The notes below the pieces were generated by a model, which was not told the origin of the DNA, did no database searches, and worked only from the letters and a program-made list of their open reading frames with translations. This document shows, piece after piece, positions 1 to 64,000 of a stretch of 64,000 nt of DNA. The translations under genes were made by a program, and so were the position numbers. Position 1 is the first letter of the stretch. The number at the start of each line of letters is the position of its first letter. The DNA comes from Candidatus Gastranaerophilales bacterium. Its GTDB lineage: Bacteria > Cyanobacteriota > Vampirovibrionia > Gastranaerophilales > Gastranaerophilaceae. The stretch covers positions 1-64,000 of the forward strand of contig CALUVI010000002.1 in assembly GCA_944324185.1 (NCBI GenBank), in the 5' to 3' direction.

Positions 1-59
1 ACATGGTTTACGGCACAAATGGTCAAAAACTTTAATGAATTTACTTTGTTTTTCTAAAA

Positions 60-78
60 TTGTTACATTTCGTAACAA
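60..78. promoter_or_regulatory. TTGTTAC-N5-GTAACAA inverted repeat
   Basis: A perfect 7-bp inverted repeat with a 5-nt centre lies directly beside the terminator at 81-109. The same half-sites (TTGTAACA / TGTTACAA) recur in the accessory promoters near 9107, 47610, 47637 and 53023 and, in weaker form, at 12342. It may be a protein operator, or an extra hairpin of the terminator. No gene starts immediately next to it. Confidence 0.3.
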
Positions 79-80
79 AA

Positions 81-109
81 ATACCTTCCTATTTAGGAAG
101 GTATTTTTT
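81..109. terminator. Bidirectional intrinsic terminator
   Basis: An 11-bp perfect stem (ATACCTTCCTA / TAGGAAGGTAT) with a 2-nt loop is followed by a T-run on the plus strand and by TTTT on the minus strand. It closes the minus-strand Ycf23 gene that ends at 135, and presumably a plus-strand gene lying before the window. Confidence 0.75.
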
Positions 110-134
110 GCTTGTTAATATTTTATTTGTTAGC

Positions 135-890
135 CTAAACAAGTTCAACAGTGTATTGAGCATTGCGTTCAGCGATTTCAACAAGGCTTTTTGAAACTGC
201 GAGCATTGCAATTTCTGAATCAAGTTTGTTAACGCAAGAACCACAGCCAATTGCGGAAGCTCCGGCAGCAAATGCTAATGATGCTGTTGTAGGGTTGATT
301 CCCGTTGCTGTCATTATTGGAAGATCAATGTTTCTTGAAAGTTCTATTGTATTTGATAAAGTAAGTTCAGCACGTTCAATAAGCCCTCTTACGCCGTTGG
401 ATGGAGTTTCGTTTGAGAAATGACCTTCTGTTTGAATAAGATCAACGCCAAGCTTTTCAAGTTCTCTTGCCAGTTCTATCTGTTCTCCAATTTCAAGTTC
501 TCCCGGTATTGTTACACAGAAGAAAACATCTTCTTCAATAAGTTCTTTTGTTTCTCTTGCAAGCTGTAAAACTTGAGCAGCTGTAAAAGATTTTCCTTTT
601 TTGTATAAAGCGTCAAAGTTTCCGAGTTCTACGGCATCAGCACCGAGAATAACGGCATGAGCTAATTTCTGAGGCTCAACGGATGATACAAACAATGGCA
701 GGTCTGTCATGTGTCTGATTTCAGAAACAATATCAGCGTCTGCGCAGATGTCTACAGCAGTAGCTCCTGAATTTGAAGCTGCTGTTACAACTTTCTTTAT
801 ACTGTTGATGTCAAAATTATCAATGCCTGCAATAATTTTAACTGCTCTTTTTTCTTCCAAAGCTCTTTTAAAACTTTCAATTCTTGACAT
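135..890 (-). CDS. ycf23: Ycf23/DUF561 family protein
   Basis: A 251-residue cytosolic protein matching the Ycf23/DUF561 family, which is predicted to form a TIM-barrel-like fold and has no firmly assigned reaction. The opening (MSRIESFKRAL, then VKIIAGIDNFD), the GADAVELGNFDALY stretch and the C-terminal glycine-rich segment (ATGINPTTA, GCGSCVNKLDSEIA) are characteristic. The ATG at 890 was chosen because AAGGAGAAAATT precedes it; the frame stays open a little further upstream without a ribosome site. It stands alone, flanked by the terminator at 81-109. The family is a lineage marker, being found mostly in cyanobacteria and algal plastids. Here it occurs without photosynthesis genes, which points to a non-photosynthetic sister lineage. 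Confidence 0.85.
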   Translation of the reverse strand: MSRIESFKRALEEKRAVKIIAGIDNFDINSIKKVVTAASNSGATAVDICADADIVSEIRHMTDLPLFVSSVEPQKLAHAVILGADAVELGNFDALYKKGKSFTAAQVLQLARETKELIEEDVFFCVTIPGELEIGEQIELARELEKLGVDLIQTEGHFSNETPSNGVRGLIERAELTLSNTIELSRNIDLPIMTATGINPTTASLAFAAGASAIGCGSCVNKLDSEIAMLAVSKSLVEIAERNAQYTVELV

Positions 891-1045
891 AATTTTCTCC
901 TTCTGTGTCGATTGTGATAAAAACATCCTGTTTATTATACATTAAAATTTGAAACCTTGCAATATATATACTATAGGCTTTTTGCACGGTAATTGTCTTT
1001 AGGATTCTGATTTGTAATCATTTTAATGAAATCAGGAGAGAATAT

Positions 1046-1699
1046 ATGTATAAGAAAATGATACTTACAATGTTACTTATGCAGTTATCTTTACCGGTTT
1101 TTTCTTTTGGCGGTCTGGGAAAAAGTGCAGTTTCAATTTATGAAGACATAAATCCGGCTATTGTAACTGTAGATTCGCAGCTTTCAGACGGTCTATCCTG
1201 CGGAACAGGGTGTATAATTGATAAAAGCGGAGTGATATTAACCAGTGCGCATGTTGTTGATATAGGTAAAGCAGTTGTTGTTACGACTAACAACGGACAG
1301 AATTATGATGCAAAAGTTTTAAAAAGACTGGGCGAAAATAAAGATATCGCTCTTTTGAAAATAGATGCAAAAAGAGATTTTAAAACTGTTAAACTGGGAA
1401 ATTCTGAGAAAGTTAAAGTTGGTGAAAAAGTTCTGGCTATAGGAAATCCGTTTGGATTCAGCGGAACTCTTACCCAGGGGATAGTATCAAGAATTGATTA
1501 TACAAAAAACAGAATTCAAACAGACGCGGCAATTAATCCCGGCTCCTCGGGCGGTCCTCTTTTGAATACAAGAGGGGAGATTATAGGAATTAATCAGGCT
1601 ATATATAATCCGGATAATAATATTTCAAATATCGGTATAGGTTTTGCAACACCTATAAATCTTGTAAAAGAGTATTTAAAAGAGCTTGATAACGGGTAA
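1046..1699 (+). CDS. HtrA/DegP-like trypsin-type serine protease lacking a PDZ domain
   Basis: A 217-residue secreted serine protease. Residues 1-20 form a Sec signal peptide (MYKKMILTMLLMQLSLPVFS). The catalytic triad is visible: His69 in TSAHVVD, Asp100 in NKDIALLK and Ser168 in NPGSSGGPLL, with the oxyanion-loop sequence AIGNPFGFSGTLTQG in between. This is the full chymotrypsin-like domain of the HtrA/DegP family, but it ends right after the barrel (FATPINLVKEYLKEL). The one or two PDZ domains found in classical DegP/DegS are absent. It probably acts in the periplasm on misfolded proteins. It lies upstream of two other secreted proteins; the next gene has its own promoter. Confidence 0.88.
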   Translation: MYKKMILTMLLMQLSLPVFSFGGLGKSAVSIYEDINPAIVTVDSQLSDGLSCGTGCIIDKSGVILTSAHVVDIGKAVVVTTNNGQNYDAKVLKRLGENKDIALLKIDAKRDFKTVKLGNSEKVKVGEKVLAIGNPFGFSGTLTQGIVSRIDYTKNRIQTDAAINPGSSGGPLLNTRGEIIGINQAIYNPDNNISNIGIGFATPINLVKEYLKELDNG

Positions 1700-1721
1700 A
1701 ACAAGTGTAAAAATCTCTCAG

Positions 1722-1751
1722 TTTACAATTACATTCAAAGCATTATATAAT
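1722..1751 (+). promoter_or_regulatory. Sigma-70-type promoter giving a leaderless mRNA
   Basis: TTTACA (1722-1727), an 18-nt spacer and TATAAT (1746-1751) precede the ATG at 1759 by 8 nt. Transcription would start at or next to the start codon, and there is no Shine-Dalgarno sequence. Confidence 0.5.
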
Positions 1752-1758
1752 GTAGTAT

Positions 1759-2334
1759 ATGAGAGTCTTATTTACAATATTGCTTAGCTTTTTAATATCT
1801 GTTGCATCGGCATCAGAATTAACGCTGCGGGATTATGATGAATTTGACATTCCTACAGGGACTCATATTCCTGTAATTTCTCTTCAGGAATTTTCAACGG
1901 CATATTGTGAAGAAGGAGACAGGGTAAATTTTGAGGCAACATCAGATATATATCTTTATAATAAAAATGTAATTCCTCAAGGTACGAGACTTTCAGGCTA
2001 CATTGATAAGAAAAACGAACCTATAATCGGCACGAATGCTGCTATGAGAGTGTTTATAAATAAAATGTACCTTTCTGACGGATATGAAATTCCTGTTAAG
2101 GCGTATGTTTATACAAGTAATAATAATATAATAGGGGGGCAGCTTACTCCGCCTGAAAAATACATAAGAATACCCCATTATCAAAGGTGGGCAATGTTCA
2201 GAGCAATGGGAACTCTGCAGTGTGTACCCGGCGGGCAGAGGAAGATGGGAGAACACGTAACAATCGCCTCCGGAGCAGATTTAATTATCGTATTGGTAGC
2301 CCCGATACATATGACACACACAATTATAAATTGA
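1759..2334 (+). CDS. Secreted TrbI-like (VirB10-type fold) protein
   Basis: 191 residues with an N-terminal signal peptide of about 19 residues (ending SVASAS). The body contains NVIPQGTRLSGYI followed by a segment rich in beta-strand character and DGYEIPVKAYVYT. This layout resembles the TrbI/VirB10 beta-barrel domain (IPxGTxLxG ... ipIxA) and is also seen in the next gene, so the two look like diverged paralogues. There is no export-machine partner nearby, so a conjugation role is not implied; an envelope or outer-membrane structural role is more likely. The mRNA appears leaderless (see the promoter at 1722-1751). The function is unknown. Confidence 0.6.
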   Translation: MRVLFTILLSFLISVASASELTLRDYDEFDIPTGTHIPVISLQEFSTAYCEEGDRVNFEATSDIYLYNKNVIPQGTRLSGYIDKKNEPIIGTNAAMRVFINKMYLSDGYEIPVKAYVYTSNNNIIGGQLTPPEKYIRIPHYQRWAMFRAMGTLQCVPGGQRKMGEHVTIASGADLIIVLVAPIHMTHTIIN

Positions 2335-2381
2335 CAAATCGTTCATTAATAATAAAATGTAATAAGGGGAGGGTTCAGGTA

Positions 2382-3131
2382 ATGAAGAATAAATTATTTG
2401 CTACATATTTGATTTTATCTTTTTGTTCTATGAGTTCAGTATTTGCAGCATCAAATTATTCATTTGAGCAGGTACAAACCCAGCCCGTATATAACAGTAA
2501 CTATGTTCAGCAGCCAATGCAATATAGTTCCGGTGAACCATTACACGGAAATGTTGTCATGGTGCCGGCCGGAGCTTCTATGCCTGCAATGCTGACTTCT
2601 CCTATATCTTCCGCAACTGCAAGTGTAGGACAAACTGTTACAATGGCTTTAAATTCTGATTTTTATTACAATAATAAACTCATAGCTCCTGTCGGAAGTA
2701 CGATTACAGGAACGGTAATTGAAGCTTCAAAAGCAAAAAGAGGAAGCATGAACGGAAAGTTAAGTATCAGATTTACACAAATTCTGACTCCTTACGGTAC
2801 CCAGATTCCGATTTCAGCAGTAATAAAGACTGACGACAATACAGGTGTTTTAATCGGCGGTACCAAACTTGATGTTACAAAAGAATACGCTAAAGACTTA
2901 GCTGCAGGAAGTGCTGCCGGAGCTCTTTCTGGGCTTGTATTCGGAGCACTTGCCGGCGGGGATGTAGGACGCGGCGCTGCATTAGGTACGGCAGTCGGTG
3001 CCGGCGGAGGGCTTGTAAAATCTGTATGGGATAAAGGAAACGAAGTTGAAATTCCTGCAAATTCCTGCATTGATTTAATGCTAACCCAGCCGATTACTGT
3101 TTCGACCTCCGGTTATAGCTATGAAAATTAG
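2382..3131 (+). CDS. Secreted TrbI-like protein with glycine zipper
   Basis: 249 residues. The ATG at 2382 follows AAGGGGAGG and begins an obvious signal peptide (MKNKLFATYLILSF, cleavage near VFAA). A Gln/Tyr-rich linker is followed by a TrbI/VirB10-like beta domain (KLIAPVGSTITGTV, then GTQIPISAVIKT). Near residues 170-215 a glycine-zipper segment (AAGSAAGALSGLVFGAL) could insert in or pack against a membrane. The C-terminus returns to beta character (VEIPANSCIDLMLTQPI). It sits 47 bp after its apparent paralogue and just before the TonB system, which suggests an envelope-related role. The exact function is unknown. Confidence 0.6.
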   Translation: MKNKLFATYLILSFCSMSSVFAASNYSFEQVQTQPVYNSNYVQQPMQYSSGEPLHGNVVMVPAGASMPAMLTSPISSATASVGQTVTMALNSDFYYNNKLIAPVGSTITGTVIEASKAKRGSMNGKLSIRFTQILTPYGTQIPISAVIKTDDNTGVLIGGTKLDVTKEYAKDLAAGSAAGALSGLVFGALAGGDVGRGAALGTAVGAGGGLVKSVWDKGNEVEIPANSCIDLMLTQPITVSTSGYSYEN

Positions 3132-3200
3132 TAAGTAGATTAATTTATTTTATGAAAATATTTATTATTCTAGAAGGGTAATAAAAGAGAGATAAGGAAA

Positions 3201-4385
3201 GTGTCATTAATAAGTAGAAACAGTTTTATACAGGATGAGGATGAAGAAAAGGATATTGAAGAATATACCTTGCCGTCAATTGTTACGAGTAAACCGGAAG
3301 TTATTCCGATTAAGAATTCTCTTGCGATATCTTCCGCAATGCATCCTCTTGTTGTTTTGTTAATCTGGATTATAACTGTAACACTTGCATTAATGGGAAT
3401 TAATCTGAGTTTGTTTAAGAAGCCCCAGGCTCAGCTTAAAAAAGATATAGAATTTGTTCTTGTTGATAAAGAAGCGCAGCCCAGAGATCCTAATACTAAA
3501 AACCGCTCAGATATGAATTCAAGAAGCGGCGGTATAAATGATCCAAAGAGAAAGGTCTCTATGCCTTCACCTGCACCTAAAAAGGCGTCAAAGCCTTCTG
3601 CAGCTTCACAAAGAGCGAATAAGATAATAAAACAGCAGCAAAAACAAATAAAAAAACAAGTTCAGCAGCCTGTTAAAAAGTCACAGACTGCACCTGCTGC
3701 AAAACAGCCTGCAAAGCAGGCTGCGCAGCCTAAACCATCACCGGCAAAACCGGCACCGCCGACAGCAAGACCTTCTGCAAGACCGGTTTCCAGTCCGGCT
3801 CCGGCTGCAAAACCGTCATCTAAGTTTACAGTTCCTGCACCAAAAGGCGCGCCGGTCGGCAAAACCCTTGCGACAGGACCTATCGGCGGAACTTCTGCTC
3901 CAACAGGAGTTAAATCAGGAAGCAGTGCAGCGGGCGGCGGAGCAAAAGGCAGTGCTTATGCACCAAGACCGTCACTTTCTCCTTCTGCAGGAAGTAAAGG
4001 CAGCCAGCTTTCAAGAGGTTCAAGCGGTTCGGGTAATCTCGGGAATCCGGGCGGCGGCGGAGGTGCTCCGGGAATTGATGCATTAAGAGAACCGGATTTT
4101 GGTCCGTATATGAGAGAATTACAGCGCAGAATTAAACTCAACTGGGATCCTCCAAAAGGGAATGAAAGCAAGCGTGTTGTGCTATTATTTAAAATAGCAA
4201 AAGATGGCAGATTGTTATCATGCCGTGTACAGAAATCTTCCGGCATGCCGTCAGCCGATCAGGCAGCTTTAAAGGCAGTTGAATTAACAGCGCCGTTCAG
4301 ACCGCTTCCTGCCGATTTTAAGGGACAAAGTATTGATATACAGTTTACATTTGATTATAACGTATTCAATGCTTCAAGATATTAA
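3201..4385 (+). CDS. tonB: TonB/TolA-like energy-transducing protein
   Basis: 394 residues with the typical layout: an unusually long acidic cytosolic leader (about 48 residues), one membrane segment (about 49-72), a Lys/Pro/Ala/Gln-rich periplasmic spacer (about 110-290), and a C-terminal TonB/TolA domain (about 295-394) with YMRELQRRIKLNWDPP and VQKSSGMPSADQAAL. It would transmit proton-motive force from ExbB-ExbD to outer-membrane receptors or to a Tol-like system. The start is a GTG at 3201, close behind AAGGAAA. The genes for its motor follow directly (exbB, exbD, exbD). No TonB-dependent receptor is in the window, so the substrate is unknown, and a Tol-type role in envelope constriction remains possible. 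Confidence 0.85.
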   Translation: MSLISRNSFIQDEDEEKDIEEYTLPSIVTSKPEVIPIKNSLAISSAMHPLVVLLIWIITVTLALMGINLSLFKKPQAQLKKDIEFVLVDKEAQPRDPNTKNRSDMNSRSGGINDPKRKVSMPSPAPKKASKPSAASQRANKIIKQQQKQIKKQVQQPVKKSQTAPAAKQPAKQAAQPKPSPAKPAPPTARPSARPVSSPAPAAKPSSKFTVPAPKGAPVGKTLATGPIGGTSAPTGVKSGSSAAGGGAKGSAYAPRPSLSPSAGSKGSQLSRGSSGSGNLGNPGGGGGAPGIDALREPDFGPYMRELQRRIKLNWDPPKGNESKRVVLLFKIAKDGRLLSCRVQKSSGMPSADQAALKAVELTAPFRPLPADFKGQSIDIQFTFDYNVFNASRY

Positions 4386-4417
4386 AATAGAGTATAAGAG
4401 TAAATGAGGTAAATATT

Positions 4418-5071
4418 ATGGAACTATTATTACATTCAATTCAACTGGACTGGCCGGTACTGCTTCCGATATTGATCTGTTCAATATTAACGTTTGCTGT
4501 AGCCATTGATAGAGCTGCTTTTTACAACGCAAATAAAAGAAATGTTATAGAATTTATTCCGAGACTTCAAAAAGAATTGTCTAAGAATAATCTTATGGGA
4601 GCACAAAATCTTGCGGTTCAATGCGGCGGTATTATAGGAGAAGTTACAGAGGAAGCAGTAAGAATATTTTCAGAGCAAAAGAAAGGTTTTTCAAGATCTT
4701 TTGACATAGCTTCCGCCCTTGCTACAAGAAAATTGGAACACCGACTCACAATATTAGGTACAATCGGCGGTGTTGCTCCGTTCTTAGGTTTGTTCGGTAC
4801 AGTTGTCAGAATCCTTTACACCTTTCAGGATTTGGCATCTCAAGGCAACCAGTCTGCAGCCGTTGCAATGGGTATTGGTTCAGCTTTGATTGCAACTGCT
4901 TTCGGTTTAGGCGTTGCTATTGTTGCGGTTGTTTGTTATAACACTTTCCAATCAACTGTCAGAAGATTTGAGGATGATTTCCAGTTAATCAAATTACTAT
5001 TCTTGAGTTTTGTTGATTCGGAAGATGAAACCAGTATAAAATCGCAATCCGGCAGTGTAGCATTAGGTTAA
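4418..5071 (+). CDS. exbB: ExbB/TolQ/MotA-family proton channel protein
   Basis: 217 residues with three membrane segments (about 8-30, 108-135, 147-175) and the family signature around GTIGGVAPFLGLFGTV and AVAMGIGSALIATAFGLGVAI. Together with ExbD it forms the inner-membrane motor that uses proton flow to energise TonB/TolA. It lies between tonB and two exbD genes with gaps of 20-30 bp, so the four are almost certainly one operon. ExbB and TolQ cannot be distinguished on sequence alone. Confidence 0.9.
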   Translation: MELLLHSIQLDWPVLLPILICSILTFAVAIDRAAFYNANKRNVIEFIPRLQKELSKNNLMGAQNLAVQCGGIIGEVTEEAVRIFSEQKKGFSRSFDIASALATRKLEHRLTILGTIGGVAPFLGLFGTVVRILYTFQDLASQGNQSAAVAMGIGSALIATAFGLGVAIVAVVCYNTFQSTVRRFEDDFQLIKLLFLSFVDSEDETSIKSQSGSVALG

Positions 5072-5094
5072 TGTAAATAATAAAGGAACAGGAT

Positions 5095-5601
5095 ATGGGT
5101 ATAAAGACCGGTAAAAAAGCTCTATTTACAGAAATAAATATAACACCGCTTACGGATATTTTTCTGGTGCTCTTAATTATCATGATGGTTGTTGCACCTA
5201 CATTCCAGTCTGTAGATAATGCTATAACTGTTCCGGAGGTTAACAGCGGAACTTCTATAGAACAGGGAAAGGTTACAGTATCGGTTACTAGTGACGGAAG
5301 TGTTTTTGTTGGTGACAGACGTTCATCTATTGCTAATTTGTCGGCTGATTTAGCGGCTCTCAGAGGAGACAACGAGAAGGCAGAAGTTGTTGTAAAAGCC
5401 GACGAAAAAGCTAAGAGTTCTATAATAATGGATATAATGGATGCAGCACAGGATGCTCATTATAAAAAACTCATTGTTGCTGGTGAACCTTTAAACAAAA
5501 AAGAACAAAAGAAATTAGAGACAAGTCAGAATCCTGTTGTTCCTCAAGCAGCAACAGTGCCTGCGGTACAAAATACTCAATATGATGATTGGAGCGAATA
5601 A
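5095..5601 (+). CDS. exbD: ExbD/TolR family biopolymer transport protein (copy 1)
   Basis: 168 residues. A short cytosolic N-terminus leads into INITPLTDIFLVLLIIMM. Asp21 is the conserved membrane aspartate thought to carry protons. The periplasmic domain (about 45-140) is of the usual size, followed by a Pro/Gln-rich tail of about 30 residues not present in the second copy. Its stop codon overlaps the start of the second ExbD by one base (TAATG), indicating translational coupling. Confidence 0.9.
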   Translation: MGIKTGKKALFTEINITPLTDIFLVLLIIMMVVAPTFQSVDNAITVPEVNSGTSIEQGKVTVSVTSDGSVFVGDRRSSIANLSADLAALRGDNEKAEVVVKADEKAKSSIIMDIMDAAQDAHYKKLIVAGEPLNKKEQKKLETSQNPVVPQAATVPAVQNTQYDDWSE

Positions 5602-5978
5602 TGCGTGACAGTTTTAATGAAATAAATATAACTCCGCTTACGGATATATTTTTGGTTCTTCTGATTATTATGATGGTAATTGCGCCGTTATTGGATCAGC
5701 AGGGCTTGAATCTTGCTGTGCCTGAAATTGTAAACGAGGAACAGATAGTTAAAGATTCTAAAATTATGAATTTTAGTGTAACAGCTGATAATAAATATAT
5801 ATTTAATGATATGGAAATAGCTGCAGCAGATTTAGAAAAGACAGTTGCCCGGAATGCAAAAGATTTTCCTGACGGACTTTTAATACAGGTAGATGATAAT
5901 GCAGATCACGGTGCTGTGGTAAAATTAATGGATAGTGCAAGAAATGTCGGAGTAACCAGTATTTCTCTGGCAAGATGA
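5601..5978 (+). CDS. exbD: ExbD/TolR family biopolymer transport protein (copy 2)
   Basis: 125 residues with the same INITPLTDIFLVLLIIMM segment as copy 1 (aspartate at residue 15) and a shorter periplasmic domain. The ATG at 5601 is preceded by GGAG at 5591-5594 and shares a base with the stop codon of copy 1. Two consecutive ExbD genes behind one ExbB suggest a motor with a mixed ExbD dimer, a known arrangement in some Gram-negative lineages. Confidence 0.88.
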   Translation: MRDSFNEINITPLTDIFLVLLIIMMVIAPLLDQQGLNLAVPEIVNEEQIVKDSKIMNFSVTADNKYIFNDMEIAAADLEKTVARNAKDFPDGLLIQVDDNADHGAVVKLMDSARNVGVTSISLAR

Positions 5979-5988
5979 GGAAGTAATT

Positions 5989-6843
5989 GTGTTTGAACCT
6001 TTTATTTGGATGTTTAAAACAAAAGATTTTTTTAAAAGATATTTACAGCTTATTATAGTAACACTCAGTTTTATAATTTTTGCTGTGTTATCTTTTCTGA
6101 TTGGTGCTTATGTGCCGCTGCCAAATCAGGTAAAGGCTGGATTTTTTATCCTTGCCGGAATCCTGCCTGTATTATTGACATTGTTAATTCAAGGATATTT
6201 CTGGGAACTAACTGCTAAAATTATTTCAAGAGATGTGGATATCGCTGCTAGTAATATATATTCAGGCAAAGTAAAAAGTATCTTTATAATAGAGCTTCCG
6301 GAATTTCAACCTTTTAAATATATGTGGCGCGGATTTGCGTCTGTTATTGCATCAATATTGATGTTTGTTCCTTTTATTCTTCTTGTGATATCTTCTACTT
6401 ATACACAAATATTTTTCCTGCCGTATGATAATATAGAATTCTATCATCGGTTGTACGCAATAAGTTATAATATCATTTATTTTCTCTTTTTTGCGCTTAT
6501 TCCTGCTATGTTATGGAATTATGCAAAACAAAATTCTATTGTTGCCGTTTGGAATTTGAATAAAGCGATTTACCTGCTAGAAACTTATCCGTTCAGATAT
6601 ATTTGGAATACAATTCTATTCATATTGTTTTATATACTAAACTATTACTTACTGGCAGGCTTTGCGGTAGTAAATGGTATACAGCAATTTCTTATGAAGA
6701 TGCAGTCTGTAAATTTATTAAACTCTACAGCAACCTGTATGGGAGTCTTTCTCTTCCTTTTAGTAATTTATATAATATATTTATACAGTTTGCATGTATA
6801 TGCATATCTTCTGGGAACAATTGCTTCATATACGGAAGGCTAA
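5989..6843 (+). CDS. Polytopic membrane protein, DUF4013-like
   Basis: 284 residues with about six membrane segments. The stretch GYFWELTAKIISRD ... IELPEFQPFKYMWRGF resembles the 'GYxxrxxr ... LPEw ... W' pattern of the DUF4013 membrane family; this is a tentative match. The start is a GTG at 5989 behind GAGGAAG, only 10 bp after exbD, so it is probably the last gene of the tonB-exbBDD operon. Its stop codon overlaps the stop of the convergent holB by 4 bp. The function is unknown. Confidence 0.55.
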   Translation: MFEPFIWMFKTKDFFKRYLQLIIVTLSFIIFAVLSFLIGAYVPLPNQVKAGFFILAGILPVLLTLLIQGYFWELTAKIISRDVDIAASNIYSGKVKSIFIIELPEFQPFKYMWRGFASVIASILMFVPFILLVISSTYTQIFFLPYDNIEFYHRLYAISYNIIYFLFFALIPAMLWNYAKQNSIVAVWNLNKAIYLLETYPFRYIWNTILFILFYILNYYLLAGFAVVNGIQQFLMKMQSVNLLNSTATCMGVFLFLLVIYIIYLYSLHVYAYLLGTIASYTEG

Positions 6844-7685
6844 TGTATAAGTTTCAGGCAAAGATCGTCAAAAATGTTAATTGTTCGCATGCCAAGTTTG
6901 GCTTCTCGCTTTGCATCTTCTACATATTTAATATGTTTGATAAGTGTTGTATTAGAAGGATTTGCTTTCAATACTTCAAATATATAATTTTGAATACTTT
7001 CTAGTATTTCTCCAACTGTATAATTTTTGGTTAAATCATTTAATTTTTGTGAAATGTCAAAAATCTCCTGTCTTTTGAAATTAATGTAGTCAGTAAATAT
7101 TCCCTCTATGCAATTGTAATTTCTGTCAATTTTATTAAAAGACGGAACAAAAAAGCATTGTGAACGTGAAATTATAGTTGACAGCAAATCTTCAATATAT
7201 CTTGTAAGAAAAATAAATGTTACCCCGGGCTGAGGCTCTTCAATGATTTTTAATAAAGAATTTGCAGTTTCTGCCTGAAAATTGGTCTGATTAAGACCTG
7301 CTGGATTCCCGTCATTATCTCTGTCACAAAAAATAAATACTCTATGAAATTCTGATTCAGAAAGCAGCATTTCTTTTATCATCTGAGACTGCTTTATTGA
7401 AATTACTGTTTTTGAATCATCATCCTCTGGCTTATTATCAATTCTTGATATTGTAAGAACGGCAGGATGCGTATTCTCTCGTATCCATCTGCAGTTTAAA
7501 CAATCGCAATCATCCTTTTTCTCTGCTTTGCAATTAAGTAATCTTGCGATTTCTGTTGCCAGAGTATATTGGGCATTAATATCATTACCATAAAACAATA
7601 TGCTTTGCGGTAATGCCCTTGTCTTTTCTGTAAGTGCACGGGTAAAATATTCGGTTAGAAACGGATATTTATCTGATAATAGCAC
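6840..7685 (-). CDS. holB: DNA polymerase III delta-prime subunit
   Basis: 281 residues. The fold is the AAA+ clamp-loader type: a degenerate P-loop (LFYGNDINAQYTLATEIA, without the nucleotide-binding lysine), a zinc-binding cluster (CDCLNC plus an upstream Cys), the LLKIIEEPQPGVTFIFLT motif, and a sensor-like ISRSQCF. A missing P-loop lysine is normal for delta-prime, which is a stator rather than an ATPase. The GTG at 7685 was preferred over a TTG six bases upstream because GGAGG sits at the correct 6-nt distance from the GTG. It overlaps holA by 17 bp, so delta and delta-prime are probably translated together. Confidence 0.82.
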   Translation of the reverse strand: MLLSDKYPFLTEYFTRALTEKTRALPQSILFYGNDINAQYTLATEIARLLNCKAEKKDDCDCLNCRWIRENTHPAVLTISRIDNKPEDDDSKTVISIKQSQMIKEMLLSESEFHRVFIFCDRDNDGNPAGLNQTNFQAETANSLLKIIEEPQPGVTFIFLTRYIEDLLSTIISRSQCFFVPSFNKIDRNYNCIEGIFTDYINFKRQEIFDISQKLNDLTKNYTVGEILESIQNYIFEVLKANPSNTTLIKHIKYVEDAKREAKLGMRTINIFDDLCLKLIH

Positions 7686-8631
7686 ACTCAACCTCCGATT
7701 CTATATCTAAAACTTCTGCTGATTTAATCTTAAATTCTGTTTCAAACAGATTTTCTTTAAGCTTTACAATATCCGCAATATTTGTGTTTTTGAGCTTTAA
7801 AAGAGTTTGTTTAATCCCGTACTCTTTCATTCCGGTAAGTTTTACGAGTTCTTCCGTAGAATGAGTCTTATTGGTTTTTATAATAATCCATTTTCTGAGC
7901 ATTGTTTGGGTTGCTGATAATATTTCTAACGGATGTTTTTTGTCCAGAAGCTTTTTAAATTCAAGAAGCGCCTTATCCCGCTCTCCCTTCATAATCATTT
8001 CTGTAAAAGCAAACAAATCTTCGTTTGATGTGCAGATTTCCTCAACCATTTTTTTTGTTATTTGTGTTTCCGGATAAGCCAGTAATTTCAACTTATCCAG
8101 TTCAATATCCAGTTCTCGCAAATTATTACCGAGGCTGTCTATTAGAAGTTCCGCCGCATCAGGATTTACCGTAATCCCCTTTTGCTTTGCCTGAACTTTT
8201 ATCCAGTGTGCAATTTCAGTGGTCTTAAATGTACTTATGGTCGGGAATTCTTTTTTATTATATTTAGAAACTATCTTGTACAGCCTTCTTCTTGCATCGG
8301 GAGATTTCTTTTCATTCCTTGGCAGTTTGAGTACAAAGACAATGTTCAATGTGTCCGGATTGTTTTTGAGAGCATCCTCAATCTCGTCAAGCTCTTTATC
8401 ATCAAAGACATTCTTATTAGTCAGGAAGTATTCTTCGGAATTTATTATTATAAGCATCTCTCCAAACATCATAGGAGTAGTTCTTAGAGCATTAATAAGT
8501 GTATCGAAATCGGGATTGTCCAGAATTTGTAAACTCATGGATTTGAAGTCAGGATTCAGTTTAGAACTCATCTTTTCAAGTTCTAAATCAATATTGTAAT
8601 CTTCTTCTCCGTAAAAAAAGTACACAGCCAT
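7669..8631 (-). CDS. holA: DNA polymerase III delta subunit
   Basis: 320 residues of the usual length for HolA. It opens with MAVYFFYGEEDYNIDLELEKM and continues with a sequence typical of the delta family (TTPMMFGEMLIII; FKTTEIAHWIKVQAKQKGI; LDKKHPLEILSATQTMLRKW). In the clamp-loader complex delta opens the beta clamp. There is no Shine-Dalgarno sequence. A TAAAAT box ends 7 nt before the ATG, which suggests a leaderless transcript. The first codons also form the distal arm and the T-run of the terminator hairpin of the upstream 81-aa gene (8613-8659). Confidence 0.85.
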   Translation of the reverse strand: MAVYFFYGEEDYNIDLELEKMSSKLNPDFKSMSLQILDNPDFDTLINALRTTPMMFGEMLIIINSEEYFLTNKNVFDDKELDEIEDALKNNPDTLNIVFVLKLPRNEKKSPDARRRLYKIVSKYNKKEFPTISTFKTTEIAHWIKVQAKQKGITVNPDAAELLIDSLGNNLRELDIELDKLKLLAYPETQITKKMVEEICTSNEDLFAFTEMIMKGERDKALLEFKKLLDKKHPLEILSATQTMLRKWIIIKTNKTHSTEELVKLTGMKEYGIKQTLLKLKNTNIADIVKLKENLFETEFKIKSAEVLDIESEVECAIIR

Positions 8632-8659
8632 ATCTATATTTTACTACAGATATGGCTGT
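8613..8659 (-). terminator. Intrinsic terminator overlapping the holA start codon
   Basis: On the minus strand a 12-bp perfect stem (ACAGCCATATCT / AGATATGGCTGT, 12-nt loop) is followed by GTAC and seven T residues. It ends the 81-aa gene at 8684-8929. The distal arm contains the ATG of holA, and the T-run encodes its codons 4-6. Confidence 0.65.
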
Positions 8660-8683
8660 ATTAACAGTTTGTTAATTATTTCT

Positions 8684-8929
8684 CTATGCAGCCTCTTCCG
8701 TGCAGACGTATTTAGCGGATTTAGCAACGACACCGTAGCAAACCATAGTTAATCTGTTATTCAACGCAAGCATCGTCCTGAAATTGTTAGCGGACTGATT
8801 CATAGCACTCATAATATCGTCTGCGTTAACTCTTGAAACGAGCGCGCTTTCATCGTGGTTATCAACTTTTTCCTGTGCGTACTTTTCAACTAATAATTTG
8901 TCAATAAAATCTCTTGCTCCGATTGCCAT
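8684..8929 (-). CDS. Small helical protein of unknown function under an accessory promoter
   Basis: 81 residues, predicted mainly helical, with no signal peptide or membrane segment. The central part is NADDIMSAMNQSANNFRTML. A good ribosome site (AGGAG, 8 nt before ATG) supports the start. It lies divergently from the 1033-aa repeat protein and has a promoter of the CAATT-N14-TACTTTATATATA class 121 bp upstream. The leader between them can fold (CTAAaGCC ... GGCTTAG). Size and context would fit an export chaperone, structural subunit or regulator, but no family was recognised. Confidence 0.6.
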   Translation of the reverse strand: MAIGARDFIDKLLVEKYAQEKVDNHDESALVSRVNADDIMSAMNQSANNFRTMLALNNRLTMVCYGVVAKSAKYVCTEEAA

Positions 8930-9049
8930 AATAAATACTCCTATATAATCTTTTTTGTAACACTCAGTTTTATTTAAGCAAAGAAAACTAAGCCATCTGA
9001 AAGCTTCGCTGTCGGGCTTTAGTAATCTCTCTCTTAAATATCTTTTATG

Positions 9050-9084
9050 TATATATAAAGTATTTACTCGTTAAAAAATTGCCT
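9050..9084 (-). promoter_or_regulatory. Accessory-class promoter AGGCAATT-N14-TACTTTATATATA
   Basis: One of five elements in the window with identical spacing (the others are at 47658, 49630, 53043 and 55141). It drives the 81-aa gene. A TGTTACAA box lies 22 bp upstream of it (9107-9114), almost exactly one helical turn farther than the matching box at 53023-53030. Confidence 0.6.
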
Positions 9085-9129
9085 TTTTGAATTCTTTTAT
9101 GAACTTTTGTAACAATTTTTAGAATTTGT

Positions 9130-9156
9130 TAAAGTTTAAAAAAAAAATGCCGTTAT
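9130..9156 (+). promoter_or_regulatory. Sigma-28 (FliA)-type promoter
   Basis: TAAAGTTT (9130-9137), an 11-nt spacer (ten A and one T) and GCCGTTAT (9149-9156). The flagellar sigma-28 consensus is TAAAGTTT-N11-GCCGATAA, so this matches 14 of 16 positions with exact spacing. Transcription would begin near 9164, about 46 nt before the ATG of the 1033-aa protein. A near-identical copy is at 47567-47593 on the minus strand. Confidence 0.75.
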
Positions 9157-9209
9157 ATAATATATATAATTTAAATAATAATGAGATTTTATATCGAAAG
9201 GAGATTTCC

Positions 9210-12200
9210 ATGAGCCTGGGTATTAATCCAAATGATGCGTTAGAACAAGCAAAAGCAAGGCAGGAAGCTGCTCAAAGAGCTAAAGAAAAAGCTGAAGCCG
9301 CAAAAAATGCAGCAGCTGCTAAAGATGCAGAGGCTGCGGCTGCAGCGGAAAAAGAAGCCGCCGAAGCCGATGCGGCAGCAGTAAACGCTGAAAAAGAGGC
9401 TGCTGATGTTACAGTTGCGCAGGAAAAGGTAAATGCTGCCAATGTTCGTGTTAACACTGCCCAATCTGCATATACAAACGCTTGTTCACAATTAAGCTCT
9501 GCACAGAATCAATTGTCAGCCGCAAAGGCGAGCGGAGATGAAAATGCAATAGCTGCGGCAGAATCAGCAGTAGCAAATGCCCAATCGGCTGCAGACAGAG
9601 CTTATGCAGAATTACAGGCTGCACAACAGGAAGCAAATAATGCTCAAGCCGAATTGGAAAGAGAAACCCGGGAAGCAACTGATGCTCAGGCAAAAGCTGA
9701 AACGGAACGCGCTGAGGCAGAACAGGCACAACAAGCTTCAGAAACTGCAAAGACTGAACTTGCGGACGCTGAGACTGCTTTAACTGCTGCCAATCAGGAA
9801 CTTGAAGCTGCTAATGCCGCTTTACAGGAAGCTGAAGAAGCAGCTGCCGCTGCAGAGACTGAAGAGACATCTGAAACTGACGAAACTCAAGAAACTGATG
9901 AAACAGAAGGGGTGCAGGAATCAGAGCATCTGTCTCAGGAAGAAATTGACAGATTGGTTCAGGAAGAAGGATATACTTATATTACTTCTAAGGAACAATT
10001 CCTGGAAATCTTCCAGAATGGAGGAATTGACTTAAACGGTAACTATATTTTAGGATGTGATATCGATTTAAGTGATGTTGAAAACTGGGATCCTGTTGGT
10101 GATGAGGATAATCCATTCACAGGTGTATTTAACGGAAACGGATATTCAATCGACAATTTGACAATAACTGTTGATGATGCAAATGCTGAAAATGTCGGTT
10201 TCTTCGGTGTAACTGAAAATGCGACAATTACAAATGTTGATTTTACTAATGCATCTGTTATAACTCCTGATGATTTTATTAACGGTTCATCTGCAGTAGG
10301 TATTGTTGCTGGTACCGCTAGAGGTACCACTTTCGATAACATTACTGTATCAGGTGACGTTACCGGTTATGAAAGTGTCGGCGGTTTAGTTGGCGTTATT
10401 AATGATAATTCTTATTTTGATGAGAATGGTAATAAAGTAGAAGTCGGCAATAGTTCAATATCAAATGTTCATACCGCAGTAAACGCTAATGGTAAATACT
10501 TTGTCGGCGGCTTAGCAGGATATGTTGCTGATACATCTACTAATGAAGGTGTAGCAACAAGAGATTTGAAAATTTCCAATTGCAGCACAAGCGGTGAAAT
10601 TGTATTTGAAGAGGAAGCTGCAGGCGGTTTAATCGGTGAAGCTGGTAAGACAATTATTACTATTACAAATTGCGAAAGTAATGTAAATATAACCTGGGAT
10701 AATGCTGAAAACGACGGCGATTTATCATTCCTTATGGAAACAGGAAGAGCCGGCGGATTCATAGGATGTGCAAACGGTACTTATATAGCAATTTGTAACT
10801 CTGAATACAAAGGTAATCTGGATGTTGACGGCGATTTTAAAGGCGAATGGTACGGATGGTACATGAATGATGCTCACGTTACTATTTATGAACTTCCGGG
10901 CGGATTACCTGTTGATGATATTTTGAATATTGACGGTATTGATGCACTGACTCCGGTAACGGATCCGCAAACAGGTATTTCTCATTATGAAGTAACCGTA
11001 AGTACTCTAACGGGCTTAGATAAAATGGTTACTATGATTCAGGAAAACCCTGCACTTGCAGATATGATAACCTTCAATGTAAACTTCGACTTTGAAGCAA
11101 TGGATGGTATGTATGATCCGTCAATTTATGAACAATACGGTATTGTACAGCATTTATATGAAGATGAAGAAGGAAATGTCCATAACGATGTTTATATTGA
11201 TAATGAAATAGATCTTGAAACAACCTTCCATCAAGGTGAAATGAGTGAATTACCGCCTTGTGAAGTCCAACAGTGTGATGGAATAATTCTTGAAGAAACA
11301 ATGGTTTCAGGCTTGTACAAAGATCCTGATGGTAATTATGTTGTTATAACTGATGAAGGACTTAAAAATGTTGATATGGAATTCCATTATGACAACCAGA
11401 TTACTGATGTTACAAAACGTTTGGAATCCGATGAAGTAAGATATCGTGAATATATTACCTCAATGGTTCAGTATTATCAGAATAAAATGTATGATGCACT
11501 GAAAGCCTTGTTTAATATTGGTGAAGACGAACAATTACCGGTAATAAATAAAGCTGAATACAAGAAACTGCAGAAGATGCAGGAAGCAGGCATGGAATTG
11601 ACCGATGAACAGAAACTTGCGATGGCTGTTTATGAAGTTGATTATACAGTAATGAATATGGTTTCTGATACAACTCACAACTATGGCTGCGGTATGGGCG
11701 GAAATGCTTCATTCCTTGATGAATCAAAAGCTATTCAAATGTACGATGATGCAGGCAGACCACTGTTTACAACTTTAAATGGCGATCAACTCCGTCAGAG
11801 AATGGATGCTGAAGGTAATCTTATGACAGATGATGAAGGTAATCCGATCTATGAAAACCTTGATGGCAGTGATTATACGGGACTGGCAGAAGTGTTTGCA
11901 CAACGCGGTTATCCTGTAACAGATGAAAACGGAAACTTCCTGTTCACTGATAAAGACGGTAATACTGTTACAAAATCAGTTGATGAAGAAGGAAACACTG
12001 TTTATACAAATGCTGACGGTTCTGTATTTGAAGGAACGGAAGAAGATTTAAAACAGCAGTTGACACCTTATGATAATTCTTCTGAATATTCAGATCTTGA
12101 AAACGATATGAAAGACTTGTTAAGCGATGTCGAAAACGGTAATTATCCGCTTGGCAGAACTTCAACACCAAATGAAGAAGGAACCGGCTCTGCAGCTGAT

Positions 12201-12311
12201 GGTGAACAGACAGAAACTCCGGCTGAAGGCGCTGCGGCAGCACCTCAAGGAGCACCGGCTGCAGAAGCTGAAACTCCAACCCCGGAAGAAATAGAAGACG
12301 AAATCTTATAA
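9210..12311 (+). CDS. Large Sec-less coiled-coil / GLUG-repeat protein
   Basis: 1033 residues starting at the ATG that follows CGAAAGGAG. Residues about 9-215 are an extremely Ala/Glu-rich coiled coil, followed by a Thr/Glu linker (216-234). From about 255 to 580 there is a beta-helix-like region with several GLUG-type motifs (GGLVG, GGLAG, GGLIG, GGFIG) and an opening (NGNYILGCDIDLS ... FTGVFNGNGYSI) known from surface adhesins. Later there are Asp/Asn-Gly loops (DENGNFLFTDKDGN) and an acidic Pro-rich C-terminus. No Sec signal, lipobox or membrane segment is present, although GLUG proteins are normally extracellular. The sigma-28-type promoter and the nearby flagellar export genes suggest export through the flagellar type III route. 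This is inference. Confidence 0.7.
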   Translation: MSLGINPNDALEQAKARQEAAQRAKEKAEAAKNAAAAKDAEAAAAAEKEAAEADAAAVNAEKEAADVTVAQEKVNAANVRVNTAQSAYTNACSQLSSAQNQLSAAKASGDENAIAAAESAVANAQSAADRAYAELQAAQQEANNAQAELERETREATDAQAKAETERAEAEQAQQASETAKTELADAETALTAANQELEAANAALQEAEEAAAAAETEETSETDETQETDETEGVQESEHLSQEEIDRLVQEEGYTYITSKEQFLEIFQNGGIDLNGNYILGCDIDLSDVENWDPVGDEDNPFTGVFNGNGYSIDNLTITVDDANAENVGFFGVTENATITNVDFTNASVITPDDFINGSSAVGIVAGTARGTTFDNITVSGDVTGYESVGGLVGVINDNSYFDENGNKVEVGNSSISNVHTAVNANGKYFVGGLAGYVADTSTNEGVATRDLKISNCSTSGEIVFEEEAAGGLIGEAGKTIITITNCESNVNITWDNAENDGDLSFLMETGRAGGFIGCANGTYIAICNSEYKGNLDVDGDFKGEWYGWYMNDAHVTIYELPGGLPVDDILNIDGIDALTPVTDPQTGISHYEVTVSTLTGLDKMVTMIQENPALADMITFNVNFDFEAMDGMYDPSIYEQYGIVQHLYEDEEGNVHNDVYIDNEIDLETTFHQGEMSELPPCEVQQCDGIILEETMVSGLYKDPDGNYVVITDEGLKNVDMEFHYDNQITDVTKRLESDEVRYREYITSMVQYYQNKMYDALKALFNIGEDEQLPVINKAEYKKLQKMQEAGMELTDEQKLAMAVYEVDYTVMNMVSDTTHNYGCGMGGNASFLDESKAIQMYDDAGRPLFTTLNGDQLRQRMDAEGNLMTDDEGNPIYENLDGSDYTGLAEVFAQRGYPVTDENGNFLFTDKDGNTVTKSVDEEGNTVYTNADGSVFEGTEEDLKQQLTPYDNSSEYSDLENDMKDLLSDVENGNYPLGRTSTPNEEGTGSAADGEQTETPAEGAAAAPQGAPAAEAETPTPEEIEDEIL

Positions 12312-12316
12312 GCATA

Positions 12317-12344
12317 ATGCCCTCCCTGTTAAGGGAGGGCATTT
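12317..12344 (+). terminator. Intrinsic terminator
   Basis: An 11-bp GC-rich stem (ATGCCCTCCCT / AGGGAGGGCAT) with a GTTA loop is followed by TT. It lies 6 bp after the stop codon of the 1033-aa gene. Confidence 0.75.
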
Positions 12345-12394
12345 GTAACATAATATTACAAATTAGTGTATTTTGTATGTAAATGCTATATAAT
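12342..12394 (+). promoter_or_regulatory. Inverted repeat plus -10 box upstream of the 70-aa gene
   Basis: TTTGTAA-N7-TTACAAA (12342-12362) resembles the TTGTAACA boxes of the accessory promoters. It is followed by TTGTAT and a TATAAT box at 12389-12394. The start codon lies only 11-17 nt after the -10 box, so the leader must be very short. Confidence 0.4.
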
Positions 12395-12410
12395 ATAAAT
12401 ATAGGTGTAT

Positions 12411-12623
12411 ATGTATATCGTTAAGAATTTAAAGGACTATAATTTGTCCCACAAGCAAAGGATTTTTGCCGGCTACTTGAAGGATAATGTTGATTCGTTT
12501 GTTTGTTACGAAAGGGTGACAAACAGAAGCGCCATGCGTAAATATTTTGCACCGGATAATGATTTTATAATTTACAGCACTGCAATTGCCGAACCAGCAG
12601 AATTGCTTGCAAGAGCTATGTAG
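12411..12623 (+). CDS. Small hypothetical protein
   Basis: 70 residues (72 if the in-frame GTG at 12405 is used). It starts MYIVKNLKDYNLSHKQRIFAGYLKDN and ends AEPAELLARAM. It is charged and soluble, with no recognised family. AGGTG lies directly before the ATG. It sits between the 1033-aa protein and the fliPQR genes and has its own promoter, so it may be a small regulator or adaptor of the accessory region. Confidence that it is a gene rests on the promoter, the operator-like repeat and normal codon use. Confidence 0.5.
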   Translation: MYIVKNLKDYNLSHKQRIFAGYLKDNVDSFVCYERVTNRSAMRKYFAPDNDFIIYSTAIAEPAELLARAM

Positions 12624-12672
12624 GTTGATGGATTTGGATATTTTTGATATTCTCTAAATATTGGAGAATTTT

Positions 12673-13260
12673 ATGAAGAAATTATTTGCAATTATTTTCA
12701 TGTTTTTCTGTATAAATGTTGTTTATGCAGATGGAAACAGTGGCTATATAACGTACAACGGCAATAAATATTTTCTTATGTACAGCTCCAAAAGCAGTGA
12801 GCATAACGGGTATTACAACCAGTATTTTAAATCCGGTGAAGATTTTGACTCCTGGACTGAAATGATTGCAATTCAGCATTTTCCTAATATTTATTCACCG
12901 ATTGATTTAGCGCATACATTCAGGGATTATTTGGAACAGTATCATTGTCCGAGTTCTTTATCTGTTTATGATGACAGAAATACAGGAGTTCTTGACTTTA
13001 TACTTATTGACAATAAAGAACAAAAATTACCTATAACTTTGGAATTCAATATATTTAAGTATGTAAAATCCCCGGACTGCGGGAGTTTGTCAATGCAGTA
13101 TGCTAAAAAATACAGTGTAGCGAATGTTGAGCAGGTTGATAGCGTAAAGAAAAAGTTTGAAAAATTCAGACCAAAAGCTCTGAATGAAATTATGGACACT
13201 GCGATTCCGCAGGTAGTAAATAAAGATATTGGCGAAATAAATCTTAATGATTTGCCATGA
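12673..13260 (+). CDS. Secreted hypothetical protein
   Basis: 195 residues beginning with a clear signal peptide (MKKLFAIIFMFFCINVVYA, cleavage before DGNSG). The ATG at 12673 follows GGAG with a 6-nt gap. The mature part is a small mixed alpha/beta protein with two Cys (YHCPSSLSVYDD and SPDCGSLS) that could form a disulfide. It lies 56 bp before fliP and may be cotranscribed with the export genes. No family was recognised. Confidence 0.6.
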   Translation: MKKLFAIIFMFFCINVVYADGNSGYITYNGNKYFLMYSSKSSEHNGYYNQYFKSGEDFDSWTEMIAIQHFPNIYSPIDLAHTFRDYLEQYHCPSSLSVYDDRNTGVLDFILIDNKEQKLPITLEFNIFKYVKSPDCGSLSMQYAKKYSVANVEQVDSVKKKFEKFRPKALNEIMDTAIPQVVNKDIGEINLNDLP

Positions 13261-13316
13261 CTTATGCAGTTTTGATAGTATAAATCTGGTGTATAGTCAT
13301 TTTAAGGAAAAGATAA

Positions 13317-14075
13317 ATGAAATTTTTAAATATCAGAAAAGTGGGAGCATTTTTTGCGGCTTTATTGCTGACACTTTTGCCGTCACAGGCTGCAATGACA
13401 TTTCCTAATATCAATATTGGTCTACAGACCGCTAATACCCCGCAGGATTTTACAAACGGGCTGCAAATACTTATCTGGTTGACAATTCTGACGCTGGCGC
13501 CAAGTATACTTATTATGACAACATCTTTTATAAGACTGGTTGTTGTTTTATCACTCACAAGACAGGCGCTCGGTGCCGGTACATTGCCGCCAAATCAGGT
13601 CATAACAAGTTTAGCGCTAATCTTGACTTTCTTTATTATGGCGCCTACGTTTAACGAAATTAACCAGAATGCCCTGCAGCCTTATATGCAGAATCAAATA
13701 ACCCAGCAGGTTGCGCTTGACAGAGGTATAGTTCCGGTAAGAAACTTTATGTTTAAGCAGACGCACGAAAAAGAGCTTGCTTTGTTTGTAAGAATGGCAA
13801 AAATTGAGAAGCCTAAGAATAAGGATGACGTACCTACTTATGTTCTGCTTCCTGCATTTATTATGAGTGAACTTAAGACAGCGTTTACAATAGGTTTTGT
13901 AGTTTATCTGCCGTTCCTTGTAATTGATATTGTGGTCTCCTCGGTTCTGGTATCAATGGGTATGATGTTTTTACCGCCGACCATGATAGCACTGCCGTTT
14001 AAGCTTATAATGTTTGTTATGGTGGACGGATGGTATCTGGTTGTAAAATCTCTGGTAGAAAGTTTTGTAAGGTGA
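13317..14075 (+). CDS. fliP: Flagellar/type III export gate protein FliP
   Basis: 252 residues, standard FliP length, including an N-terminal cleavable signal sequence (MKFLNIRKVGAFFAALLLTLL). The family core is clear: TSFIRLVVVLSLTRQALGAGTLPPNQV, the PTFNEINQNALQPY loop, then LPAFIMSELKTAFTIGFVVYLPFLVIDIVVSSVLVSMGMMFLPP, with four membrane-associated helices. FliP forms the export gate with FliQ and FliR. An AAGGAAAAG ribosome site precedes it. fliQ follows after 13 bp and fliR after a further 81 bp, so this is a fliPQR operon. Flagellar FliP is favoured over SctR because of the signal peptide and the linked flagellin and FlhA/FlhB. Confidence 0.95.
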   Translation: MKFLNIRKVGAFFAALLLTLLPSQAAMTFPNINIGLQTANTPQDFTNGLQILIWLTILTLAPSILIMTTSFIRLVVVLSLTRQALGAGTLPPNQVITSLALILTFFIMAPTFNEINQNALQPYMQNQITQQVALDRGIVPVRNFMFKQTHEKELALFVRMAKIEKPKNKDDVPTYVLLPAFIMSELKTAFTIGFVVYLPFLVIDIVVSSVLVSMGMMFLPPTMIALPFKLIMFVMVDGWYLVVKSLVESFVR

Positions 14076-14088
14076 GGATTGGTTATAA

Positions 14089-14364
14089 ATGAATCAGGAT
14101 GTTGTAATTACTCTTTTACAGAAAATGTTTATATTAACACTGGAAATATCTGTTCCAATATTGCTTATCGGGGTAATTTTGGGCTTGATAGTGAGTATTT
14201 TCCAGACAGTTACTCAAATTCAGGAATCAACACTTACATTTGTTCCTAAAATTGTAGGCTGTGTAATTCTGCTTATATTTTTAATGCCATGGATATTCAG
14301 TATTTTTATAACAACGGTTAATGAATTTATGGATGCAATACCCCAGCTAATCGGAGCTGGATAG
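14089..14364 (+). CDS. fliQ: Flagellar/type III export gate protein FliQ
   Basis: 91 residues with two membrane helices and the family motif VGVILGLIVSIFQTVTQIQESTLTFVPKIV. It is part of the FliPQR helical export gate. It follows fliP by 13 bp. Confidence 0.95.
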   Translation: MNQDVVITLLQKMFILTLEISVPILLIGVILGLIVSIFQTVTQIQESTLTFVPKIVGCVILLIFLMPWIFSIFITTVNEFMDAIPQLIGAG

Positions 14365-14445
14365 GAAAGAAATCCCGCATCTGTTCAAGGTTCAAAAAAG
14401 TTTCTCGTTTGTTAGGAAGTGGGCGCGGGTTAGGACAGGAGAGCA

Positions 14446-15225
14446 ATGTTTAATCTGGATGTATTATTTTCAGTATCAAATATAATTATCTTTATGGCAA
14501 TTTTAACAAGATTGTCAGGGCTTTTTATGTCGGCTCCTATATTTTCTACATATCCTATTCCCATGCAGGTCAAAATATGGCTTGCTGCATTAATTGCGTT
14601 TATTCTGTTTCCGATTGTTCAATATAATACGACTTTTGCTGTCCCAAATTCGGTACCAGCGTTAACTTTAATTCTATTAAAAGAATTTTTTATCGGGTTT
14701 GCAATGGGATTTTGCGCAAACATTTTGTTTGTAGGTATAGAGCTTGGAGTTAATATGTTTGCAATACAGATGGGCTTATCTGCCGATCAGGCGCTTAACC
14801 CGACATCAGGCGGTCAGTCTCCTGTTATTACGCAGGCTTATACATATCTTGCATGTATGCTTTTTATTGCACTAGGTGCTCATCAATGGTTATTTTCCGC
14901 AATTTATAACAGCTTCAAGACGCTTCCTATTGGCTATACGTTTCTATTTACTCCTGAACTCGTCGGGCATATTGTTACTGTAACAGGACAAATGTTCAGT
15001 ATAGGATTAAGTATTTCTCTCCCGATTTTCGGGATATTATTTATAACCGATGTCCTTTTGGGTTTTACATCAAAAATGATGCCTCAGATGAACATTTTTA
15101 TGGTTTCTCTGCCGTTGAAAATTTATTTAGGCTTACTCTTATCGCTTTTATTCATGCGTCCTATGGCAGAATATATTACTGTGTTAATAGAAAGATTTAT
15201 GGAACATATTGCTCTTATATTTTAG
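14446..15225 (+). CDS. fliR: Flagellar/type III export gate protein FliR
   Basis: 259 residues with about six membrane segments. Family landmarks are LTRLSGLFMSAPIFS, VGIELGVNMFAIQMGLS, DQALNPTSGGQSPVI and PQMNIFMVSLPLKI. GGAG at 14438-14441, 4 bp before the ATG, is the ribosome site. The 81-bp gap to fliQ holds no gene. The stop overlaps, by 4 bp, the stop of a convergent DUF2142 gene that separates fliR from flhB. This is unlike the usual fliPQR-flhBA order. Confidence 0.94.
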   Translation: MFNLDVLFSVSNIIIFMAILTRLSGLFMSAPIFSTYPIPMQVKIWLAALIAFILFPIVQYNTTFAVPNSVPALTLILLKEFFIGFAMGFCANILFVGIELGVNMFAIQMGLSADQALNPTSGGQSPVITQAYTYLACMLFIALGAHQWLFSAIYNSFKTLPIGYTFLFTPELVGHIVTVTGQMFSIGLSISLPIFGILFITDVLLGFTSKMMPQMNIFMVSLPLKIYLGLLLSLLFMRPMAEYITVLIERFMEHIALIF

Positions 15226-16526
15226 CCTTTAATAATTAATATTGAAGCATAAACCAGATTAACTATGATTGTAAGTAATATAAGAAATTTAAGTATTTTA
15301 TCTTGTTTCTTAGTAAAAACAATACGATTTTGCTGAATAACAGCAGCAAGTATAAGCCAGAGCGGAATAAAATATCTCCCCTGTGCGCCTATTATTACGT
15401 TATTCTCAAGCGGCGAAAATGTAAAGTAATAAAGAAACAGAGTTAACATTACAAAAGTAGAAATAATACAGAAAGCTGTAATTCTTTCAGTAAGTTTACT
15501 CCTGTTATTTTCTAAAATTACCGCCAGTAAATAGCAAAATGTGAGGCTGAATATTGAGGTGTCTGCCGGTTCAATTTCAAGCCAGCCGAGTCTGAAGATG
15601 CTTGATTGAATATAAAAAGCGGTTTTGTGTATAAGTGTATTTATAAATAGTTTTACTGCATAAACAGGACTGCTAAACATCAGTATTTTTCTCTCTTCAG
15701 GCGAAACTCCATTTGCAGTCAAAATATAAGAGTTAGAAGTTAAAATGCTCTGTAATGCGATTACGGAAAGAATTATTGCAGGAACTATTATAAATTTATT
15801 CTTGAATTTTTCTTTCGGAATCATCAGAGAAAGAAAAGTAAGCAGAAATAAGCCTTTTGTAAGGGCAGAAAGCAAGGATAGGAAAATATAAAAACACAAT
15901 TCTTTCCTGTTTATTGTTTTATTTTCTCCGTAAACCAGATAGAAGGTATATGCAATATAAAAAAACGCAAATCCGAGATTTATACTGTCTGCGGAAAGCG
16001 ACATTCCTTCGTAAACGGTCATCGGGAATAATGCACAGATGAGAAATGCCCATTTGAAGCGCGGTACAATTTTTATTGCAAAAAAAGTTATTATAAGCCA
16101 GGAAATGAAATTAAAAATTCTTCCGGTGTAAAACTGTATATAAGTATTTGAGGTCAATAAAGAAGTAATTTTTATGCCGGCAGCCGACGGTAGATAAAGT
16201 AAAAACGAATAGCCGGTATTATTGTGGGTATAGTTTAAGTCCTTGAATTCAAAAAGCTCTGTATAATGTGGAATATTTTTAAATTCCTGAAAATTAGAGC
16301 AGTTTTCTTTTACCAGATTTTTATTCGGAAAAAAATCTTTTGTAATATCTCCGTCTTTATTGTTATGAAGAACAAAATTAGAAACTTCGCAAGCTCTTAA
16401 AAGATGCATATTTTCATCAGGAACCTGAAAAATCGGTGTGATTATCAAAAAAGTAAGTCCGAACAAAAGTCCTAAAAATAGGAATATGTATTCAGGTTTA
16501 AATTTAAATAACAAAGATTTTTCCAT
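15222..16526 (-). CDS. DUF2142-type polytopic membrane protein (GT-C-like)
   Basis: 434 residues with about ten membrane helices. The first periplasmic loop has FQVPDENMHLLRACEVSNF, equivalent to the 'PDExxH' motif of the DUF2142 family, whose members resemble GT-C glycosyltransferases using lipid-linked sugars. Other support is the YIQFYTGRIFNFISWL and FSPLENNVIIGAQGRYFIPLWL segments. The family is often tied to polysaccharide or glycoprotein assembly. Here it stands alone on the opposite strand between fliR and flhB, so a role in modifying exported or surface proteins such as the flagellin is possible but unproven. Confidence 0.75.
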   Translation of the reverse strand: MEKSLLFKFKPEYIFLFLGLLFGLTFLIITPIFQVPDENMHLLRACEVSNFVLHNNKDGDITKDFFPNKNLVKENCSNFQEFKNIPHYTELFEFKDLNYTHNNTGYSFLLYLPSAAGIKITSLLTSNTYIQFYTGRIFNFISWLIITFFAIKIVPRFKWAFLICALFPMTVYEGMSLSADSINLGFAFFYIAYTFYLVYGENKTINRKELCFYIFLSLLSALTKGLFLLTFLSLMIPKEKFKNKFIIVPAIILSVIALQSILTSNSYILTANGVSPEERKILMFSSPVYAVKLFINTLIHKTAFYIQSSIFRLGWLEIEPADTSIFSLTFCYLLAVILENNRSKLTERITAFCIISTFVMLTLFLYYFTFSPLENNVIIGAQGRYFIPLWLILAAVIQQNRIVFTKKQDKILKFLILLTIIVNLVYASILIIKG

Positions 16527-16588
16527 ATATAGATTATTGGTTAAAAGAGATTGTAAGTAAATATTATGTAAAGTTAAATGTTAAATGG

Positions 16589-16594
16589 TATAAT
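16589..16594 (+). promoter_or_regulatory. -10 box of flhB, apparently leaderless
   Basis: TATAAT ends 8 nt before the flhB ATG at 16602, and no Shine-Dalgarno sequence is present in the preceding 20 bases. The -35 region is weak. The spacing matches the leaderless pattern at 1759 and 56678. Confidence 0.45.
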
Positions 16595-16601
16595 ATAAAC
16601 T

Positions 16602-17684
16602 ATGGGAAATGATGCAGCAGAAAGAACGGAAGAAGCGACCACCCGACGGCGAACCAAGGAAAGGGAACGCGGAAATGTTTCTAAAAGCAGAGATTTAGAC
16701 GCGGCACTTGTTATGGTTGCCGGAATTGCTCTATTGGGCGTTTTTGCCGGAAGTATGTATAACAATATTACAGGTATGATGAGGGAAACCTTTTCACACC
16801 TTGATTATGCCGAGTTGGACATCTCAAATATTATGGGGCTTCTTTTACCGTACTTCAAATATCTGGCAATTATTGTATTACCGTTTTTTGTGCTGCTTGT
16901 AATTGCGGCTGTTGTAATTATAAGATTTGATGTCGGACATGTTTTCGCTCTGGAAAAAGCAAAATTTAATCTTGAAAATTTATCACCTCAGAGAATGTTT
17001 CAGAATGCAAAAAGATTGTTGAATCCTTTTGAGCCGCGTTCAATGGTTGAATTTGCCAAATCTATTATAAAAATAGTTGTTGTTGCTGTCTGCGGTTATT
17101 CGGCAATTAATAGCAGAAAAGGAGACCTCTTGGGGCTTGTAGGTCTTGAGATTCCTATTGCATTAAATATAATTATATCTATATTAATCAATATGATTGT
17201 CAATATGTGTCTTGCAATGCTGGTTCTCGGGTATCTTGATAAAAAATATCAGAATTATGAATATGAAAAATCTATCAAGATGACGAAACAGGAAATTAAG
17301 GATGAATATAAAGACACCGAAGGGGATCCAAAGGTTAAGGCAAGGATAAAATCTATTCAGATGCAGATGGCGCGGCAGAGGATGATGTCCGCTGTTCCGG
17401 GAGCAGATGTTGTTGTAACAAACCCGACACATTATGCTGTAGCTATTAAGTATGATAAGACAAAGGCTCCGGCGCCGATGGTAGTAGCAAAAGGTGTAGA
17501 TTATCTGGCATTCCAGATAAGAGAAATTGCAAAAGAGAACAATGTTCCGATAGTAGAAAACCGTCCGGTTGCCCGTGCTTTATATAATACTGTACCAATT
17601 GACGGAGTTATTCCTTCCGATATGTATGTTGCTGTCGCTGAAATTCTTGCTTATGTTTTCAGGCAAAAGAATGGTGAAATCTAG
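16602..17684 (+). CDS. flhB: Flagellar/type III export switch protein FlhB
   Basis: 360 residues. An N-terminal charged region (ERTEEATTRRRTKERERGNVSKSRDL) is typical of the family. Four membrane helices follow, then a cytosolic domain with the autocleavage site Asn274-Pro275-Thr276-His277 (VTNPTHYAVAIKYD). FlhB controls the order of substrates by self-cleavage at this site, so the switch is predicted to work. The transcript seems leaderless. It lies alone between two minus-strand blocks and is separated from flhA by the two paralogous unknown genes. Confidence 0.95.
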   Translation: MGNDAAERTEEATTRRRTKERERGNVSKSRDLDAALVMVAGIALLGVFAGSMYNNITGMMRETFSHLDYAELDISNIMGLLLPYFKYLAIIVLPFFVLLVIAAVVIIRFDVGHVFALEKAKFNLENLSPQRMFQNAKRLLNPFEPRSMVEFAKSIIKIVVVAVCGYSAINSRKGDLLGLVGLEIPIALNIIISILINMIVNMCLAMLVLGYLDKKYQNYEYEKSIKMTKQEIKDEYKDTEGDPKVKARIKSIQMQMARQRMMSAVPGADVVVTNPTHYAVAIKYDKTKAPAPMVVAKGVDYLAFQIREIAKENNVPIVENRPVARALYNTVPIDGVIPSDMYVAVAEILAYVFRQKNGEI

Positions 17685-17698
17685 TCAAATATTAGGCT

Positions 17699-19111
17699 TT
17701 ATCTGAAAATATGAGGATATGTGTCTGCTAAATATTCTGCAAAAACATTACTGCAGCGTTCTTGTGCATATATCAAAGCTTCTTTTATATGCTTGTTATT
17801 TAATATCAGAGGAGATGATAGGTATTTATCCAGCAGAGGAAGTTTGGTTTCGTCTTCACTGCGGATAATCTTAATAAGCTCACTTGCATCAAAGTGTATG
17901 TAATTTACAAGGTTTTTGAAATTTTTATCATTTATGTTTTTGTACACATACTCAAGCTCCGGTGAATATTTTATATCTCGATCTTTTATAACATCAAGAA
18001 GTTCATAGTTTTCGGCATTCATAATTTTTTCTATTACTGAAATATCAAAGCGGTCTTTTTTGTTATAATCTATATACGGAAGTTGTTTTAGTAAATCAAT
18101 CATCTTATTGTATTTTTCTCTGTTTTCTTCTGTCGGAACAATGTTTGCAATTGAATTTACTATATCATCGTTAAAATTAATTATGCTTCCATATGAGCTT
18201 TTAACTGCCGGACTGTCGAGAAACTCTGTTATTTCATCAATATCGCAGTAATTATTTAATTTAGGAGTTTTTAAAAGCGGACCGAATATTTTTCGAACAA
18301 GTTCCGATTTTATGCTTTCGTCAGAGTAAGCCATTCTGAATTCATTTTTTATAGGCTGAGTATAAAATACATTATGCATGCCGGAATACTGTTTTTTATC
18401 AAGCGTGTCTTTTAAGGTATTTATATAATTTTCCAATTCCGCACTAAATTTATTATTTTCAAGCTTTTCAGCATTATCGGCAACAAAACTGTATAAGAAG
18501 TATAGAATCTCATCTGCAAGAGCATATTTTGCTTCCGGTCTTACATTCTTGCTATTTAGTGAAGCCATTATATCAGGAAGTGCTGATAGGTCAAAGTTTT
18601 CCAGATTATGCGTCAGAATGGGCATACCGTTGGCATTGTCTCTTACGTAGAGATTTAAAAGGTATTCTTGCATATCATTATCAATAAAGGTTTTTCTTAT
18701 TGCTTCTGCTTCTTTTTTTGAAGCTTGCCATAAAGGTGGATTTGAGTTATATTGCTCAAGAATAAATTCTTCTAACTCTTTGTGAGTAAGCTTTGAATGT
18801 TTTGTACTGTTACCGGTAGTGGCTTCACTAGAAAATTCTCCAGAGATATTTTCTTTTGAAGACGAATTTGTAACCTGTTTTTCATCCAGTTTTTCATCTG
18901 TTCTGTTTATACCATCAGCATTATCATAGGTAAAGTAATTCTTCATGGCAAATCCGGCTGTTATTCCGCTGATTATTGAAGAGCTGTTTTGTATAATTTT
19001 TCCTATTTTTTTAGTGTCACCTTTGGAGCCAAAATTAGGTAAAATGTGGGTTTTGATACTTTTATTCCGATTATTGTTTATATTGAATTGCGTAACGGAT
19101 GTAATTTTCAT
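17699..19111 (-). CDS. Unknown Sec-less protein, paralogue of the next gene
   Basis: 470 residues. There is no signal peptide. The N-terminus (MKITSVTQFNINNN, then LPNFGSKG) shares a MKI ... N ... FG/FRG pattern with the genes at 19111 and 39896. A helical module at about 115-230 (NPPLWQASKKEAEAIRKTF, then LENFDLSALPDIMASL) is also found twice in the neighbour. The C-terminal part (PYIDYNKKDRFDISVIEKIM, YELLDVIKDRDIKYSPELEY) has an ankyrin-like helix-turn-helix rhythm. The ATG at 19111, behind AAAGGAG, overlaps the upstream stop (ATGA), so both are cotranslated. Placement between flhB and flhA suggests a link to export, possibly as a substrate. The function is unknown. Confidence 0.6.
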   Translation of the reverse strand: MKITSVTQFNINNNRNKSIKTHILPNFGSKGDTKKIGKIIQNSSSIISGITAGFAMKNYFTYDNADGINRTDEKLDEKQVTNSSSKENISGEFSSEATTGNSTKHSKLTHKELEEFILEQYNSNPPLWQASKKEAEAIRKTFIDNDMQEYLLNLYVRDNANGMPILTHNLENFDLSALPDIMASLNSKNVRPEAKYALADEILYFLYSFVADNAEKLENNKFSAELENYINTLKDTLDKKQYSGMHNVFYTQPIKNEFRMAYSDESIKSELVRKIFGPLLKTPKLNNYCDIDEITEFLDSPAVKSSYGSIINFNDDIVNSIANIVPTEENREKYNKMIDLLKQLPYIDYNKKDRFDISVIEKIMNAENYELLDVIKDRDIKYSPELEYVYKNINDKNFKNLVNYIHFDASELIKIIRSEDETKLPLLDKYLSSPLILNNKHIKEALIYAQERCSNVFAEYLADTYPHIFR

Positions 19112-20904
19112 CAATTTCTCCTTTCCAGAGTAACTTTATTGTTTTGTATTAAAGGTGAGGATAAGTGCCGCTCCAGCTCCGGAGATTTTTTACGTAACAA
19201 TTTTCGTAATTCCTCTATGTCAAACTCTACATTATCGATTGCTTCCTTAAACTTTTCATCCTGAATGTTTTCATAAACATAATCTAATTCAGGTAAATAT
19301 TGTATATTATGTTCTTTGACAACATTTAAAAGTTCAAGGTTCTCAGAGTTCATTATTTTTTCTATTATTGAAATTCCGTATTTATCTTTTTGATTGTAAT
19401 TAATATCAGGTAGATTTTTCAATAATTCAAGCATTTCATTATATTTATTGCTGTCGACATCTGTAGGAAGAATATCTGGTATTGAATTTAAAATATTGTC
19501 ATAATAGTTTAAAACTCTGCCCTTTGATTCAATAACATCATCCGATTTAAGACAGCTTATAATACTATCAATATTGCGGTATTCCATGTTTTCCGGAAAT
19601 TGATATATTTTGCCAAATATTTTTTTTACAATATCTGCTTTAATATTACCTTCAGGTGTAATCTTTTTGAGTATTAAGTATTTGTATACAGATTGTTTCT
19701 GGTTAATAAGATGGTCGCTGCAAGGGCGCGTATTCGGTTTTAATGCCAAATATTCATCAATATTTTGTCTCAAAATGTCAGCATAATTTCCAAGTTCTTC
19801 TGTAAATTTGTCATTTTGTAATTTATATCTGTTGTTGTAAATGTAATCATAAATTATACAAAGTACCGTATCTGAAAAAATATATTTGTCTTTTTCATTC
19901 AGTACGCCGCTATTTATAATGTCAATAATATCCGGCATTGCAGATAAATCTCTGTTTTCAAGGTTATTTTCCAAAACATTGCTTATCCTTGGCTCGTTGT
20001 TATCTCTAAGGTACAAATCAAGAACATATCCTGGTTTGCCATTATCTTTGAACACTTTTCTTATAATCTTTGCTTCATCAGGTGTTGCATTCCATACTGG
20101 AGGATTTACCGAACGATAGGGAATAAAATATTGTTCATCAAGAAATCTTTCAAAATTTCTTGCATTCATCTTGTAATTTGTATCGTTTTTATCTGCAATA
20201 AAAACATCAGACCTGTTAAGCACCAGTGTATTTTCAAATGTAGATTTTACAAGATCAGATTTAATATTTTTATCTGCTAAATTCCTCTTGTAATACTTTG
20301 TCATAAGCATAAGTTCATTATCGGATACACTCTCATTAATGCTGTCTTTTACATCTTCAAACGCAGCATTTTTCTTTTCTTTTACATATTCAATTATCTG
20401 TCCGAGTTCATCCGTAAACTCATCATTTTCAAGTTTTTCGGCATTCACGTATAAAAAGCGGTAAATTACCTGCAGCATGTCATCATAGTGACCGAACTTG
20501 AATTTTTTATTTTTTTCACTTTCACATCCGACAAGTATATCAGGTACTGCTGATAAGTCCTTATTCTCAAGGTCATTGAACAGTCTTCCGTCACGGAGAC
20601 CCAGATACAAAACCGGAATTTCAGAGGCTTTATCGTTGGAAATAAAAGTCTCACGAATCTTTTGAGCTTCTTCTTTTGAAGCATAATAAATACGCGGAAA
20701 ATGAACCGGTGACCAGGCTTGCTGCTCTAAAAAAGCACTTAGTTTTTTATCGTCCATCTTCAAGGTTTCATTAACCTGACTTGCGGCGGATGCAATGCTT
20801 GCAGCAGTTAGAACTGCTAATTTTTTGCTTTTATTAAGACCTCGAAAGCTGCTGTAATTTTTTCTGATTCCCGTATTATAAGGGTTTGCAGATAATATTT
20901 TCAC
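19111..20904 (-). CDS. Unknown Sec-less protein with two copies of a helical module
   Basis: 597 residues starting with GTG (GAGG 6 nt upstream). The N-terminus is MKILSANPYNTGIRKNYSSFRG, a likely sorting signal shared with two other proteins in the window. Module 1 (about 51-205; YYASKEEAQKIRETF ... LENKDLSAVPDIL) and module 2 (about 254-420; NPPVWNATPDEAKIIRKVF ... LENRDLSAMPDIIDII) are internal duplicates; the downstream paralogue has one. The C-terminus (DINYNQKDKYGISIIEKIM, LELLNVVKEHNIQYLPELDY) is also shared. There is no membrane segment. It may be an effector or scaffold, but no named family was recognised. Confidence 0.6.
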   Translation of the reverse strand: MKILSANPYNTGIRKNYSSFRGLNKSKKLAVLTAASIASAASQVNETLKMDDKKLSAFLEQQAWSPVHFPRIYYASKEEAQKIRETFISNDKASEIPVLYLGLRDGRLFNDLENKDLSAVPDILVGCESEKNKKFKFGHYDDMLQVIYRFLYVNAEKLENDEFTDELGQIIEYVKEKKNAAFEDVKDSINESVSDNELMLMTKYYKRNLADKNIKSDLVKSTFENTLVLNRSDVFIADKNDTNYKMNARNFERFLDEQYFIPYRSVNPPVWNATPDEAKIIRKVFKDNGKPGYVLDLYLRDNNEPRISNVLENNLENRDLSAMPDIIDIINSGVLNEKDKYIFSDTVLCIIYDYIYNNRYKLQNDKFTEELGNYADILRQNIDEYLALKPNTRPCSDHLINQKQSVYKYLILKKITPEGNIKADIVKKIFGKIYQFPENMEYRNIDSIISCLKSDDVIESKGRVLNYYDNILNSIPDILPTDVDSNKYNEMLELLKNLPDINYNQKDKYGISIIEKIMNSENLELLNVVKEHNIQYLPELDYVYENIQDEKFKEAIDNVEFDIEELRKLLRKKSPELERHLSSPLIQNNKVTLERRN

Positions 20905-21007
20905 AATAACCTCTTTATTGTTGTTATATTTTTTATTAAGTACTGTAAATATATTTTTTGATAGTTCAAAATAAATTGTTAAAAAAAATTTACATAAAAT
21001 CTGAATT

Positions 21008-21035
21008 TTGATATTTCAATAAGTGGTGATAAAAT
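21008..21035 (+). promoter_or_regulatory. Sigma-70-type promoter of flhA
   Basis: TTGATA (21008-21013), a 16-nt spacer and TAAAAT (21030-21035), 39 bp before the flhA ATG. The presence of a separate promoter agrees with flhA being cut off from fliPQR and flhB. Confidence 0.5.
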
Positions 21036-21074
21036 GTTAATTGGAGAGGATTGCCTGATAAAGGCTAAAGAATA

Positions 21075-23168
21075 ATGGAACTGGGCAAATTATCAAAACT
21101 TTTAAGCAATAACGATATCGTCCTTGCCATAGGCTTGGTCGTAATTGTGTGCATGATGGTAATTCCTCTTCCCGCTCCGCTACTGGATTTACTGCTTACA
21201 ATAAATATCTCGCTTGCGGTAGTAATACTTTTAGTATGTTTATATACACAGGAACCCCTTGATTATTCATCCTTTCCAACAGTGTTACTTATTGCAACTC
21301 TTTTCCGTCTGGGGTTGAACGTGAGTTCTACTCGTCTGATTCTTCTCTATGGCGAGGCGGGAAATGTTATTAATTCCTTCGGTGAATTTGTAGTCGGAGG
21401 TAATTATGTTGTAGGTGCGGTAATCTTCTGTATCCTTGTATTAATAAATTTTATGGTTATTACAGGCGGTGCAACCCGTGTTGCAGAAGTTTCTGCTAGA
21501 TTTACATTAGATAAGATGCCGGGTAAACAATTGAGTATTGATGCTGATTTAAACTCCGGACTCATTAATGAAGATCAGGCTAAAGAAAGGCGCCGGAAGT
21601 TAGAGCGTGAAACTGATTTCTACGGTACAATGGACGGTGCTTCTAAGTTCGTAAAAGGTGATGCGACTGCCGGTATTGTAATTACTGTTATAAATATTGT
21701 CGGCGGCTTGATAATAGGTGTTATCCAGCTTCATATGGATATTCAAACCGCACTTTCGACTTACACAATATTAACCGTAGGTGACGGTCTTGTATCACAG
21801 GTTCCGGCTCTTTTAATTTCTACCGCTACAGGTTTGATTGTATCAAGAGCAACCGGTAAAGATGAATCACTCTCAGAAGATATTAAAAATGAAATGTTCT
21901 CAGACCCTAGAGTGCTTGGCGTTGTATCAGGCTTAATAGGATTTATGGGTATAGTTCCGGGCATGCCGACAATACCGTTTATTTCAATTGCGGCAATTAC
22001 AGGGGCTTTTGCTTACTTTAAAATGAAGGCAAAGAAAGAACAGAAAGCTACAGAACAGGCTCAGCAGCTTGAACAGGCACAACAGGAAAAACTCGGGAAA
22101 AAAGAAAAAAGAGCAAAAGCGACAAGAGAAAGTGTCATGGAGCTTTTGAATGTTGATACTATTGAAATTGAAGTAGGTTACAGGCTTGTACAGCTTCTTA
22201 ACATTGAAATGGGAGGAGATTTGCTGGAACGTATTGCTCAAATTAGGCGCCAGATGGCTCTGGATTTAGGTATAATTCTCCCTTCCATACGTGTAAGAGA
22301 CAATTTACAGCTTTCTCCGAATTCCTACCAGATAAAACTAAAAGGCGTTGCGCTTGAATCAGGTGATGTTTATCCGGAGAGATATCTGGCTATGTGTGCA
22401 GGAGATCCTGTCGGGAACCTTGCAATAAACGGTATTCACGCAATTGAGCCGGCGTTTGGACTTCCTGCTTTGTGGATTGAGCCTAAGGATAAGGATATGG
22501 CAGAAATGTCCGGATATACTGTTGTGTCGGCTTCTGCAGTTATTTCTACACATATAACGGAAGTTATCAAAAAATGTGCTTCTGAAATTCTTTCCAGATT
22601 TGATGTTCAGCAGCTTATTGATAATCTTAAAAAAGAGGTTTCGGAAGATTATGTTAACGACATGATGAAAGATATTACAGTAGGCGATGTTCAAGTCGTT
22701 ATGCAGAATCTTTTGAAAGAGGGGGTTGCTGTTCGAGACTTGAAAACAATATTAGAGACTATAAGTCTGCAGGCTAAAATCAACAAGAATCCGAACTTCT
22801 TAACGGAACATGTTCGTCAGGCGCTTTCAAGAAATATTTGCAAACAGAATCTTGCAGATACGGGCGAACTTTATGTTATCACTCTTGCTCCGGATGTTGA
22901 AAATACAATTGCAAAAGGCGCAAGTCCTGACGGCATGAGTGTAACTTTAGATCCTTCATTTACTAAAAATATGTTTGACAAGATGAACCTTGAGCTGGAA
23001 AAAGCAATTACAGCAACTGGAAATCAGCCTGTAATTCTTTGTTCTTCTCCAATAAGGCTTTTATTCAGAAAACTTGTAGAAAGAACATATCCTCAGATTT
23101 CAATTATGTCATATAATGAAATAAGTCCGAATGTAAAAGTGCGTTCGGTTGGAATGGTTAAAACTTAA
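21075..23168 (+). CDS. flhA: Flagellar/type III export protein FlhA
   Basis: 697 residues, full family length. The N-terminal third has about eight membrane helices with the FHIPEP-family signature (TLFRLGLNVSSTRLIL) and the conserved cytosolic loop (FTLDKMPGKQLSIDADLNSGLI, RRKLERETDFYGTMDGASKFVKGD). The soluble C-terminal domain (about 350-697) forms the docking ring for chaperone-substrate complexes. FlhA energises and selects export substrates. PilZ and a small membrane protein follow at 23 bp and 17 bp and are probably cotranscribed. Confidence 0.95.
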   Translation: MELGKLSKLLSNNDIVLAIGLVVIVCMMVIPLPAPLLDLLLTINISLAVVILLVCLYTQEPLDYSSFPTVLLIATLFRLGLNVSSTRLILLYGEAGNVINSFGEFVVGGNYVVGAVIFCILVLINFMVITGGATRVAEVSARFTLDKMPGKQLSIDADLNSGLINEDQAKERRRKLERETDFYGTMDGASKFVKGDATAGIVITVINIVGGLIIGVIQLHMDIQTALSTYTILTVGDGLVSQVPALLISTATGLIVSRATGKDESLSEDIKNEMFSDPRVLGVVSGLIGFMGIVPGMPTIPFISIAAITGAFAYFKMKAKKEQKATEQAQQLEQAQQEKLGKKEKRAKATRESVMELLNVDTIEIEVGYRLVQLLNIEMGGDLLERIAQIRRQMALDLGIILPSIRVRDNLQLSPNSYQIKLKGVALESGDVYPERYLAMCAGDPVGNLAINGIHAIEPAFGLPALWIEPKDKDMAEMSGYTVVSASAVISTHITEVIKKCASEILSRFDVQQLIDNLKKEVSEDYVNDMMKDITVGDVQVVMQNLLKEGVAVRDLKTILETISLQAKINKNPNFLTEHVRQALSRNICKQNLADTGELYVITLAPDVENTIAKGASPDGMSVTLDPSFTKNMFDKMNLELEKAITATGNQPVILCSSPIRLLFRKLVERTYPQISIMSYNEISPNVKVRSVGMVKT

Positions 23169-23191
23169 TTAAATATATAGAAAGGGTAAGT

Positions 23192-23797
23192 ATGAGAGAA
23201 CTGATTAAGGATAATCAAATAGTAACAATAGTTCCGCAGGATTTTAAGAAAACAAATAAGGGGAAAGTCTTAGAAGTTTCTTCTGATGGTTTCAGAATGG
23301 AGTTAAAATTCAAACCCGAAGGCTTGATGATTAACCATATTTGCGACTTTTATTCGTTTACTGATAACGGTTATCTTTATTTTGAATCTTATATTCAGAA
23401 TCTTGAAAATAACGTTATAACAATAGCAAACCCTGTTAAACACCGCTTCTTGCAGAGACGTAAATTCACACGTATTAAGTTTATTGAAGATTTGACTTTA
23501 ACCTGCGGCGAGGTTTCGCATAAAGTCCGTACGCTTGACCTTTCAGCGGGCGGTATGAAACTCAGAACAGAAGAAAATATTGATATGGATAAGGATTATG
23601 ATGTATCAATAAAATTAAGTGATGAGCAGGTTATTAATTGCAAATACCAGCTTATAAGGGTTGAAAAAGGCGACAGTGGGTTGTATACAATATCAGGACG
23701 CTTTATCTGCTTGAGCAATATTGATAAGATGACGCTTGTTCAATTCTGTATGAAAAAAGATATGGAAAACCTTAATAAATCAAGCAATGAAGAGTAG
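23192..23797 (+). CDS. PilZ-domain protein (YcgR-like)
   Basis: 201 residues. An N-terminal YcgR-N-like beta domain (about 1-85) is followed by a PilZ domain with both c-di-GMP-binding motifs: RxxxR in QRRKFTRIKF and DxSxxG in DLSAGGMKL. Such proteins sense c-di-GMP and slow flagellar rotation or change surface behaviour. It lies 23 bp after flhA, so flagellar activity in this organism is probably under second-messenger control. Confidence 0.85.
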   Translation: MRELIKDNQIVTIVPQDFKKTNKGKVLEVSSDGFRMELKFKPEGLMINHICDFYSFTDNGYLYFESYIQNLENNVITIANPVKHRFLQRRKFTRIKFIEDLTLTCGEVSHKVRTLDLSAGGMKLRTEENIDMDKDYDVSIKLSDEQVINCKYQLIRVEKGDSGLYTISGRFICLSNIDKMTLVQFCMKKDMENLNKSSNEE

Positions 23798-23814
23798 TAT
23801 AGAACAAATATAAT

Positions 23815-24159
23815 ATGGGTTATACAGAAAATATAAGATTATTATTTATCGTTTTGACGATGCTTGTAATAGGTACCGTAAGTATTATAAGAGTCGGTAC
23901 TATTGATATGCATGCAATTTTAACAACTGCAACTATACTTGTACCTGCAATTGTCGTTATGGGGTATTTAGGGCAAAAGATAGGTGAAATTGTGGATAAC
24001 CCTAAAAACAGAGAGGATGCTGATTATAAAATAGCTGTTTTAAACGCTCTTAAGCAAATGGATAAGTCTATAACTCTTCAAGAATTAAATGAAAAACTGC
24101 AAAAACAGGTTGCCGAACCTGATTTACCAGAACAGTCTGATGATGATATAGATGTATAG
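23815..24159 (+). CDS. Small membrane protein downstream of flhA and PilZ
   Basis: 114 residues with two membrane helices at about 8-24 and 33-53 and a cytosolic tail containing DADYKIAVLNALKQMDKS and an acidic end (EQSDDDIDV). No family was recognised. It is the last gene of the flhA-pilZ unit. A flagellar accessory role is suggested by position only. Confidence 0.5.
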   Translation: MGYTENIRLLFIVLTMLVIGTVSIIRVGTIDMHAILTTATILVPAIVVMGYLGQKIGEIVDNPKNREDADYKIAVLNALKQMDKSITLQELNEKLQKQVAEPDLPEQSDDDIDV

Positions 24160-24308
24160 CACATAACATATTTGCAGTTTAAGTTTGCCCCAAAATTTCC
24201 CCGAGCGTTTCTTAGCGAGGGGCAATGTGCGGGCTTGCTCGCAACAATAATTTGATATTATGCTCTTAAGAGCATTGTAATATTTAATGTTTCTTCTTTT
24301 TTGCTTAG

Positions 24309-24342
24309 TTTTTTCTTCTTGCATTTTTCAAAGAAGAAAAAA
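24309..24342. repeat. AT-rich 12-bp inverted repeat upstream of leuS
   Basis: TTTTTTCTTCTT and AAGAAGAAAAAA form a perfect 12-bp stem around a 10-nt loop. It may end the flhA-pilZ transcript or lie in the leuS leader. The rest of the 240-bp gap 24160-24399 holds a C/G-rich segment (24190-24240) but no gene that can be supported. Confidence 0.4.
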
Positions 24343-24399
24343 TGAAGAAATATTCTCTTTTTTGTGGTAAAATATCAATATTAATGCAAGGAGGAGTAA

Positions 24400-26904
24400 A
24401 TGAAAGAGGCGTATTTTCCGCAGGAAATAGAGAAGAAATGGCAGAAGTATTGGGAAGATAATAATGTTTTCCATACGCCTGATAATTGTGACAAACCTAA
24501 GTATTATGCCCTGTCGATGTTTCCGTATCCATCCGGAAAACTTCACATGGGACATGTCAGAAACTATACGATTACAGACGTAATTGCAAGGTTTAAGAAA
24601 ATGCAGGGGTACAATGTCCTTCATCCGATGGGATGGGACAGTTTCGGGCTTCCGGCTGAAAATGCGGCTATGAAACACGGCGCTGATCCTGCAAAATGGA
24701 CTGATGAAAATATTGCTTATATGACAAAGCAGCTTAAAATGCTGGGTCTTTCTTATGACTGGCAGAGAGAAGTTACTACCTGCAAGCCGGATTACTATAA
24801 ATGGACGCAATGGTTATTTATCCAGCTTTACAAAAAAGGGCTTGCTTACAAAAAAGAAGCTGCAGTTAACTGGTGTGACAATTGCGGAACCGTTCTTGCA
24901 AATGAACAGGTTATAGACGGCAAGTGCTGGAGATGCGACAGCGTTGTTGAGAAGAAATATCTGTCTCAATGGTTCTTTAAGATTACTGATTATGCAGAGC
25001 GCCTTCTTGAAGATTTAGACAAGCTTAAAGGCTGGGGTGATAATGTTAAGACCATGCAGGCAAACTGGATAGGAAAATCTCAGGGGGCTATTATCAGGTT
25101 TAAAGTAAAAGAAGTCCCGGGGCTTGAAGTTCCTGTTTATACTACAAGACCTGATACGGTTTACGGAATTACTTATCTCGTTGTTGCTCCGGAATACAAA
25201 GATATAGAAAAACTTACAACTCCTGAAAACAAGCAGGCGGTTGAAGAATACAGAGCAAATGCAAGAAAAATGACAGAGATAGAAAGGCTTTCAACAGAAA
25301 GAGTAAAAACAGGTGTACCGCTTGGAACTCACTGTATAAATCCGTATAATGGCGAAGAATTTCCGCTCTGGACAGCAGACTATGCGCTTGTAGAATACGG
25401 AACCGGCGCTGTAATGGCAGTTCCTACCCACGATACAAGAGACTATGATTTTGCAAAAAAATACAATCTTCCTCTAAAAGTTGTTATTCAGGATCCTAAA
25501 AATCCTTCTGACTGTTCAGAAGCCGCTTATACAGAAGAAGGTGTTCTTGTAAATTCAGGCGAATTTTCCGGCCTGAAAAATACGGAAGCTAAGAAGGCAA
25601 TTACACAAAAAGCTGTAAATGAAGGGTTCGGTGAATTCAAAACCCAGTACAGACTTCGTGACTGGCTGATTTCACGCCAGAGATACTGGGGTGCTCCAAT
25701 CCCGATGATTTATTGCGACAAGTGCGGAATCGTTCCGGAAAAAGAAGAAAATCTTCCGGTTATGCTTCCGACTGATGTAGATTTTTCTGTAGTCGGAAAA
25801 TCTCCGATAACAACTTCAAAAACATTTGCAGAAACCACCTGTCCGGTTTGCGGCGGAAAAGCCAGAAGAGAGATGGATACTATGGATACATTTGTATGCT
25901 CAAGCTGGTATTATATGAGGTATTCTGATGCAAAAAACAGTGAAAAACCGTTCTCTAAAGAACTTGTGGACAAATGGCTTCCGGTTGACCAGTATGTAGG
26001 CGGAATTGAGCATGCTATTTTACACCTTTTGTATTCAAGATTCTTTACAAAGGCTTTGAAGGATTTAGGTCTTCTTAGCTTTGATGAGCCGTTTACAAAT
26101 CTGTTAACTCAGGGTATGGTCTTGAAAGACGGTTCAAAAATGTCAAAATCCAAAGGTAATACGGTAGATCCGGATGAAATATTTGAAAACTACGGGGCTG
26201 ATACGGCAAGATTGTTTATTCTTTCCGACTCACCGCCGGCAAGAGATTTTGACTGGTCTGATGCAGGTGTTGAGGGATGTTACAAATTCCTTAACCGTGT
26301 GTGGAGGCTTGTGAGCGAAAATCAAAATCTGATTACTAAAGATTATAAGCTTGAATTCCCTCTTATGAGAGAAAATGACGACCTTGTAAGAACCGTTCAT
26401 ATTGCAATGAAGGGTATTACAAACGATATAGCAAATGACTTCCAGTTTAATACGGTTATTTCTAAGTACAGAGAACTTACAAATGCTATTTACGAATGGC
26501 TCGGGGGTAAATGTAAAGAGAGTAAATGTAATGGGGGTGCTGCTCTTACTGACGAGGATAAAAATGTATTTAGTTTTGCAGTAATTTCCTTAATCAAGCT
26601 TATGGCTCCGGTTACGGTTCACATGTCCGAGGAAATCTGGCATGATCTGGGTTATGAAGGTTCTATCCACGATGAAAAATGGTGTGAGTGGGACGAAAAC
26701 CTTGCAAAAGCAAGCAAAATAACTCTCGTTGTTCAGGTTAACGGAAAAGTTAAGGACAAACTTGAAGCAGACGAAGGGTTAAATGATGAGGAATTAAAAT
26801 CATTGGCTCTTTCAAGCGACAAGGTTAAAGAATTAACCGCAGGAAAAGAGATTGTAAAAGTAATCGTTGTTCCAAAGAAGCTGGTTAATATAGTTGTTAA
26901 ATAA
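24400..26904 (+). CDS. leuS: Leucyl-tRNA synthetase
   Basis: 834 residues, class I synthetase charging tRNA-Leu. The HIGH motif is HMGH at 49-52 (FPYPSGKLHMGHVRNYT) and the KMSKS motif is at 580-584. The editing domain contains TTRPDTVYGITYLVVAPE and the DYDFAKKYNLP segment. Two zinc-binding Cys clusters are visible (CDNCGTV..CWRCD and CDKCGIV..CPVCGGK). AAGGAGG precedes the ATG by 7 nt. A YjaB-like acetyltransferase follows almost directly. Confidence 0.97.
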   Translation: MKEAYFPQEIEKKWQKYWEDNNVFHTPDNCDKPKYYALSMFPYPSGKLHMGHVRNYTITDVIARFKKMQGYNVLHPMGWDSFGLPAENAAMKHGADPAKWTDENIAYMTKQLKMLGLSYDWQREVTTCKPDYYKWTQWLFIQLYKKGLAYKKEAAVNWCDNCGTVLANEQVIDGKCWRCDSVVEKKYLSQWFFKITDYAERLLEDLDKLKGWGDNVKTMQANWIGKSQGAIIRFKVKEVPGLEVPVYTTRPDTVYGITYLVVAPEYKDIEKLTTPENKQAVEEYRANARKMTEIERLSTERVKTGVPLGTHCINPYNGEEFPLWTADYALVEYGTGAVMAVPTHDTRDYDFAKKYNLPLKVVIQDPKNPSDCSEAAYTEEGVLVNSGEFSGLKNTEAKKAITQKAVNEGFGEFKTQYRLRDWLISRQRYWGAPIPMIYCDKCGIVPEKEENLPVMLPTDVDFSVVGKSPITTSKTFAETTCPVCGGKARREMDTMDTFVCSSWYYMRYSDAKNSEKPFSKELVDKWLPVDQYVGGIEHAILHLLYSRFFTKALKDLGLLSFDEPFTNLLTQGMVLKDGSKMSKSKGNTVDPDEIFENYGADTARLFILSDSPPARDFDWSDAGVEGCYKFLNRVWRLVSENQNLITKDYKLEFPLMRENDDLVRTVHIAMKGITNDIANDFQFNTVISKYRELTNAIYEWLGGKCKESKCNGGAALTDEDKNVFSFAVISLIKLMAPVTVHMSEEIWHDLGYEGSIHDEKWCEWDENLAKASKITLVVQVNGKVKDKLEADEGLNDEELKSLALSSDKVKELTAGKEIVKVIVVPKKLVNIVVK

Positions 26905-26931
26905 GTTTTGTCGAACTTAGAATGGAATAAT

Positions 26932-27375
26932 ATGGAGGTTCTTGAGCTTGCAGAAAGGCAGAAACCTCTGATTGATTCGCTTTTAGAAGTCTGGGAAAAA
27001 TCAGTCAGAGAGACGCATTTGTTTTTACCGGAAAATGAAATTATTAATATAAAACAAAATTTTTTGCCGAATGCTTTAAAAAATATTTCTCATCTTATAA
27101 TTGCAAAAAATGAAAACAAACCTGTTGCATTTATGGGCATAGATGATAAAAAACTTGAAATGCTTTTTGTTTCGCCTGAAAAAAGAGGCTGCGGTATTGG
27201 TAAAATGCTTCTTACATACGGTATAAAAACTTATTCTGTAAATGAATTAACCGTAAATGAACAAAATCCGCAGGCAATAGGATTCTATGAACATTTGGGA
27301 TTTGAGGTTTACAAAAAATCAGAGCTTGATGAGCAGGGAAACCCTTATCCTATTTTGTATATGAAGTTAAAATGA
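26932..27375 (+). CDS. GNAT acetyltransferase, YjaB-like
   Basis: 147 residues of the GNAT fold that transfers an acetyl group from acetyl-CoA. The acetyl-CoA loop is RGCGIGKMLL, and the ending NEQNPQAIGFYEHLGFEVYKKSELDEQGNPYPILYMKL closely follows E. coli YjaB. The ATG at 26932 was chosen because it matches the YjaB start; an in-frame TTG lies 24 bp upstream. The substrate is unknown. It is probably read through from leuS (27-bp gap). Confidence 0.75.
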   Translation: MEVLELAERQKPLIDSLLEVWEKSVRETHLFLPENEIINIKQNFLPNALKNISHLIIAKNENKPVAFMGIDDKKLEMLFVSPEKRGCGIGKMLLTYGIKTYSVNELTVNEQNPQAIGFYEHLGFEVYKKSELDEQGNPYPILYMKLK

Positions 27376-27388
27376 TTAAAAAAATTAC

Positions 27389-27491
27389 GTCATTGCGAGG
27401 AAATAGCTATTTAGCCCGAAGCAATCCTGAACAGGTATTACAATTAATAATAATGGATTGCCGCGAAAATCAAAGATTTTCTCGCAATGAC
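27389..27491. repeat. REP-like dispersed intergenic repeat
   Basis: The ends are an 11-bp inverted repeat (GTCATTGCGAG / CTCGCAATGAC). Inside are GCAATCC / GGATTGC and a GAAAATC-AAA-GATTTTC hairpin. Half of it recurs inverted at 37625-37665 (CGTCATTGCTAGGGAATG ... CCCGAAGCAATCCGG). Similar 'GTCATTGCGAGG ... GAAGCAATC' elements are common in many bacterial genomes. Confidence 0.65.
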
Positions 27492-27517
27492 TCTAAACAA
27501 GTAAGTTCATCCTACCA

Positions 27518-27658
27518 TTAAATAAAGACAGTTATAGAGATTGTTCGGGCTAACGCCTTCAAATTGACGGCAATTTGGGAAATAAATCCGCAAGATTGCA
27601 GTCATTCTGAACCCAATGACAATTTAGGGGTGAAGAATCTCTATAACTTTTATTTAAC
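27518..27658. mobile_element. MITE-like element with terminal inverted repeats
   Basis: A perfect 12-bp inverted repeat (GTTATAGAGATT at 27531-27542 / AATCTCTATAAC at 27636-27647) bounds about 117 bp, and an imperfect outer repeat (TTAAATAAA / TTTATTTAA) extends it to about 140 bp. It has no open frame. One half recurs inverted at 37036-37101. No clear target duplication was found, so a hairpin repeat without transposition cannot be excluded. With 27389-27491 it fills most of the 462-bp gap between the acetyltransferase and rny. Confidence 0.5.
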
Positions 27659-27770
27659 TGCTCCTTGTATACAAAATCATGTTTATATGGTATGATAAAA
27701 TTAGTAGTAGTATAAAAATTTTTGAAAATATATGCGATAGAAAAGATTATTGATGAATATAAAATAATTT

Positions 27771-27793
27771 CCGGGTAGGTTATATGTGCCCGG
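27771..27793 (+). promoter_or_regulatory. Stem-loop in the rny leader
   Basis: CCGGGTA and TGCCCGG form a 7-bp stem (one G-T pair) around a 9-nt loop, 45 bp upstream of the rny ATG. RNase Y leaders are sometimes autoregulated. A role here is only suggested. Confidence 0.3.
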
Positions 27794-27837
27794 ACGCCTC
27801 GCGTATATATAAAAAATAGAAAAGGAAAAGGTGCTAG

Positions 27838-29358
27838 ATGGATGCATTATTAGCTATTGCAGCAGTTGTATCAGTAATACTAATTGCTGTAATTGTTGTA
27901 CAACGTGTTAAATACAAAAATCTTATATTGCAGACAGAACAGGCAAAAAAAGATTTACAGGAAAAAGAATCAATTCTGCAAAAAGAAGCAATGATTAAAG
28001 CAAAAGAAGCTTTGCATACCGAAAGAGAACAATTAAACGCTGATGAGAGAGAAAGAAGAAGAGAATTTGCAGCTATTGAAAATAAACTTTCAAAAAGAGA
28101 AGATTTTCTTGAGGATAAAATTCAGGAAATAACAGATAAAGAATGCGAATTAGATAAAATAAAAGACCAGTTAATTGAAAAAGAAGATTATCTGGCTGAA
28201 ATTGTTCAAAAGCAGACAGTAGAGCTTGAACGAATTGCCGGTATGTCAACAGAGGAAGCAAAGAAAATGCTTCTTGAACAATTAAAAAGTGATCTTGCTC
28301 AGGAGCAAATGCAGTTAATAAGAGAAAATGAAGCAAAAATCCGTGAAGATGCTCTTGAAAAATCAAAAGAAATTCTCTCAACAACCATGCAGCGCTGCAT
28401 GATGGATCAGGTAGTAGAATCAACTGTTTCTGTCGTGTCACTTCCGAATGATGAGATGAAAGGGCGCATTATCGGTCGTGAAGGTCGTAACATCAGAACT
28501 CTTGAAACTTTAACCGGCGTTGATTTAATTATTGATGATACTCCGGAAGCTGTCGTACTTTCTGCTTTCGATCCGGTAAGACGTGAAATTGCAAAAATAG
28601 CTCTTGAAAAACTTATTCAGGACGGACGTATCCACCCTGTAAGAATCGAAGAGACTGTAGAGAAATCCCGCGAAGAAGTTGAAAAGAAAATTATGAAAGA
28701 GGGTGAAAATGCTGCCCTTGATATGGGAATTGTTGGCTTAAATAAAGAGCTTATAAAAAATCTCGGACGTCTGTATTATAGAACCAGTTACGGACAAAAT
28801 GTCCTTAAGCATTCGCTTGAAGTCGGTCATATTGCAGGAATGCTCGCGGCTGAGCTTGGCGCAAATGTTTATGTGGCAAAACGTGCAGGACTTTTGCATG
28901 ATATAGGTAAAGCCGTTGACCAGACTCAGGAAGGAACTCACATCCAATTGGGGGTTGAACTTGCTTCCCGTTACGGCGAAAAGCCGGAAGTGATTCACGC
29001 AATTGAAGCCCATCACGATGATGTTACTGCAAATACAATTGAAGCTGTTCTTGTTAAACTTGCTGATGCAATTTCCGCCGGACGTCCCGGCGCAAGACGC
29101 GATACGCTTGAAATTTACATCAAGAGACTTCAAAAGATTGAAGAAATAGTAAACGGGTACGAAGGTATTAAGCAGTCTTTTGCAGTACAGGCAGGGCGCG
29201 AAGTCCGTGTAATCGTTCAGTCAGAAATGTTTGACGATCTTGCTTCCCAAAAACTTGCAAGAGATATTGCAAAGAAAATTGAGGACGAACTGGATTATCC
29301 GGGACAGATTAAAGTTACTGTAGTCAGAGAATTCAGAACAACAGAGATTGCAAAATAA
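27838..29358 (+). CDS. rny: Ribonuclease Y
   Basis: 506 residues in the standard domain order: an N-terminal membrane anchor (about 3-22), a long charged coiled coil (about 30-190), a KH domain ([19 protein letters not shown]), then an HD domain with the metal site [10 protein letters not shown] and [10 protein letters not shown]. It starts bulk mRNA decay by endonucleolytic cuts at the membrane. It is followed by the YmdB-like phosphodiesterase, the conserved rny-ymdB pairing seen in Bacillota and others. AAAAGGAAAAGG precedes the ATG. Confidence 0.96.
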
Positions 29359-29445
29359 GTGCGGGGTAAATATCGGAGGTAAAGGGGTAAATATTAGTGA
29401 GATGAACCTCAAAAAAACTCTTCTACAGACATTTTGGATTTAATT

Positions 29446-30294
29446 ATGAGTGGTAATACAGTTAAGATTTTATTTTTTGGCGACATAACAGGCAGACAGG
29501 GACGTACTGCCGTAAAGTCGTATGTGAAATCTTTAGAGGAAAAACCGGACTTTATAATTGCAAATATTGAGAATGCCTCTCACGGGTTTGGCTTAACAAA
29601 GAAGAATTATGAAGATTTGTCCTCCTCCGGAATTGATTGTTTTACTTCCGGAAACCATATCTGGGATAAAAAAGATATTTTTGAATATATTGATTCCGCG
29701 GAAAAACTTGTAAGACCGATAAATTATCCTGAAGGTACAAAAGGCGAAGGGTGCAAAGTTTTTGAAGTTAACAGGCATAAGATTGCAGTTATAAACGCTC
29801 TCGGGCGAGTGTTTATGCCGCCTATAGATTCTCCGTGGGAGGTTGTTGCAAGAAAAATTGATGAGGTCAAAAACAACGGTATTGACAGTGTTTTTATAGA
29901 TTTTCATGCGGAAGCAACAGCAGAGAAGATTTGTTTTGCAAAATATCTGGCAAATAAATATAATGACTCTAATTCTGCTTTAATAAAAGCTTTTGTCGGT
30001 ACGCATACACATGTTCAGACAGCGGACGAGAAAGTATATAACGGAATGGCGTATATTACGGACGCCGGATTTTGCGGGGCTGACGAAAGTGTAATCGGAA
30101 TGGAATTTTCCACATCTTTTAAACGTTTGTCGACGAGTATTCCCGAAAGGTACGAAATAGCAGAAACGCCTGTTGCATGTATTAATGGTGTTGAAATCCT
30201 GATTGAAGGAAATTTTGCAACACATATAAAAAGAATTAATTTGTTAGTAGATAATAGTGAAAGTGAGGTAAACCTTGAAATTGGTTGTAAATAA
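29446..30294 (+). CDS. ymdB: YmdB-family metallophosphodiesterase
   Basis: 282 residues of the YmdB/TIGR00282 family. The metal ligands are evident: ILFFGDITGRQGR, ANIENASHGFGLT, TSGNHIWD, VFIDFHAEATAEK and VGTHTHVQTAD. Bacillus YmdB hydrolyses 2',3'-cyclic nucleotides and affects the choice between motility and biofilm, notable given the flagellar genes here. The ATG at 29446 is used; an in-frame TTG lies 12 bp upstream. The ribosome site is weak. It is probably cotranscribed with rny. Confidence 0.88.
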   Translation: MSGNTVKILFFGDITGRQGRTAVKSYVKSLEEKPDFIIANIENASHGFGLTKKNYEDLSSSGIDCFTSGNHIWDKKDIFEYIDSAEKLVRPINYPEGTKGEGCKVFEVNRHKIAVINALGRVFMPPIDSPWEVVARKIDEVKNNGIDSVFIDFHAEATAEKICFAKYLANKYNDSNSALIKAFVGTHTHVQTADEKVYNGMAYITDAGFCGADESVIGMEFSTSFKRLSTSIPERYEIAETPVACINGVEILIEGNFATHIKRINLLVDNSESEVNLEIGCK

Positions 30295-30316
30295 TCTTTT
30301 ACAAACCTTTCAATCT

Positions 30317-30338
30317 CCCCGCTTGAATTGCAAGGGGG
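30317..30338 (+). promoter_or_regulatory. Hairpin masking the ribosome site of the PHP gene
   Basis: CCCC-g-CTTG pairs with CAAGGGGG around a 5-nt loop (one bulged G). The 3' arm is the Shine-Dalgarno sequence (AAGGGGG), which ends 5 nt before the ATG at 30344. Folding would block initiation, so translation may be conditional or may depend on ribosomes arriving from ymdB. Confidence 0.4.
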
Positions 30339-30343
30339 TATAA

Positions 30344-31198
30344 ATGAAAGGGGATTTCCATATACACACCTATTATTCTGATGGTGTTTTTTCTCCGGAG
30401 AAAATCGTGGATTTGTCTTTAGATGCAGGATTGCAGGTTATAGCACTTACAGACCATGATAATGTTTTATCCTATGATGTTGCTATGGAGTATTTAAAGA
30501 CAAAAGAAGTTGACTTTAAGATAATCAGGGGGATTGAGGTTAATACTCTTTATAAGGACTACGAAGTCCATATTCTCGGGTATTTCCCTGATGTTACAAA
30601 ACCGGATTTTAAAAATATGCTTAAAATCCAGCAGCATGCGCGTATAAAACAGACGAAAGAGATTTTACATCTTTTAGCAAAGAAAGAAGGTATTAAAATC
30701 GCGTTTGAAGATGTGAAAAATATGGTTGCGGAAGGCGGCAGTATCGGGCGTCCGCATATAGCTAAAGCCATAACTAACGCCGGCGGAACAAGCAATGTTA
30801 TGGAAGCTTACAGCAAATATATTCACAGGGCATCGCCTGTTTATGTAGAAAGAAAAACTGTATCTCCGTTTGATGCGGTAGAAGTTATTTATGATTCAGG
30901 CGGAATTCCTGTTATTGCTCACCCTTATGATATTGATATAGCTGAAAAACTTATTAAAGAACTTATGAACTGCGGCTTGAGAGGAATTGAGGCATATCAC
31001 CGTAAACACTCGCCGGCAATAGTCGAATATTTTTCTACCATGGCTGAAAATCTGGGGTTGATTGTGACAGGCGGTTCAGACTTCCATGCACCAAACATTA
31101 TGAACGGACAAATAATTCTCGGCAAAAACTTTGTTCCGGAATGGATTTATGATACGCTTATTAATGAAAAGAAACATCTGGATATGGCGCGTGGTTAA
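30344..31198 (+). CDS. PHP-domain phosphoesterase (RNase AM / TrpH-like)
   Basis: 284 residues. The PHP metal-site motifs appear in order: GDFHIHTYYSDG, ALTDHDN, GIEVNT, RPHIAKAI, VIAHPYD and GGSDFHAPN. Relatives (E. coli YciV/RNase AM, cyanobacterial TrpH) are 5'-3' exonucleases or 3',5'-nucleotide bisphosphate phosphatases. It follows rny and ymdB, making a run of three RNA/nucleotide-processing genes. The ribosome site lies in a hairpin (30317-30338). Confidence 0.85.
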   Translation: MKGDFHIHTYYSDGVFSPEKIVDLSLDAGLQVIALTDHDNVLSYDVAMEYLKTKEVDFKIIRGIEVNTLYKDYEVHILGYFPDVTKPDFKNMLKIQQHARIKQTKEILHLLAKKEGIKIAFEDVKNMVAEGGSIGRPHIAKAITNAGGTSNVMEAYSKYIHRASPVYVERKTVSPFDAVEVIYDSGGIPVIAHPYDIDIAEKLIKELMNCGLRGIEAYHRKHSPAIVEYFSTMAENLGLIVTGGSDFHAPNIMNGQIILGKNFVPEWIYDTLINEKKHLDMARG

Positions 31199-31227
31199 GC
31201 GCTAAAATAAGTAGAATAGAGGTATTT

Positions 31228-31806
31228 ATGAGAAGAGGCTTTACGCTTATAGAAGTTTCTATATTGCTGATAATATTTTTGATAGTGACACTGCTTGTTG
31301 CGCCGATGTCTCTGGATGATACTGTTCAGGCAAAAAATACATCCCGCTGGAGAAGTGTGCAATCTGACTTCGGAAATATCTTCTATTCTATTAATACACA
31401 AAAATCCGATCAGCAGGAGAGTATAAAAGATATATTTGAAAATGTAATTTCAAATGAAGTAAAAGGGGCGTCAAAGCCTTACAAAATAACTTTCCTTAAT
31501 GGTACTTATCCAAATGCGACTTATAGATTTAGTGATTATAAATCAACTCTGGGGAATTCTGTTCTTGCGTACAAATTTTATGACAAACCGCAGAATGATT
31601 TGCAGGGGATTTTTATGTATGATGTAAACGGCTCTTCCGGTCCAAATAAATGGGGTAAGGATGTTTTCGGATTTAATATATATTCTGACAGATTTGAGCC
31701 TTTCTGTAAGAGTGATTCAATCAGCAAGCAGAGGCAGGATTGTTCAAAGGATGGAACGGGTCTTTGCTGTTCAAACTATTATTTAATTGGCGGGAGCTTT
31801 GACTAA
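31228..31806 (+). CDS. Type IV pilin-like / pseudopilin protein
   Basis: 192 residues. The N-terminus is a prepilin peptidase site: short leader MRRG followed by FTLIEVSILLIIFLIVTLLVA, with the Glu at +5. The remainder is a soluble domain with four Cys near the C-terminus (PFCKSDSI..DCSKDGTGLCC) likely to form disulfides. It would join a type IV pilus or type II secretion pseudopilus; no other pilus genes are in the window. Stop and next start overlap (TAATG). Confidence 0.85.
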   Translation: MRRGFTLIEVSILLIIFLIVTLLVAPMSLDDTVQAKNTSRWRSVQSDFGNIFYSINTQKSDQQESIKDIFENVISNEVKGASKPYKITFLNGTYPNATYRFSDYKSTLGNSVLAYKFYDKPQNDLQGIFMYDVNGSSGPNKWGKDVFGFNIYSDRFEPFCKSDSISKQRQDCSKDGTGLCCSNYYLIGGSFD

Positions 31807-32384
31807 TGGTAAAAAATGTTTGTGTTTTCGCCTCATCATCTAATCTTTTGGAAGCGTCTTTTTATGAAGATGCTGCAAAGTTGGGTGAATTACTGGGAAA
31901 ACACGGAATGAATATTGTATATGGCGGAAGCCGGCTTGGTGCAATGTATGCTTGTGCTGCTTCCGTTCAAAAATTCGGCGGGAAAATTATCGGAGTTATG
32001 CCGCAAAGACTTTACGATTGCGGAGTTGGTAATCCGGAGGATTGCAGTGAATTCTATTTAACAGAAGGTATGCGCGAAAGAAAAGCCAAGATGGATGAGC
32101 TTTCGGATGCTGTAATTGCTCTGCCAGGAGGTTTTGGTACTCTGGAAGAAATTTCAGAGATGATAGTACAAAAGCAGTTAGGGTATAATACAAAGCCTGT
32201 TATTTTTCTAAATACTAAAGGTTTTTATACTAATTTAATTAAATTCTTTCAGGATATAATTGAAAATCAATTTGCAAAAACTGATACAAAGAATTTGTAT
32301 TATATTGCAAATTCTCCGGAAGATGCGATTAATTATTTGACAAGTTATAATCCTCTTATGAATCGTATTTCCGCTAAATTTTAG
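31806..32384 (+). CDS. LOG-family nucleoside 5'-monophosphate phosphoribohydrolase
   Basis: 192 residues of the lysine-decarboxylase-like/LOG family. It carries VYGGSRLGAM, MRERKAKMDELSDAVIALPGG and the hallmark PGGFGTLEEISE. Such enzymes release the base from N6-modified adenosine monophosphates (cytokinin activation in plants) and act on nucleotides generally in bacteria. It starts inside the stop codon of the pilin-like gene, and its 3' end overlaps the convergent LuxR-type gene by 11 bp. Confidence 0.9.
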   Translation: MVKNVCVFASSSNLLEASFYEDAAKLGELLGKHGMNIVYGGSRLGAMYACAASVQKFGGKIIGVMPQRLYDCGVGNPEDCSEFYLTEGMRERKAKMDELSDAVIALPGGFGTLEEISEMIVQKQLGYNTKPVIFLNTKGFYTNLIKFFQDIIENQFAKTDTKNLYYIANSPEDAINYLTSYNPLMNRISAKF

Positions 32385-32595
32385 TGTTTTGCTCAATAAT
32401 ATTGTGTAATATTGCATAAACTGCTGCCTGAACTTTATTATGAACTCCAAACTTTTTGTAAATACTATCAATATGTGCTTTAACAGTATGTATGGAAATA
32501 CATAATTTTTCTGCAATTTCAGGATTACTTTTCCCCTCGATGATGAGCGAAAGCACTTCTGTTTCTCGTAATGTTAGAATATTTATACTCTCCAT
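32374..32595 (-). CDS. Stand-alone LuxR/GerE-type HTH regulator
   Basis: 73 residues consisting almost only of a LuxR_C helix-turn-helix: ILTLRETEVLSLIIEGKSNPEIA, then ISIHTVKAHIDSIYKKFGV. There is no receiver or ligand domain, as in GerE. The ATG at 32595 is preferred; another at 32613 would add six residues, and neither has a clear ribosome site. It lies between the LOG gene and the giant flagellin (97 bp from the flagellin stop), so it is a candidate regulator of surface or flagellar genes. Confidence 0.75.
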   Translation of the reverse strand: MESINILTLRETEVLSLIIEGKSNPEIAEKLCISIHTVKAHIDSIYKKFGVHNKVQAAVYAILHNIIEQNTKI

Positions 32596-32691
32596 ATAAA
32601 TATAATAATACATTTATGCAAAAATGCTTTAATATATTTTCCAATTTAGAAAATTTACAAAAATTTACAAAATTAGTGTTAAAAAAACTTA

Positions 32692-35600
32692 CTAATTTAA
32701 TCTTTGCAGCAGTCCGAGAACACTTTCCGTTTTTAGGTTTCGTGAAGTTGACATCAAAGTTGCAGAAGCTTCCTGCAGAATCCGATATTTAATAAAATTC
32801 GACGATTCCTCAGCAACATCGGTATCTCTCAGAGTCGAACGCGTTGAAATCAGATTATTAATCTTTAAGATTTGCGCCTCAAGCACGCTGTCTAACCTGT
32901 TTATCGTTGTCCCGATATTCAAAAGCTGGTCTTGAACATCATTAAGCAGTTTATCAATATCTTCCAAACTCTCCAATGCGCCTTCTTGTGAAGAAAAGTC
33001 CACACTAAAATCAAACAAATTGAAACTAATTTCCGTTGAAATAAATTTATCTACGCCGGAGCCTATATCAACCTTAATATTAACTTCAAACGGTCTCGGG
33101 GTAATGTCTACGACGTTACTGTAAATTGTATTCACACCGTTATTTATCATTGTGTTGCGTTCGCCCGCTTCGCCGTCAACGGTGTTATTGTTACCTGAAG
33201 AGATCATAAACGCATCGCTTGAACCTCCGCCGTTTGCAGTGTTGTTATCTCCGTTAATGCTGATATCATCAATATCGGAGCCGCCCTGAATCGTATTACC
33301 ATCTCCGCGAATGGTAAACTCGTTTTCTCCGGCAGTTGATTCTATGTTGTTTCCGTCTCCGCGGACGTCGAATTCATCATCTCCCGAGCCGGTCAAAAGT
33401 TCGTTATTATCTCCTTTTACTGTAATATCCTTGTCTCCGAGGGTTGTCGTGTAATTGTTTCTGTTGCCTTCAATTACAACATCATTTTCCCCGCGGGTGT
33501 TTGTTAATGTGTTTTCGTTTCCGTAAATATTAATTGTGCCCGAAGCGTTTTGGGCGGTTAAATTGTTGTTATTGCCTTGAATCCCGATAATATTAGCGCC
33601 GCTTCCTGCTGTAATTGTGTTTGAAGAAGAGCTTACGACAAAGCGGTTGGCTCCATCACCCGCGTTAACTGTATTTGAGTCGGCATTGATTGTAATTGTG
33701 TTGTTTCCGTCGCCTGCGGTAATGTTGTTCTGCGCGCCTTCTACTACGATTTTGTTATTCCCCGCGCCGGCGTCGATGTTCGTATTATTATCAGAGTTCA
33801 CGTTAATCGTGTCGCCGCCGGCGCCACCTGTTACAGCTAGATTTGTGGATTCATTAAGAGTTATTGTATCGTCTCCGTCATCGCCGTTTAAAGAGTTGTC
33901 GGCACTGTCCATTATTAAAGTGTCATTGCCGGAAAGTCCGTTAATTATGTTATTTGAGCCCTGTTCGATTGTTATGCGGTCGGCGAGATTACTGCCGTTC
34001 ACAACATTGTTATCGCCGCGGATATTGAGAATTGCGTTTTCGTTTGAAGCGGCATTTATCTCAAAGTTTGAGCCGTTGAGGGTAATAACTCCTGTATTAG
34101 GATTCAAAGAATACTGGAGCATGTTTGAACCCGAGAGGTTGTTAGTAACGGTGTAGGTTTTGCCGTTCAGGGTAAAGGTTTGGGTTTCTCCCTGATATGT
34201 AAAAGAGATTCCGCCGGCGTTCGGGTCGCGGCTTACGTTGGATACAGAGCTTCCGGAGCCGTTTATGATGTAGTAGTTATCTCCGGTTCCGCCATCTATC
34301 ATGTTGTTGTCGCCGTCTACAACAAAATAATCATCACCCCCGCCGCCAAGGATAGTGTTATTACTGCCGGTGGCGTAAAATGTGTCATTGCCGGAGCCGC
34401 CGGAGATGCTGGCACCATCAGTATTAATATTGTAGATATTATCCCCGCCGTCGTCAGAAAGATTCGTGACTGATGCATTTATATTGTAGGTATCGTTGCC
34501 TAAACCACCGTTAATTACCCCACTTGATGTTGCATTTACTGTAATTATATCAGCGCCATCATCGCCATACACACTACCATTTGCATTAATAATAATTTCA
34601 TCGTCACCATCACCGCCATAACCAATAGAAGCCGTATTAACCAATGTTATTTTGTCATTTCCGCCTTGACCATAAATCTTAGCGCCATATCCATAGCACC
34701 AAATATTGTCCTCAAGATTACCGCCATAAAAAGTAGTACTCGTTCCATAAACTTTAACATTATGTTTTACATCAGTCTGCCCTGTGATAGCTGCATAATA
34801 ACCTGCAAATGTAATTTCATCTGTTACTGCGTTATATGAATATAGCATTTTTGAATTACGTAAAGTATCTGTGCTCTTAACTGTATAACTAATTCCATTA
34901 ATAGTATCATTTGATTCTAGAACCTGTGCATTATCAGAATCACCAAAACCGCAGATAAAATTATCTTTGCCGGAATTTGATAGAATTTTATTTGTACCGG
35001 ATTTTGCATAGACACTATTTTGAGAACCAGATATAGTTACATTAGTTTGTCCGGTTCCTGCTTCTGCATAACTATAGCTTCCTGTAAAAGTAATATTATC
35101 GACCCCGCTCCCTCCATAATAGAAACTAAAGTTTCCTATGTTAATTTCGTTGTCTCCGGCACCGCCATAACATATTCCTTGCGACTGTAAAGTTACCTTA
35201 TTGCTGCCATTTCCACAATAAACAATATTGTTATAAGTTTTAGCTAATATTGTGTCACCTTGATTGCCTCCATAAAAAGTTATATTGTTGGAGGCAAGTG
35301 CTACATTATGTTTTTTATCTAATGCACCTTTTATAGCAATTTCAGCACCATTTGAAGTTGTAAATATTATTTGACCGGTATCATCTATTTTATAAATTAA
35401 AGTTTGTGCACTATTACCATTGGTAACAATATAATCAATCCCGTTAATATTTAATGTTTTTGTTTCATTTTTTACAAAATCTACAGAACCGGCATTAGCT
35501 TTATCCACATTTACAAGAGTCATTGAAGAGTCAATATTACCATTAATAATATTTGTACCGGAATTTCCATTTATATCTAAGTTTTTTAAATTTTCTTTTA

Positions 35601-36783
35601 AATAGAAGGTGTCATCACCATCACCACCTTTTATCTTTGCATTAGAAGAAAAATTTATATTAAAAATATCATTTCCATTACCGCCATCTACTGTCTGTCC
35701 ATAGACATTCACATTAAGAACATCATCGCCATCTCCGCCATATATTGAATTAATTCCACTACCTTGTAACGTTAAAATATCATTACCAGCTTCACCATAA
35801 CCAAATGAATGATCTCCGTTTATTGTAATTTTATCATTACCATCACCGCCATACAAATAATTGAATGGTCCTGACATTTCTGTTAAAATATCGTCCTTAG
35901 AGCCGCCATAAAAAGATGTATAAGTTCCATTTATAACAATATTGTGCGCAACATCATCCTGACCTCTAATCTCAAAGTTTGAGGCTAATAGAGTTAATTC
36001 TCCCGTTAATGTATCTTTAGAATAAGATAAGTCGTTTGCTGTAGTTAGCTTATTTCTAACAGTATACTGAACTCCATCAATTGTGATGGTTTTAGTCTCA
36101 TTGGCTCCAAAGGATTCAGCACCCTCGATGTCTGCTGCCTGTGGAGACGGGGTGTTGTTTGATTGTGTGGTTGAGATTTGACTTGTGGTTGAAGGCGCCG
36201 CAGGCGCCTTACCTGCGGTCAAAGAAAAAGCCGATGCGGAGGCAGTCGTTTTACCCACGCCGGCAGGATATATATCATATGTTGTATTATTTACTTTTGC
36301 TGCTTTTGTAAGACGATTTATAGCTTTTGTTGATATTGAAGCCGCTCCAGTGTTTTTATCTGCCGGCTTTGAATACAAATTTAAACCGTTATACTCCATC
36401 GTCTCACGGAGCTGAGCAATCTGTTCGATTATTTCATCCGCTTCTGATTGCATGGCATCACGTGATTCAGCGCCATAATTGCCGTTAGATGCCTGAGTTG
36501 CAAGCGCTCTCAATCTTTGCAATAATTCTTCTATCTCCTCAAGACCGCCCTGCGCTGTCTGCAGTAAAGCCAGCCCGTCGCCGGCATTTTGTTGTACCTG
36601 CAGCATTGAAGAGATTTCTTTGTTTAAGTCAGTTATTATGGAATAATTCGCAGCGTTATCTTTTGCGTGGTTGACTTTAAATCCCGTTGTCATCCGCTCT
36701 ATGGAGCTATTTAAGCCGATAGTGTTATCATAAAGTGTACGCTGGAGGATTAAATCCGCAACATCAGTTCCGAAGGTAATCAT
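32692..36783 (-). CDS. Giant modular flagellin-like protein with beta-roll arrays
   Basis: 1363 residues. The ends are flagellin: residues 1-140 (SSIERMTTGFKVNHAKDNAA, LLQTAQGGLEEIEELLQRL) and 1265-1363 (INRLDSVLEAQI, RSTLRDTDVAEESSNF, SVLGLLQRL) form D0/D1. In place of D2/D3 it carries four units, each a roughly 65-residue header (228-293, 438-503, 624-687, 866-930; e.g. INGIDYIVTNG ... FYGGN) followed by a beta-roll array with GGxGxD or GDxNxI repeats (to 430, 620, 848 and 1225). It should form the filament or a minor, very thick filament; the Asp/Asn-rich loops suggest calcium binding. An AAAGGAGGTGGC ribosome site precedes the ATG. No sigma-28 promoter was found within 1 kb, where a repeat mosaic lies instead. 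Confidence 0.85.
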   Translation of the reverse strand: MITFGTDVADLILQRTLYDNTIGLNSSIERMTTGFKVNHAKDNAANYSIITDLNKEISSMLQVQQNAGDGLALLQTAQGGLEEIEELLQRLRALATQASNGNYGAESRDAMQSEADEIIEQIAQLRETMEYNGLNLYSKPADKNTGAASISTKAINRLTKAAKVNNTTYDIYPAGVGKTTASASAFSLTAGKAPAAPSTTSQISTTQSNNTPSPQAADIEGAESFGANETKTITIDGVQYTVRNKLTTANDLSYSKDTLTGELTLLASNFEIRGQDDVAHNIVINGTYTSFYGGSKDDILTEMSGPFNYLYGGDGNDKITINGDHSFGYGEAGNDILTLQGSGINSIYGGDGDDVLNVNVYGQTVDGGNGNDIFNINFSSNAKIKGGDGDDTFYLKENLKNLDINGNSGTNIINGNIDSSMTLVNVDKANAGSVDFVKNETKTLNINGIDYIVTNGNSAQTLIYKIDDTGQIIFTTSNGAEIAIKGALDKKHNVALASNNITFYGGNQGDTILAKTYNNIVYCGNGSNKVTLQSQGICYGGAGDNEINIGNFSFYYGGSGVDNITFTGSYSYAEAGTGQTNVTISGSQNSVYAKSGTNKILSNSGKDNFICGFGDSDNAQVLESNDTINGISYTVKSTDTLRNSKMLYSYNAVTDEITFAGYYAAITGQTDVKHNVKVYGTSTTFYGGNLEDNIWCYGYGAKIYGQGGNDKITLVNTASIGYGGDGDDEIIINANGSVYGDDGADIITVNATSSGVINGGLGNDTYNINASVTNLSDDGGDNIYNINTDGASISGGSGNDTFYATGSNNTILGGGGDDYFVVDGDNNMIDGGTGDNYYIINGSGSSVSNVSRDPNAGGISFTYQGETQTFTLNGKTYTVTNNLSGSNMLQYSLNPNTGVITLNGSNFEINAASNENAILNIRGDNNVVNGSNLADRITIEQGSNNIINGLSGNDTLIMDSADNSLNGDDGDDTITLNESTNLAVTGGAGGDTINVNSDNNTNIDAGAGNNKIVVEGAQNNITAGDGNNTITINADSNTVNAGDGANRFVVSSSSNTITAGSGANIIGIQGNNNNLTAQNASGTINIYGNENTLTNTRGENDVVIEGNRNNYTTTLGDKDITVKGDNNELLTGSGDDEFDVRGDGNNIESTAGENEFTIRGDGNTIQGGSDIDDISINGDNNTANGGGSSDAFMISSGNNNTVDGEAGERNTMINNGVNTIYSNVVDITPRPFEVNIKVDIGSGVDKFISTEISFNLFDFSVDFSSQEGALESLEDIDKLLNDVQDQLLNIGTTINRLDSVLEAQILKINNLISTRSTLRDTDVAEESSNFIKYRILQEASATLMSTSRNLKTESVLGLLQRLN

Positions 36784-36810
36784 GCCACCTCCTTTGGGTT
36801 GTATCCCTCA

Positions 36811-36904
36811 CCTCTTGTGAGGAGAACGGATTTGCGGACGGATTGAGCCAACAGGAGCTTTGCTCCGTGGGCGAAACTCCGAGAGCGTGGAGCAAAGCCA
36901 AGAC
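36811..36904. repeat. Repeat module, copy 1
   Basis: It shares CTTGTGagGAgaaCGGATTTGCGGACGGA-type sequence, then ACAGGAGCT-TGCTCCG and GCGTGGAGCAAA, with copy 2 at 37131-37263. Copy 2 carries about 40 extra bases in the middle. The shared GGAGC..GCTCC segments can fold as hairpins. Confidence 0.6.
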
Positions 36905-36980
36905 GGGTAGAATTTCAAGTTGAGCCGGGGCGAAACTTAGAAATTCGGGTGAGGGGTCAAGTTCTTTGTTAGTTGGCAAG

Positions 36981-37001
36981 ATCCCGAAACAAGTTCGGGA
37001 T
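36981..37001. repeat. Dispersed palindrome ATCCCGAA-N5-TTCGGGAT
   Basis: A perfect 8-bp stem with a 5-nt loop, followed by GAC. This 'TCCCGAAACAAGTTCGGGATGAC' type is a widespread intergenic palindrome in bacterial genomes. Confidence 0.6.
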
Positions 37002-37035
37002 GACAGCATTTTGGAAGTGTCTGTTATCGGGTTTG

Positions 37036-37101
37036 AGAATGTTTTAGAGATTCTTCGCCCCTGAATTGCCATCGGGCTCTGAATGACTGCAATCCGGTTT
37101 A
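37036..37101. repeat. Inverted partial copy of the MITE-like element
   Basis: On the minus strand it reads GATTGCAGTCATTC, then GCAATTCAGGGGCGAAG and AATCTCTAAAA. This follows 27594-27646 (GATTGCAGTCATTCTGAA ... AGGGGTGAAGAATCTCT) with few differences. Only one terminal repeat is kept. Confidence 0.6.
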
Positions 37102-37130
37102 ACATTAATTGAGCGCGGCTGCCTCTGCCC

Positions 37131-37263
37131 CCCTTGTGGGGGAAGCGGATTTGCGGACGGACGACACGAACGTTAGTGAGGTAGTCCGGATAGCGAGCAA
37201 AACGAACGGACAGGAGCTCTGCTCCGAAAGTGAGATTTTGCGAGCGTGGAGCAAATCTAAGAC
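37131..37263. repeat. Repeat module, copy 2
   Basis: The second, longer copy of the module at 36811-36904; see that entry for the shared segments. The extra middle part contains GACACGAACGTTAGTGAGG. Confidence 0.6.
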
Positions 37264-37624
37264 AGTACCCGAAGGGGGTAGGGGGGTAGTGTTTGGAGTG
37301 ATGATTTTTCAGTCCCTCACCCGAATTTCTAAGCTCGCACGGCTCGCTAACAAATTCTTCCCTCTTCCCAAATGAGCGAGGGAAATGCGCTAATTGAATG
37401 ACACAAGCGCATGCCTTCCACGGATAAATACATCCTGCTTGTAGTATTACATACCAAACTAAAATATTTACCCCGGGAAGGTTAGGATGGGGATTAGTTT
37501 TGTCTGAACCCCACCCGCATTTGTAGCTCACTGGCGTTCGCACAACTGCGACCTCTCCAACCTGAGAGGTCGGCGCGATTATTGGGCATGGGGGAACGCC
37601 GGTTTTTAATTGCAAAATTCGTTC

Positions 37625-37665
37625 CGGATTGCTTCGGGATAAATGGACATTCCCTAGCAATGACG
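37625..37665. repeat. Inverted half copy of the REP-like repeat
   Basis: The reverse complement contains CGTCATTGCTAGGG and CCCGAAGCAATCCGG, corresponding to 27388-27427. The other half of the element is missing. Confidence 0.6.
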
Positions 37666-37752
37666 TGATTTTTAATTCCTTCTCAACTTCCAAACTACTA
37701 AACTTTTTAATTGTCTTAGAAGGTCTTAATCTAGCTCTGTGACTGGATTTTG

Positions 37753-37764
37753 CCCCCCCCCCCC
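37753..37764. repeat. Homopolymeric C12 tract
   Basis: Twelve consecutive C in otherwise mixed sequence. Such tracts slip during replication. It lies about 970 bp upstream of the flagellin start and in no supported gene, so any effect would be on transcription or spacing. Confidence 0.7.
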
Positions 37765-37942
37765 GAAGGGAAAGGCGGCTCATTGGTGTGCTTTGAACAC
37801 ATGAATATTCTAAAATTTTTCCTTTTAGAAATCCTTATCAACAACATGATATGACATATCCTTATATCCATTATATATTATATATTCCACATGTTCATAA
37901 GGTTATAACACTTTTTTTTATTAATTTTACAAATATTTACAT

Positions 37943-37977
37943 AAAAATAGGGCAACTTTTAAGTTACCCTATTTTTT
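37943..37977 (-). terminator. Intrinsic terminator of rimP-nusA
   Basis: AAAATAGGG-c-AACTT pairs with AAGTT-a-CCCTATTTT (one mismatch), followed on the minus strand by a T-rich tail. It lies 20 bp after the nusA stop codon. Confidence 0.7.
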
Positions 37978-37997
37978 ACTTATACATTTTTCAAATT

Positions 37998-39236
37998 TTA
38001 TTCTTCAGAAGTTTCTTCTTCCTCTACAGTTTCTTGCTCTAAATCCTCTTCATCAAGAGCCTGCTGGTTCATTTCTTCTTCAATTTCTTCCTGAATTTCA
38101 TCGGAATCAACCGCGCGTTCTTCTTCCTCCGGAGCTTCTTCGTTGTAGTCATAATTTTCACTTCTTGAAGCTTCTTCATTTTCCATCTGGGAAACGCTCT
38201 TGATATCTATTTTCCAGCCGGTTAATCTGTGAGCAAGTCTTACGTTTTGACCTTCTCTTCCGATAGCCAGTGATAACTGATCATCCGGAACAACTACAAG
38301 AGCGTCTTTTGTTTCTTCATCATCAGTCATAATATCAACTGATACAACTCTTGCAGGAGATATAGCATTAACGATATATTCAACCGGATCTTGAGACCAT
38401 CTTACAATATCGATTTTTTCATTTTTTAATTCGCCTACAATAGTCTGGATTCTGGAACCTCTAGGTCCTATGCAGGCTCCGACAGAATCAACTTCCGGAT
38501 CATTTGACCAAACTGCTATTTTTGTTCTGAAACCTGCTTCTCTTGCAATAGATTTAATTTCTACAATTCCGTCCTCTATTTCAGGAACTTCTAGTTCGAA
38601 TAATTCTCTTACAATTTCAGGATGTGCGTGAGATACAATAACCTGAGGGAGTCTGTTTGTTTCTTTTACATTCAGAACAAAAACCCTGATTCTGTTGCCG
38701 GGTTTGTAGTATTCACGCGGAATTTGTTCTTTCTGAGGCATTATAGCATCAGTTTTGCCGATATTTACTATAACGTTTCTATTCTCAACCCTTTGAATAA
38801 TACCAGTTGTAAGTGTTCCTTTCTTTTCAAGGAATTCGTTTAAGATGTTATTTCTTTCTGCATCTCTAATTCTTTGTGTAATAACCTGTTTAGCAGATTG
38901 TGCAGCAATACGTCCGAATTGTTCCGGAGTAACTTCAATCTTAACTTCGTCATCAACTTCTACTTCGTCATCAATTTCTTTAGCATCCTCTAATGAAATT
39001 TGTGTATCCGGATCTTCTACGGTTTCAACAACTGTTTTTGTACTGAATACACCTATTTCACCTGTCTGCTCATCAAGAATTGCTTCTATATTAGCAGCTT
39101 CTTTAACGTGCATGTGTTTTTTATACGCTGCAACCATTGCGTCGCAAAGCGATGATATCAAAACTTCTTTTGATATTCCGCGTTCTCTTTCAAGCTCTTC
39201 GCAAGCTTCAAATAATGCTGTTCCGATTTTAATCAT
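37998..39236 (-). CDS. nusA: Transcription termination/antitermination factor NusA
   Basis: 412 residues: an N-terminal RNA-polymerase-binding domain, an S1 domain (about 130-205; GTLTTGIIQRVENRNVIVNIGKTDAIMP), and KH1/KH2 (IVEIKSIAREAGFRTKIAV, VDSVGACIGPRGSRIQTI, DQLSLAIGREGQNVRLAHRLTGWKIDI). The C-terminus is an acidic Glu-rich tail of about 60 residues instead of the AR repeats of enterobacteria. It binds RNA polymerase and controls pausing. ATAAGGAG precedes the ATG. It follows rimP by 17 bp. The usual continuation to infB is missing; a terminator ends the unit here. Confidence 0.95.
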   Translation of the reverse strand: MIKIGTALFEACEELERERGISKEVLISSLCDAMVAAYKKHMHVKEAANIEAILDEQTGEIGVFSTKTVVETVEDPDTQISLEDAKEIDDEVEVDDEVKIEVTPEQFGRIAAQSAKQVITQRIRDAERNNILNEFLEKKGTLTTGIIQRVENRNVIVNIGKTDAIMPQKEQIPREYYKPGNRIRVFVLNVKETNRLPQVIVSHAHPEIVRELFELEVPEIEDGIVEIKSIAREAGFRTKIAVWSNDPEVDSVGACIGPRGSRIQTIVGELKNEKIDIVRWSQDPVEYIVNAISPARVVSVDIMTDDEETKDALVVVPDDQLSLAIGREGQNVRLAHRLTGWKIDIKSVSQMENEEASRSENYDYNEEAPEEEERAVDSDEIQEEIEEEMNQQALDEEDLEQETVEEEETSEE

Positions 39237-39253
39237 TATTTATTCTCCTTATC

Positions 39254-39736
39254 TTAATCAATGTATAGTTTTGCTGATTGTATGTTTGATTTTGGAATCT
39301 GAATTTCTTCTCCGTCGTCAAACCTAAAGAATTTAAGTCCTAAATTATCATCCCAGTCTAAGATTTCACCTTTAAAAATCTTTTCTGTTTCGCCCTCAAG
39401 CGGAGTTTTTAACTTCAGGCTTATTCTTCTGCCTTTGAATATTAAAAACTCTTTATCTGATTTGAATTTTCTCTCCAATCCGGGAGATGAAACTTCAAGG
39501 TAATATTTAACCGGAATTAATTCATCAAGAAAATCATTCAGGCTTCTTGTTACGTTTTCGCAATCATCAAGAGTTATGTCTTTTTCGTAAGAATACAAAA
39601 ATATCCTTAAAAACCATTTGTGATTTTCTTTGCTGAAATCAATTTCTATCGGTATAAGATTGAATCTCATTGCAGTATTTTCAATGAGAGGCGTTATCTT
39701 CTCAAGGATTTCGTGTCTGTTAATTTCCTGCTTCAT
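39254..39736 (-). CDS. rimP: Ribosome maturation factor RimP
   Basis: 160 residues, typical RimP length, needed for 30S subunit maturation. Family landmarks are KWFLRIFLYSYEKDITLDDCENVTRSLNDFLDE, then YYLEVSSPGLERKFKSDKEF. GGAAGGAG lies 6 nt before the ATG. It is the first gene of a two-gene rimP-nusA operon. Confidence 0.92.
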   Translation of the reverse strand: MKQEINRHEILEKITPLIENTAMRFNLIPIEIDFSKENHKWFLRIFLYSYEKDITLDDCENVTRSLNDFLDELIPVKYYLEVSSPGLERKFKSDKEFLIFKGRRISLKLKTPLEGETEKIFKGEILDWDDNLGLKFFRFDDGEEIQIPKSNIQSAKLYID

Positions 39737-39802
39737 AAGACTCCTTCCTGTGACATTTAAGCTTTTGGGGAATACTCTGATTCATTTCCATTTACCCCCA
39801 AT

Positions 39803-39838
39803 AAAAAAAGAACGGGAATAATTGACCGTTCTTTTTTT
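39803..39838. terminator. Strong intrinsic terminator
   Basis: A 13-bp perfect stem (AAAAAAAGAACGG / CCGTTCTTTTTTT) with a 10-nt loop. The A- and T-runs in the stem allow it to work in both directions. It separates the small minus-strand gene at 39896 from rimP. Confidence 0.7.
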
Positions 39839-39895
39839 AAGAAACTATTCACATTTTGAGTATACCAGACTCAATGAGATTTGTAAATTGTTTTA

Positions 39896-40210
39896 TTAAG
39901 GTTTATGAAGGCGCTTAACAATAACCTGGGTAATTTTACCAAGTATGAACATTGTTGCGCTTGCAAACGGAATAGGTGTCATAAGACCTACAGCTCCTGC
40001 AATATAAGGTAAATCATCTATTGTTGTTGTCTTTACAATTTCCTTTGTTACACCAATACTTATTCCGCAGGCTTTTTTTATGCTTCCGTATTTATGCTGC
40101 TGCGAATACAGTTTTGCATTATTGTATCCTGTCCGGTATGCCGTCTTAAATCTTACTGATGCCTGTTTTATATTTCTGTTTGTGTTTGCTATTACAGGTA
40201 AAATCTTCAT
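39896..40210 (-). CDS. Small protein with MKI-type N-terminus
   Basis: 104 residues. It begins MKILPVIANTNRNIKQASVRF, like the N-termini of the proteins at 17699 and 19111. The second half (LPYIAGAVGLMTPIPFASATMFILGKITQ) is hydrophobic and may be membrane-embedded or amphipathic. It stands alone between the terminator at 39803 and divergent lysS, so it has its own promoter. An ATG six codons upstream is also in frame. The function is unknown. Confidence 0.5.
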   Translation of the reverse strand: MKILPVIANTNRNIKQASVRFKTAYRTGYNNAKLYSQQHKYGSIKKACGISIGVTKEIVKTTTIDDLPYIAGAVGLMTPIPFASATMFILGKITQVIVKRLHKP

Positions 40211-40283
40211 ATCTTTATTTTTGCACAAAAATGTTTATGTTAAAATATTAATTAAGAGTAATGTAAGTATGAGGATAAAATAA

Positions 40284-41819
40284 ATGACACAACAAACAAA
40301 AGAGCCTGTATCAGCAAAAGAATCAATAAGACAGACAAGAATTCAAAAACTTGCTGAGCTTGCTGATAAAGGTATAAATCCATATCCGTATGCGTTTGAT
40401 AAAGACGCTGATGCAAAGGATTTGCAGGAAAAATATAAAGATCTTCCGGCAGGCGAAGAAACTGAAGATTTCTACTCTGTAGCCGGAAGAGTTATGGCAA
40501 TCAGAAATTCCGGTATGTTTATCGACCTGATGGATACAACAGGAAAAATCCAGATATTTTCTCACAAAGAAAATATGGATCCAGAGATGGTTAAAACTCT
40601 TAAACTGGTTGATATCGGAGATATATTAGGTTTTTACGGCTCAATCAGAAGAACTCCGAGAGGTGAATTATCAATAAAAGCTAAAAACTTTAAAATGCTT
40701 TCAAAATCACTTCTTCCGCTTCCTAACAAGCAGATAAGCGAAGAGAAGCTGGAACAGTTAAAAATGTATCACACAATGTCTGATACTGAAACTAAGTACA
40801 GACAAAGATATGTCGACCTGATTGTAAACGAGAAAACCAGAGACACATTCAGAAAAAGAAGCCTTATTATCCAGAAAGTAAGAGAATATTTGACTAATCA
40901 GGGATTCTTGGAAGTTGAAACCCCAATGCTTCATACTCAGGCTTCCGGAGCTAATGCAAGACCGTTTATTACACATCATAATGCATTAAACATGGATTTG
41001 ACTTTAAGAATAGCTCCTGAACTTCACTTAAAAAGACTTATGGTTGGCGGTTTGAGCGAGAAAATCTTTGAGCTTTCAAGATGTTTCAGAAATGAAGGTA
41101 TTGATACTCGCCATAATCCTGAGTTTACAATGATAGAGCTTTATCAGTCTTATGTGGATTACAATGAAATGATGGTTCTTACTGAAAACCTTGTTGCATA
41201 CGTTGCTCAGGAGGTTCTCGGAACAACGAAAATCAAATATGGTGATAACGATATAGATCTGACTCCTCCGTGGGACAGAAAAACAATGCTCGGCGCAATT
41301 AAAGAATATACAGGTGTGGACTTCGGCGAATTCTTTACACCAAAAGAAGCTTATGATAAAGCAAAAGCAATGCATGTAGAAGTTGATGAAGGTATGAACT
41401 GGGGACAGATTGTAGAAGCTGTCTTTGAGGCAAAAGTAGAACCTACCTTGATTCAGCCGGTTCATATTCTCGATTATCCGAGAGAAATTTCTCCTCTGGC
41501 AAAAGTTCACAGAGATAATGACAGACTGACCGAAAGGTTTGAGACAAGAGTAAACGGCTGGGAAATTGCGAATGCGTTTTCAGAACTTACCGACCCGATT
41601 GACCAGCGTCATAGATTTGAAGCTCAGGCACTTGCAAAAGCCAATGGTGATGAAGAGGCTATGTCAATTGATGAAGATTACATCAATGCTCTCGAATACG
41701 GTCTTGCGCCGACAGGCGGTATGGGAATGGGAATTGACAGGCTGGTTATGCTTCTTACAAATTCTCCTACTATAAGAGATGTTATAGCGTTCCCGACATT
41801 AAAGAAAGTAGAAAATTAA
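40284..41819 (+). CDS. lysS: Lysyl-tRNA synthetase (class II)
   Basis: 511 residues. An N-terminal OB-fold anticodon-binding domain (about 60-165; SVAGRVMAIRNSGMFIDLMD) is followed by the class II catalytic core: motif 1 near FLEVETPMLHTQASGANARPF, motif 2 FRNEGIDTRHNPEFTMIE and motif 3 GLAPTGGMGMGIDRLVMLL. It attaches lysine to tRNA-Lys. GAGGATAAAATAA precedes the ATG. Confidence 0.97.
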   Translation: MTQQTKEPVSAKESIRQTRIQKLAELADKGINPYPYAFDKDADAKDLQEKYKDLPAGEETEDFYSVAGRVMAIRNSGMFIDLMDTTGKIQIFSHKENMDPEMVKTLKLVDIGDILGFYGSIRRTPRGELSIKAKNFKMLSKSLLPLPNKQISEEKLEQLKMYHTMSDTETKYRQRYVDLIVNEKTRDTFRKRSLIIQKVREYLTNQGFLEVETPMLHTQASGANARPFITHHNALNMDLTLRIAPELHLKRLMVGGLSEKIFELSRCFRNEGIDTRHNPEFTMIELYQSYVDYNEMMVLTENLVAYVAQEVLGTTKIKYGDNDIDLTPPWDRKTMLGAIKEYTGVDFGEFFTPKEAYDKAKAMHVEVDEGMNWGQIVEAVFEAKVEPTLIQPVHILDYPREISPLAKVHRDNDRLTERFETRVNGWEIANAFSELTDPIDQRHRFEAQALAKANGDEEAMSIDEDYINALEYGLAPTGGMGMGIDRLVMLLTNSPTIRDVIAFPTLKKVEN

Positions 41820-41826
41820 TTTATAA

Positions 41827-41855
41827 GGGCGGAGCTTTTTTCAAAAGCTCCGCCC
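41827..41855 (+). terminator. Strong hairpin between lysS and thiL, without T-run
   Basis: A 13-bp perfect stem (GGGCGGAGCTTTT / AAAAGCTCCGCCC) with a TTC loop. It is followed by CTCTAAAA rather than a T-run, so it may be a processing or stability hairpin rather than a terminator. thiL starts 15 bp later. Confidence 0.5.
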
Positions 41856-41870
41856 CTCTAAAATGCAGCA

Positions 41871-42737
41871 ATGAAAGAACTTGATTTAATAAATGTTATA
41901 AAAAATCAAATAGGGGATGAGTACATAGGAGACGATTGTGCTTATCTTAAAGAATTGGGGATTGTTGTGTCTCAGGACAGTCTGGTTGAAGATGTGCATT
42001 TTAAAAGAAAATGGTGTACTCCTTATCAGCTCGGGTACAAATCGGTTGCTGTTAATATAAGCGATGTTCTGGCTTCCGGCGCAAAACCGGCTTATATTAC
42101 AATTGCCCTTTCTTTGCCTTCCGATATAACCGGAGATTTTGTAAAAGAGTTTTATAGCGGGGCTGAAAAAGCTTTACACGGAGCAAAAATCATCGGCGGT
42201 GATATTACAGGAGCTGATAAGATTTATATTTCTATAACGGCTATAGGAGTTACTAAAGACAGAAAAATTTCCTCAAGAAGCGCTGCAAAAGCAGGATACA
42301 AAGTTATATCAAGGGGTTCTTTCGGGCTGAGTTCAAAAGGGCTTGAAGAGTTAAAACTCGGTGTAAAAGACTCTGAGTTTATAAGAGCGCATTTAGAGCC
42401 GCAATTAGACGAGCAATTCTCAAGAGATATATCAGAACATATTCAGGAAGATTATGCAATGATGGACACGTCAGACGGTTTAGCCGACGCTTTATTTAAA
42501 ATAGCAGAGTCAAGCGGGGTGAGTATAATAGCAAAAGATATTGAAGGAATATTTGGTGCGGAGGACTACAATCTTGTTGCGGCAGTTCCTGCTGATTTTT
42601 TGCAGGAGCTTGCAGGCTGTGAAATTATAGGGGAAGTGATTCCAAAACAGGATTACATTTTGAAAATCGGAGAAAAAGAATACAAAAATTATGATGAATT
42701 GAATTTATATAACCACTTCGGAGGAGATGATGAATAA
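41871..42737 (+). CDS. thiL: Thiamine-monophosphate kinase
   Basis: 288 residues, somewhat shorter than E. coli ThiL. It contains YIGDDCAYL, VSQDSLVEDVHF, GYKSVAVNISDVLASGAKP, IIGGDITGAD and MDTSDGLADALF, the metal- and ATP-binding motifs of the PurM/ThiL fold. It phosphorylates thiamine phosphate to the diphosphate cofactor. There is no clear ribosome site; it follows the hairpin at 41827-41855. Its 3' end overlaps ispD by 8 bp. Confidence 0.93.
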   Translation: MKELDLINVIKNQIGDEYIGDDCAYLKELGIVVSQDSLVEDVHFKRKWCTPYQLGYKSVAVNISDVLASGAKPAYITIALSLPSDITGDFVKEFYSGAEKALHGAKIIGGDITGADKIYISITAIGVTKDRKISSRSAAKAGYKVISRGSFGLSSKGLEELKLGVKDSEFIRAHLEPQLDEQFSRDISEHIQEDYAMMDTSDGLADALFKIAESSGVSIIAKDIEGIFGAEDYNLVAAVPADFLQELAGCEIIGEVIPKQDYILKIGEKEYKNYDELNLYNHFGGDDE

Positions 42738-43380
42738 TTTTTCTGTAATAATACCGGCGGGCGGAACTTCGTCAAGATACGGAAACACAAATAAACTTCT
42801 GGAAAAAATAAAGGACAGAACCGTTATTGAGGAGACTGTATCAAAATTTGTTGATTTTGATGAAATAACTGAAATTATTATACCTGCAAATGCTTCAATT
42901 ACTGATGAATTAAAAGCATTGCTGACGGATTCAAAAATAAAAATAATAGAGGGCGGAAGCACAAGACAAAAGTCAGTTTATAATGCCCTGCAGATTGTAA
43001 AAAATGATTATCTCCTTATTCATGACGGGGCAAGACCGCTTATAAGAAAAGACACGATAGAATACGTGTTAAAAGCTGTAGTTGACAAACAGGCAGTATC
43101 TGTTATGACAAAAACTACCGATACAATAAAGGAAGTTGATTCTGAAGGACGTATTATAAGAACAATTGACCGTTCTAAACTTTATAATACCCAGACTCCG
43201 CAGGCTTTTAAAACTTCAATCATAAAAGATGCACATGAAAAGCTTAAAGACGGTAATTTTACGGACGATTCTTCCATGCTTGAATATCTTGGAATTCCTG
43301 TCTATATTGTAAACGGAAGCTACACGAATATAAAAATTACAATAAAAAGTGATTTAGATTTTGCAAAACTTTATATTTAG
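42730..43380 (+). CDS. ispD: 2-C-methyl-D-erythritol 4-phosphate cytidylyltransferase
   Basis: 216 residues of the IspD nucleotidyltransferase family, third step of the MEP isoprenoid pathway. The CTP-binding loop is IIPAGGTSSRYGNTNKLLEK. HDGARPLI, then DRSKLYNTQTPQAFK and DDSSMLEYLG are typical. The second ATG (42730) has the better distance (5 nt) from GGAGG; the first is at 42727. It overlaps thiL and is translationally coupled to it. Confidence 0.93.
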   Translation: MNNFSVIIPAGGTSSRYGNTNKLLEKIKDRTVIEETVSKFVDFDEITEIIIPANASITDELKALLTDSKIKIIEGGSTRQKSVYNALQIVKNDYLLIHDGARPLIRKDTIEYVLKAVVDKQAVSVMTKTTDTIKEVDSEGRIIRTIDRSKLYNTQTPQAFKTSIIKDAHEKLKDGNFTDDSSMLEYLGIPVYIVNGSYTNIKITIKSDLDFAKLYI

Positions 43381-43534
43381 CCTTTTGGTCTAGAAGAAAT
43401 TGTTAATATAAATTTTGAATCGGTTCATTGAATTACTAAATTTTATTGATTTTTCGTAAAAAATATTCTGATTGGCGGTTCAATAGAGAAGATTTTAGTA
43501 AAATTTTATAGTGGTATCACAAGGTGGTATCACT

Positions 43535-44437
43535 ATGAAAAAATTTGTCTCAATAATACTTATATTTTGTTATATAGCCGTTTGTTATCCAACTTATGCC
43601 GCAATAACAACGCAATCTTCTAAAATATCCAAAATAGAAAATGATATTTATGGCTTTGACTATCCAAAAGATTCTACAAAGGAACGTGTTGAGAGGTTAG
43701 AAAAAACTATTTACGGGAAAACTTATACCGGAGATGTGAATAAAAGACTCACAAAACTTTCCGGCGATATTTCAGCTGATGTAATCGGGCTTGAAATTCC
43801 GCCTGTAGAAGATACTTTTGCAGAAGAAAATGATACAGTAGCTGACAGTTCTGTTAATTATCCTATTGTGGATGAAATAGAGAAAAAACTTTTTAATGAA
43901 ACCTACAAAAACAGGGATTTTCATACAAGAATTGTTACAATTGAGAAGAAACTGTTCGGCAAAGTGTATGATGTAGATGATTATGCAACAAGGATGGACA
44001 GAATAAAAGCGGAAATCATGCCGGAAACTGTTGATTATACTGACAGATTTGCACATGAATACAGGGATAACAGAGATAATGCTCTAAGCTCAAATGACCT
44101 TTCCGGAAGCTCATTCAGCCGTTTTGCAATGCCTTTCGGACAGAGAAATTACTCAAGACCTTATGCCAATTATGGTGACGAATTTACAGGCGGTGCTGCT
44201 CCTGCACCTGATTATAGCAATACAAATTTGAATGACGAACTTGCGCAGCTTGAATATGAGACATTCGGTACCGAGTTTTCTAATGAAGATACAACAAGCA
44301 GAATAAAACGTCTTAATAGCGTAAATCAGGCTAAAAAGTCATCACAAAGATATGATTCTAATAAATTTACCCAAAGAATGTCAACAGCAATGGAGATTGG
44401 GGCAATGATATTAATGATTCTTGCGATGGTTTTGTAA
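43535..44437 (+). CDS. Exported repeat protein with 'LEKxxFGKxY' units
   Basis: 300 residues. A signal peptide (MKKFVSIILIFCYIAVCYPTYA) precedes five recognisable units of one motif: IENDIYGFDYPKDSTKERVERLE, LEKTIYGKTYTGDVNKRLTKL, IEKKLFNETYKNRDFHTRIVTIE, IEKKLFGKVYDVDDYATRMDRI and LEYETFGTEFSNEDTTSRIKRL. A hydrophobic C-terminal helix (MEIGAMILMILAMVL) could anchor it. Such repeats are known from uncharacterised cyanobacterial and melainabacterial proteins. The ATG at 43535 follows AAGGTGG. A 9-bp direct repeat (TGGTATCAC) surrounds the ribosome site. Confidence 0.7.
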   Translation: MKKFVSIILIFCYIAVCYPTYAAITTQSSKISKIENDIYGFDYPKDSTKERVERLEKTIYGKTYTGDVNKRLTKLSGDISADVIGLEIPPVEDTFAEENDTVADSSVNYPIVDEIEKKLFNETYKNRDFHTRIVTIEKKLFGKVYDVDDYATRMDRIKAEIMPETVDYTDRFAHEYRDNRDNALSSNDLSGSSFSRFAMPFGQRNYSRPYANYGDEFTGGAAPAPDYSNTNLNDELAQLEYETFGTEFSNEDTTSRIKRLNSVNQAKKSSQRYDSNKFTQRMSTAMEIGAMILMILAMVL

Positions 44438-44506
44438 AATTTGATGTTAGTCTTGCCGCTCAGCAAATCAGCGTTTAAAAGTATGAGATATGAGCCGGTT
44501 GGCAGT

Positions 44507-45310
44507 TTACTGAGTACATATAGGTTTTTTATTTACATTATAAAAAATTTTGGAATGAGTCATGAAGCTTTCTGGATTTGCGCTTACATAAAAAGTTTCC
44601 TGTCCTCCCGAGCTATTTAAAAGACAACTCTTTTCCAAATCTGTTTTTATATAATTAACAAATATTTCCGCAGGATCAATAAACAATTCTTTTGGTGCAA
44701 ATTCTTTCAATAATGACAAGAGGTACGGGTAATGTGTGCAGCCCAGAATAATTTTTTCCGGCGAAAATTTTTCCATCTTATCTAACTGTTTTTTCACATC
44801 TTCAATTGATGAAGCGTCTTTATATCTGCTGTTTTCTACAATAGGGACCCAGTTAGGACAAGGAATTTCAAGAACTTTCAAGTTTTTATTGTATTTTTGA
44901 AGCTCTCTTGTGTAAACTCCTGATTTTACTGTTGCAGCAGTTGCAAATACTCCTATTTTACCGTAATCCATAGATGCGATAATTTTTGCGCAAGACTGAA
45001 TAATCGGATAAATATTAAACTCATAATCGTTTTTCACTTCATCATACGCCTGTGCAGAAGATGTATTACAGGCTATAACCACCGCTTTTACATCTTTTTC
45101 TTTGTAAAAATCAAGGATTTTTCTTGCAAAGCCGATTAGCTCTTCCTTTGTTTTATTTCCGTAAGGCATATTGGCTAAATCGCCATAGTAAAGCGTATTC
45201 TCATAAGGTAACAGTTTCCGAAATCTTGCGTAGACAGAAAGCCCCCCGACTCCCGAATCAAAGAACCCTACCGGCTTTTTACTTAGATTGTTGTGATTTA
45301 ATGTACTCAA
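44507..45310 (-). CDS. murI: Glutamate racemase
   Basis: 267 residues. The two catalytic cysteines are in VVIACNTSSA and LGCTHYPYL; VGFFDSGVGGLSV and YYGDLANMPYGNKT are the family N-terminal motifs. It supplies D-glutamate for peptidoglycan. The start is a TTG at 45310 (GAGGG 5 nt upstream), because no ATG precedes the first motif. It lies 32 bp inside the 3' end of the upstream amidase gene, so the two cell-wall genes are coupled. Confidence 0.93.
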   Translation of the reverse strand: MSTLNHNNLSKKPVGFFDSGVGGLSVYARFRKLLPYENTLYYGDLANMPYGNKTKEELIGFARKILDFYKEKDVKAVVIACNTSSAQAYDEVKNDYEFNIYPIIQSCAKIIASMDYGKIGVFATAATVKSGVYTRELQKYNKNLKVLEIPCPNWVPIVENSRYKDASSIEDVKKQLDKMEKFSPEKIILGCTHYPYLLSLLKEFAPKELFIDPAEIFVNYIKTDLEKSCLLNSSGGQETFYVSANPESFMTHSKIFYNVNKKPICTQ

Positions 45311-47192
45311 TTATACCCTCAGCTATGGCTTTTGCCGTCTTTTTCTTTCTTGAATCCGTTACCAGCTCAGAACGCTCTTCGTTATTTGAAAGAAATCCTG
45401 TTTCAACTAAAATAGCCGGAACCGTTGTATGATTTATAACATAAAACTTAGATTTAACCAATCCTCTGTCTTTTGTATCTATTTCTTTCATCAAGTGTCT
45501 GTGAATAATATTAGCAAGTTCTTTACTTGTGTCATGATAATAATGAGTCTCTATGCCCTTAGGTTCTGTTGAAACTGCAGAATTTACATGAATACTTACA
45601 AATATCTCAGGAGTTTCATTTTCAGAAAATTCCACTCTGTCCTGTAACGATACATAAGTATCATCAGAACGTGTAAGAGCAACTTTATATCCTTTAGACT
45701 TAAGTATTGAAGCGATTCTCTGTGTAATTTCAAGAGTTATATCCTTTTCATTAACCCCGTCCCTTATAGCGCCGTAATCACTGCCTCCGTGTCCTGCATC
45801 AAGTACAACTTTGCCTTTTATCATTGTTTTTTTTGCAGATATGACAGGTGTTTCGTCTGATTTAGTTTCAATAACTCTTTTTATAGTAAGTCGTATTGCT
45901 TTGCCGTCAATACTCTGGTCAATTTTCACTATATCATCTTTATTAATCCCCATAGTGGCTCTAATACCTGTTTGCGGGAGTAAAGACATTGTAAGTTCTT
46001 TATAATAAGTATTTTTAAATGTTTTAATTAAATCCAGCTCATTATAGCTTTTGACATTAAAAAAATACAAACTTAAAGAATTGTCACTGCGTAAAACAGA
46101 ATGCACTACAGGCTCTGTGAACGATAAAATAAGCTCGCTCGTGCGGTTATCAATTTTTCTTACATAAGCTTTTGCTAAATTAGAAACACTGTTTACAAGT
46201 TCCGTATGTTTTAACTTATCCGCATTTATAAATAAAAGTGATTGTGCATCGGCTGAAAACACCGGAATATATTTTTCAGCATTGTCGGTTGTTACTACTA
46301 ATCTTGCCTTATTATACTCAAACTGTCCGATTCTTGCTGTATCTTTACATGAACCGTCAGGGCAAATATTAATTTCTTTATTTCTAATATTCTTGTCTAC
46401 AAAAGTGTTTGGGAAATCTATTACGATACGTTTCGGCTGGTCAAGGCAAAACATTTTAGATGCTGTAATTTGCCCTGAACCGTTTACCAGAAGCCCGCCG
46501 TTTTTAATATAATAACCGTTTATATAATATTTTGTCCTGAGTTTTAAATCTGATGATAAATCAACAGACACGACTGAATCATAAGATTTTCCGTCCGAGT
46601 TGCTTAATATGGAATTCTCAAATGCCTGTTGAATATCTGCAACCACACTATCCGGCGCTTTTACCGGTGAACTCTGCGGAATTGTCACTTTTTGTATAAC
46701 CTGAGAGTTTACCGAAACACTTGAATACGGTAAATTTTGCGAGGATTCATCATATATAGGGTTAAAATAATCATTATTCAATGACATAACCGAACACTGT
46801 ATTAAAATATTCCCGTTAATATTTATAAGCTTTACTTTTGATGTATCAAAGCCTTCTTCAAACGTTACAACACCTCTTACAACATCAGGCTCTGTTGTAA
46901 ACTGCGAAAGCCTTATTTCCTTAATCTCTGACTTGCTAAATACAAGCTGCTGTTTATCACCGATTAAAATGGCATTTTCTATATCAAAATAAATTCTGTT
47001 AGGGTTTTCTAATTTAGAGAACTTTAAATTTTTTGTTAAACCTTCAGGAGATTCAAGTATATTCAGGAAAATAACAGAAGACGAGTCGTCATAATGCATA
47101 GACATGACTTTTGAAGGTTCTGCGTTCACACAGGCAAACCATTGGAAAATAAACATTATAAATATTGTTATAAAAAAGAGTACTCGCTTCAT
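45279..47192 (-). CDS. amiC: N-acetylmuramoyl-L-alanine amidase with AMIN domains
   Basis: 637 residues from the ATG at 47192, which begins a signal peptide (MKRVLFFITIFIMFIFQWFACVNA). Two AMIN-like beta domains fill the N-terminal half (FSKLENPNRIYFDIENA and CLDQPKRIVIDFPNTFVD mark them). The C-terminal Amidase_3 domain (about 450-635) has the zinc ligands in LDAGHGGSDYGA, NEKDITLE and SIHVNS and the catalytic Glu in LVETGFLSN. It cleaves peptidoglycan stem peptides during division; AMIN domains target it to envelope sites. It precedes and overlaps murI. Confidence 0.92.
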   Translation of the reverse strand: MKRVLFFITIFIMFIFQWFACVNAEPSKVMSMHYDDSSSVIFLNILESPEGLTKNLKFSKLENPNRIYFDIENAILIGDKQQLVFSKSEIKEIRLSQFTTEPDVVRGVVTFEEGFDTSKVKLININGNILIQCSVMSLNNDYFNPIYDESSQNLPYSSVSVNSQVIQKVTIPQSSPVKAPDSVVADIQQAFENSILSNSDGKSYDSVVSVDLSSDLKLRTKYYINGYYIKNGGLLVNGSGQITASKMFCLDQPKRIVIDFPNTFVDKNIRNKEINICPDGSCKDTARIGQFEYNKARLVVTTDNAEKYIPVFSADAQSLLFINADKLKHTELVNSVSNLAKAYVRKIDNRTSELILSFTEPVVHSVLRSDNSLSLYFFNVKSYNELDLIKTFKNTYYKELTMSLLPQTGIRATMGINKDDIVKIDQSIDGKAIRLTIKRVIETKSDETPVISAKKTMIKGKVVLDAGHGGSDYGAIRDGVNEKDITLEITQRIASILKSKGYKVALTRSDDTYVSLQDRVEFSENETPEIFVSIHVNSAVSTEPKGIETHYYHDTSKELANIIHRHLMKEIDTKDRGLVKSKFYVINHTTVPAILVETGFLSNNEERSELVTDSRKKKTAKAIAEGIIEYIKSQQSK

Positions 47193-47294
47193 TATTAAAC
47201 AGGCTTCCGCCCCCAAATCATAACAAGATTTTAGCAAATCCGGCGGTAAATGTAAAGTCAGAGGGAATTTTTCTAAAATACATTTACTCTTCGC

Positions 47295-47328
47295 AAAAAC
47301 AAAAGCTTGCAACTATTAATTGCAAGCT
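47295..47328 (-). terminator. Intrinsic terminator of the 42-aa gene
   Basis: A 9-bp stem (AGCTTGCAA / TTGCAAGCT, 7-nt loop), followed on the minus strand by TTTTGTTTTT. It lies 42 bp after the stop codon at 47370 and isolates the small gene from the amidase downstream. Confidence 0.75.
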
Positions 47329-47369
47329 AAAATTTTACGAGAGAAAGAGAGAAATTATATATCACGAAT

Positions 47370-47498
47370 TTAACAATGTAATTTACTGTCAATTTCATAA
47401 ATTTTTAATACCAGAGAATTTAACCAATCTTTTAACATTAATGCCAAAATTTTTATTTCATCTCTGAAACTGTAACATCCGGGCCACATTGCGTACAT
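47370..47498 (-). CDS. 42-aa protein under a sigma-28-type promoter
   Basis: A short frame with full expression signals: a sigma-28-type promoter (47567-47593), the ribosome site CGAAAGGAG (identical to that of the 1033-aa gene) 8 nt before ATG, and a terminator (47295-47328). The product begins MYAMWPGCYSFRDEIKILAL and continues as one amphipathic helix (MLKDWLNSLVLKIYEI), ending SKLHC. It has no signal peptide. No family was recognised. Late flagellar genes of this size include anti-sigma factors and export chaperones, but 42 residues is shorter than FlgM; a small regulator or structural peptide is equally possible. Confidence 0.65.
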   Translation of the reverse strand: MYAMWPGCYSFRDEIKILALMLKDWLNSLVLKIYEIDSKLHC

Positions 47499-47566
47499 AT
47501 CAAATACTCCTTTCGATGTTCTTTTGATTTTCAGGAAGCATTTTATTACCCCTGCCTACAATTTGT

Positions 47567-47593
47567 ATAACGGCATTTTTTTTTAAAACTTTA
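47567..47593 (-). promoter_or_regulatory. Sigma-28 (FliA)-type promoter
   Basis: On the minus strand: TAAAGTTT, an 11-nt spacer (T, nine A, T) and GCCGTTAT. The -35 and -10 boxes are identical to those at 9130-9156, and the spacer is also an A-tract. Transcription would start near 47560, giving a leader of about 62 nt for the 42-aa gene. Confidence 0.75.
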
Positions 47594-47606
47594 GGATTTT
47601 TAGTGA

Positions 47607-47645
47607 AATTGTTACAAATATTTACATTATGAACTTTTGTAACAA
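47607..47645. promoter_or_regulatory. Paired TTGTTACAAA / TTTTGTAACAA boxes between divergent promoters
   Basis: Two inversely oriented boxes (47609-47618 and 47635-47645) lie between the sigma-28-type promoter and the TACTTT-class promoter. The right-hand part (TGAACTTTTGTAACA) is identical over 15 bases to 9100-9114, at the equivalent place between the other divergent promoter pair. Confidence 0.5.
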
Positions 47646-47657
47646 AAAGCAGGAAGC

Positions 47658-47692
47658 TTGAAATTAGTCTTATTTTAAATACTTTATATATA
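47658..47692 (+). promoter_or_regulatory. Accessory-class promoter TTGAAATT-N14-TACTTTATATATA
   Basis: The downstream box is identical to those at 9050, 49652 and 53065; the upstream box keeps AATT at the same spacing. It ends 13 nt before the ATG at 47706, with GAGG in between. Transcription must therefore start within or just after the TATATA tract, which places the -10 function in the TACTTTATA part. Confidence 0.55.
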
Positions 47693-47705
47693 CGAGGTAT
47701 GTAAG

Positions 47706-49565
47706 ATGACAGTAAATGGAATTGGTACAACTGAATATAATCAAAATGTATCTGCAAATCAGTCTGCACGTACAACTGAGACTGCATATACAAATTCGGT
47801 TATGACTCAAGCTCAAGGCTCAGAGCCGGCTTCTTCTGCTGAAAATACTTCAAATACCCCATCTTCACAAGCTTCTGAATTAGACAAACAGCTTGAACAA
47901 TTATGTGCAAGGCTAAAAAAATATAATGTAACAGTAGAAGATATTAAGAAAAGCGGACTTATAGAAAAGATTTGCGGCGGAGCGACTTTGGAGCAGATAG
48001 CAAAAGTCCCTCAAGAAAAGCAGGAAAAATTATTTAAAGCTCTTGAGCAGGCAATTATTGATGCTTTTAGAGATAATAAAGTTGACTGGGAAAAAGCAGC
48101 AGATCTTGGTAAAGATTATCTTATTGCTTTAAATACAGGCTGGACTATAAAAGGTTTTAAAGTCTATAATAAAACTGTAAAACAATCTTCACTTCTTCAA
48201 AGACTTATAGAAACAAAATGTTTGCCCGAAGGTACAACTGTAGATAATGTCTCCATGGATGAATTAAAAGCTGCCGTGAAAAAATTCTGCGGCTATCTTG
48301 TCGACGAGATAAAGGCAAAACCGACTGAAAAAGATAAATTGGTACAACTGCAGACTTTTGGTCGATTATTAATAAATTCACCTGCTGAGGAAAAAGAATT
48401 ATTCCTGGAAGTTATTAAATCTTTATACGCTGAAAACAGAGGGAAAGCTTTGGATGCAGTGATAACAAGCAGTGAGAACAGAGAACAGAGAAGTCAACTT
48501 GCCAAGGCTGCAGCAGATCCGGAGTACATAAAAGCAATTACAACCGAGCCTATTCGCAACAGCGAAGGTGAAATTGTAAATTCTGATGTAATGAGTCAGG
48601 ATGATGCGACTGAAGTTGCACAAATAATATATAGAAATTTGTCGGAAGAAGATACCTCGTCAGCTCACGAAAATTATGATAATGCAAGAAGAGCATGGTT
48701 TGAACAAAATAAAGAAATTTTAACCTCAATAGAAGAAAAAGTTCGACAAGCAGAAGAAAATGGTGTTGAACCGGAATTTACCGAAGAAGAAAAACAGGTA
48801 TTATTAGAGCAGCAAAACTATATTATTGGTGTTTCTTCCGGTGAATTTATCGGTACAATTGAAAATCAGAATTTATCAGAAGATTTTAGAAATGAGCACT
48901 TAAAACTCTTAAACAGTGACAGCTATGAACTCCCTGTTTACAGAGATATTCTTGAACAGATTAACAACTATGCTGAAAACAATCCTGACAGTATTTCTAT
49001 CCCGAAGGAAGAGTTAATAAAAATTTTAGATAATGCTACAAATGGCAATTATACAACTGTATCAACCGGCAGTGATAAAGAATTAAATCCTCCTGTACAA
49101 CCGCAGGAAGAATCTTATGAAACTCCTGATCTAGGTTTTAAGCAGAGAGAAAGCGTTGATACAGAAAGATTAGCATTACTCAGACAGCAAATCGCGGATT
49201 CTACTGACAGACAAACAGGTTTTAAGGTAGAAAATCCGATAAAACAAAATAAAGCTGATGAATCTTTCAGTGCAAAAATGGCAGAAGCAAGCTCCGGTCA
49301 GGATAAATTAGCTGTTATTAAAGAATTCTTTGACCGCTCACCTATGTTAAAGAAGGCGCTTGAAAAATACTTGACCGGCGTGACGGATTCTCTTTATATC
49401 CTTAATGCATTGCCTACTAATGCAAGAAAATATCTTGCCCAGAGGCTTACACAAAAAGGCTTGCTTGATGAAAGCGATATTCAGAAATTGAACCTTTCAT
49501 TCAGCGAAAAACAATTACTTAATAACATATTGACAGAAAACGAAAAGAAAGCTGAAACAGTATAA
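47706..49565 (+). CDS. Large Sec-less helical protein, accessory family member 1
   Basis: 619 residues. The first 60 are Ser/Thr/Asn/Gln-rich and unstructured, like type III secretion signals, with no Sec signal. A helical core follows (about 60-160: LEQLCARLKKYNVTVEDIKK, GLIEKICGGATLEQIAKVP) that aligns with about residues 80-160 of the next gene (GLLEKVAGCKEEHFNRLP). The middle is charged; the C-terminus (DRSPMLKKALEKYLTGVTDSLYILNALPTNARKYLAQRL) is helical. It has an accessory-class promoter 13 bp upstream and faces the 42-aa gene. No named family was recognised; a flagellar-type export substrate is a reasonable hypothesis. Confidence 0.65.
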   Translation: MTVNGIGTTEYNQNVSANQSARTTETAYTNSVMTQAQGSEPASSAENTSNTPSSQASELDKQLEQLCARLKKYNVTVEDIKKSGLIEKICGGATLEQIAKVPQEKQEKLFKALEQAIIDAFRDNKVDWEKAADLGKDYLIALNTGWTIKGFKVYNKTVKQSSLLQRLIETKCLPEGTTVDNVSMDELKAAVKKFCGYLVDEIKAKPTEKDKLVQLQTFGRLLINSPAEEKELFLEVIKSLYAENRGKALDAVITSSENREQRSQLAKAAADPEYIKAITTEPIRNSEGEIVNSDVMSQDDATEVAQIIYRNLSEEDTSSAHENYDNARRAWFEQNKEILTSIEEKVRQAEENGVEPEFTEEEKQVLLEQQNYIIGVSSGEFIGTIENQNLSEDFRNEHLKLLNSDSYELPVYRDILEQINNYAENNPDSISIPKEELIKILDNATNGNYTTVSTGSDKELNPPVQPQEESYETPDLGFKQRESVDTERLALLRQQIADSTDRQTGFKVENPIKQNKADESFSAKMAEASSGQDKLAVIKEFFDRSPMLKKALEKYLTGVTDSLYILNALPTNARKYLAQRLTQKGLLDESDIQKLNLSFSEKQLLNNILTENEKKAETV

Positions 49566-49587
49566 TATAATATGAATTATTTATTTG

Positions 49588-49610
49588 CTAAACTCTGAGA
49601 GGAGTTTTGC
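49588..49610 (+). terminator. Probable terminator of the 619-aa gene
   Basis: AAACTC and GAGTTT pair around a 6-nt loop, with further GC pairing after one mismatch. TTTACATTTTTT follows. It is a modest stem, so confidence is limited. Confidence 0.4.
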
Positions 49611-49629
49611 TTTACATTTTTTAATAATT

Positions 49630-49664
49630 AGGCAATTTTAAAGAGGATAAATACTTTATATATA
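49630..49664 (+). promoter_or_regulatory. Accessory-class promoter AGGCAATT-N14-TACTTTATATATA
   Basis: Both boxes are identical to those at 9050-9084 and 53043-53077, with the same 14-nt gap. It ends 28 nt before the ATG at 49692, exactly the same distance as the copy at 53043 has to its gene. Confidence 0.65.
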
Positions 49665-49691
49665 TATTATTAATAAATCGAGAGTATAAAA

Positions 49692-51560
49692 ATGAGTTTT
49701 TTAACAGAAATAAAAAATTTCATAAAAACAGAAGTATTAGGTATTGAAGAATCCGGTACCGCAGTTGCTCCTGCAAAAAATAAAGAAACCAAACCGGTGA
49801 TTGAATGCAAAACAGACGCACCGGAGGATATATTTGAGAGGAAAACGGAAAAACAGGATACTGCAGTTCAAACCAATACAGTGAGCCGCAAAGCGATTGA
49901 AGAAACTATTGTAAATATACCAACTAAAATAGTTGACCTGAGAAAAATGATTAAGAATGGTTTGTTAGAAAAGGTTGCCGGATGTAAAGAAGAGCATTTT
50001 AACAGACTACCGGCTATTCAGAAGAGACTAGTTATTGATTCTATACAAATATCTGTAAAGAGATTTGAAGAATTATATGCTGCAGGGAAGATAAATAAAG
50101 ATGCAAATATAGAGTCACTTATACTTCGTAAAGCATCAGAAATGTATAGTGCTATTACAACCGGAACTTTTAATAATATTCAGGAGTATGAAGAAGCTGC
50201 AGGTGATATTAATAAAGATTTAGGCAAAGATTTTGATAAAAAGTCTAAAGAAGAGAGAAGAACAAAATTTAAAAGGCGTAAAGAAGAATATCAAAGACTT
50301 TTTAATGAAAAAATAGAGAAGGTTAAAAATTTACCTGAGCCACAAAGATCTATAGAATTATATAAGTTAATGAGACAGCACCGTTATATTATGCGGGCTC
50401 AGCATTTGGATGTTGCTGCCCAGAGAGAAACCGAAACTGCTGTTGATGCAACAATAATGCTTGATGCAGAGGATATAGAACAAGGGGCAGAAACGGTTAT
50501 AGAAACAAGAAACAGTGATAAAGAAAGAACAGAGGCTGCTGATTATGCAGATTATGAATTTACAAAAGAAGTTATTGCTGCTAATGCAGAAGCCGGAAAA
50601 GAGGTTAAAGCAGAAGACTTAGAAGGGTATACAGAAGCTTATATGGAATACAAATCACCAGATGCAGCTTATGAATACCAGTCTGCCTATACAGAAGACA
50701 GAAATATTTTTGAAGCGGCTCTAAGAAAGCAGCAGAACGGCGAAGCTTTAACTCCGGAAGAAGAGTTTCTGATAAACTACATGTCAGCTGAATATTATAC
50801 TGCAACTGCACGAGGAATCGGTCTGGGTGCTCTGAATAATATAAATATGAATGCGGCTGAAAAAGCTGAATTTCTCGCTGCTTGGGAGAATGATGCTAAG
50901 AAGTTTCGCGATTACGAAGTTGTAACGGCTAATGTGAAGAAAACTATCAGCGAAAATCCCGAGTACAAAGAAATAAAAGAAAATTTTGAAGAAATTCAGA
51001 CGATATACGGAGAAGCAGTACACGGGACTTCTGAAAAGAAACAAGAAGAAGTTTCTGGATTAATCAATTCAAATCCGGACATTTCTATATCGGATTATAC
51101 ACCGGTTTACACTGCACCTGCAATAGTAGAGGTTAAAACGAACCCGGCTGCCAATAAGCCGAATGATGCAGAAGAGGCAGAAAAACCGAGAAAGCAGCAA
51201 GAGACTGCAGTGCCTCAAGAAACAAAATCCAACCCGATTGAAATTGCGAAGAACATTAAAAAAGACGGAGTTGAGCAGGCAGTTAAAAAATACGGAAGCG
51301 ATGCAATCCGGATTATATTGGACTATTCCGGATTTAAACACCTCCGTCCGCAGTTAACTACAATCATCCGTTCATATAACCTGAATGAGTTAAAAGAAAT
51401 TACACAACACTGTTCTGACAGCGCATTTGTGTACATTTGCAGCATTGTAAATGAAGATTTTGTTGAACAGTTGAGGAAAAACAGAGAACGCACTAAAGGA
51501 TTATGCTATACTGCTGCTAATCAGATAAAACAATTGGAAGGCGAATATGCAGCTGTTTAA
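49692..51560 (+). CDS. Large Sec-less helical protein, accessory family member 2
   Basis: 622 residues. The N-terminus (MSFLTEIKNFIKTEVLGIEE, then a charged low-complexity stretch to about 75) has no Sec signal. Residues 80-165 match the core of the 619-aa neighbour (IVDLRKMIKNGLLEKVAG). The middle is highly charged and helical (ADYADYEFTKEVIAANAEAG). The C-terminal 110 residues form a separate helical domain (IRIILDYSGFKHLRPQLTTI, ITQHCSDSAFVYICSIVNED). The two proteins share promoter class, length and core and are probably diverged tandem duplicates. A follower gene overlaps its 3' end by 14 bp. The function is unknown. Confidence 0.65.
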   Translation: MSFLTEIKNFIKTEVLGIEESGTAVAPAKNKETKPVIECKTDAPEDIFERKTEKQDTAVQTNTVSRKAIEETIVNIPTKIVDLRKMIKNGLLEKVAGCKEEHFNRLPAIQKRLVIDSIQISVKRFEELYAAGKINKDANIESLILRKASEMYSAITTGTFNNIQEYEEAAGDINKDLGKDFDKKSKEERRTKFKRRKEEYQRLFNEKIEKVKNLPEPQRSIELYKLMRQHRYIMRAQHLDVAAQRETETAVDATIMLDAEDIEQGAETVIETRNSDKERTEAADYADYEFTKEVIAANAEAGKEVKAEDLEGYTEAYMEYKSPDAAYEYQSAYTEDRNIFEAALRKQQNGEALTPEEEFLINYMSAEYYTATARGIGLGALNNINMNAAEKAEFLAAWENDAKKFRDYEVVTANVKKTISENPEYKEIKENFEEIQTIYGEAVHGTSEKKQEEVSGLINSNPDISISDYTPVYTAPAIVEVKTNPAANKPNDAEEAEKPRKQQETAVPQETKSNPIEIAKNIKKDGVEQAVKKYGSDAIRIILDYSGFKHLRPQLTTIIRSYNLNELKEITQHCSDSAFVYICSIVNEDFVEQLRKNRERTKGLCYTAANQIKQLEGEYAAV

Positions 51561-52242
51561 AAATATTTTATACAGTATATTATCAATACAGGAAGCGTTT
51601 TTAAGGAAGCGGCTTTCCGGAACGATAGGTGTCAAAAATACATCAAAGAGCAAAACACATTATTACAGCGGTTTTACTGTAACACTTTCTTCAATGGCGG
51701 AGGAGGAGAAAGCCAATCTGGAAGCAGAGTTAACACTTTTATTGAAAAAATTTGATTATGAGCCGCAGAGTCTGCTTAAATATATAGAACAACAGGGGAC
51801 AAAAGTTCTATATATTGATAATGCTGCAAAGATATTAAATCCAATAGGAGAAAATGAGGGGTTTATTTATCCGGCTTCCGGAACAAAGGCATTGTATATT
51901 TCACTGGCAGCGGAAAAATCGCCAAAACTTAAAACAGATGAGATGTTTATACTTTCAAAAGGAAATATAAACAAATACTATTTTATTTATCATTTTTATA
52001 ACTGGTACGCTTTTAAACACAATATTGCGGGGCTTGATCCGGAATCTCAAAACCTTTTAAAGAAGTTTTTATTTGAAAATTCAGATACAAAAACACTTCA
52101 ACTCTCTGAAATATACAAGCTAAAAGATGCAATAAGCCGAGATAAAGCTGCCATAGAATTTGTTATTAAACTATGCCGCAACTATGAGGGAACTAAACAG
52201 GCTCTTGAGAAAATACAAAAAGACGGCAGCGCCAGATTATAA
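51547..52242 (+). CDS. Unknown protein coupled to the 622-aa gene
   Basis: 231 residues. The ATG at 51547 lies inside the end of the 622-aa gene, with AAGG 5 nt upstream, so it is translationally coupled. A short amphipathic N-terminal helix (MQLFKNILYSILSIQEAFL) is followed by a mixed alpha/beta part (THYYSGFTVTLSSMAEEEK, TKALYISLAAEKS) and a helical end. It could be a dedicated chaperone or partner of the large protein, since type III chaperones are often encoded next to their cargo. This is inference from position. No family was recognised. Confidence 0.55.
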   Translation: MQLFKNILYSILSIQEAFLRKRLSGTIGVKNTSKSKTHYYSGFTVTLSSMAEEEKANLEAELTLLLKKFDYEPQSLLKYIEQQGTKVLYIDNAAKILNPIGENEGFIYPASGTKALYISLAAEKSPKLKTDEMFILSKGNINKYYFIYHFYNWYAFKHNIAGLDPESQNLLKKFLFENSDTKTLQLSEIYKLKDAISRDKAAIEFVIKLCRNYEGTKQALEKIQKDGSARL

Positions 52243-52992
52243 GTATTCTTTTATCCATGAGGCAATTATCTTTGCAAGTGATGTATCATTTTTGAGCATA
52301 ATCATTCCGGTAGATTTAGCTTCTGATGTATAAGTTGCAAATGCCGCCTGCGCAAATCTTTTCAGATAAACTGCCGCTTCTGCACCCGTAGGGTCGTCGG
52401 TTCCGTTTATTGCAAAAATATCTACATTGTTTAAATTCGCCAGATTTACCGGTATAAAAAGCCCTCTGGTATTAATAACAGGGGATAACATTACAATAGT
52501 TTTCGGTTTGTAACTAATTTTATCTGCTGCAAGAACTGCTGTACTTGCGCCTATATCAGCCCCGACAATAGCCCAGTTATTAAAAAATACCTTCTTTGTA
52601 TTCTCAGACTTTACATAATCAATGACTTTAACAACATCCTCCGGATACTTTGCATAAGCTGCGTTTGTCATACTTTTCCAAGATGTTCTTACAAGTTTGG
52701 AATTGTAAACACTCTTTCCGTGTCCGCGCAAATCTATTTTTAAAACCGCATATCCGCAGTTTAAAAGCTCTTTGGGCAAAGTTTCCCACCACTGGGACGA
52801 ATAGCCGAGAGAATGCAATAAAACAACTGTCGCAAACTCTTTTTGCCCCTTAACTTTCGGATACTCAAAATTTGCTTTTATACTAAATCCGTCTGTTGAT
52901 TGAACTGTTATATCCTTCTTTACGGTCGATAGCGCAAATGCAGGATTCAAAAACAGTAAAAATAATGTTAAAATAAGAATAATTCTCTTCAT
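52237..52992 (-). CDS. Secreted alpha/beta-hydrolase-like protein with altered catalytic residues
   Basis: 251 residues with a signal peptide (MKRIILILTLFLLFLNPAFA). The fold motifs are present: LLHSLGYSSQWW (oxyanion region), VLKIDLRGHGKS, and a nucleophile elbow reading GADIG instead of GxSxG, i.e. Asp in place of Ser. The acid position is plausible in INGTDDPTGAEAA, but the C-terminal segment (GMIMLKNDTSLAKIIASWI) has no His where the catalytic His usually stands. It may be a hydrolase of unusual chemistry or a non-catalytic binding protein. Its 3' end overlaps the convergent gene by 6 bp. Confidence 0.75.
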   Translation of the reverse strand: MKRIILILTLFLLFLNPAFALSTVKKDITVQSTDGFSIKANFEYPKVKGQKEFATVVLLHSLGYSSQWWETLPKELLNCGYAVLKIDLRGHGKSVYNSKLVRTSWKSMTNAAYAKYPEDVVKVIDYVKSENTKKVFFNNWAIVGADIGASTAVLAADKISYKPKTIVMLSPVINTRGLFIPVNLANLNNVDIFAINGTDDPTGAEAAVYLKRFAQAAFATYTSEAKSTGMIMLKNDTSLAKIIASWIKEYL

Positions 52993-53022
52993 ACCAGTTT
53001 TATTATATCACATGAAATTCAC

Positions 53023-53077
53023 TGTTACAATTCTTTACATTTAGGCAATTATTGAAAAGAAATATACTTTATATATA
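53023..53077 (+). promoter_or_regulatory. Accessory-class promoter with upstream TGTTACAA box
   Basis: TGTTACAA (53023-53030), a 12-bp gap, AGGCAATT (53043-53050), N14, TACTTTATATATA (53065-53077). The ATG of the FliG/MgtE-N-like gene follows 28 nt later, with AAGGAGAG as ribosome site. Confidence 0.65.
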
Positions 53078-53104
53078 TAAGAGAGTAAAATATAAGGAGA
53101 GTCT

Positions 53105-54013
53105 ATGGCAGTAGTTTTAGATACTAATATGAAATTGTTCGCAGAACGATTGAATATAACCTCTTCAAGAATGATTCGCGACTATGGTATGAGCACTGTA
53201 GATGAAATTATTGAAGCCGAAGCTGCCCAGGGTAACACTCAGGCTGTTAATTATGCACGTGAAATGTACAATTCCCCTTCAAAATTAATAAAAATATTCA
53301 AATTGACCGATGTGCAGAATAAGTTTGTAATTTTGCATAATATGGATGATAAAACAAGATTAATGGTGTTGCCATTGCTTAAGAAGGACGATCTTGTAAT
53401 GGGTTTATATTTCTTTACAAAAGAAAAATTGTTATCAATGCTTATGGAAGTAGATATAGAAGAACTCGTTAATGTTATTCTGGGGGCATTTCCTCTTCCT
53501 GAGATTGTCATGATGTTTACAGAAGATGATTTAGCCGGTTTCTTCCAGAGTGATAAACTTGAAAAATATGATGTAATTAATCAATTAAAAGCTATGCCTC
53601 CGGAAGTAATGAAAAAATTTGTTGAGGGTGTGACAGGTAAGCCTTCAGACGAAACAAATCCTCTTGAACTAATTAAGAGTATTGAACTTTTACCAACAGA
53701 TCAATATAGAGATTTTATGTCATCAATTGATCCTGATGTTCAGAGACAGCTTACATTTCAGTTAACAAAACAAAAGCCTGAATATTTACAACTTTTCGAA
53801 AATGAGACATACGTAAGAATGTTGTCCACTTTAATGAAGAATGAAATGGTAAAACCGATGATATATTTAGAAAAAGAGACAATGATAGAAATGGTCTCAA
53901 TACTTCCTGATGATTTACTGTCAACAGTCGCCTCACAGGTAGATACAAGAGATTTTGCTGAATTTTTGCTTGACGGGCATCTGGATGTTTTGGAGCAGGC
54001 ATTAATGATTTAG
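53105..54013 (+). CDS. Helical-repeat protein resembling FliG-M / MgtE-N domains
   Basis: 302 residues, all-helical, with short repeats such as LVNVILGAFPLPEIVMMFTEDDLAGFF, LKAMPPEVMKKFVEGV and IEMVSILPDDLLSTVASQ. Their 'LPxxxxxxxxxxL' rhythm resembles the MgtE N-terminal domain and the middle domain of the flagellar switch protein FliG. It lacks the torque-generating charged helix of FliG-C and any MgtE membrane part. There is no signal peptide. The accessory-class promoter (53043-53077) links it to the large Sec-less proteins. A cytosolic adaptor of the export or motor complex is possible; the assignment is tentative. Confidence 0.5.
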   Translation: MAVVLDTNMKLFAERLNITSSRMIRDYGMSTVDEIIEAEAAQGNTQAVNYAREMYNSPSKLIKIFKLTDVQNKFVILHNMDDKTRLMVLPLLKKDDLVMGLYFFTKEKLLSMLMEVDIEELVNVILGAFPLPEIVMMFTEDDLAGFFQSDKLEKYDVINQLKAMPPEVMKKFVEGVTGKPSDETNPLELIKSIELLPTDQYRDFMSSIDPDVQRQLTFQLTKQKPEYLQLFENETYVRMLSTLMKNEMVKPMIYLEKETMIEMVSILPDDLLSTVASQVDTRDFAEFLLDGHLDVLEQALMI

Positions 54014-54721
54014 AAAAACAGCTCTGACATAGTAGTTTGAATCATTTATTAAAATCTCTTGCAGAGAAGAAAATTTATCTGAAAGCAGTATAATTTGCGC
54101 CGCTTTCTCTCTTACCGTATATTCTTCTTCTTTAGCAGAGCGGGAAAGAATATCCTGCAACAAGTTTTCATCAGCAAATTTATAAAAGTTTTTAAGCGTT
54201 TCAAGACTCCAGTATAATTTAAAATACTGTTTATTTTTAATATATTTCTTGTCTCTAAACACACACCTGTCAAGCTCATCAAGTGCTTCTATCGCATAGT
54301 TTAGAATTAGTTTAGTATACTTCTTGGAGAAATCCTGAAATACATTAAGCCTTTTGACACTATCTACAATCAGTCTGCATATATTTGCATTGATGTCTAT
54401 TGTGGCTTTTGCAAAAATTTCGGGTTGGATTTGTGCAAAAAAAACAGATGAATTTGGGCTTCCAGTTAATAATTGATAAAGCTTTAAGGCAACTGCTTCT
54501 CTTATCTTGCCGTCACATCCTGTCAAATTAGAAACTAGCGTTATTGCGTCTTGAATATTTTCAACATCGTCAAACTTAAGAGCAGCTATTTGTTTTTGCG
54601 GAATATTACCGGTGTTAAGCATATTCAAAAGCTCAGCATGCGTGAAATTCTGCTCTGATAAGTAACAAGCTTGCTCAAAATTTGTATCTAAATCTTTATA
54701 AAAACCGGTATTCAAATTCAT
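54002..54721 (-). CDS. HEAT-like helical-repeat protein
   Basis: 239 residues, all-helical and soluble. The C-terminal part (SRSAKEEEYTVREKAAQIILLSDKFSSLQEILINDSNYYVRAVFLNH) reads like two HEAT-type units, where VRxxAxxxL and VRxxxL mark helix B. HEAT repeats bind other proteins. It runs convergent to the FliG/MgtE-N-like gene, overlapping it by 12 bp. An AGGA lies one base before ATG and a -10-like TACAAT 10 nt before it, so the leader would be very short. Its target is unknown. Confidence 0.55.
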   Translation of the reverse strand: MNLNTGFYKDLDTNFEQACYLSEQNFTHAELLNMLNTGNIPQKQIAALKFDDVENIQDAITLVSNLTGCDGKIREAVALKLYQLLTGSPNSSVFFAQIQPEIFAKATIDINANICRLIVDSVKRLNVFQDFSKKYTKLILNYAIEALDELDRCVFRDKKYIKNKQYFKLYWSLETLKNFYKFADENLLQDILSRSAKEEEYTVREKAAQIILLSDKFSSLQEILINDSNYYVRAVFLNH

Positions 54722-54843
54722 ATCCTATTTATTGTATAATAATATCTTAACATAATGTATAATGAAATCTGTATTAAAAATAGTTTTAATGTATGATAAG
54801 AAAAATATAAAATCTTGTATAATACTCTTTAAGGAGACTATCC

Positions 54844-55008
54844 ATGAATATATTGCAAATCATATTAAATAAATTATTGATTTTTGAGAAAGAACCGCAA
54901 AAAATCGGTCTTTCACAGTTAAAATCCCCTAAGATAATAAAGAAATCTGAACCTTCATTAAAGAACAAGGACGTAAAACTTTCTGATTTAATGCGAAGAG
55001 CCGGATAA
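54844..55008 (+). CDS. 54-aa small basic protein
   Basis: A short frame with AAGGAG 7 nt before ATG and a TATAAT box near 54816. The product has an amphipathic helix (MNILQIILNKLLIFEKEP), a Lys-rich middle (LKSPKIIKKSEPSLKNKD) and ends VKLSDLMRRAG. The codon pattern and ribosome site favour a real gene. No family was recognised; it may sit on a membrane or bind nucleic acid. Confidence 0.55.
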   Translation: MNILQIILNKLLIFEKEPQKIGLSQLKSPKIIKKSEPSLKNKDVKLSDLMRRAG

Positions 55009-55054
55009 ATCAGTATAAAATCTGCTATATACACCGCTATTCCCTATTTTACGC

Positions 55055-55140
55055 AAAAAAAAGAGTCTGAACGACTCTAAAAACTTTAATGTGTGAAGTG
55101 TAGTATATATGTGTATGTGTAGTATAAAAAGTCTAATATC
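55055..55140 (-). ncRNA. Candidate small RNA, about 80-90 nt
   Basis: On the minus strand, an accessory-class promoter (55141-55179) is followed within about 60 bp by an intrinsic terminator: AGAGTC-N5-GACTCT (55062-55078), then a run of seven or more T. No frame with a ribosome site fits between them. The transcript would have a CA-rich single-stranded 5' part (repeated ACTACAC and ACACATA) and a 3' terminator hairpin, the usual form of a trans-acting sRNA. Confidence 0.45.
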
Positions 55141-55179
55141 CTTATATATATTAAGTATTTTTAAGTTAAATAATTGATA
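55141..55179 (-). promoter_or_regulatory. Accessory-class promoter TATCAATT-N14-TACTTAATATATATAAG
   Basis: The fifth element of the class: CAATT, exactly 14 nt, then TACTTAATATATA (one change from the others). The AAG that follows also matches the copy at 53065. It faces the terminator at 55062-55078 rather than a protein gene. The rest of the 255-bp gap 55009-55263 is AT-rich and holds no gene. Confidence 0.45.
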
Positions 55180-55263
55180 TAAAATTAAAATATTTTAACA
55201 TTTCTTAATATAATTTGACTGTTGGTTAAATCTTATTAATAAAGAATCAGTGAGGTTTAACTG

Positions 55264-55641
55264 ATGTTTATAACAAATTTATTTAGAATTAACCGCAAAT
55301 GTACACATGAGCACGTAACACCGGACAGAGAATGCGGCTATTGCCCTGATTGCGGTAAATTTATAAAAAATGAATGGTACATAACCCGCTGTGCATGCTG
55401 CGGTGTTAAGCTAAAAGCAATGATAAAAAACGGTGAAGTTATTCCTCAGTATAAATTTTGTGCAAATTGCGGATGTGAAGAGTTTATTGTCGAAAAACTT
55501 GATCAAATTAATTTTATAGATATAAATTTTGCGGTTTTAAAAAAGCAAGTAGTTGAAGATTATGCCAAAATATGCTCTACAACCCGCTGCTGGCAAGAAA
55601 GAACAGACGGGCAACCCAAATTGCTAGTACAATATTTGTAA
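55264..55641 (+). CDS. Zinc-ribbon protein
   Basis: 125 residues. Three Cys clusters are visible: CGYCPDCG (24-31), CACCG (about 44-48) and CANCGCEE, enough for two zinc ribbons. A preceding CTHEH may add ligands. There is no membrane segment. The start follows GAGG. Its last 22 codons overlap the 3' end of the convergent spmB by 65 bp. Such small proteins often bind nucleic acid or act as adaptors; the function is unknown. Confidence 0.65.
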   Translation: MFITNLFRINRKCTHEHVTPDRECGYCPDCGKFIKNEWYITRCACCGVKLKAMIKNGEVIPQYKFCANCGCEEFIVEKLDQINFIDINFAVLKKQVVEDYAKICSTTRCWQERTDGQPKLLVQYL

Positions 55642-56101
55642 TATCCGCAATTATACCTGTAAGGAGGGCATATCTGTATTTTTTTATTCCAACAGAGCCA
55701 AAGTAAACCGCAAGTACATAGAAAGTGGTTTCCGAACTACCTACCATGATAGCTGCCAATTTAGCAATATAGGAGTCTGCACCGTATTCTTTTGCTATGT
55801 CAGAGAAGATGCCGAGTGCAGCCGATCCCGAAAGTGGTCTTGTAAGCATCAAGGGGATTATATCCGGAGGAATTATATTGTTGGCAAAGTCTTTTAGCCA
55901 GTCAAGTATTCCGGACGCTCTAAACATGGAAACAGCAACAATAATTGCTACAAGATAAGGTATTATTGATATAGATACCTTAAATCCGTCTTTTGCCCCT
56001 TCTATAAATTCTTCATAAACAGGAACTTTTTTTATGAGAGCAAGAGAAAGTATAAAAAGAATCATTACAGGCAATATGTAAAGTGATATTTTTTCAATCA
56101 T
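55577..56101 (-). CDS. spmB: SpmB-type nucleoside-recognition (Gate) membrane protein
   Basis: 174 residues, several membrane helices. The segments FKVSISIIPYLVAIIVAVSMFRASG, PPDIIPLMLTRPLSGSAALGIFSDIA and IMVGSSETTFYVLAVYFGSVG are typical of SpmB (spore maturation protein B, Gate domain). The family works together with SpmA; its transported substrate is not known. GGAGG lies 4 nt before the ATG, and the start overlaps the spmA stop by 8 bp. No sporulation genes are nearby. Confidence 0.88.
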   Translation of the reverse strand: MIEKISLYILPVMILFILSLALIKKVPVYEEFIEGAKDGFKVSISIIPYLVAIIVAVSMFRASGILDWLKDFANNIIPPDIIPLMLTRPLSGSAALGIFSDIAKEYGADSYIAKLAAIMVGSSETTFYVLAVYFGSVGIKKYRYALLTGIIADITNIVLAIWVARLFFLASSGL

Positions 56102-56678
56102 ATTTCCTCCAGATTCTTTGCAAGATTAATGCAGTAACAATTGCTGTGATAAACGATAGTGTCGTTACAATAAGAGTCGGTATTATAATCTCTGTCGGAT
56201 TTTTAGCGCCAAATCCTACAAGAATTGCTATAACAGTAGCCGGAATAATTTGAAATCCTGCTGTATTCATTCCTAGAAACATACACATTGCATCTGTAGC
56301 CCTGTCTTTTTTCGGATTATCCTCCTGCAATTCTTTCATGACTTTTAAACCTATTGGTGTTGCTGCGTTTGTAAGTCCCAAGGCGTTTGCGGTTATACTC
56401 ATTGTTATATCACCAACAGCCGGGCTGTCTTTTTTTACATCTTTAAAAAGATATCTGGTAAGCGGATATAAAATTTTAGATATTACCTGTACAAGTCCGC
56501 TTTTTTCTGCGATTTTCATGATGCCCAGCCAGAATGCCATAATCCCTATTAATGAGAGTGAAATTTCTACAGCCGTATTGCATGCCCCGAGCATGGAATT
56601 TACAACTTTATCAAGCGTATTATTAAATATCCCCGCAATAATTGATACTGCAATTAGAATAAAAAATATATAATTCAT
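56094..56678 (-). CDS. spmA: SpmA-type nucleoside-recognition (Gate) membrane protein
   Basis: 194 residues with about five membrane helices. The Gate-domain stretches are GACNTAVEISLSLIGIMAFWLGIMKIAEKSG, MSITANALGLTNAATPIGLKVMKEL and MCMFLGMNTAGFQIIPAT. With SpmB it affects spore-core dehydration in Bacillus, but homologues occur widely in non-sporulating bacteria. The mRNA is predicted leaderless: the -10 box lies 7 nt before the ATG and there is no ribosome site. Confidence 0.88.
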   Translation of the reverse strand: MNYIFFILIAVSIIAGIFNNTLDKVVNSMLGACNTAVEISLSLIGIMAFWLGIMKIAEKSGLVQVISKILYPLTRYLFKDVKKDSPAVGDITMSITANALGLTNAATPIGLKVMKELQEDNPKKDRATDAMCMFLGMNTAGFQIIPATVIAILVGFGAKNPTEIIIPTLIVTTLSFITAIVTALILQRIWRKYD

Positions 56679-56684
56679 ACATTA

Positions 56685-56713
56685 ATATTAGAAAAAAAAT
56701 TGATATTTGTCAC
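56685..56713 (-). promoter_or_regulatory. Promoter of spmAB giving a leaderless mRNA
   Basis: On the minus strand: GTGACA (56713-56708), a 17-nt spacer and TAATAT (56690-56685). The ATG at 56678 follows 7 nt after the -10 box. Confidence 0.5.
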
Positions 56714-56771
56714 TATTTTTATATTATTATATAATAAGTGATGAATGTAGAATGTGGGATAGAGTAACTAT

Positions 56772-59700
56772 ATGGCAGATATAAATAATTTTACGGAGAT
56801 TGCAGAGAACTTTGATACTATTAAAACCTTGCTTAATTCAATAAGAGCACAGGGTATACTTAATACATCCGATGTAGATAAACTTTTAGCCGGCATTAAT
56901 GCTAAGCTGGAAAAGTTGAATACCGAGGAGGATATTGATTTAATTAAAATCTTCCTGTCGGATTTAAAGAAGAATTTAGAAGAGCGTCATAGTGTTCTGC
57001 TCTCAAAATTTGGCGCAATAGAATCTCTTTTCTCCAATCTGTTGAAAAATAGTTCTGAAACATTAAAATCAAGTGAAGTAAAAGAACTGTTTGATATTGT
57101 TGCTACAAATCTTTCGGTATTTTCAAGAGAAGTTGTTTCCCAGAAAGAAACTCTTTCCGATATAACCATGCGCTTAGATGCTATGCGTTCGGATGATTCG
57201 CAGAAAAAAGAAATCGTTAAAAATATTTCTTTCTTAAAAAATGATCTCGAAAGGCTTACTAACGGGTTTGATTCAATTGTACTAAGCTTAAATGAAAACT
57301 TTAAAAACGTAATAAAATCGATATCAGGCATTGATCCGTCTGAACTCGTAATTAAGTTCGGAAAAGAGCTTGAAGATATAAATAATTCTTCTAATACTAT
57401 ATTGTCAGCTATTCAGCTTCTGGATAAAAAAAATGAACGTATAGAAGAAGTGATGAAAGGACTGGCAACTCAGGAGGATTTAAACAGCACTAAAAAGTGG
57501 ATAAGTGATTTAGCTGCTCAAGAGCAGTTACTATCTCAGTCAGTGGATAATTTATCGGATAAATACTATAAAATAGACAATCTTGCGGAAAAAATCGATG
57601 CATCGGTAGAAATTATCGCAGGTTTAAAGACAATAATTTCTGATAAAGATGAGCAGAGTGCAAGTGCTGTAATTGACAGGTTATGTCAGCTAGAAGAACT
57701 TATAAAAAATGTTTCTTCTGATACTGAGTTTAATGACTTTAAACATTCCTTAGAGCAAGCTCTAAATGATATTTTTGAAGCGTCAGCAGTATTGAAGAGC
57801 GCTTTTGATGCTTCAAATAATGAATTAAAGGAAATAAAAACTTCGATTCAAACCTTAGATATAAATGTTAATTTCAAAAGTCTTGCTGCTGATTTAAGTA
57901 AATCAGAGCAGAGTGTAAAAGAGCATGTAAGTGTTGAAGGTGATAAAATAATCCAACTGGTTGATGTTAATGCAACCAGAACTCTGAATGAGCTTTCAAA
58001 CAATGCTGAAAATCTCTCAGAAAAATTGTCTGAGGCACAGACTCTTATATCCGGGCTGTGTGAAAAAAGTTTTTCGGAGCTTCAGGAAAATCTGACCGGT
58101 TTAAAGAGTATTGTTTCGCAGATTGATGAAAACAATGTTTCTGCAAATAATGCAATATTCTCAAATATAACTGACAGACTTGCTCTTTTTGAGAGCAGTT
58201 TAAAAAACTCTCTTGAAAAACAGGAGGATTATGTTGCAAATTCATCAAGCCTGCTCATTGAGCAAATTAACAATATAAAAGATTTATCAGGAGTTCTTGA
58301 TTATAAACTGGATTCTTCTGTTATAGAAATTAATAACTCAAAAACCGAATTGGAAGGGCTGAAGAAATCTGTAGAAGAGATGCTTGCTCTTGATTTTGTA
58401 AATAAGGTAAATGATTTTAAAGTAGACTTATATGCTGTAAAACAGGAGCTGACAGCACATTTTGAAACTACATCCAATGAATTTAGTGAAAAATATTCAA
58501 ATGATTTATTCAGTAAATATGAACTTTTAATAAGTAAATTAGATATTGTTGAAGATGAGATAAAGCAGGCTCAGACAGATACTTTAACATCTTTAAAAAG
58601 TATACTCGATAATGTTTCATCTTCTCTTGTGGATATATTGTCTTATGTAAGCTCTCCAAAAGATATAAACACGGATAATATAGAAGCAAAACTGGATAAT
58701 ATCGCAAGAACTGTAAGTGACAACAGTCTGAGTTATATAGATAATGTCAAAGATACAGTGGATATTATAAGGACTCAGGTTGATAATAATATCAAAAGTT
58801 TACAGGAAGATACTTACAAACAGTTGCAGTTTATCAGTTCTTCTATAGAAACATCAAGCGAAGTTATAAGAGATGATATTAAAAATTCTTATAATAAGCT
58901 GCTTGAGGTTCAAGATAGGTTTGAAGAGATAAAAGAGACTATAAAACTCAATAATAACTCTCTTTCAACTAATATACACGGTGTTGTGGAAACAGCAATT
59001 ACGTTGAAAGATGATTTCGATACCAGACTTTCATCTCTTAAGAATGCAATTTTAGACAAAGTAGCAGATTTTCAGAAGGAGTTTACGTGTGAAAATGCTG
59101 ATAAAATTAGTGAAATAAAATTTGCTTCTGAATCATTACATGCGAAGCAGATTCAAAATACACAGGAGATAAAAGATGAACTAAGGGGCGAAATTGCACG
59201 TATTACTGGTTCTCTCAAATTGTGTATAGAAGAGCTCGCAGAACAGCTTTCAGGTACTTCAGCCAAAGTGGACAGTGTTAATCATGATATAGTAAATCTT
59301 GTTAAAAATGATTTCGGTTCGCAGGTTGAATTGTCTGTAGAAAATGTGAATACAAGTCTGCATGAATTTTCTGATGCGGTAGGGGAAAAGTTAGATGAAA
59401 CTGTTTCTAAAATTAATGATTTAGGCGATACGGTTAATGCTCTTTCCAACAATACAACAACGGCATTAACTTCTACTCTTGCTAAAATTTTAGATAATTT
59501 CGTGTCATTAAAAGCTCTTATGGGTAATTTTAATGATAAGACAGCGGAAGATTTGCAAAAATCGGCTGAAACGATAATTGGAGAGTTTACAAAACTAAGA
59601 GATAAAATAGAAGTAGTTGATACGACTATTGATGAAGATCTTACACGTCAGTTGTCTATTTTGGAATCTAATTTTGAAGCATTAAACCATAATTTGGCGA

Positions 59701-62700
59701 ATTTCTTTACACAGTCTAATGATGCAATAGGCAGCAGTATCAATACAGGTCTCGTTAATGTTTCCGAAGCCTTAAGAGTCACAGTGGTTAAAGGTCTGGA
59801 ACAGTACAAAAATCAAATAGATGAACTTTTTAACAGTATTTCTGATGAAAACGGCAAACATATAAAATTAGTTGAAGCAAAAGTTATTGAATTAAATGAT
59901 ATTCTGCAAAAAACAATGAATGAACAGAATATTAAAGCTGCTGGTACTTTATCGGAGATGACTGAAAGTTTAAAAGATATAATATCTCAAAATATAGAAA
60001 CCGCTGCTGCTGATTATAATGCCTTGAAGGACAATCTGGATAATTTTGCTAAATATATTGAAACACAAAATGTAACAACAGCAGAACAGCTCAAGTTTAA
60101 ATTGAGTGATATTGCAAAATTAATTGATTCAGGTGTAAATGCGCAGACTCAGGAGATAACTAAAAGGTTTAATGAGCTGATTCTTGAAGTTTCGGAAATT
60201 TCCGGTTCTACAAGCGGTTTGAATAATGAAATAACAAACAGAGTATCCGTTATTTCAGATGAGATTAATTTATTAAAAACAAATCTTACCGAGTTTTTCA
60301 CCGGCAGCTCAGCACAGGTTTTAAACAAATTAGATACAATTTCCGGTGAAATGTCAGATGAATGCAGCAACCTTTTAGGTTCTATCGTAAAAACAGTTAC
60401 TGATTTACAGGATAAAATTAATACATTATTTGAACAAAATTCTTTGAATCTGATAACGCAGTTTAGTAATACAGGTTCAAAATATATTGAAGAATTAAAT
60501 TTAAAAGCTCTGGAATTAAAAACAGCTTTTGAATCTTTGAATGACAGATTAGATAAAGATGAAATTTCAAGAATGAATGTATTTCAATCTCAATTAAATG
60601 AATTGAGTAATTCATTCAATGTATTGATAGAAGAAGCTAAGAATGTTACAAAAACGGAAGTGTCATCAATATCAGAGACGCTTATTAACAGCAGCAGAGA
60701 AGCTATGTTTGATGTTGAACAGGCAATCGAAGATAAAGTAAACTCAATACTGGCAACAAGTGCTGATATTGCAGCCGGTGAGCTTCAATCTATGGAAGCG
60801 TTTGCAAATAAAATCCTAAATGCTGTTAAAACATCACAGGAAATTACAAATAACTGCAAGGATTTTATTGCTGATTTCATAAGAGCAGAATTAGAGACAA
60901 TATCTGATAATATTGAAAAAGAAACGGATGTTCTGGTAAAAGATTTATTGGAACAAATGAGTCTGTTAAAAGATTTTCAACGTGATGAGATTAGCAAACT
61001 AACAACTCAGCTTGAAGGTGTGGTTGAGGATTGTATTTATAATAATGTCAATGAGCTTAAATCATATATAGATGTAAAGAGTGATACATCAATACTTAAC
61101 GGTAAACTGGACAGCATAAGTTCTGACTTGAGTAAAACAGCCGAGGACATGCTTGCTGCATCTAATAAATTGTTAACAGCAAGTGTTTTTGAGAATACTA
61201 TTTCCGATATGAAATCTGCTAATAATCTGCTCATTTCATCAATGGCAGATAATTTGAACTCACAAATTCAAACTTTCGTAAAAAACAGCTTACAAAAAGA
61301 TATTGACGATAAGTTTAATTTGTTTGATAAAAAGTTCGTAGATACTGTTGTAGATAAGTACGAAGAAATAAAAGTGATTTCATCCGCGTATAATAACGCT
61401 TTTGAAACTATACAAGCATCAGTAGAAGGTTTATTGTCAAAATTTACGGAATCAAAAGAAGAAATCTACAAAACACTCCTTTCTGTTGTAAACGGGATAA
61501 GCGGTGAAGTCGATGAATTAAACCTTAGTTTTGCAGATTTAAAAGCTCAAATGTTAAATAAATCTTTTGATGAAGCGTTTCAGGCATCAATTAACAAGCA
61601 AATCTCCAGCATTGAGAGCCTCGTTAATGAACAGCTCGGGTATATAGAAGATATTAGTGAACTTTGTTGCAGTAATCTTCCTGAACTGACAGAGATGAGT
61701 GCTCTGGTGAAATACAATGTAATCCAATCATTGACTGATTTGAATACGAGGTTGGATAATCAGGACATTTCAATACAAAAAGAGTTGACTTCACTGAAAA
61801 CTGATGTAATTACGCAGTTTTTGAATATATTTAATCAGATTTCTTTTGTTGCTGAGCAGGAAGAAATACTTGATTTCATACAGGAAAAACATTCTGAGTT
61901 AATTTCTGTTTTAAGTCATATTGTAACTGCAGCAGATGATATAGAAAATGTAAAAGACAATGTTGCGTTATTAGATTTAAAAGTGGATACTGTAAAGAGC
62001 GATATTGATCAGATAAATGAAAAAATTACGTCAATTATATCTTCAAACGGAGAAGTTGACTATGTCTACAGTTTACAAGATCTGGAGTCAGATATTGCAA
62101 ATTTAAGATTGACTTTAAATGAATTAAAAGATAATAATAATTCAAAAGAACTTGAAGAGCTTATAACTTCTACCAATAATATTTATTCACTGGTAGAGTC
62201 TTTGAAAAACGAACTGCCGAAATTTGATAGTGAAGAATTCAAGAAAGATTTCGAAGCTCTAAATGAAGATATAGTAAGCATAAGCACCCGAACCAACAAA
62301 CTTATCCTTGCTTCAGATGAATCATATAAAACTTTGCAGGAAAATCTGCAGGACTTCAAGCTTGTAATTAATGATTTGGATGAAAGAACCCGTAATTTTG
62401 CCCGTGAAGCCGGTATTGACAGAATTGATAATAAACTCGGTGTAATAAATTCTATGATACAAAACGGAGCTAGAACAAATCAGGTGTTCAATCAGGTATT
62501 TGAATATCTTGCAGAATGGGTAGATAATGCAGGTGCACAGATTGCGGCTATATCTGATAAGGTTGAGACACTGGATGATATAGGTCAAATTAAAGTAATG
62601 CTGGAAGATTTAAAAGCAGAGGCAGAAGATGATTCTGACAGCACAGAATTGATTGAGGCTTTAAGTAATGTTTTTGAAAAACAGGCAAAGAAAATAAGTT

Positions 62701-62999
62701 CTTTGGAAGCCAAGCTTGACAGAGTAATTGTAGAAACTACAATTAGTAATAAGAATAACAAAGTTGATTTGGCTCCTTTTGAAGAAACTTTAAACAGATT
62801 TTTGGTTGCAATTGATGATAAAATGGTATCTCAGCAATCTAAAATAGATTCGCTGGAGTCTAAGTTAGCGGATGTTATGTCCATGATTAACCCGAAAGAC
62901 ACAGCCCAGTTAACGAAAAAAGTTGGCGGAATGGACAGGCAAATTGCGAAATTAAATAAAAGTATTGAAAAAATAGCGTCACATGTTGTTGAAAAATAA
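56772..62999 (+). CDS. Giant coiled-coil protein (2075 residues)
   Basis: 2075 residues with no recognised domain, no signal peptide and no membrane segment. Almost the whole chain is heptad-like helix, e.g. LKSSEVKELFDIVATNLSVF, INDLGDTVNALSNNTTTALT, and the end IAKLNKSIEKIASHVVEK. Cys and Trp are rare. It resembles the helical signalling regions of chemoreceptors and apolipoprotein-like or SMC-like coils, but has no ATPase or receptor parts. At full extension such a coil would be roughly 0.3 micrometre long, so a cytoskeletal, tethering or scaffold role is plausible. The start has only a weak GAG ribosome site. The next gene begins inside its 3' end. Confidence 0.75.
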   Translation: MADINNFTEIAENFDTIKTLLNSIRAQGILNTSDVDKLLAGINAKLEKLNTEEDIDLIKIFLSDLKKNLEERHSVLLSKFGAIESLFSNLLKNSSETLKSSEVKELFDIVATNLSVFSREVVSQKETLSDITMRLDAMRSDDSQKKEIVKNISFLKNDLERLTNGFDSIVLSLNENFKNVIKSISGIDPSELVIKFGKELEDINNSSNTILSAIQLLDKKNERIEEVMKGLATQEDLNSTKKWISDLAAQEQLLSQSVDNLSDKYYKIDNLAEKIDASVEIIAGLKTIISDKDEQSASAVIDRLCQLEELIKNVSSDTEFNDFKHSLEQALNDIFEASAVLKSAFDASNNELKEIKTSIQTLDINVNFKSLAADLSKSEQSVKEHVSVEGDKIIQLVDVNATRTLNELSNNAENLSEKLSEAQTLISGLCEKSFSELQENLTGLKSIVSQIDENNVSANNAIFSNITDRLALFESSLKNSLEKQEDYVANSSSLLIEQINNIKDLSGVLDYKLDSSVIEINNSKTELEGLKKSVEEMLALDFVNKVNDFKVDLYAVKQELTAHFETTSNEFSEKYSNDLFSKYELLISKLDIVEDEIKQAQTDTLTSLKSILDNVSSSLVDILSYVSSPKDINTDNIEAKLDNIARTVSDNSLSYIDNVKDTVDIIRTQVDNNIKSLQEDTYKQLQFISSSIETSSEVIRDDIKNSYNKLLEVQDRFEEIKETIKLNNNSLSTNIHGVVETAITLKDDFDTRLSSLKNAILDKVADFQKEFTCENADKISEIKFASESLHAKQIQNTQEIKDELRGEIARITGSLKLCIEELAEQLSGTSAKVDSVNHDIVNLVKNDFGSQVELSVENVNTSLHEFSDAVGEKLDETVSKINDLGDTVNALSNNTTTALTSTLAKILDNFVSLKALMGNFNDKTAEDLQKSAETIIGEFTKLRDKIEVVDTTIDEDLTRQLSILESNFEALNHNLANFFTQSNDAIGSSINTGLVNVSEALRVTVVKGLEQYKNQIDELFNSISDENGKHIKLVEAKVIELNDILQKTMNEQNIKAAGTLSEMTESLKDIISQNIETAAADYNALKDNLDNFAKYIETQNVTTAEQLKFKLSDIAKLIDSGVNAQTQEITKRFNELILEVSEISGSTSGLNNEITNRVSVISDEINLLKTNLTEFFTGSSAQVLNKLDTISGEMSDECSNLLGSIVKTVTDLQDKINTLFEQNSLNLITQFSNTGSKYIEELNLKALELKTAFESLNDRLDKDEISRMNVFQSQLNELSNSFNVLIEEAKNVTKTEVSSISETLINSSREAMFDVEQAIEDKVNSILATSADIAAGELQSMEAFANKILNAVKTSQEITNNCKDFIADFIRAELETISDNIEKETDVLVKDLLEQMSLLKDFQRDEISKLTTQLEGVVEDCIYNNVNELKSYIDVKSDTSILNGKLDSISSDLSKTAEDMLAASNKLLTASVFENTISDMKSANNLLISSMADNLNSQIQTFVKNSLQKDIDDKFNLFDKKFVDTVVDKYEEIKVISSAYNNAFETIQASVEGLLSKFTESKEEIYKTLLSVVNGISGEVDELNLSFADLKAQMLNKSFDEAFQASINKQISSIESLVNEQLGYIEDISELCCSNLPELTEMSALVKYNVIQSLTDLNTRLDNQDISIQKELTSLKTDVITQFLNIFNQISFVAEQEEILDFIQEKHSELISVLSHIVTAADDIENVKDNVALLDLKVDTVKSDIDQINEKITSIISSNGEVDYVYSLQDLESDIANLRLTLNELKDNNNSKELEELITSTNNIYSLVESLKNELPKFDSEEFKKDFEALNEDIVSISTRTNKLILASDESYKTLQENLQDFKLVINDLDERTRNFAREAGIDRIDNKLGVINSMIQNGARTNQVFNQVFEYLAEWVDNAGAQIAAISDKVETLDDIGQIKVMLEDLKAEAEDDSDSTELIEALSNVFEKQAKKISSLEAKLDRVIVETTISNKNNKVDLAPFEETLNRFLVAIDDKMVSQQSKIDSLESKLADVMSMINPKDTAQLTKKVGGMDRQIAKLNKSIEKIASHVVEK

Positions 63000-64000
63000 T
63001 AACGGAAGTTTAAAAGATGTTGTAAAAAGCTCTAATGTCTTAACAGATATTGCCGAGCTGTATTGCTATGCCGAAGATTCTTCAAATTCTAAAAAAACAA
63101 CAAAAACACCTGATGCAGTAGTTTTTGTCAGGAGTATTGAGGATGTCAGGAAGGTACTTTTGTATGCTAATAAGAATAAAATACCTGTAATTGCAAGAGG
63201 TGCGGGCACTAACATGGTGGGTGCCTGTACTTGTCCCGAGGGCGGGATTGTCTTAAATTTTTCCGGAATGAATAGGATTCTCGACTTTAATCCTGTCAAT
63301 ATGACAATGACCGTTCAACCCGGGGTCATATTAAACGATATTAAGTCACTGGCGGATAAAAACGGCTTATTTTATCCGCCTGACCCTTCTAATTTTAAAG
63401 TTTCAACTATAGGCGGCAGTATTGCACAATCTTCCGGTGGGGCATGTGCTTTCAAGTATGGTACTACAAAGGATTATATACTCAGTCTGACAGTAGTTTT
63501 GGCAGATGGTTCTATTATGAAGCTGGGCTCAAATACCATAAAAGATGCTGTCGGGTACCATTTAAACCAGCTGATTGTAGGCAGTGAAGGAACTCTGGCT
63601 ATAGTAGTTGAAGCGGAATTAAAGTTAATCCCAAAACCGGAGTCAAGACGAACAATTGTAGGATATTTTGACACAATCGAAGCCTCCGTTGAAGCTGTTA
63701 ATAATATAATAAAAAATAGGATTTTCCCTGCAACAATAGATTTCATGGATAAAAATTCAATAACTACAGTTGAACAATTTTTTCCTTGCGGCTTAAAGAC
63801 CAATAAAGAAGCCTTACTTTTAGTGGACATAGATGGTTTTGAAACTTCAATGAACTATCAGCAAAATCTTGTTATGTCGGCTCTGGAGACTGCCGGAGCA
63901 TCATTTGTCGATGTAGCGGTGAATGATGCCCAGATAGAAAAAATCTGGACGGCAAGAAGATCAAGTTTCGCCGCAACGGCAAAGCTTGCTCCTGATGTGC
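62983..64000 (+). CDS. glcD: GlcD-type FAD-linked oxidase, 5' part
   Basis: The frame runs off the window after about 339 residues (family length about 460). The FAD_binding_4 domain is clear: VIARGAGTNMVGA, MTMTVQPGVILNDI, STIGGSIAQSSGGACAFKYGTTKDYIL and DAVGYHLNQLIVGSEGTLAIV. Relatives oxidise glycolate or D-lactate and pass electrons to the membrane. The first ATG (62983) overlaps the coiled-coil gene by 17 bp; in-frame TTG codons at 62986 and 62989 are alternatives, and no strong ribosome site is seen. The substrate cannot be told from this part. Confidence 0.88.
   Translation, partial: MLLKNNNGSLKDVVKSSNVLTDIAELYCYAEDSSNSKKTTKTPDAVVFVRSIEDVRKVLLYANKNKIPVIARGAGTNMVGACTCPEGGIVLNFSGMNRILDFNPVNMTMTVQPGVILNDIKSLADKNGLFYPPDPSNFKVSTIGGSIAQSSGGACAFKYGTTKDYILSLTVVLADGSIMKLGSNTIKDAVGYHLNQLIVGSEGTLAIVVEAELKLIPKPESRRTIVGYFDTIEASVEAVNNIIKNRIFPATIDFMDKNSITTVEQFFPCGLKTNKEALLLVDIDGFETSMNYQQNLVMSALETAGASFVDVAVNDAQIEKIWTARRSSFAATAKLAPDV

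Follow-up and report, generated by a model that had tools for sequence, protein, structure and literature searches.

The gene for a 1033-residue protein without a Sec signal, in a Candidatus Gastranaerophilales genome of 1.97 Mb, is preceded by a composite element made of a sigma-28 (FliA) type promoter core and a tandem TGTAA box resembling the cyanobacterial HLR1 motif. About two dozen genes of this genome carry the element. Our best explanation, with a probability of roughly 0.6 for all its parts taken jointly, is that the core is a genuine FliA promoter, that these genes form one regulon kept through the genus and controlled by FliA together with an HLR1/RpaB-type regulator, and that the 1033-residue protein would be exported via the flagellum. 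Against it count the imperfect upstream half of the box at this gene, the presence of three further OmpR-family regulators, the lack of a FlgM match, flagellin genes devoid of the promoter, and genus genomes with composite sites but no match to FliA or to RpaB. Below, the window means the whole stretch of DNA analyzed (64,000 nucleotides).

Promoter core and gene layout

Positions 9130-9156 of the forward strand read TAAAGTTTAAAAAAAAAATGCCGTTAT, that is TAAAGTTT-N11-GCCGTTAT. The predicted -35 element TAAAGTTT (9130..9137) agrees with the sigma-28 consensus at 8 of 8 positions, and the predicted -10 element GCCGTTAT (9149..9156) agrees with that of E. coli at 6 of 8. Thus, 14 of the 16 positions match TAAAGTTT-n11-GCCGATAA, the E. 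coli sigma-28 consensus as printed in PMC2859248, and the spacer is exactly 11 nt, as an earlier note on this DNA had pointed out in calling the site a near-perfect match. The two deviations from GCCGATAA (A to T, positions 5 and 8) recur elsewhere in the genome. The genome encodes FliA (TIGR02479, 230 bits against a cut-off of 189.6), whose presence the same note had named as a check. Although FliA is present, the anti-sigma factor FlgM has no match to its Pfam model in this genome; FlgM is very small, and a missed Pfam match is no proof of its absence.

From the geometry of sigma-28 promoters, transcription is predicted to start within 9160..9166 (+). A ribosome-binding site, GAAAGGAG (9196..9203, +), and the ATG at 9210 follow, the core lying 53 nt from the ATG of the 1033-codon frame (9210..12311, +). 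A longer, TTG-started reading of 1061 residues begins at 9126, upstream of the promoter, so that this form is not expected from the same transcript. Directly 3' of the stop codon, an intrinsic-terminator-like hairpin, GCCCTCCCTGTTAAGGGAGGGC, can be read in the sequence (12319..12342, +), and the gene is probably monocistronic. Downstream of it, within the window, are located fliP, fliR, flhB and flhA. The export-gate cluster also contains, between flhB and flhA, two opposite-strand genes (17699-20904, -) without Pfam match.

The 1033-residue protein and its proposed export

Searches of Pfam, NCBIfam and PHROGs gave no functional assignment for the protein. In its structural model (mean pLDDT 79), residues 7-214 form a helical hairpin and residues from about 255 to 560 a parallel beta-helix of the GLUG type; the C-terminal part has a mixed region and DEEGN-type repeats, acidic and disordered. 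The earlier note had called it a GLUG protein. Pfam finds no Glug domain in it, but its beta-helix is homologous to the GLUG-bearing domain of flagellins: aligned over 358 columns, this part shares 31% identity with the center of a flagellin from the same genome. Moreover, all seven ORFs with this beta-helix domain that were tested, six from relatives and one from this genome, have Flagellin_N, Flagellin_C and Glug matches (one Glug match being below cut-off). In flagellins, then, this domain is exported by the flagellar apparatus. The 1033-residue protein itself has no Pfam match to Flagellin_N or Flagellin_C, which rules it out as a flagellin; only the central GLUG-type domain is common to both.

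Used alone, Foldseek returned coiled coils only, with E > 0.01. VIA-align superposed the beta-helix on its counterpart in M26 IgA1 proteases with Z scores of 23-30, as for 3n6z (Z 30, 258 residues, 2.7 A); for tailspikes and lyases, Z is about 13. An M26 protease identity was rejected, since the HExxH zinc-protease motif is absent from the protein and no M26 Pfam match was obtained. Compared with the M26 IgA1-protease beta-helix and GLUG domains, the particularity of this lineage is that the domain also occurs inside flagellins. Elsewhere in the window, 56772-62999 (+) encodes a 2075-residue protein with an apolipoprotein-like helical repeat, scoring below the Pfam cut-off.

The statement that the protein has no Sec signal is borne out by its N-terminus, where the maximum 12-residue hydropathy within residues 1-35 is -0.08; by the same measure, the orthologues reach at most 0.78. 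From this lack of a Sec signal, the beta-helix held in common with flagellins and the export genes downstream, we infer that the protein most likely leaves through the flagellar type III apparatus, a route that the flagellin-like beta-helix supports but does not prove. Once outside, it would act at or beyond the cell surface, in adhesion or glycan contact.

The same features can be read differently. The protein may be FliA-controlled but intracellular, a coiled-coil protein of cytoskeletal or scaffold-like type, its lack of a Sec signal then simply reflecting a cytoplasmic location. Its long coiled coil and acidic, disordered C-terminus would suit such a role, and some co-regulated products seem cytoplasmic, such as a GAF + HD-domain protein. 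However, the beta-helix resembles extracellular proteins, namely the M26 proteases, tailspikes and lyases, and has a homologue in the central domain of flagellins, themselves exported by the flagellar apparatus; LysM domains are also found in two co-regulated proteins. An intracellular role is a real possibility, but on the unlikely side.

The tandem box and its candidate regulator

The second half of the composite element, which the earlier note had missed, is a tandem TGTAA box upstream of the core, TTTATGAA-CT-TTTGTAAC (9096..9113, +), a putative site for an OmpR-family regulator such as RpaB. Its downstream half is exact and its upstream half has 2 mismatches; upstream of the closest relative of the gene (L040, protein 92% identical), both half-sites are exact. 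Alignment of 22 sites from this genome gives the repeat WWTGTAAM-NN-WWTGTAAM, ending about 16-18 nt before TAAAGTTT, with both TGTAA cores exact in 16 of them. At one site (L016), the box is moved 11 bp further upstream, and at an orthologue (L055), an exact copy lies 10-11 bp closer. Such shifts of about 11 bp are expected if a bound protein keeps the same face of the helix.

In cyanobacteria, the published HLR1 motif, KTTACAWW-N2-KTTACAWW, is bound by RpaB (PMC13421787; same consensus in PMC11633204) and activates when located at about -45 to -66 (PMC13421787). The TGTAA repeat is the reverse complement of HLR1 as usually written, and spans about -67 to -50 relative to the predicted start. 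The half-site (WWTGTAAM on the coding strand), the 10-bp repeat period and a location at which HLR1 activates all agree with the published motif, and an RpaB orthologue is present, as in the cyanobacterial HLR1/RpaB regulon. The targets, however, differ: photosynthesis genes in cyanobacteria, and in this gut lineage, which is not photosynthetic, FliA-type promoters in front of genes for Sec-less proteins. Across the genome, the HLR1 pattern occurs at 67 sites, against 7 for the reversed control.

The genome has one RpaB orthologue (NCBIfam equivalog NF045944, 355.2 bits against a cut-off of 330). Among 14 named control genomes, NF045944 has a match in Synechococcus elongatus only. RpaB is found across the class and is present in every genome of the genus with fewer than 100 contigs. 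Fourteen genus genomes that carry composite sites have no RpaB match; all have at least 110 contigs, so that assembly gaps are the likely reason, even though G011, which is among the fourteen, has a completeness rating of 99%.

The box would be the target of a response regulator of the OmpR family, for which RpaB of this genome is the likeliest candidate. This regulator would bind at about -67 to -50 and, whether RpaB or a relative, would aid FliA-RNA polymerase in starting transcription. It may be, alternatively, that the sigma-28 promoter is real but that the TGTAA repeats serve another OmpR-family regulator or act as an UP-element. OmpR-family boxes are generally direct repeats of about 10-11 bp, e.g. 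GTAAA-N5-GTAAA for CpxR, three OmpR-family regulators besides RpaB are encoded, and the repeats are A/T-rich. Nevertheless, the exact agreement of half-site, period and position with HLR1 argues for RpaB, as does the fact that, of the four regulators, RpaB alone exceeds its equivalog cut-off. An A/T-rich UP-element, for its part, would need no fixed WWTGTAAM word, and the reversed control is nine-fold rarer. We consider it unlikely that the box belongs to something other than RpaB.

Activator-dependent FliA promoters have a precedent in E. coli, where CRP activates the sigma-28 promoters of aer and trg (PMC2859248). There, as here, a FliA core is combined with an upstream activator site under strict helical placement. 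The CRP site is centered at -49.5 and concerns two genes, whereas the element described here has an OmpR-family repeat at about -67 to -50 and would serve a whole regulon.

Distribution, proposed regulon and implications

When up to 2 mismatches to the sigma-28 consensus are allowed, the window holds 2 sites against 0.06 expected from shuffled sequences, and none of 100 shuffles reaches 2. Relaxing the limit to 3 mismatches removes the significance of the window count, as 24 of 100 shuffled sequences reach 3. In the genome as a whole, TAAAGTTTN11GCCGWTAW occurs 14 times without mismatch, where a first-order Markov model predicts 0.013 occurrences (whole-genome expectation computed from the composition of the window), an excess over chance of about 1000-fold. 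Most sites with at most 1 mismatch lie 20-80 nt 5' of a ribosome-binding site and ATG. The earlier note had named a missing fliA and a chance-level motif frequency as grounds against its own reading; with fliA present and the motif far above chance, both fall away.

The core is also conserved. We found 18 orthologues of the 1033-residue protein within the genus, and although protein identity drops to about 45%, all 18 have the core 5' of the start, with 1-4 mismatches over 16 positions and 58-83 nt before the ATG. As a control, 170 nt upstream of each of 30 further genes in the window were compared with the core; the best matches there have 4-8 mismatches, with a single gene at 4 and none below. 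That the motif is a chance match, with another promoter driving the gene, would fit an A/T-rich window and the shuffles at 3 mismatches, but this very improbable reading was rejected in view of the genome-wide excess and the shuffles at 2 mismatches, and the core is kept 5' of all orthologues.

The composite pattern in its exact form occurs 15 times in this genome and is found in all 65 genus genomes searched, at 2-19 copies each (3-19 apart from two genomes with 2-3). Beyond the genus, it is present in 3 of 4 further genera belonging to the family and in another family of the order (f6); the remainder of the class gave no match at exact-pattern stringency. The reversed pattern gave zero matches in 115 genomes. 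Three genus genomes that carry composite sites have no FliA match over cut-off. Searched with a model built from composite promoter sequences, the genome gives 30 matches at E < 1e-5, including the sites on which the model rests. At least one of the weakest (C42) has no good core, and a weaker match (C13) lies in front of a gene whose product begins with a signal-like segment. Most genes downstream of the sites cannot be placed in a known family; EF-hand or LysM motifs occur in some. Among the 20 first genes examined, not one has a Sec-like N-terminus, their hydropathy peaks all being below 1.3, against 14 of 30 other window genes with a hydrophobic N-terminal segment (peaks above 1.6), a comparison that is indicative only because these 14 include membrane proteins.

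The window contains a second predicted sigma-28 promoter (47567..47593, -), accompanied at 47611-47627 by an exact HLR1-like box. About 68 nt downstream of this composite promoter begins a 42-codon ORF (MYAMWPGCYSFRDEIK..., 47370-47498, -), and no other gene lies before a terminator-like hairpin. The amidase gene beyond (45279-47312) was dropped as a target, because the ORF and the hairpin intervene. Short ORFs, of 51-57 codons, likewise follow other sites of the regulon.

Flagellin domains are present at ten loci of the genome, and in one flagellin of the window (32692-36783, -; 1363 residues) the terminal domains flank RTX-like and DUF3060 repeats. A composite-promoter core with at most 1 mismatch and in a plausible place is absent at all readable flagellin loci, L180 (sequence too short), L187 and L188 (starts not resolved) being set aside. 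At this pattern, flagellins were thus rejected as members of the regulon. The earlier note had suggested a surface protein expressed, and perhaps exported, with the flagellum. The presence of FliA and the conserved core favor this, but the flagellin genes have no such promoter; what is expressed with the flagellum may therefore belong to a FliA regulon of its own and not to that of the filament.

HLR1-like boxes also occur in two other settings. In a second class, the box is followed by GTTATAA and then ATGTGGAATTATA (window 37926-37942, -; L119, L134, L136, L197, L199, L200). This core looks like a sigma-70-like promoter with its -35 overlapping the box, and an HLR1 overlapping the -35 is in a repressing position in cyanobacteria. 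Three second-class sites, in the window and on C18 and C29, lie upstream of flagellin genes, with an HLR1-like box and a different core. In a third class (L137, L190, L191, L192, L194, L195, L198, L202, L205-L207), the box precedes GCAATTTTT and then about ACTTTATATATATAAG, possibly a promoter of another sigma factor.

For the 1033-residue protein, a close parallel is offered by the Feds (flagellar co-expressed determinants) of Campylobacter jejuni, non-flagellin genes behind sigma-28 promoters (PMC9856085), to which this non-flagellin gene with its predicted sigma-28 promoter can be likened. The same species uses its flagellar type III system to export Cia proteins, CiaI among them (PMC9856085). 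The Feds are four proteins, whereas the regulon proposed here has about two dozen genes, among which no family shared with the Feds was recognized, and its promoters carry an HLR1-like activator box, which is undescribed for Feds.

A literature search on sigma factors and promoters of Gastranaerophilales found nothing. The composite promoters suggest that RpaB, which in cyanobacteria is known as a regulator of photosynthesis and of the response to light, has a job outside photosynthesis and, more tentatively, that RpaB in Gastranaerophilales may activate a FliA regulon of Sec-less, flagellum-exported proteins. They provide a concrete list of targets and define, for uncultured gut bacteria, a genus-wide candidate set of flagellum-exported proteins, of which our literature searches found no account. 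If this reading is true, the HLR1-RpaB circuit would have a light-independent role, and a flagellum-exported secretome would exist in a common gut lineage.

What the first reader, a model, noticed from the sequence alone, without database searches (positions are those of the whole stretch)
32692..36783. Giant flagellin with four header + beta-roll modules
Flagellin D0/D1 ends enclose about 1000 residues built from four repeats of a roughly 65-residue header, each followed by RTX-like GGxGxD or GDxNxI arrays. Beta-rolls are normally found in type I-secreted toxins. In a filament subunit they would give a calcium-dependent, very thick surface layer, possibly for adhesion or immune shielding. Export of so large a subunit through the flagellar channel is itself notable.
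Basis: partly seen in the sequence, partly recalled or inferred. Interest (0 to 1): 0.75.

Follow-up and report, generated by a model that had tools for sequence, protein, structure and literature searches.

The report
Giant flagellin with four beta-roll modules
A gut bacterium (order Gastranaerophilales) encodes a flagellin, the building block of the bacterial tail, about three times the usual length, whose outer part is four capped rods of a calcium-roll type; relatives carry one to twenty such rods, so it is a real, conserved and adjustable coat design rather than an oddity of one genome.

Summary
ORF 32692-36783 (-) encodes 1363 aa with Flagellin_N (E 3e-29) and Flagellin_C (5e-9) ends enclosing four ~70-aa headers, each followed by an 18-residue-period array. 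AlphaFold models the insert as all-beta (pLDDT 87.5; module 1 alone 94.7). Best solved match of module 1 is the one-sided Ca-binding roll of the Marinomonas antifreeze adhesin; of the whole insert, CyaA RTX. The rolls are therefore non-canonical: one calcium-type turn per coil, rich in modules 1 and 3, nearly lost in module 4. The four-module layout is conserved by position in 17 flagellins of five Gastranaerophilales genera; related frames hold one header (616 aa) to twenty (3249 aa). The genome has FlhA, FlhB, FliS and eight further flagellins. Giant flagellins making thick filaments are known (1020 and 1190 aa), so size and export are not new; the module is new to the flagellin literature I could search. 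Nine leaders of the family, counting this one, carry a 10-12 G tract, a candidate phase-variation switch. Filament incorporation, calcium binding and function remain untested. Verdict: new variant of a known kind, interesting.

The parts
36364..36783 (-). Flagellin N-terminal D0/D1 (aa 1-140)
   Evidence: Pfam Flagellin_N E 3.1e-29; 56-81% identical to full-length orthologues
36109..36363 (-). Low-complexity linker D1 to module 1 (aa 141-225)
   Evidence: 17-52% identity to orthologues; residues before the first header modelled with low confidence
35896..36108 (-). Header 1 (aa 226-296)
   Evidence: Header profile E 1.0e-29; model pLDDT about 97
35476..35895 (-). Beta-roll array 1, about 8 coils, 4 strict GGxGxD
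   Evidence: (calcium-turn Asp98 and Asp116 of the module invariant in 18 sequences)
35260..35475 (-). Header 2 (aa 437-508)
   Evidence: Header profile E 5.7e-22
34927..35259 (-). Beta-roll array 2, about 6 coils, 1 strict GGxGxD
34714..34926 (-). Header 3 (aa 620-690)
   Evidence: Header profile E 3.7e-25
34189..34713 (-). Beta-roll array 3, about 10 coils, 4 strict GGxGxD; length 169-181 aa in 17 family members
33979..34188 (-). Header 4 (aa 866-935), the most conserved header (71-84% identity)
   Evidence: Header profile E 2.6e-24; position-4 group is one clade, support 97/76
33118..33978 (-). Beta-solenoid array 4, about 16 coils, mostly GDNNxI type, 1 strict GGxGxD
   Evidence: DUF3060 24.0 bits
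32695..33117 (-). Flagellin C-terminal D1/D0 (aa 1223-1363)
   Evidence: Pfam Flagellin_C E 5.4e-9; 55-77% identity
36788..36795 (-). Shine-Dalgarno AAAGGAGG, 4 nt before the ATG
   Evidence: sequence
36800..37750 (-). Leader island built of dispersed genomic repeats; the 339-aa ORF called here is not a gene
   Evidence: 104 matches in the own genome
37753..37764 (-). G12 tract in the leader; 10-11 G in eight orthologous leaders
   Evidence: a 9-G match is expected 0.04 times per window
37870..37897 (-). Promoter-like TGAACATGTGGAATATATAATATATAAT (inferred)
   Evidence: no excess over shuffles; the composite motif occurs 4 times in the genome, its reversed control 0 times
16602..17684 (+). FlhB, flagellar export
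   Evidence: Pfam Bac_export_2 E 1.9e-118
21075..23168 (+). FlhA, flagellar export gate
   Evidence: TIGR01398 851 bits, over its cut-off
23192..23797 (+). PilZ-domain protein, possible flagellar brake
   Evidence: Pfam PilZ E 6e-15

Best explanation
It is a flagellin whose outer domain (D2/D3) has been replaced by four tandem rods. Each rod is a header, which probably acts as an N-terminal cap plus first coils, followed by a one-sided beta-roll of 6-16 coils. Proposed working: the chain leaves the cell through the flagellar type III gate (FlhA/FlhB, with FliS), unfolded because the rolls lack calcium in the cytosol. Outside, calcium drives folding of at least modules 1 and 3, D0/D1 adds to the filament under the cap, and the rods form a thick, Asn/Gly/Asp-rich coat. 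In a genome with eight other flagellins it is probably an alternative or minor subunit that changes surface and stiffness, perhaps switched on and off through the leader G tract. Shown: flagellin ends, module layout, conservation, predicted fold, presence of export genes, G tract. Inferred: filament incorporation, calcium folding, coat function, phase variation.
For: Both flagellin ends; the residues usually named for TLR5 recognition are kept at R90, L94 and E114, with A at 93 (sequence; residue roles from general knowledge). FlhA, FlhB, FliS and eight further flagellins plus an FlgL candidate in the genome. Orthologues with the same four modules. Headers group by position (6 groups need 10 label changes, shuffled mean 58.5), so the layout predates these lineages. 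Array 3 is 169-181 aa in all 17 four-module proteins. Model pLDDT 87.5 and 94.7. Foldseek: whole insert to CyaA RTX751 E 1.4e-6; module 1 to the Ca-dependent antifreeze roll 3p4g prob 1.00, TM 0.50, with sequence support E 1.5e-4. That roll has one calcium turn per 19-residue coil and is thought to be a random coil in the cytosol (PMC6891781). Asp at two calcium turns of module 1 invariant in 18 sequences.
Against: No proteomic, microscopic or calcium-binding data. Array 4, the longest, lacks most calcium turns. Foldseek E-value for module 1 alone is 0.03. The header occurs in a minority of the order (41 of 383 genomes), so the gene is dispensable. Two header-bearing proteins of relatives are not flagellins, so the module is not tied to filaments.
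Confidence: 0.6

Rival explanations
1. It is exported through the flagellar gate but not built into the filament: a secreted adhesin or decoy that keeps flagellin ends only as export and chaperone signals.
For: The same module occurs in two non-flagellin proteins of relatives; non-structural secreted flagellins are known (Campylobacter FlaC, abstract of PMC5466977); the genome has eight other flagellins to build the filament.
Against: The whole D0/D1 core is conserved at 55-81%, not just the signal ends; C-terminal D0 residues are invariant among family members; giant flagellins of 1020 aa do form filaments (PMC6248924).
Confidence: 0.2
2. It is a mainly mechanical device: a calcium-independent beta-solenoid sleeve that stiffens the filament or forms an outer-domain sheath for swimming in mucus, with calcium turns as a vestige.
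For: Array 4 has lost most calcium turns yet is better conserved (52-75%) than arrays 1 and 2 (31-45%); outer-domain sheaths modulate motility of bacteria from viscous environments (PMC8931119).
Against: Two calcium-turn Asp and many turn Gly are invariant in module 1 across 18 sequences; strict GGxGxD persists in all 18 family members listed.
Confidence: 0.18
3. It is a type I-secreted RTX protein, or a chimeric assembly artefact.
For: RTX-like repeats; weak or partial HMM matches to RTX families.
Against: The C terminus is flagellin D0, where a type I signal would sit; the same gene is intact in at least ten other genomes.
Confidence: 0.02

Closest known systems
Giant flagellins of Bermanella marisrubri and Oleibacter marinus (PMC6248924)
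   Same: Over 1000 aa, D0/D1 ends, large tandem-duplicated insert, stepwise domain duplication; there filaments of at least 30 nm
   Different: Their DE/DX inserts are a different domain; two repeats, not four to twenty; no beta-roll reported; those organisms have only that flagellin
Region IV of the Marinomonas primoryensis RTX adhesin MpIBP/MpAFP (PDB 3p4g)
   Same: One calcium turn per 18-19-residue coil, other edge calcium-free; Foldseek prob 1.00 for module 1
   Different: Type I-secreted cell-anchored adhesin with one continuous roll; here four capped rolls inside a flagellin
RTX blocks of CyaA (7usl, 6sus, 5cvw)
   Same: Beta-rolls in several capped blocks; best whole-insert fold match E 1.4e-6
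   Different: Canonical two-sided nonapeptides and type I C-terminal signal; no enzyme, acylated or pore part here
Proteolytic flagellins (flagellinolysins, PMC5595980)
   Same: A functional foreign domain inserted in the flagellin outer region
   Different: Metalloprotease insert; no enzyme family was found here
GLUG-insert flagellin of the same genome (L011, 756 aa)
   Same: Large repetitive insert, shared repeat-island leader
   Different: GLUG repeats, no header, no beta-roll motif

Membership tests
Bacterial flagellin (FliC type) | N-terminal D0/D1 helices | tested here: met
   PF00669 102 bits, cut-off 26.6
Bacterial flagellin (FliC type) | C-terminal D1/D0 helices | tested here: met
   PF00700 36.7 bits, cut-off 23
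Bacterial flagellin (FliC type) | Flagellin rather than FlgL | tested here: met
   Flagellin models up to 112 bits, FlgL models 50-55 bits; the genome has a separate FlgL candidate at C36
Bacterial flagellin (FliC type) | Flagellar export gate and chaperone in the genome | tested here: met
   FlhA, FlhB, FliS
Bacterial flagellin (FliC type) | Polymerised in the filament | not testable with these tools
   Needs proteomics or EM
Giant flagellin | More than 1000 aa | tested here: met
   1363 aa
Giant flagellin | Thickened filament | not testable with these tools
   Estimate only, 30-38 nm
RTX protein (PF00353, type I secreted) | Tandem two-sided GGxGxDxUx nonapeptides | tested here: not met
   One calcium turn per 18-residue coil; PF00353 22.0 bits under cut-off 23
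RTX protein (PF00353, type I secreted) | C-terminal type I secretion signal | tested here: not met
   The C terminus is flagellin D1/D0
RTX protein (PF00353, type I secreted) | Calcium-driven folding | not testable with these tools
   Needs biophysics
One-sided calcium beta-roll (MpIBP region IV type) | 18-19-residue coils, calcium turn on one edge | tested here: met
   Period 18; Foldseek prob 1.00, TM 0.50; good for modules 1 and 3, weaker for 2, poor for 4
DUF3060 | Profile match over cut-off | tested here: inconclusive
   24.0 bits against 23.1, aa 1086-1143

The most novel reading that the evidence does not exclude
A flagellar filament with a calcium-gated, phase-variable, length-adjustable coat: roll modules stay disordered in the cytosol, so subunits of up to about 3250 residues pass the flagellar channel; calcium folding at the tip helps pull the chain out, like the ratchet proposed for type I RTX secretion; a leader G tract switches the coat on and off; and module number (1 to 20) sets coat thickness.
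Probability: 0.25. Interest if true: 0.82.

Novelty: new variant of a known kind. Interest (0 to 1): 0.62.

Why it matters
Giant flagellins are known, but how a chain of 1000-3000 extra residues is kept export-competent in a channel of about 2 nm is open. A calcium roll, unfolded inside and folded outside, is a natural answer that can be tested in a laboratory flagellar system. The family also offers a graded natural series (1, 3, 4, 5-6 and 20 modules) for relating insert size to filament thickness, and it concerns hardly studied gut bacteria whose flagellins are thought to be seen by TLR5 (PMC3787301). The leader G tracts would add phase-variable flagellin coats to a lineage for which I found no report of phase variation.

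Tried and rejected
Type I-secreted toxin: rejected, flagellin C terminus. FlgL or another axial protein: rejected by scores. Chimeric assembly: rejected, orthologues in many other MAGs. Phage or plasmid origin: no relative among viral contigs; a single weak RTX-type hit among plasmids. Sigma-28 promoter with the textbook consensus: none in 1.2 kb, nor clearly before the other flagellins. Rfam element in the leader: none. The ORF 36764-37783 as a gene: rejected, it is repeat mosaic. General poly-G tracts of the genome: most belong to another dispersed element (Gn-(T)AAATGTATT...), not to surface-gene leaders, so the flagellin-leader tract must be judged on its own conservation.

Full report
CHECK. 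The ORF is as described: 32692-36783, minus strand, 1363 aa. Pfam finds Flagellin_N (E 3.1e-29) and Flagellin_C (E 5.4e-9); NCBIfam flagellin models beat FlgL models about two to one in bits; many solved flagellins match both ends. Four headers of about 70 aa begin at aa 228, 439, 624 and 866. A profile built from headers of this and related proteins finds only these four in the whole genome, each at E below 1e-21. The arrays hold 13 GxGxD, 10 GGxGxD and 10 G[DN]xNx[ILVT]; 2000 shuffles gave means of 1.9, 0.3 and 1.5 and never reached the observed numbers. Glycine/Asx and hydrophobic autocorrelation peak at lag 18.

WHERE. The closest named records are Candidatus Gastranaerophilales MAGs, the gut branch of Melainabacteria/Vampirovibrionia. 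The 1.97-Mb assembly has nine flagellins including this one, plus an FlgL candidate, and FliS and FlhA. FlhB, FlhA and a PilZ protein lie in the window itself at 16.6-23.8 kb. A second FlhA-like gene at C40 scores 698 bits against the FlhA cut-off of 772 and 585 against the SctV cut-off of 692, and a third fragment lies at C55; their role is open.

FOLD. AlphaFold on the whole insert with eight sequences gives pLDDT 87.5, almost only strands; module 1 with 18 sequences gives 94.7 and pTM 0.90. Against the PDB the whole insert's best match is CyaA RTX751 (E 1.4e-6; TM is low, as expected for several rods in uncertain relative orientation). The single module's best match is 3p4g, the calcium-dependent antifreeze roll (prob 1.00, TM 0.50, 22% identity, E 0.03), with sequence support (E 1.5e-4). 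That domain binds calcium on one edge only, with 19-residue turns XGTGND-XUXU-GGXUXG-XUX (PMC6891781). The coil here, for example YGGDGND-KITI-NGDHSFG, has the same plan. Strict motifs per array are 4, 1, 4, 1 in this protein. In module 1, Asp98 and Asp116 (module numbering) of calcium turns are invariant in 18 sequences. Calcium is thus well supported by pattern for modules 1 and 3 and weakly elsewhere; it is not measured. That the header is a cap is my inference from its place before each roll and its longer strands; no coordinates were at hand.

FAMILY. Full-length relatives share 52-65% with the window protein. Counting this one, 17 proteins of five genera have four headers, with array lengths of 131-158, 115-158, 169-181 and 232-307 aa (two of them have frames cut at the N terminus). 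Headers group by position rather than by protein: position 4 is one clade (97/76), and all six groups need 10 label changes against 58.5 in shuffles; the rows are short and many forks are unresolved. A relative in another family of the order has one header of position-4 type (616 aa). One relative has a 3249-aa open frame with 20 headers and both flagellin ends (E 2e-25 and 3e-15 with the family models; Pfam alone reports the N end); its headers mostly cluster with each other, so it is a separate expansion. Two genomes have frames of about 2600 aa with five headers. In a sample of the order 41 of 383 genomes have the header (15 of 52 genera); in a phylum sample all hits fall in the same order. 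Two header-bearing proteins lack flagellin ends. No relative was found in viral contigs, and only one weak hit in plasmids.

MECHANISM. Shown: the ends, modules, predicted fold, conservation and export genes. Inferred: export unfolded through the flagellar gate; calcium folding outside; polymerisation by D0/D1. RTX rolls are known to be disordered without calcium and to act as a Brownian ratchet in type I secretion (PMC6891781, citing Bumba et al. 2016). Carrying that idea over to the flagellar tip is my proposal. A volume estimate with a 6-nm core radius gives 30-38 nm diameter at 50-30% packing for a homopolymer; the same sum gives 26-32 nm for the 1020-aa B. marisrubri protein, measured at 30 nm or more (PMC6248924). 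With eight other flagellins present a minor or alternative subunit is likelier than a homopolymer.

LEADER. A run of 12 G lies at 37753-37764, 981 nt before the ATG. Orthologues G015C8, G025, G022C1, G011a, G352C13, G352C6, G212C6 and G263C1 have 10-11 G at 50-240 nt before their ATG; one relative (G003) has an interrupted run. A random 250-nt leader would hold such a run with a chance of about 0.0015. In this genome the space between the run and the start codon is filled by a mosaic of dispersed repeats (104 matches). Similar repeat islands abut two other long-insert flagellin genes (C18, C29), and a contig end at C17 shows the same promoter-like motif plus G14. Slippage of such runs is a classic switch in Campylobacter and Neisseria (general knowledge; for example PMC5084427). 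No length variation within a species could be tested.

NOVELTY. Giant flagellins and thick filaments are known (PMC6248924), as are functional inserts (PMC5595980). I found no paper on beta-roll or RTX-type flagellins in the open-access library searched; subscription papers were not searched, and I did not check UniProt for longer flagellins. I rate it a new variant of a known kind.

Noticed in passing
window 37753-37764 (-) and leaders of orthologues: Conserved 10-12 G tract, typically TTCG(n)TA, in the leader of beta-roll flagellin genes; candidate phase-variation switch. 8 G stand before the GLUG flagellin at C18.
   Followed up: partly
window 36800-37750; also C18 and C29 of the own genome: Mosaic of dispersed repeats directly upstream of three of nine flagellin genes; more than 100 partial copies genome-wide. 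Rough chance estimate for three of nine is 0.001.
   Followed up: partly
own genome, about 20 mostly intergenic places: A second dispersed element: 9-12 G followed by (T)AAATGTATT...GGTAAGTGAAACTAC, cause unknown.
   Followed up: no
L009:656-4369 (+): Another giant flagellin (1237 aa) in the same genome with repeated Thr-rich and Flagellin-IN-like segments and no header.
   Followed up: partly
L111:1291-11037 (-), relative G120: 3249-aa open frame with flagellin ends and 20 header modules.
   Followed up: yes
L041, relative G032 C16: 2085-aa flagellin with GLUG-like and Thr-rich repeats, no header.
   Followed up: no
own genome C40 and C55: Second FlhA-like gene below both FlhA and SctV cut-offs, and a third fragment; possibly a second export system.
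   Followed up: no
L104 and L106 (relatives G145, G343): Header + roll module in proteins without flagellin ends, so the module is portable.
   Followed up: partly
window 56772-62999 (+): 2075-aa protein with only a weak apolipoprotein match (below cut-off); function unknown.
   Followed up: no

What the first reader, a model, noticed from the sequence alone, without database searches (positions are those of the whole stretch)
47370..47593. A second identical sigma-28 promoter marks an overlooked 42-aa gene
The -35 and -10 boxes and an A-tract spacer repeat those at 9130. Downstream are a CGAAAGGAG ribosome site, a 42-codon frame and a strong terminator. The complete expression unit is too short for ordinary gene calling. 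A tiny late-flagellar-class protein could be a regulator, chaperone or filament-associated peptide.
Basis: partly seen in the sequence, partly recalled or inferred. Interest (0 to 1): 0.7.

Follow-up and report, generated by a model that had tools for sequence, protein, structure and literature searches.

The report
Conserved sigma-28-driven 42-residue protein gene
The 42-codon frame is a real gene for a new tiny helical protein, switched on by a flagellum-type promoter and kept across a whole order of gut bacteria (Gastranaerophilales), including many that have no flagellin gene, so it belongs to the sigma-28 regulon but not specifically to the flagellum.

Summary
The frame is a real gene. 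It is found in 52 of 57 congeneric genomes and, with a profile, in 94 of 240 genomes of the class. Nearly all are Gastranaerophilales. Among 43 distinct same-genus copies median dN/dS is 0.15. A sigma-28-type promoter lies 56-96 nt upstream in 108 of 114 orthologues. The protein is an N-terminal W-P-G-x-Y-S-F motif plus one amphipathic, coiled-coil-like helix. No Pfam, NCBIfam, PHROG or PDB family matches it.

The promoter class, the FliA/WhiG-type sigma factor and a second FlhA-type export gate all persist in non-flagellated genera, where the same promoter drives other conserved small proteins and large secreted-effector-like proteins. Best reading: a trans-acting helical partner in a sigma-28-controlled type III export programme. 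A FlgM-like anti-sigma role is the main rival, but profile comparison gave no support for homology to FlgM. Function is untested.

The parts
47568..47593 (-). sigma-28-type promoter TAAAGTTT-N11-GCCGTTA (-35 at 47593-47586, -10 at 47574-47568)
   Evidence: motif conserved upstream of 108 of 114 distinct orthologues
47507..47513 (-). Shine-Dalgarno AAAGGAG, 8 nt before the ATG
   Evidence: GGAG-type site also precedes the start in nearly all orthologues
47370..47498 (-). 42-codon gene MYAMWPGCYSFRDEIKILALMLKDWLNSLVLKIYEIDSKLHC
47304..47328 (-). intrinsic terminator hairpin followed by T-rich tail
   Evidence: terminator-like structure downstream in 96 of 113 orthologues
9130..9155 (+). second member of the same promoter class in the window, upstream of a 1033-aa coiled-coil protein (9210-12308)

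Best explanation
Shown: a protein-coding gene with its own sigma-28-type (FliA-type) promoter and terminator, under purifying selection. It founds a previously unnamed family of 37-53 aa proteins in the order Gastranaerophilales. Predicted: the protein is a flexible N-terminus with a nearly invariant W-P-G-x-Y-S-F linear motif followed by one amphipathic, heptad-patterned helix. Inferred: it is a cytoplasmic, trans-acting binding partner (adaptor, chaperone or feedback regulator) that oligomerises or docks through the helix and presents the motif to a partner. It acts in the sigma-28-controlled type III export programme that Gastranaerophilales keep even after losing flagellin. It is not a filament component.
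For: Real frame: 52 of 57 congeners match; codon-position variability 0.25/0.085/0.42, mean pS 0.70 against pN 0.165, median dN/dS 0.15, and the other five frames are broken by stops in nearly every copy. G is invariant and W, P, Y, S and F nearly invariant in 111 distinct sequences. Promoter in 108 of 114 loci against a 6% background. Not flagellum-bound: 94 genomes with the gene at E<1e-5, 67 of them without Flagellin_N. FliA/WhiG-type sigma over the curated cut-off in all f1 genera listed. A second FlhA-type gate is present in the non-flagellin genera. The 20 non-flagellin genomes tested carry 120 sigma-28-type sites against 2 in the reversed control, upstream of conserved small proteins and effector-like proteins that also occur in this genome's regulon. 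The gene moves between unrelated neighbourhoods but keeps its own promoter, as expected of a trans-acting product. AlphaFold2 gives one helix, residues 11-41, with pLDDT about 90 in its centre; mean a/d-position hydrophobicity is +1.0 in one heptad register.
Against: No direct link to a secretion component: no shared operon, and no sigma-28 site was seen upstream of the second FlhA cluster. The gene is missing in genera that keep the sigma factor and the second FlhA gate (g35, g36, g51, g53) and in flagellated g46-g48 and g55, so it is not essential to either system. Only one export gene (FlhA) was surveyed across genomes, so a complete second secretion system is an inference. No expression data.
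Confidence: 0.5

Rival explanations
1. It is a miniature anti-sigma-28 factor, a functional counterpart of FlgM: made from a sigma-28 promoter, it binds the sigma factor and limits its own regulon, and may be removed by export.
For: Made from a promoter of the sigma factor it would inhibit, as flgM is. No FlgM over cut-off in any Gastranaerophilales genome, while true FlgM occurs in other orders of the class that lack this gene. The motif G-x-Y-x-F followed by a helix recalls the FlgM core G-x-Y-x-V (own knowledge). Another family without flagellin (f12) keeps short FlgM-like proteins.
Against: Profile-profile comparison with FlgM of the class gave 0.5% probability, and no family member hits Pfam FlgM. 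The exclusion pattern could be a single phylogenetic event. Several genera have the sigma factor but neither protein.
Confidence: 0.25
2. It is itself a small exported substrate (needle, rod or pore-associated subunit) of the second type III apparatus, polymerising through its coiled-coil helix.
For: Late-class promoter, heptad-patterned helix, unstructured N-terminus, presence with a second FlhA gate.
Against: About half the length of known needle subunits (own knowledge). Missing in genera that keep the gate. A structural subunit would be expected near the apparatus genes, and it is not.
Confidence: 0.17
3. It is a flagellum-specific chaperone, regulator or filament-associated peptide.
For: Sigma-28-type promoter; window and genome encode flagella.
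Against: 67 of 94 carriers have no flagellin; 14 flagellated relatives lack it.
Confidence: 0.06
4. The transcript is a non-coding RNA or the frame is a chance ORF.
For: Short frame; no protein family match.
Against: Strong purifying selection on the frame and a nearly invariant peptide motif across families. No Rfam family in the window.
Confidence: 0.02

Closest known systems
FlgM (PF04316), anti-sigma-28 factor
   Same: Small, helical, made from a sigma-28 promoter, genome-position independent; loose G-x-Y-x-[FV] plus helix resemblance
   Different: Half the length, no profile similarity, nearly invariant W-P-G not seen in the FlgM sequences read here, occurs where FlgM is absent
Small flagellar or type III chaperones (FliT, FlgN, class I/II type III chaperones)
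   Same: Small helical proteins of late export regulons
   Different: Those are 100-150 aa helical bundles (own knowledge); this is a single 31-residue helix with no sequence match
Type III secretion needle and rod subunits (SctF/SctI)
   Same: Small, helical, produced late
   Different: About 80 aa helical hairpins encoded with the apparatus (own knowledge); no sequence match, not linked to apparatus genes
Sigma-28-dependent small RNAs of E. coli (PMC10578931)
   Same: Short sigma-28-driven units
   Different: Those are base-pairing RNAs; this unit is under protein-level selection

Membership tests
Sigma-28 (FliA-type) regulon | TAAAGTTT-N11-GCCGATAA-type promoter close upstream | tested here: met
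   match here, 108 of 114 orthologues
Sigma-28 (FliA-type) regulon | Genome encodes a FliA/WhiG-class sigma factor | tested here: met
   best E 2e-68 here; the listed f1 genomes are over the TIGR02479 cut-off
Sigma-28 (FliA-type) regulon | Transcription depends on that sigma factor in the cell | not testable with these tools
   needs RNA data or a sigma deletion
FlgM (PF04316) | Match to the FlgM profile | tested here: not met
   no member of A1 hits FlgM; hhalign probability 0.5%
FlgM (PF04316) | Binds and inhibits sigma-28 | not testable with these tools
   no complex prediction or assay available
Flagellar structural or flagellum-specific protein | Occurs only with flagellar filament genes | tested here: not met
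   67 of 94 carriers lack flagellin
Known small-protein families (Pfam, NCBIfam, PHROGs, PDB sequences) | Significant profile match | tested here: not met
   only generic coiled-coil hits (PDB best E 0.015)
Component of a second type III export system | Genetic linkage to apparatus genes | tested here: not met
   neighbours are unrelated and vary; the only link is the shared promoter class

The most novel reading that the evidence does not exclude
Gastranaerophilales replaced FlgM by a new, 42-residue single-helix anti-sigma or adaptor, and use a FliA-type sigma factor, freed from flagella, to run a second type III export system with a set of undescribed small proteins, of which this is one of the most conserved.
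Probability: 0.2. Interest if true: 0.8.

Novelty: new variant of a known kind. Interest (0 to 1): 0.55.

Why it matters
It adds an undescribed microprotein family, conserved across an order of uncultured gut bacteria, and shows that a 'flagellar' sigma-28 regulon outlived the flagellum in many of them. That makes it testable what FliA-type sigma factors do in non-motile Gastranaerophilales, and whether these bacteria run a second type III export system that was previously described only as leftover flagellar genes.

Tried and rejected
FlgM homology: hhalign of a 111-sequence profile against FlgM of the class, and Pfam scan of 20 members, no support. Rfam: no RNA family anywhere in the window. 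A weak hit in g35/g36 genomes to about 690-aa frames (model positions 11-36) was a PilB/GspE-type ATPase, judged chance. FlgM-like weak hits in f1 to about 100-aa frames were an unrelated conserved protein. No relative confirmed in viral contigs. No Foldseek search, because a single helix gives meaningless matches. A first sigma-28 pattern with spacer 10-12 under-counted sites in g31/g33, whose spacer is 1 nt longer. Papers: none found that describe this family, a sigma-28 regulon or a second type III system in Gastranaerophilales.

Full report
WHAT IS THERE. The unit is on the minus strand. Reading 5' to 3': TAAAGTTT-TAAAAAAAAAT-GCCGTTA (47593-47568), CGAAAGGAG, an ATG at 47498, 42 codons, a TAA, and a hairpin AGCTTGCAATTAATAGTTGCAAGCT followed by a T-rich tail (47328-47304; -13.1 kcal/mol, z -4.2). 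The promoter pattern occurs twice in the window (9130 and here) against 0.01 expected, and 16 times in the 1.97-Mb genome against 1 for the reversed pattern. The two window sites differ by one base in the spacer.

IT IS A REAL GENE. The protein was found in 52 of 57 other genomes of the genus; four of the five without it are MAGs of 69-80% completeness. Among 43 distinct full-length same-genus copies, variability is 0.25/0.085/0.42 by codon position, mean pS is 0.70 against pN 0.165, and median dN/dS is 0.15. The other five frames are interrupted in nearly every copy. Across 111 distinct sequences the W-P-G-x-Y-S-F block is nearly invariant (G in 111 of 111). The name of the group comes from genome records: most informatively named hits are 'Candidatus Gastranaerophilales' or 'Melainabacteria' MAGs, some from rumen and other gut samples.

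DISTRIBUTION. A profile search of 240 genomes of the class found 94 at E<1e-5 (my count of the table), nearly all in family f1 (same as the window) plus f6; a wider profile added f7, and f3 (genus g11) was confirmed. Using the same 240 genomes for Flagellin_N, 27 of the 94 have flagellin and 67 do not; 14 f1 genomes have flagellin without the gene (genera g46, g47, g48, g55 and one g43). So the gene neither needs nor follows the flagellar filament. This contradicts the filament part of the first interpretation.

PROMOTER CLASS SURVIVES WITHOUT FLAGELLA. A sigma-28-type motif lies 56-96 nt upstream in 108 of 114 distinct orthologous loci (88 by a strict pattern; background of the loose pattern 6%), also in genera without flagellin, where the spacer is often one base longer. 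A FliA/WhiG-type sigma match was found in every genome of the class searched, with the listed f1 scores over the family cut-off. Twenty genomes of genera without flagellin carry 3-13 sites each, 120 in all, against 2 for the reversed pattern.

THE REGULON. In this genome the 16 sites precede mostly undescribed proteins. Several small ones recur behind the same promoter in non-flagellin genera: an 89-90 aa family ending in NLNETR, a 40-60 aa family ending in ISKTDFE, a 51-53 aa family with LRGAKKRR, a 58-77 aa family with GEMTSFDFNS, and long proteins starting MGMAASQARLLxLTxR. The non-flagellin genera also keep a FlhA-type export gate distinct from flagellar FlhA: about 725 bits against about 865 for the flagellar copy; flagellated genomes, including this one (C40 and C2), typically have both. 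Its sequence falls below the curated cut-offs of both FlhA and SctV, and it sits next to a FliH-like gene. Published surveys describe non-flagellated members as holding only a subset of flagellar genes (PMC4040986; PMC3787301 for MEL.A1). That this is a complete second type III system is my inference: only FlhA was surveyed.

WHAT THE PROTEIN LOOKS LIKE. AlphaFold2 with a 54-sequence alignment gives a low-confidence, non-helical first ten residues and one helix, 11-41 (mean pLDDT 77.9, about 90 in the centre of the helix). The helix is amphipathic and fits one heptad register well (a/d mean hydrophobicity +1.0); PDB sequence hits are generic coiled coils. It has no significant Pfam, NCBIfam or PHROG match.

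MECHANISM. Shown: coding, conserved, associated with a sigma-28-type promoter, position-independent (neighbours differ between genera: amidase and murI, clpB, rplU, dnaB and others, named from their sequences). Inferred: a trans-acting partner whose linear motif and helix bind another protein of the sigma-28-controlled export programme. A FlgM-like anti-sigma role is attractive because FlgM was not detected in Gastranaerophilales and is present in several other families of the class, but profile comparison gives no homology and some genera have the sigma factor with neither protein. I hold the gene and its promoter class at about 0.95, a role in the export programme at about 0.5, and an anti-sigma role at about 0.25.

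LIMITS. Genomes are MAGs; absence can be assembly loss, though most were of high completeness. Genus and family labels are anonymous codes. Presence counts were made by hand from the tables. No transcript, peptide or interaction data were available.

Noticed in passing
32692-36783 (-): A 1363-aa flagellin: normal Flagellin_N and Flagellin_C ends with about 1000 residues of RTX-like/DUF3060-like repeats inserted between them.
   Followed up: no
L174:3643-5733 (-) (genome contig C40): A second FlhA-type export gate next to a FliH-like gene; kept in nearly all Gastranaerophilales genomes searched, including those without flagellin. It is possibly a second, undescribed type III export system.
   Followed up: partly
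L004, L005, L008, L009, L010 (genome contigs C7, C9, C14, C21): Further small or long protein families behind the same sigma-28-type promoter, shared between flagellated and non-flagellin genera; the five checked have no convincing family match.
   Followed up: partly
L191, L192, L196, L203, L208: Short FlgM-like proteins (52 to about 70 aa from the first Met) in family f12, which has no flagellin but has an FlhA-type gate: another sign of a sigma-28/FlgM circuit without flagella.
   Followed up: no
9130-9155 and L002-L016: The promoter class has an extended consensus: A-rich stretch and CC just before TAAAGTTTT, and T at +8 and A at +11 after the -10 box, sometimes as TGTAAG.
   Followed up: partly
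47706-51557 (+): Two undescribed proteins of 619 and 622 aa, transcribed divergently from the small gene; their homologues stay next to it in many congeners. Neither has a convincing family match.
   Followed up: no
36764-37783 (-): A 339-aa ORF in a stretch of 47-54% GC, higher than its flanks, whose translation looks non-coding; possibly an interspersed repeat.
   Followed up: no
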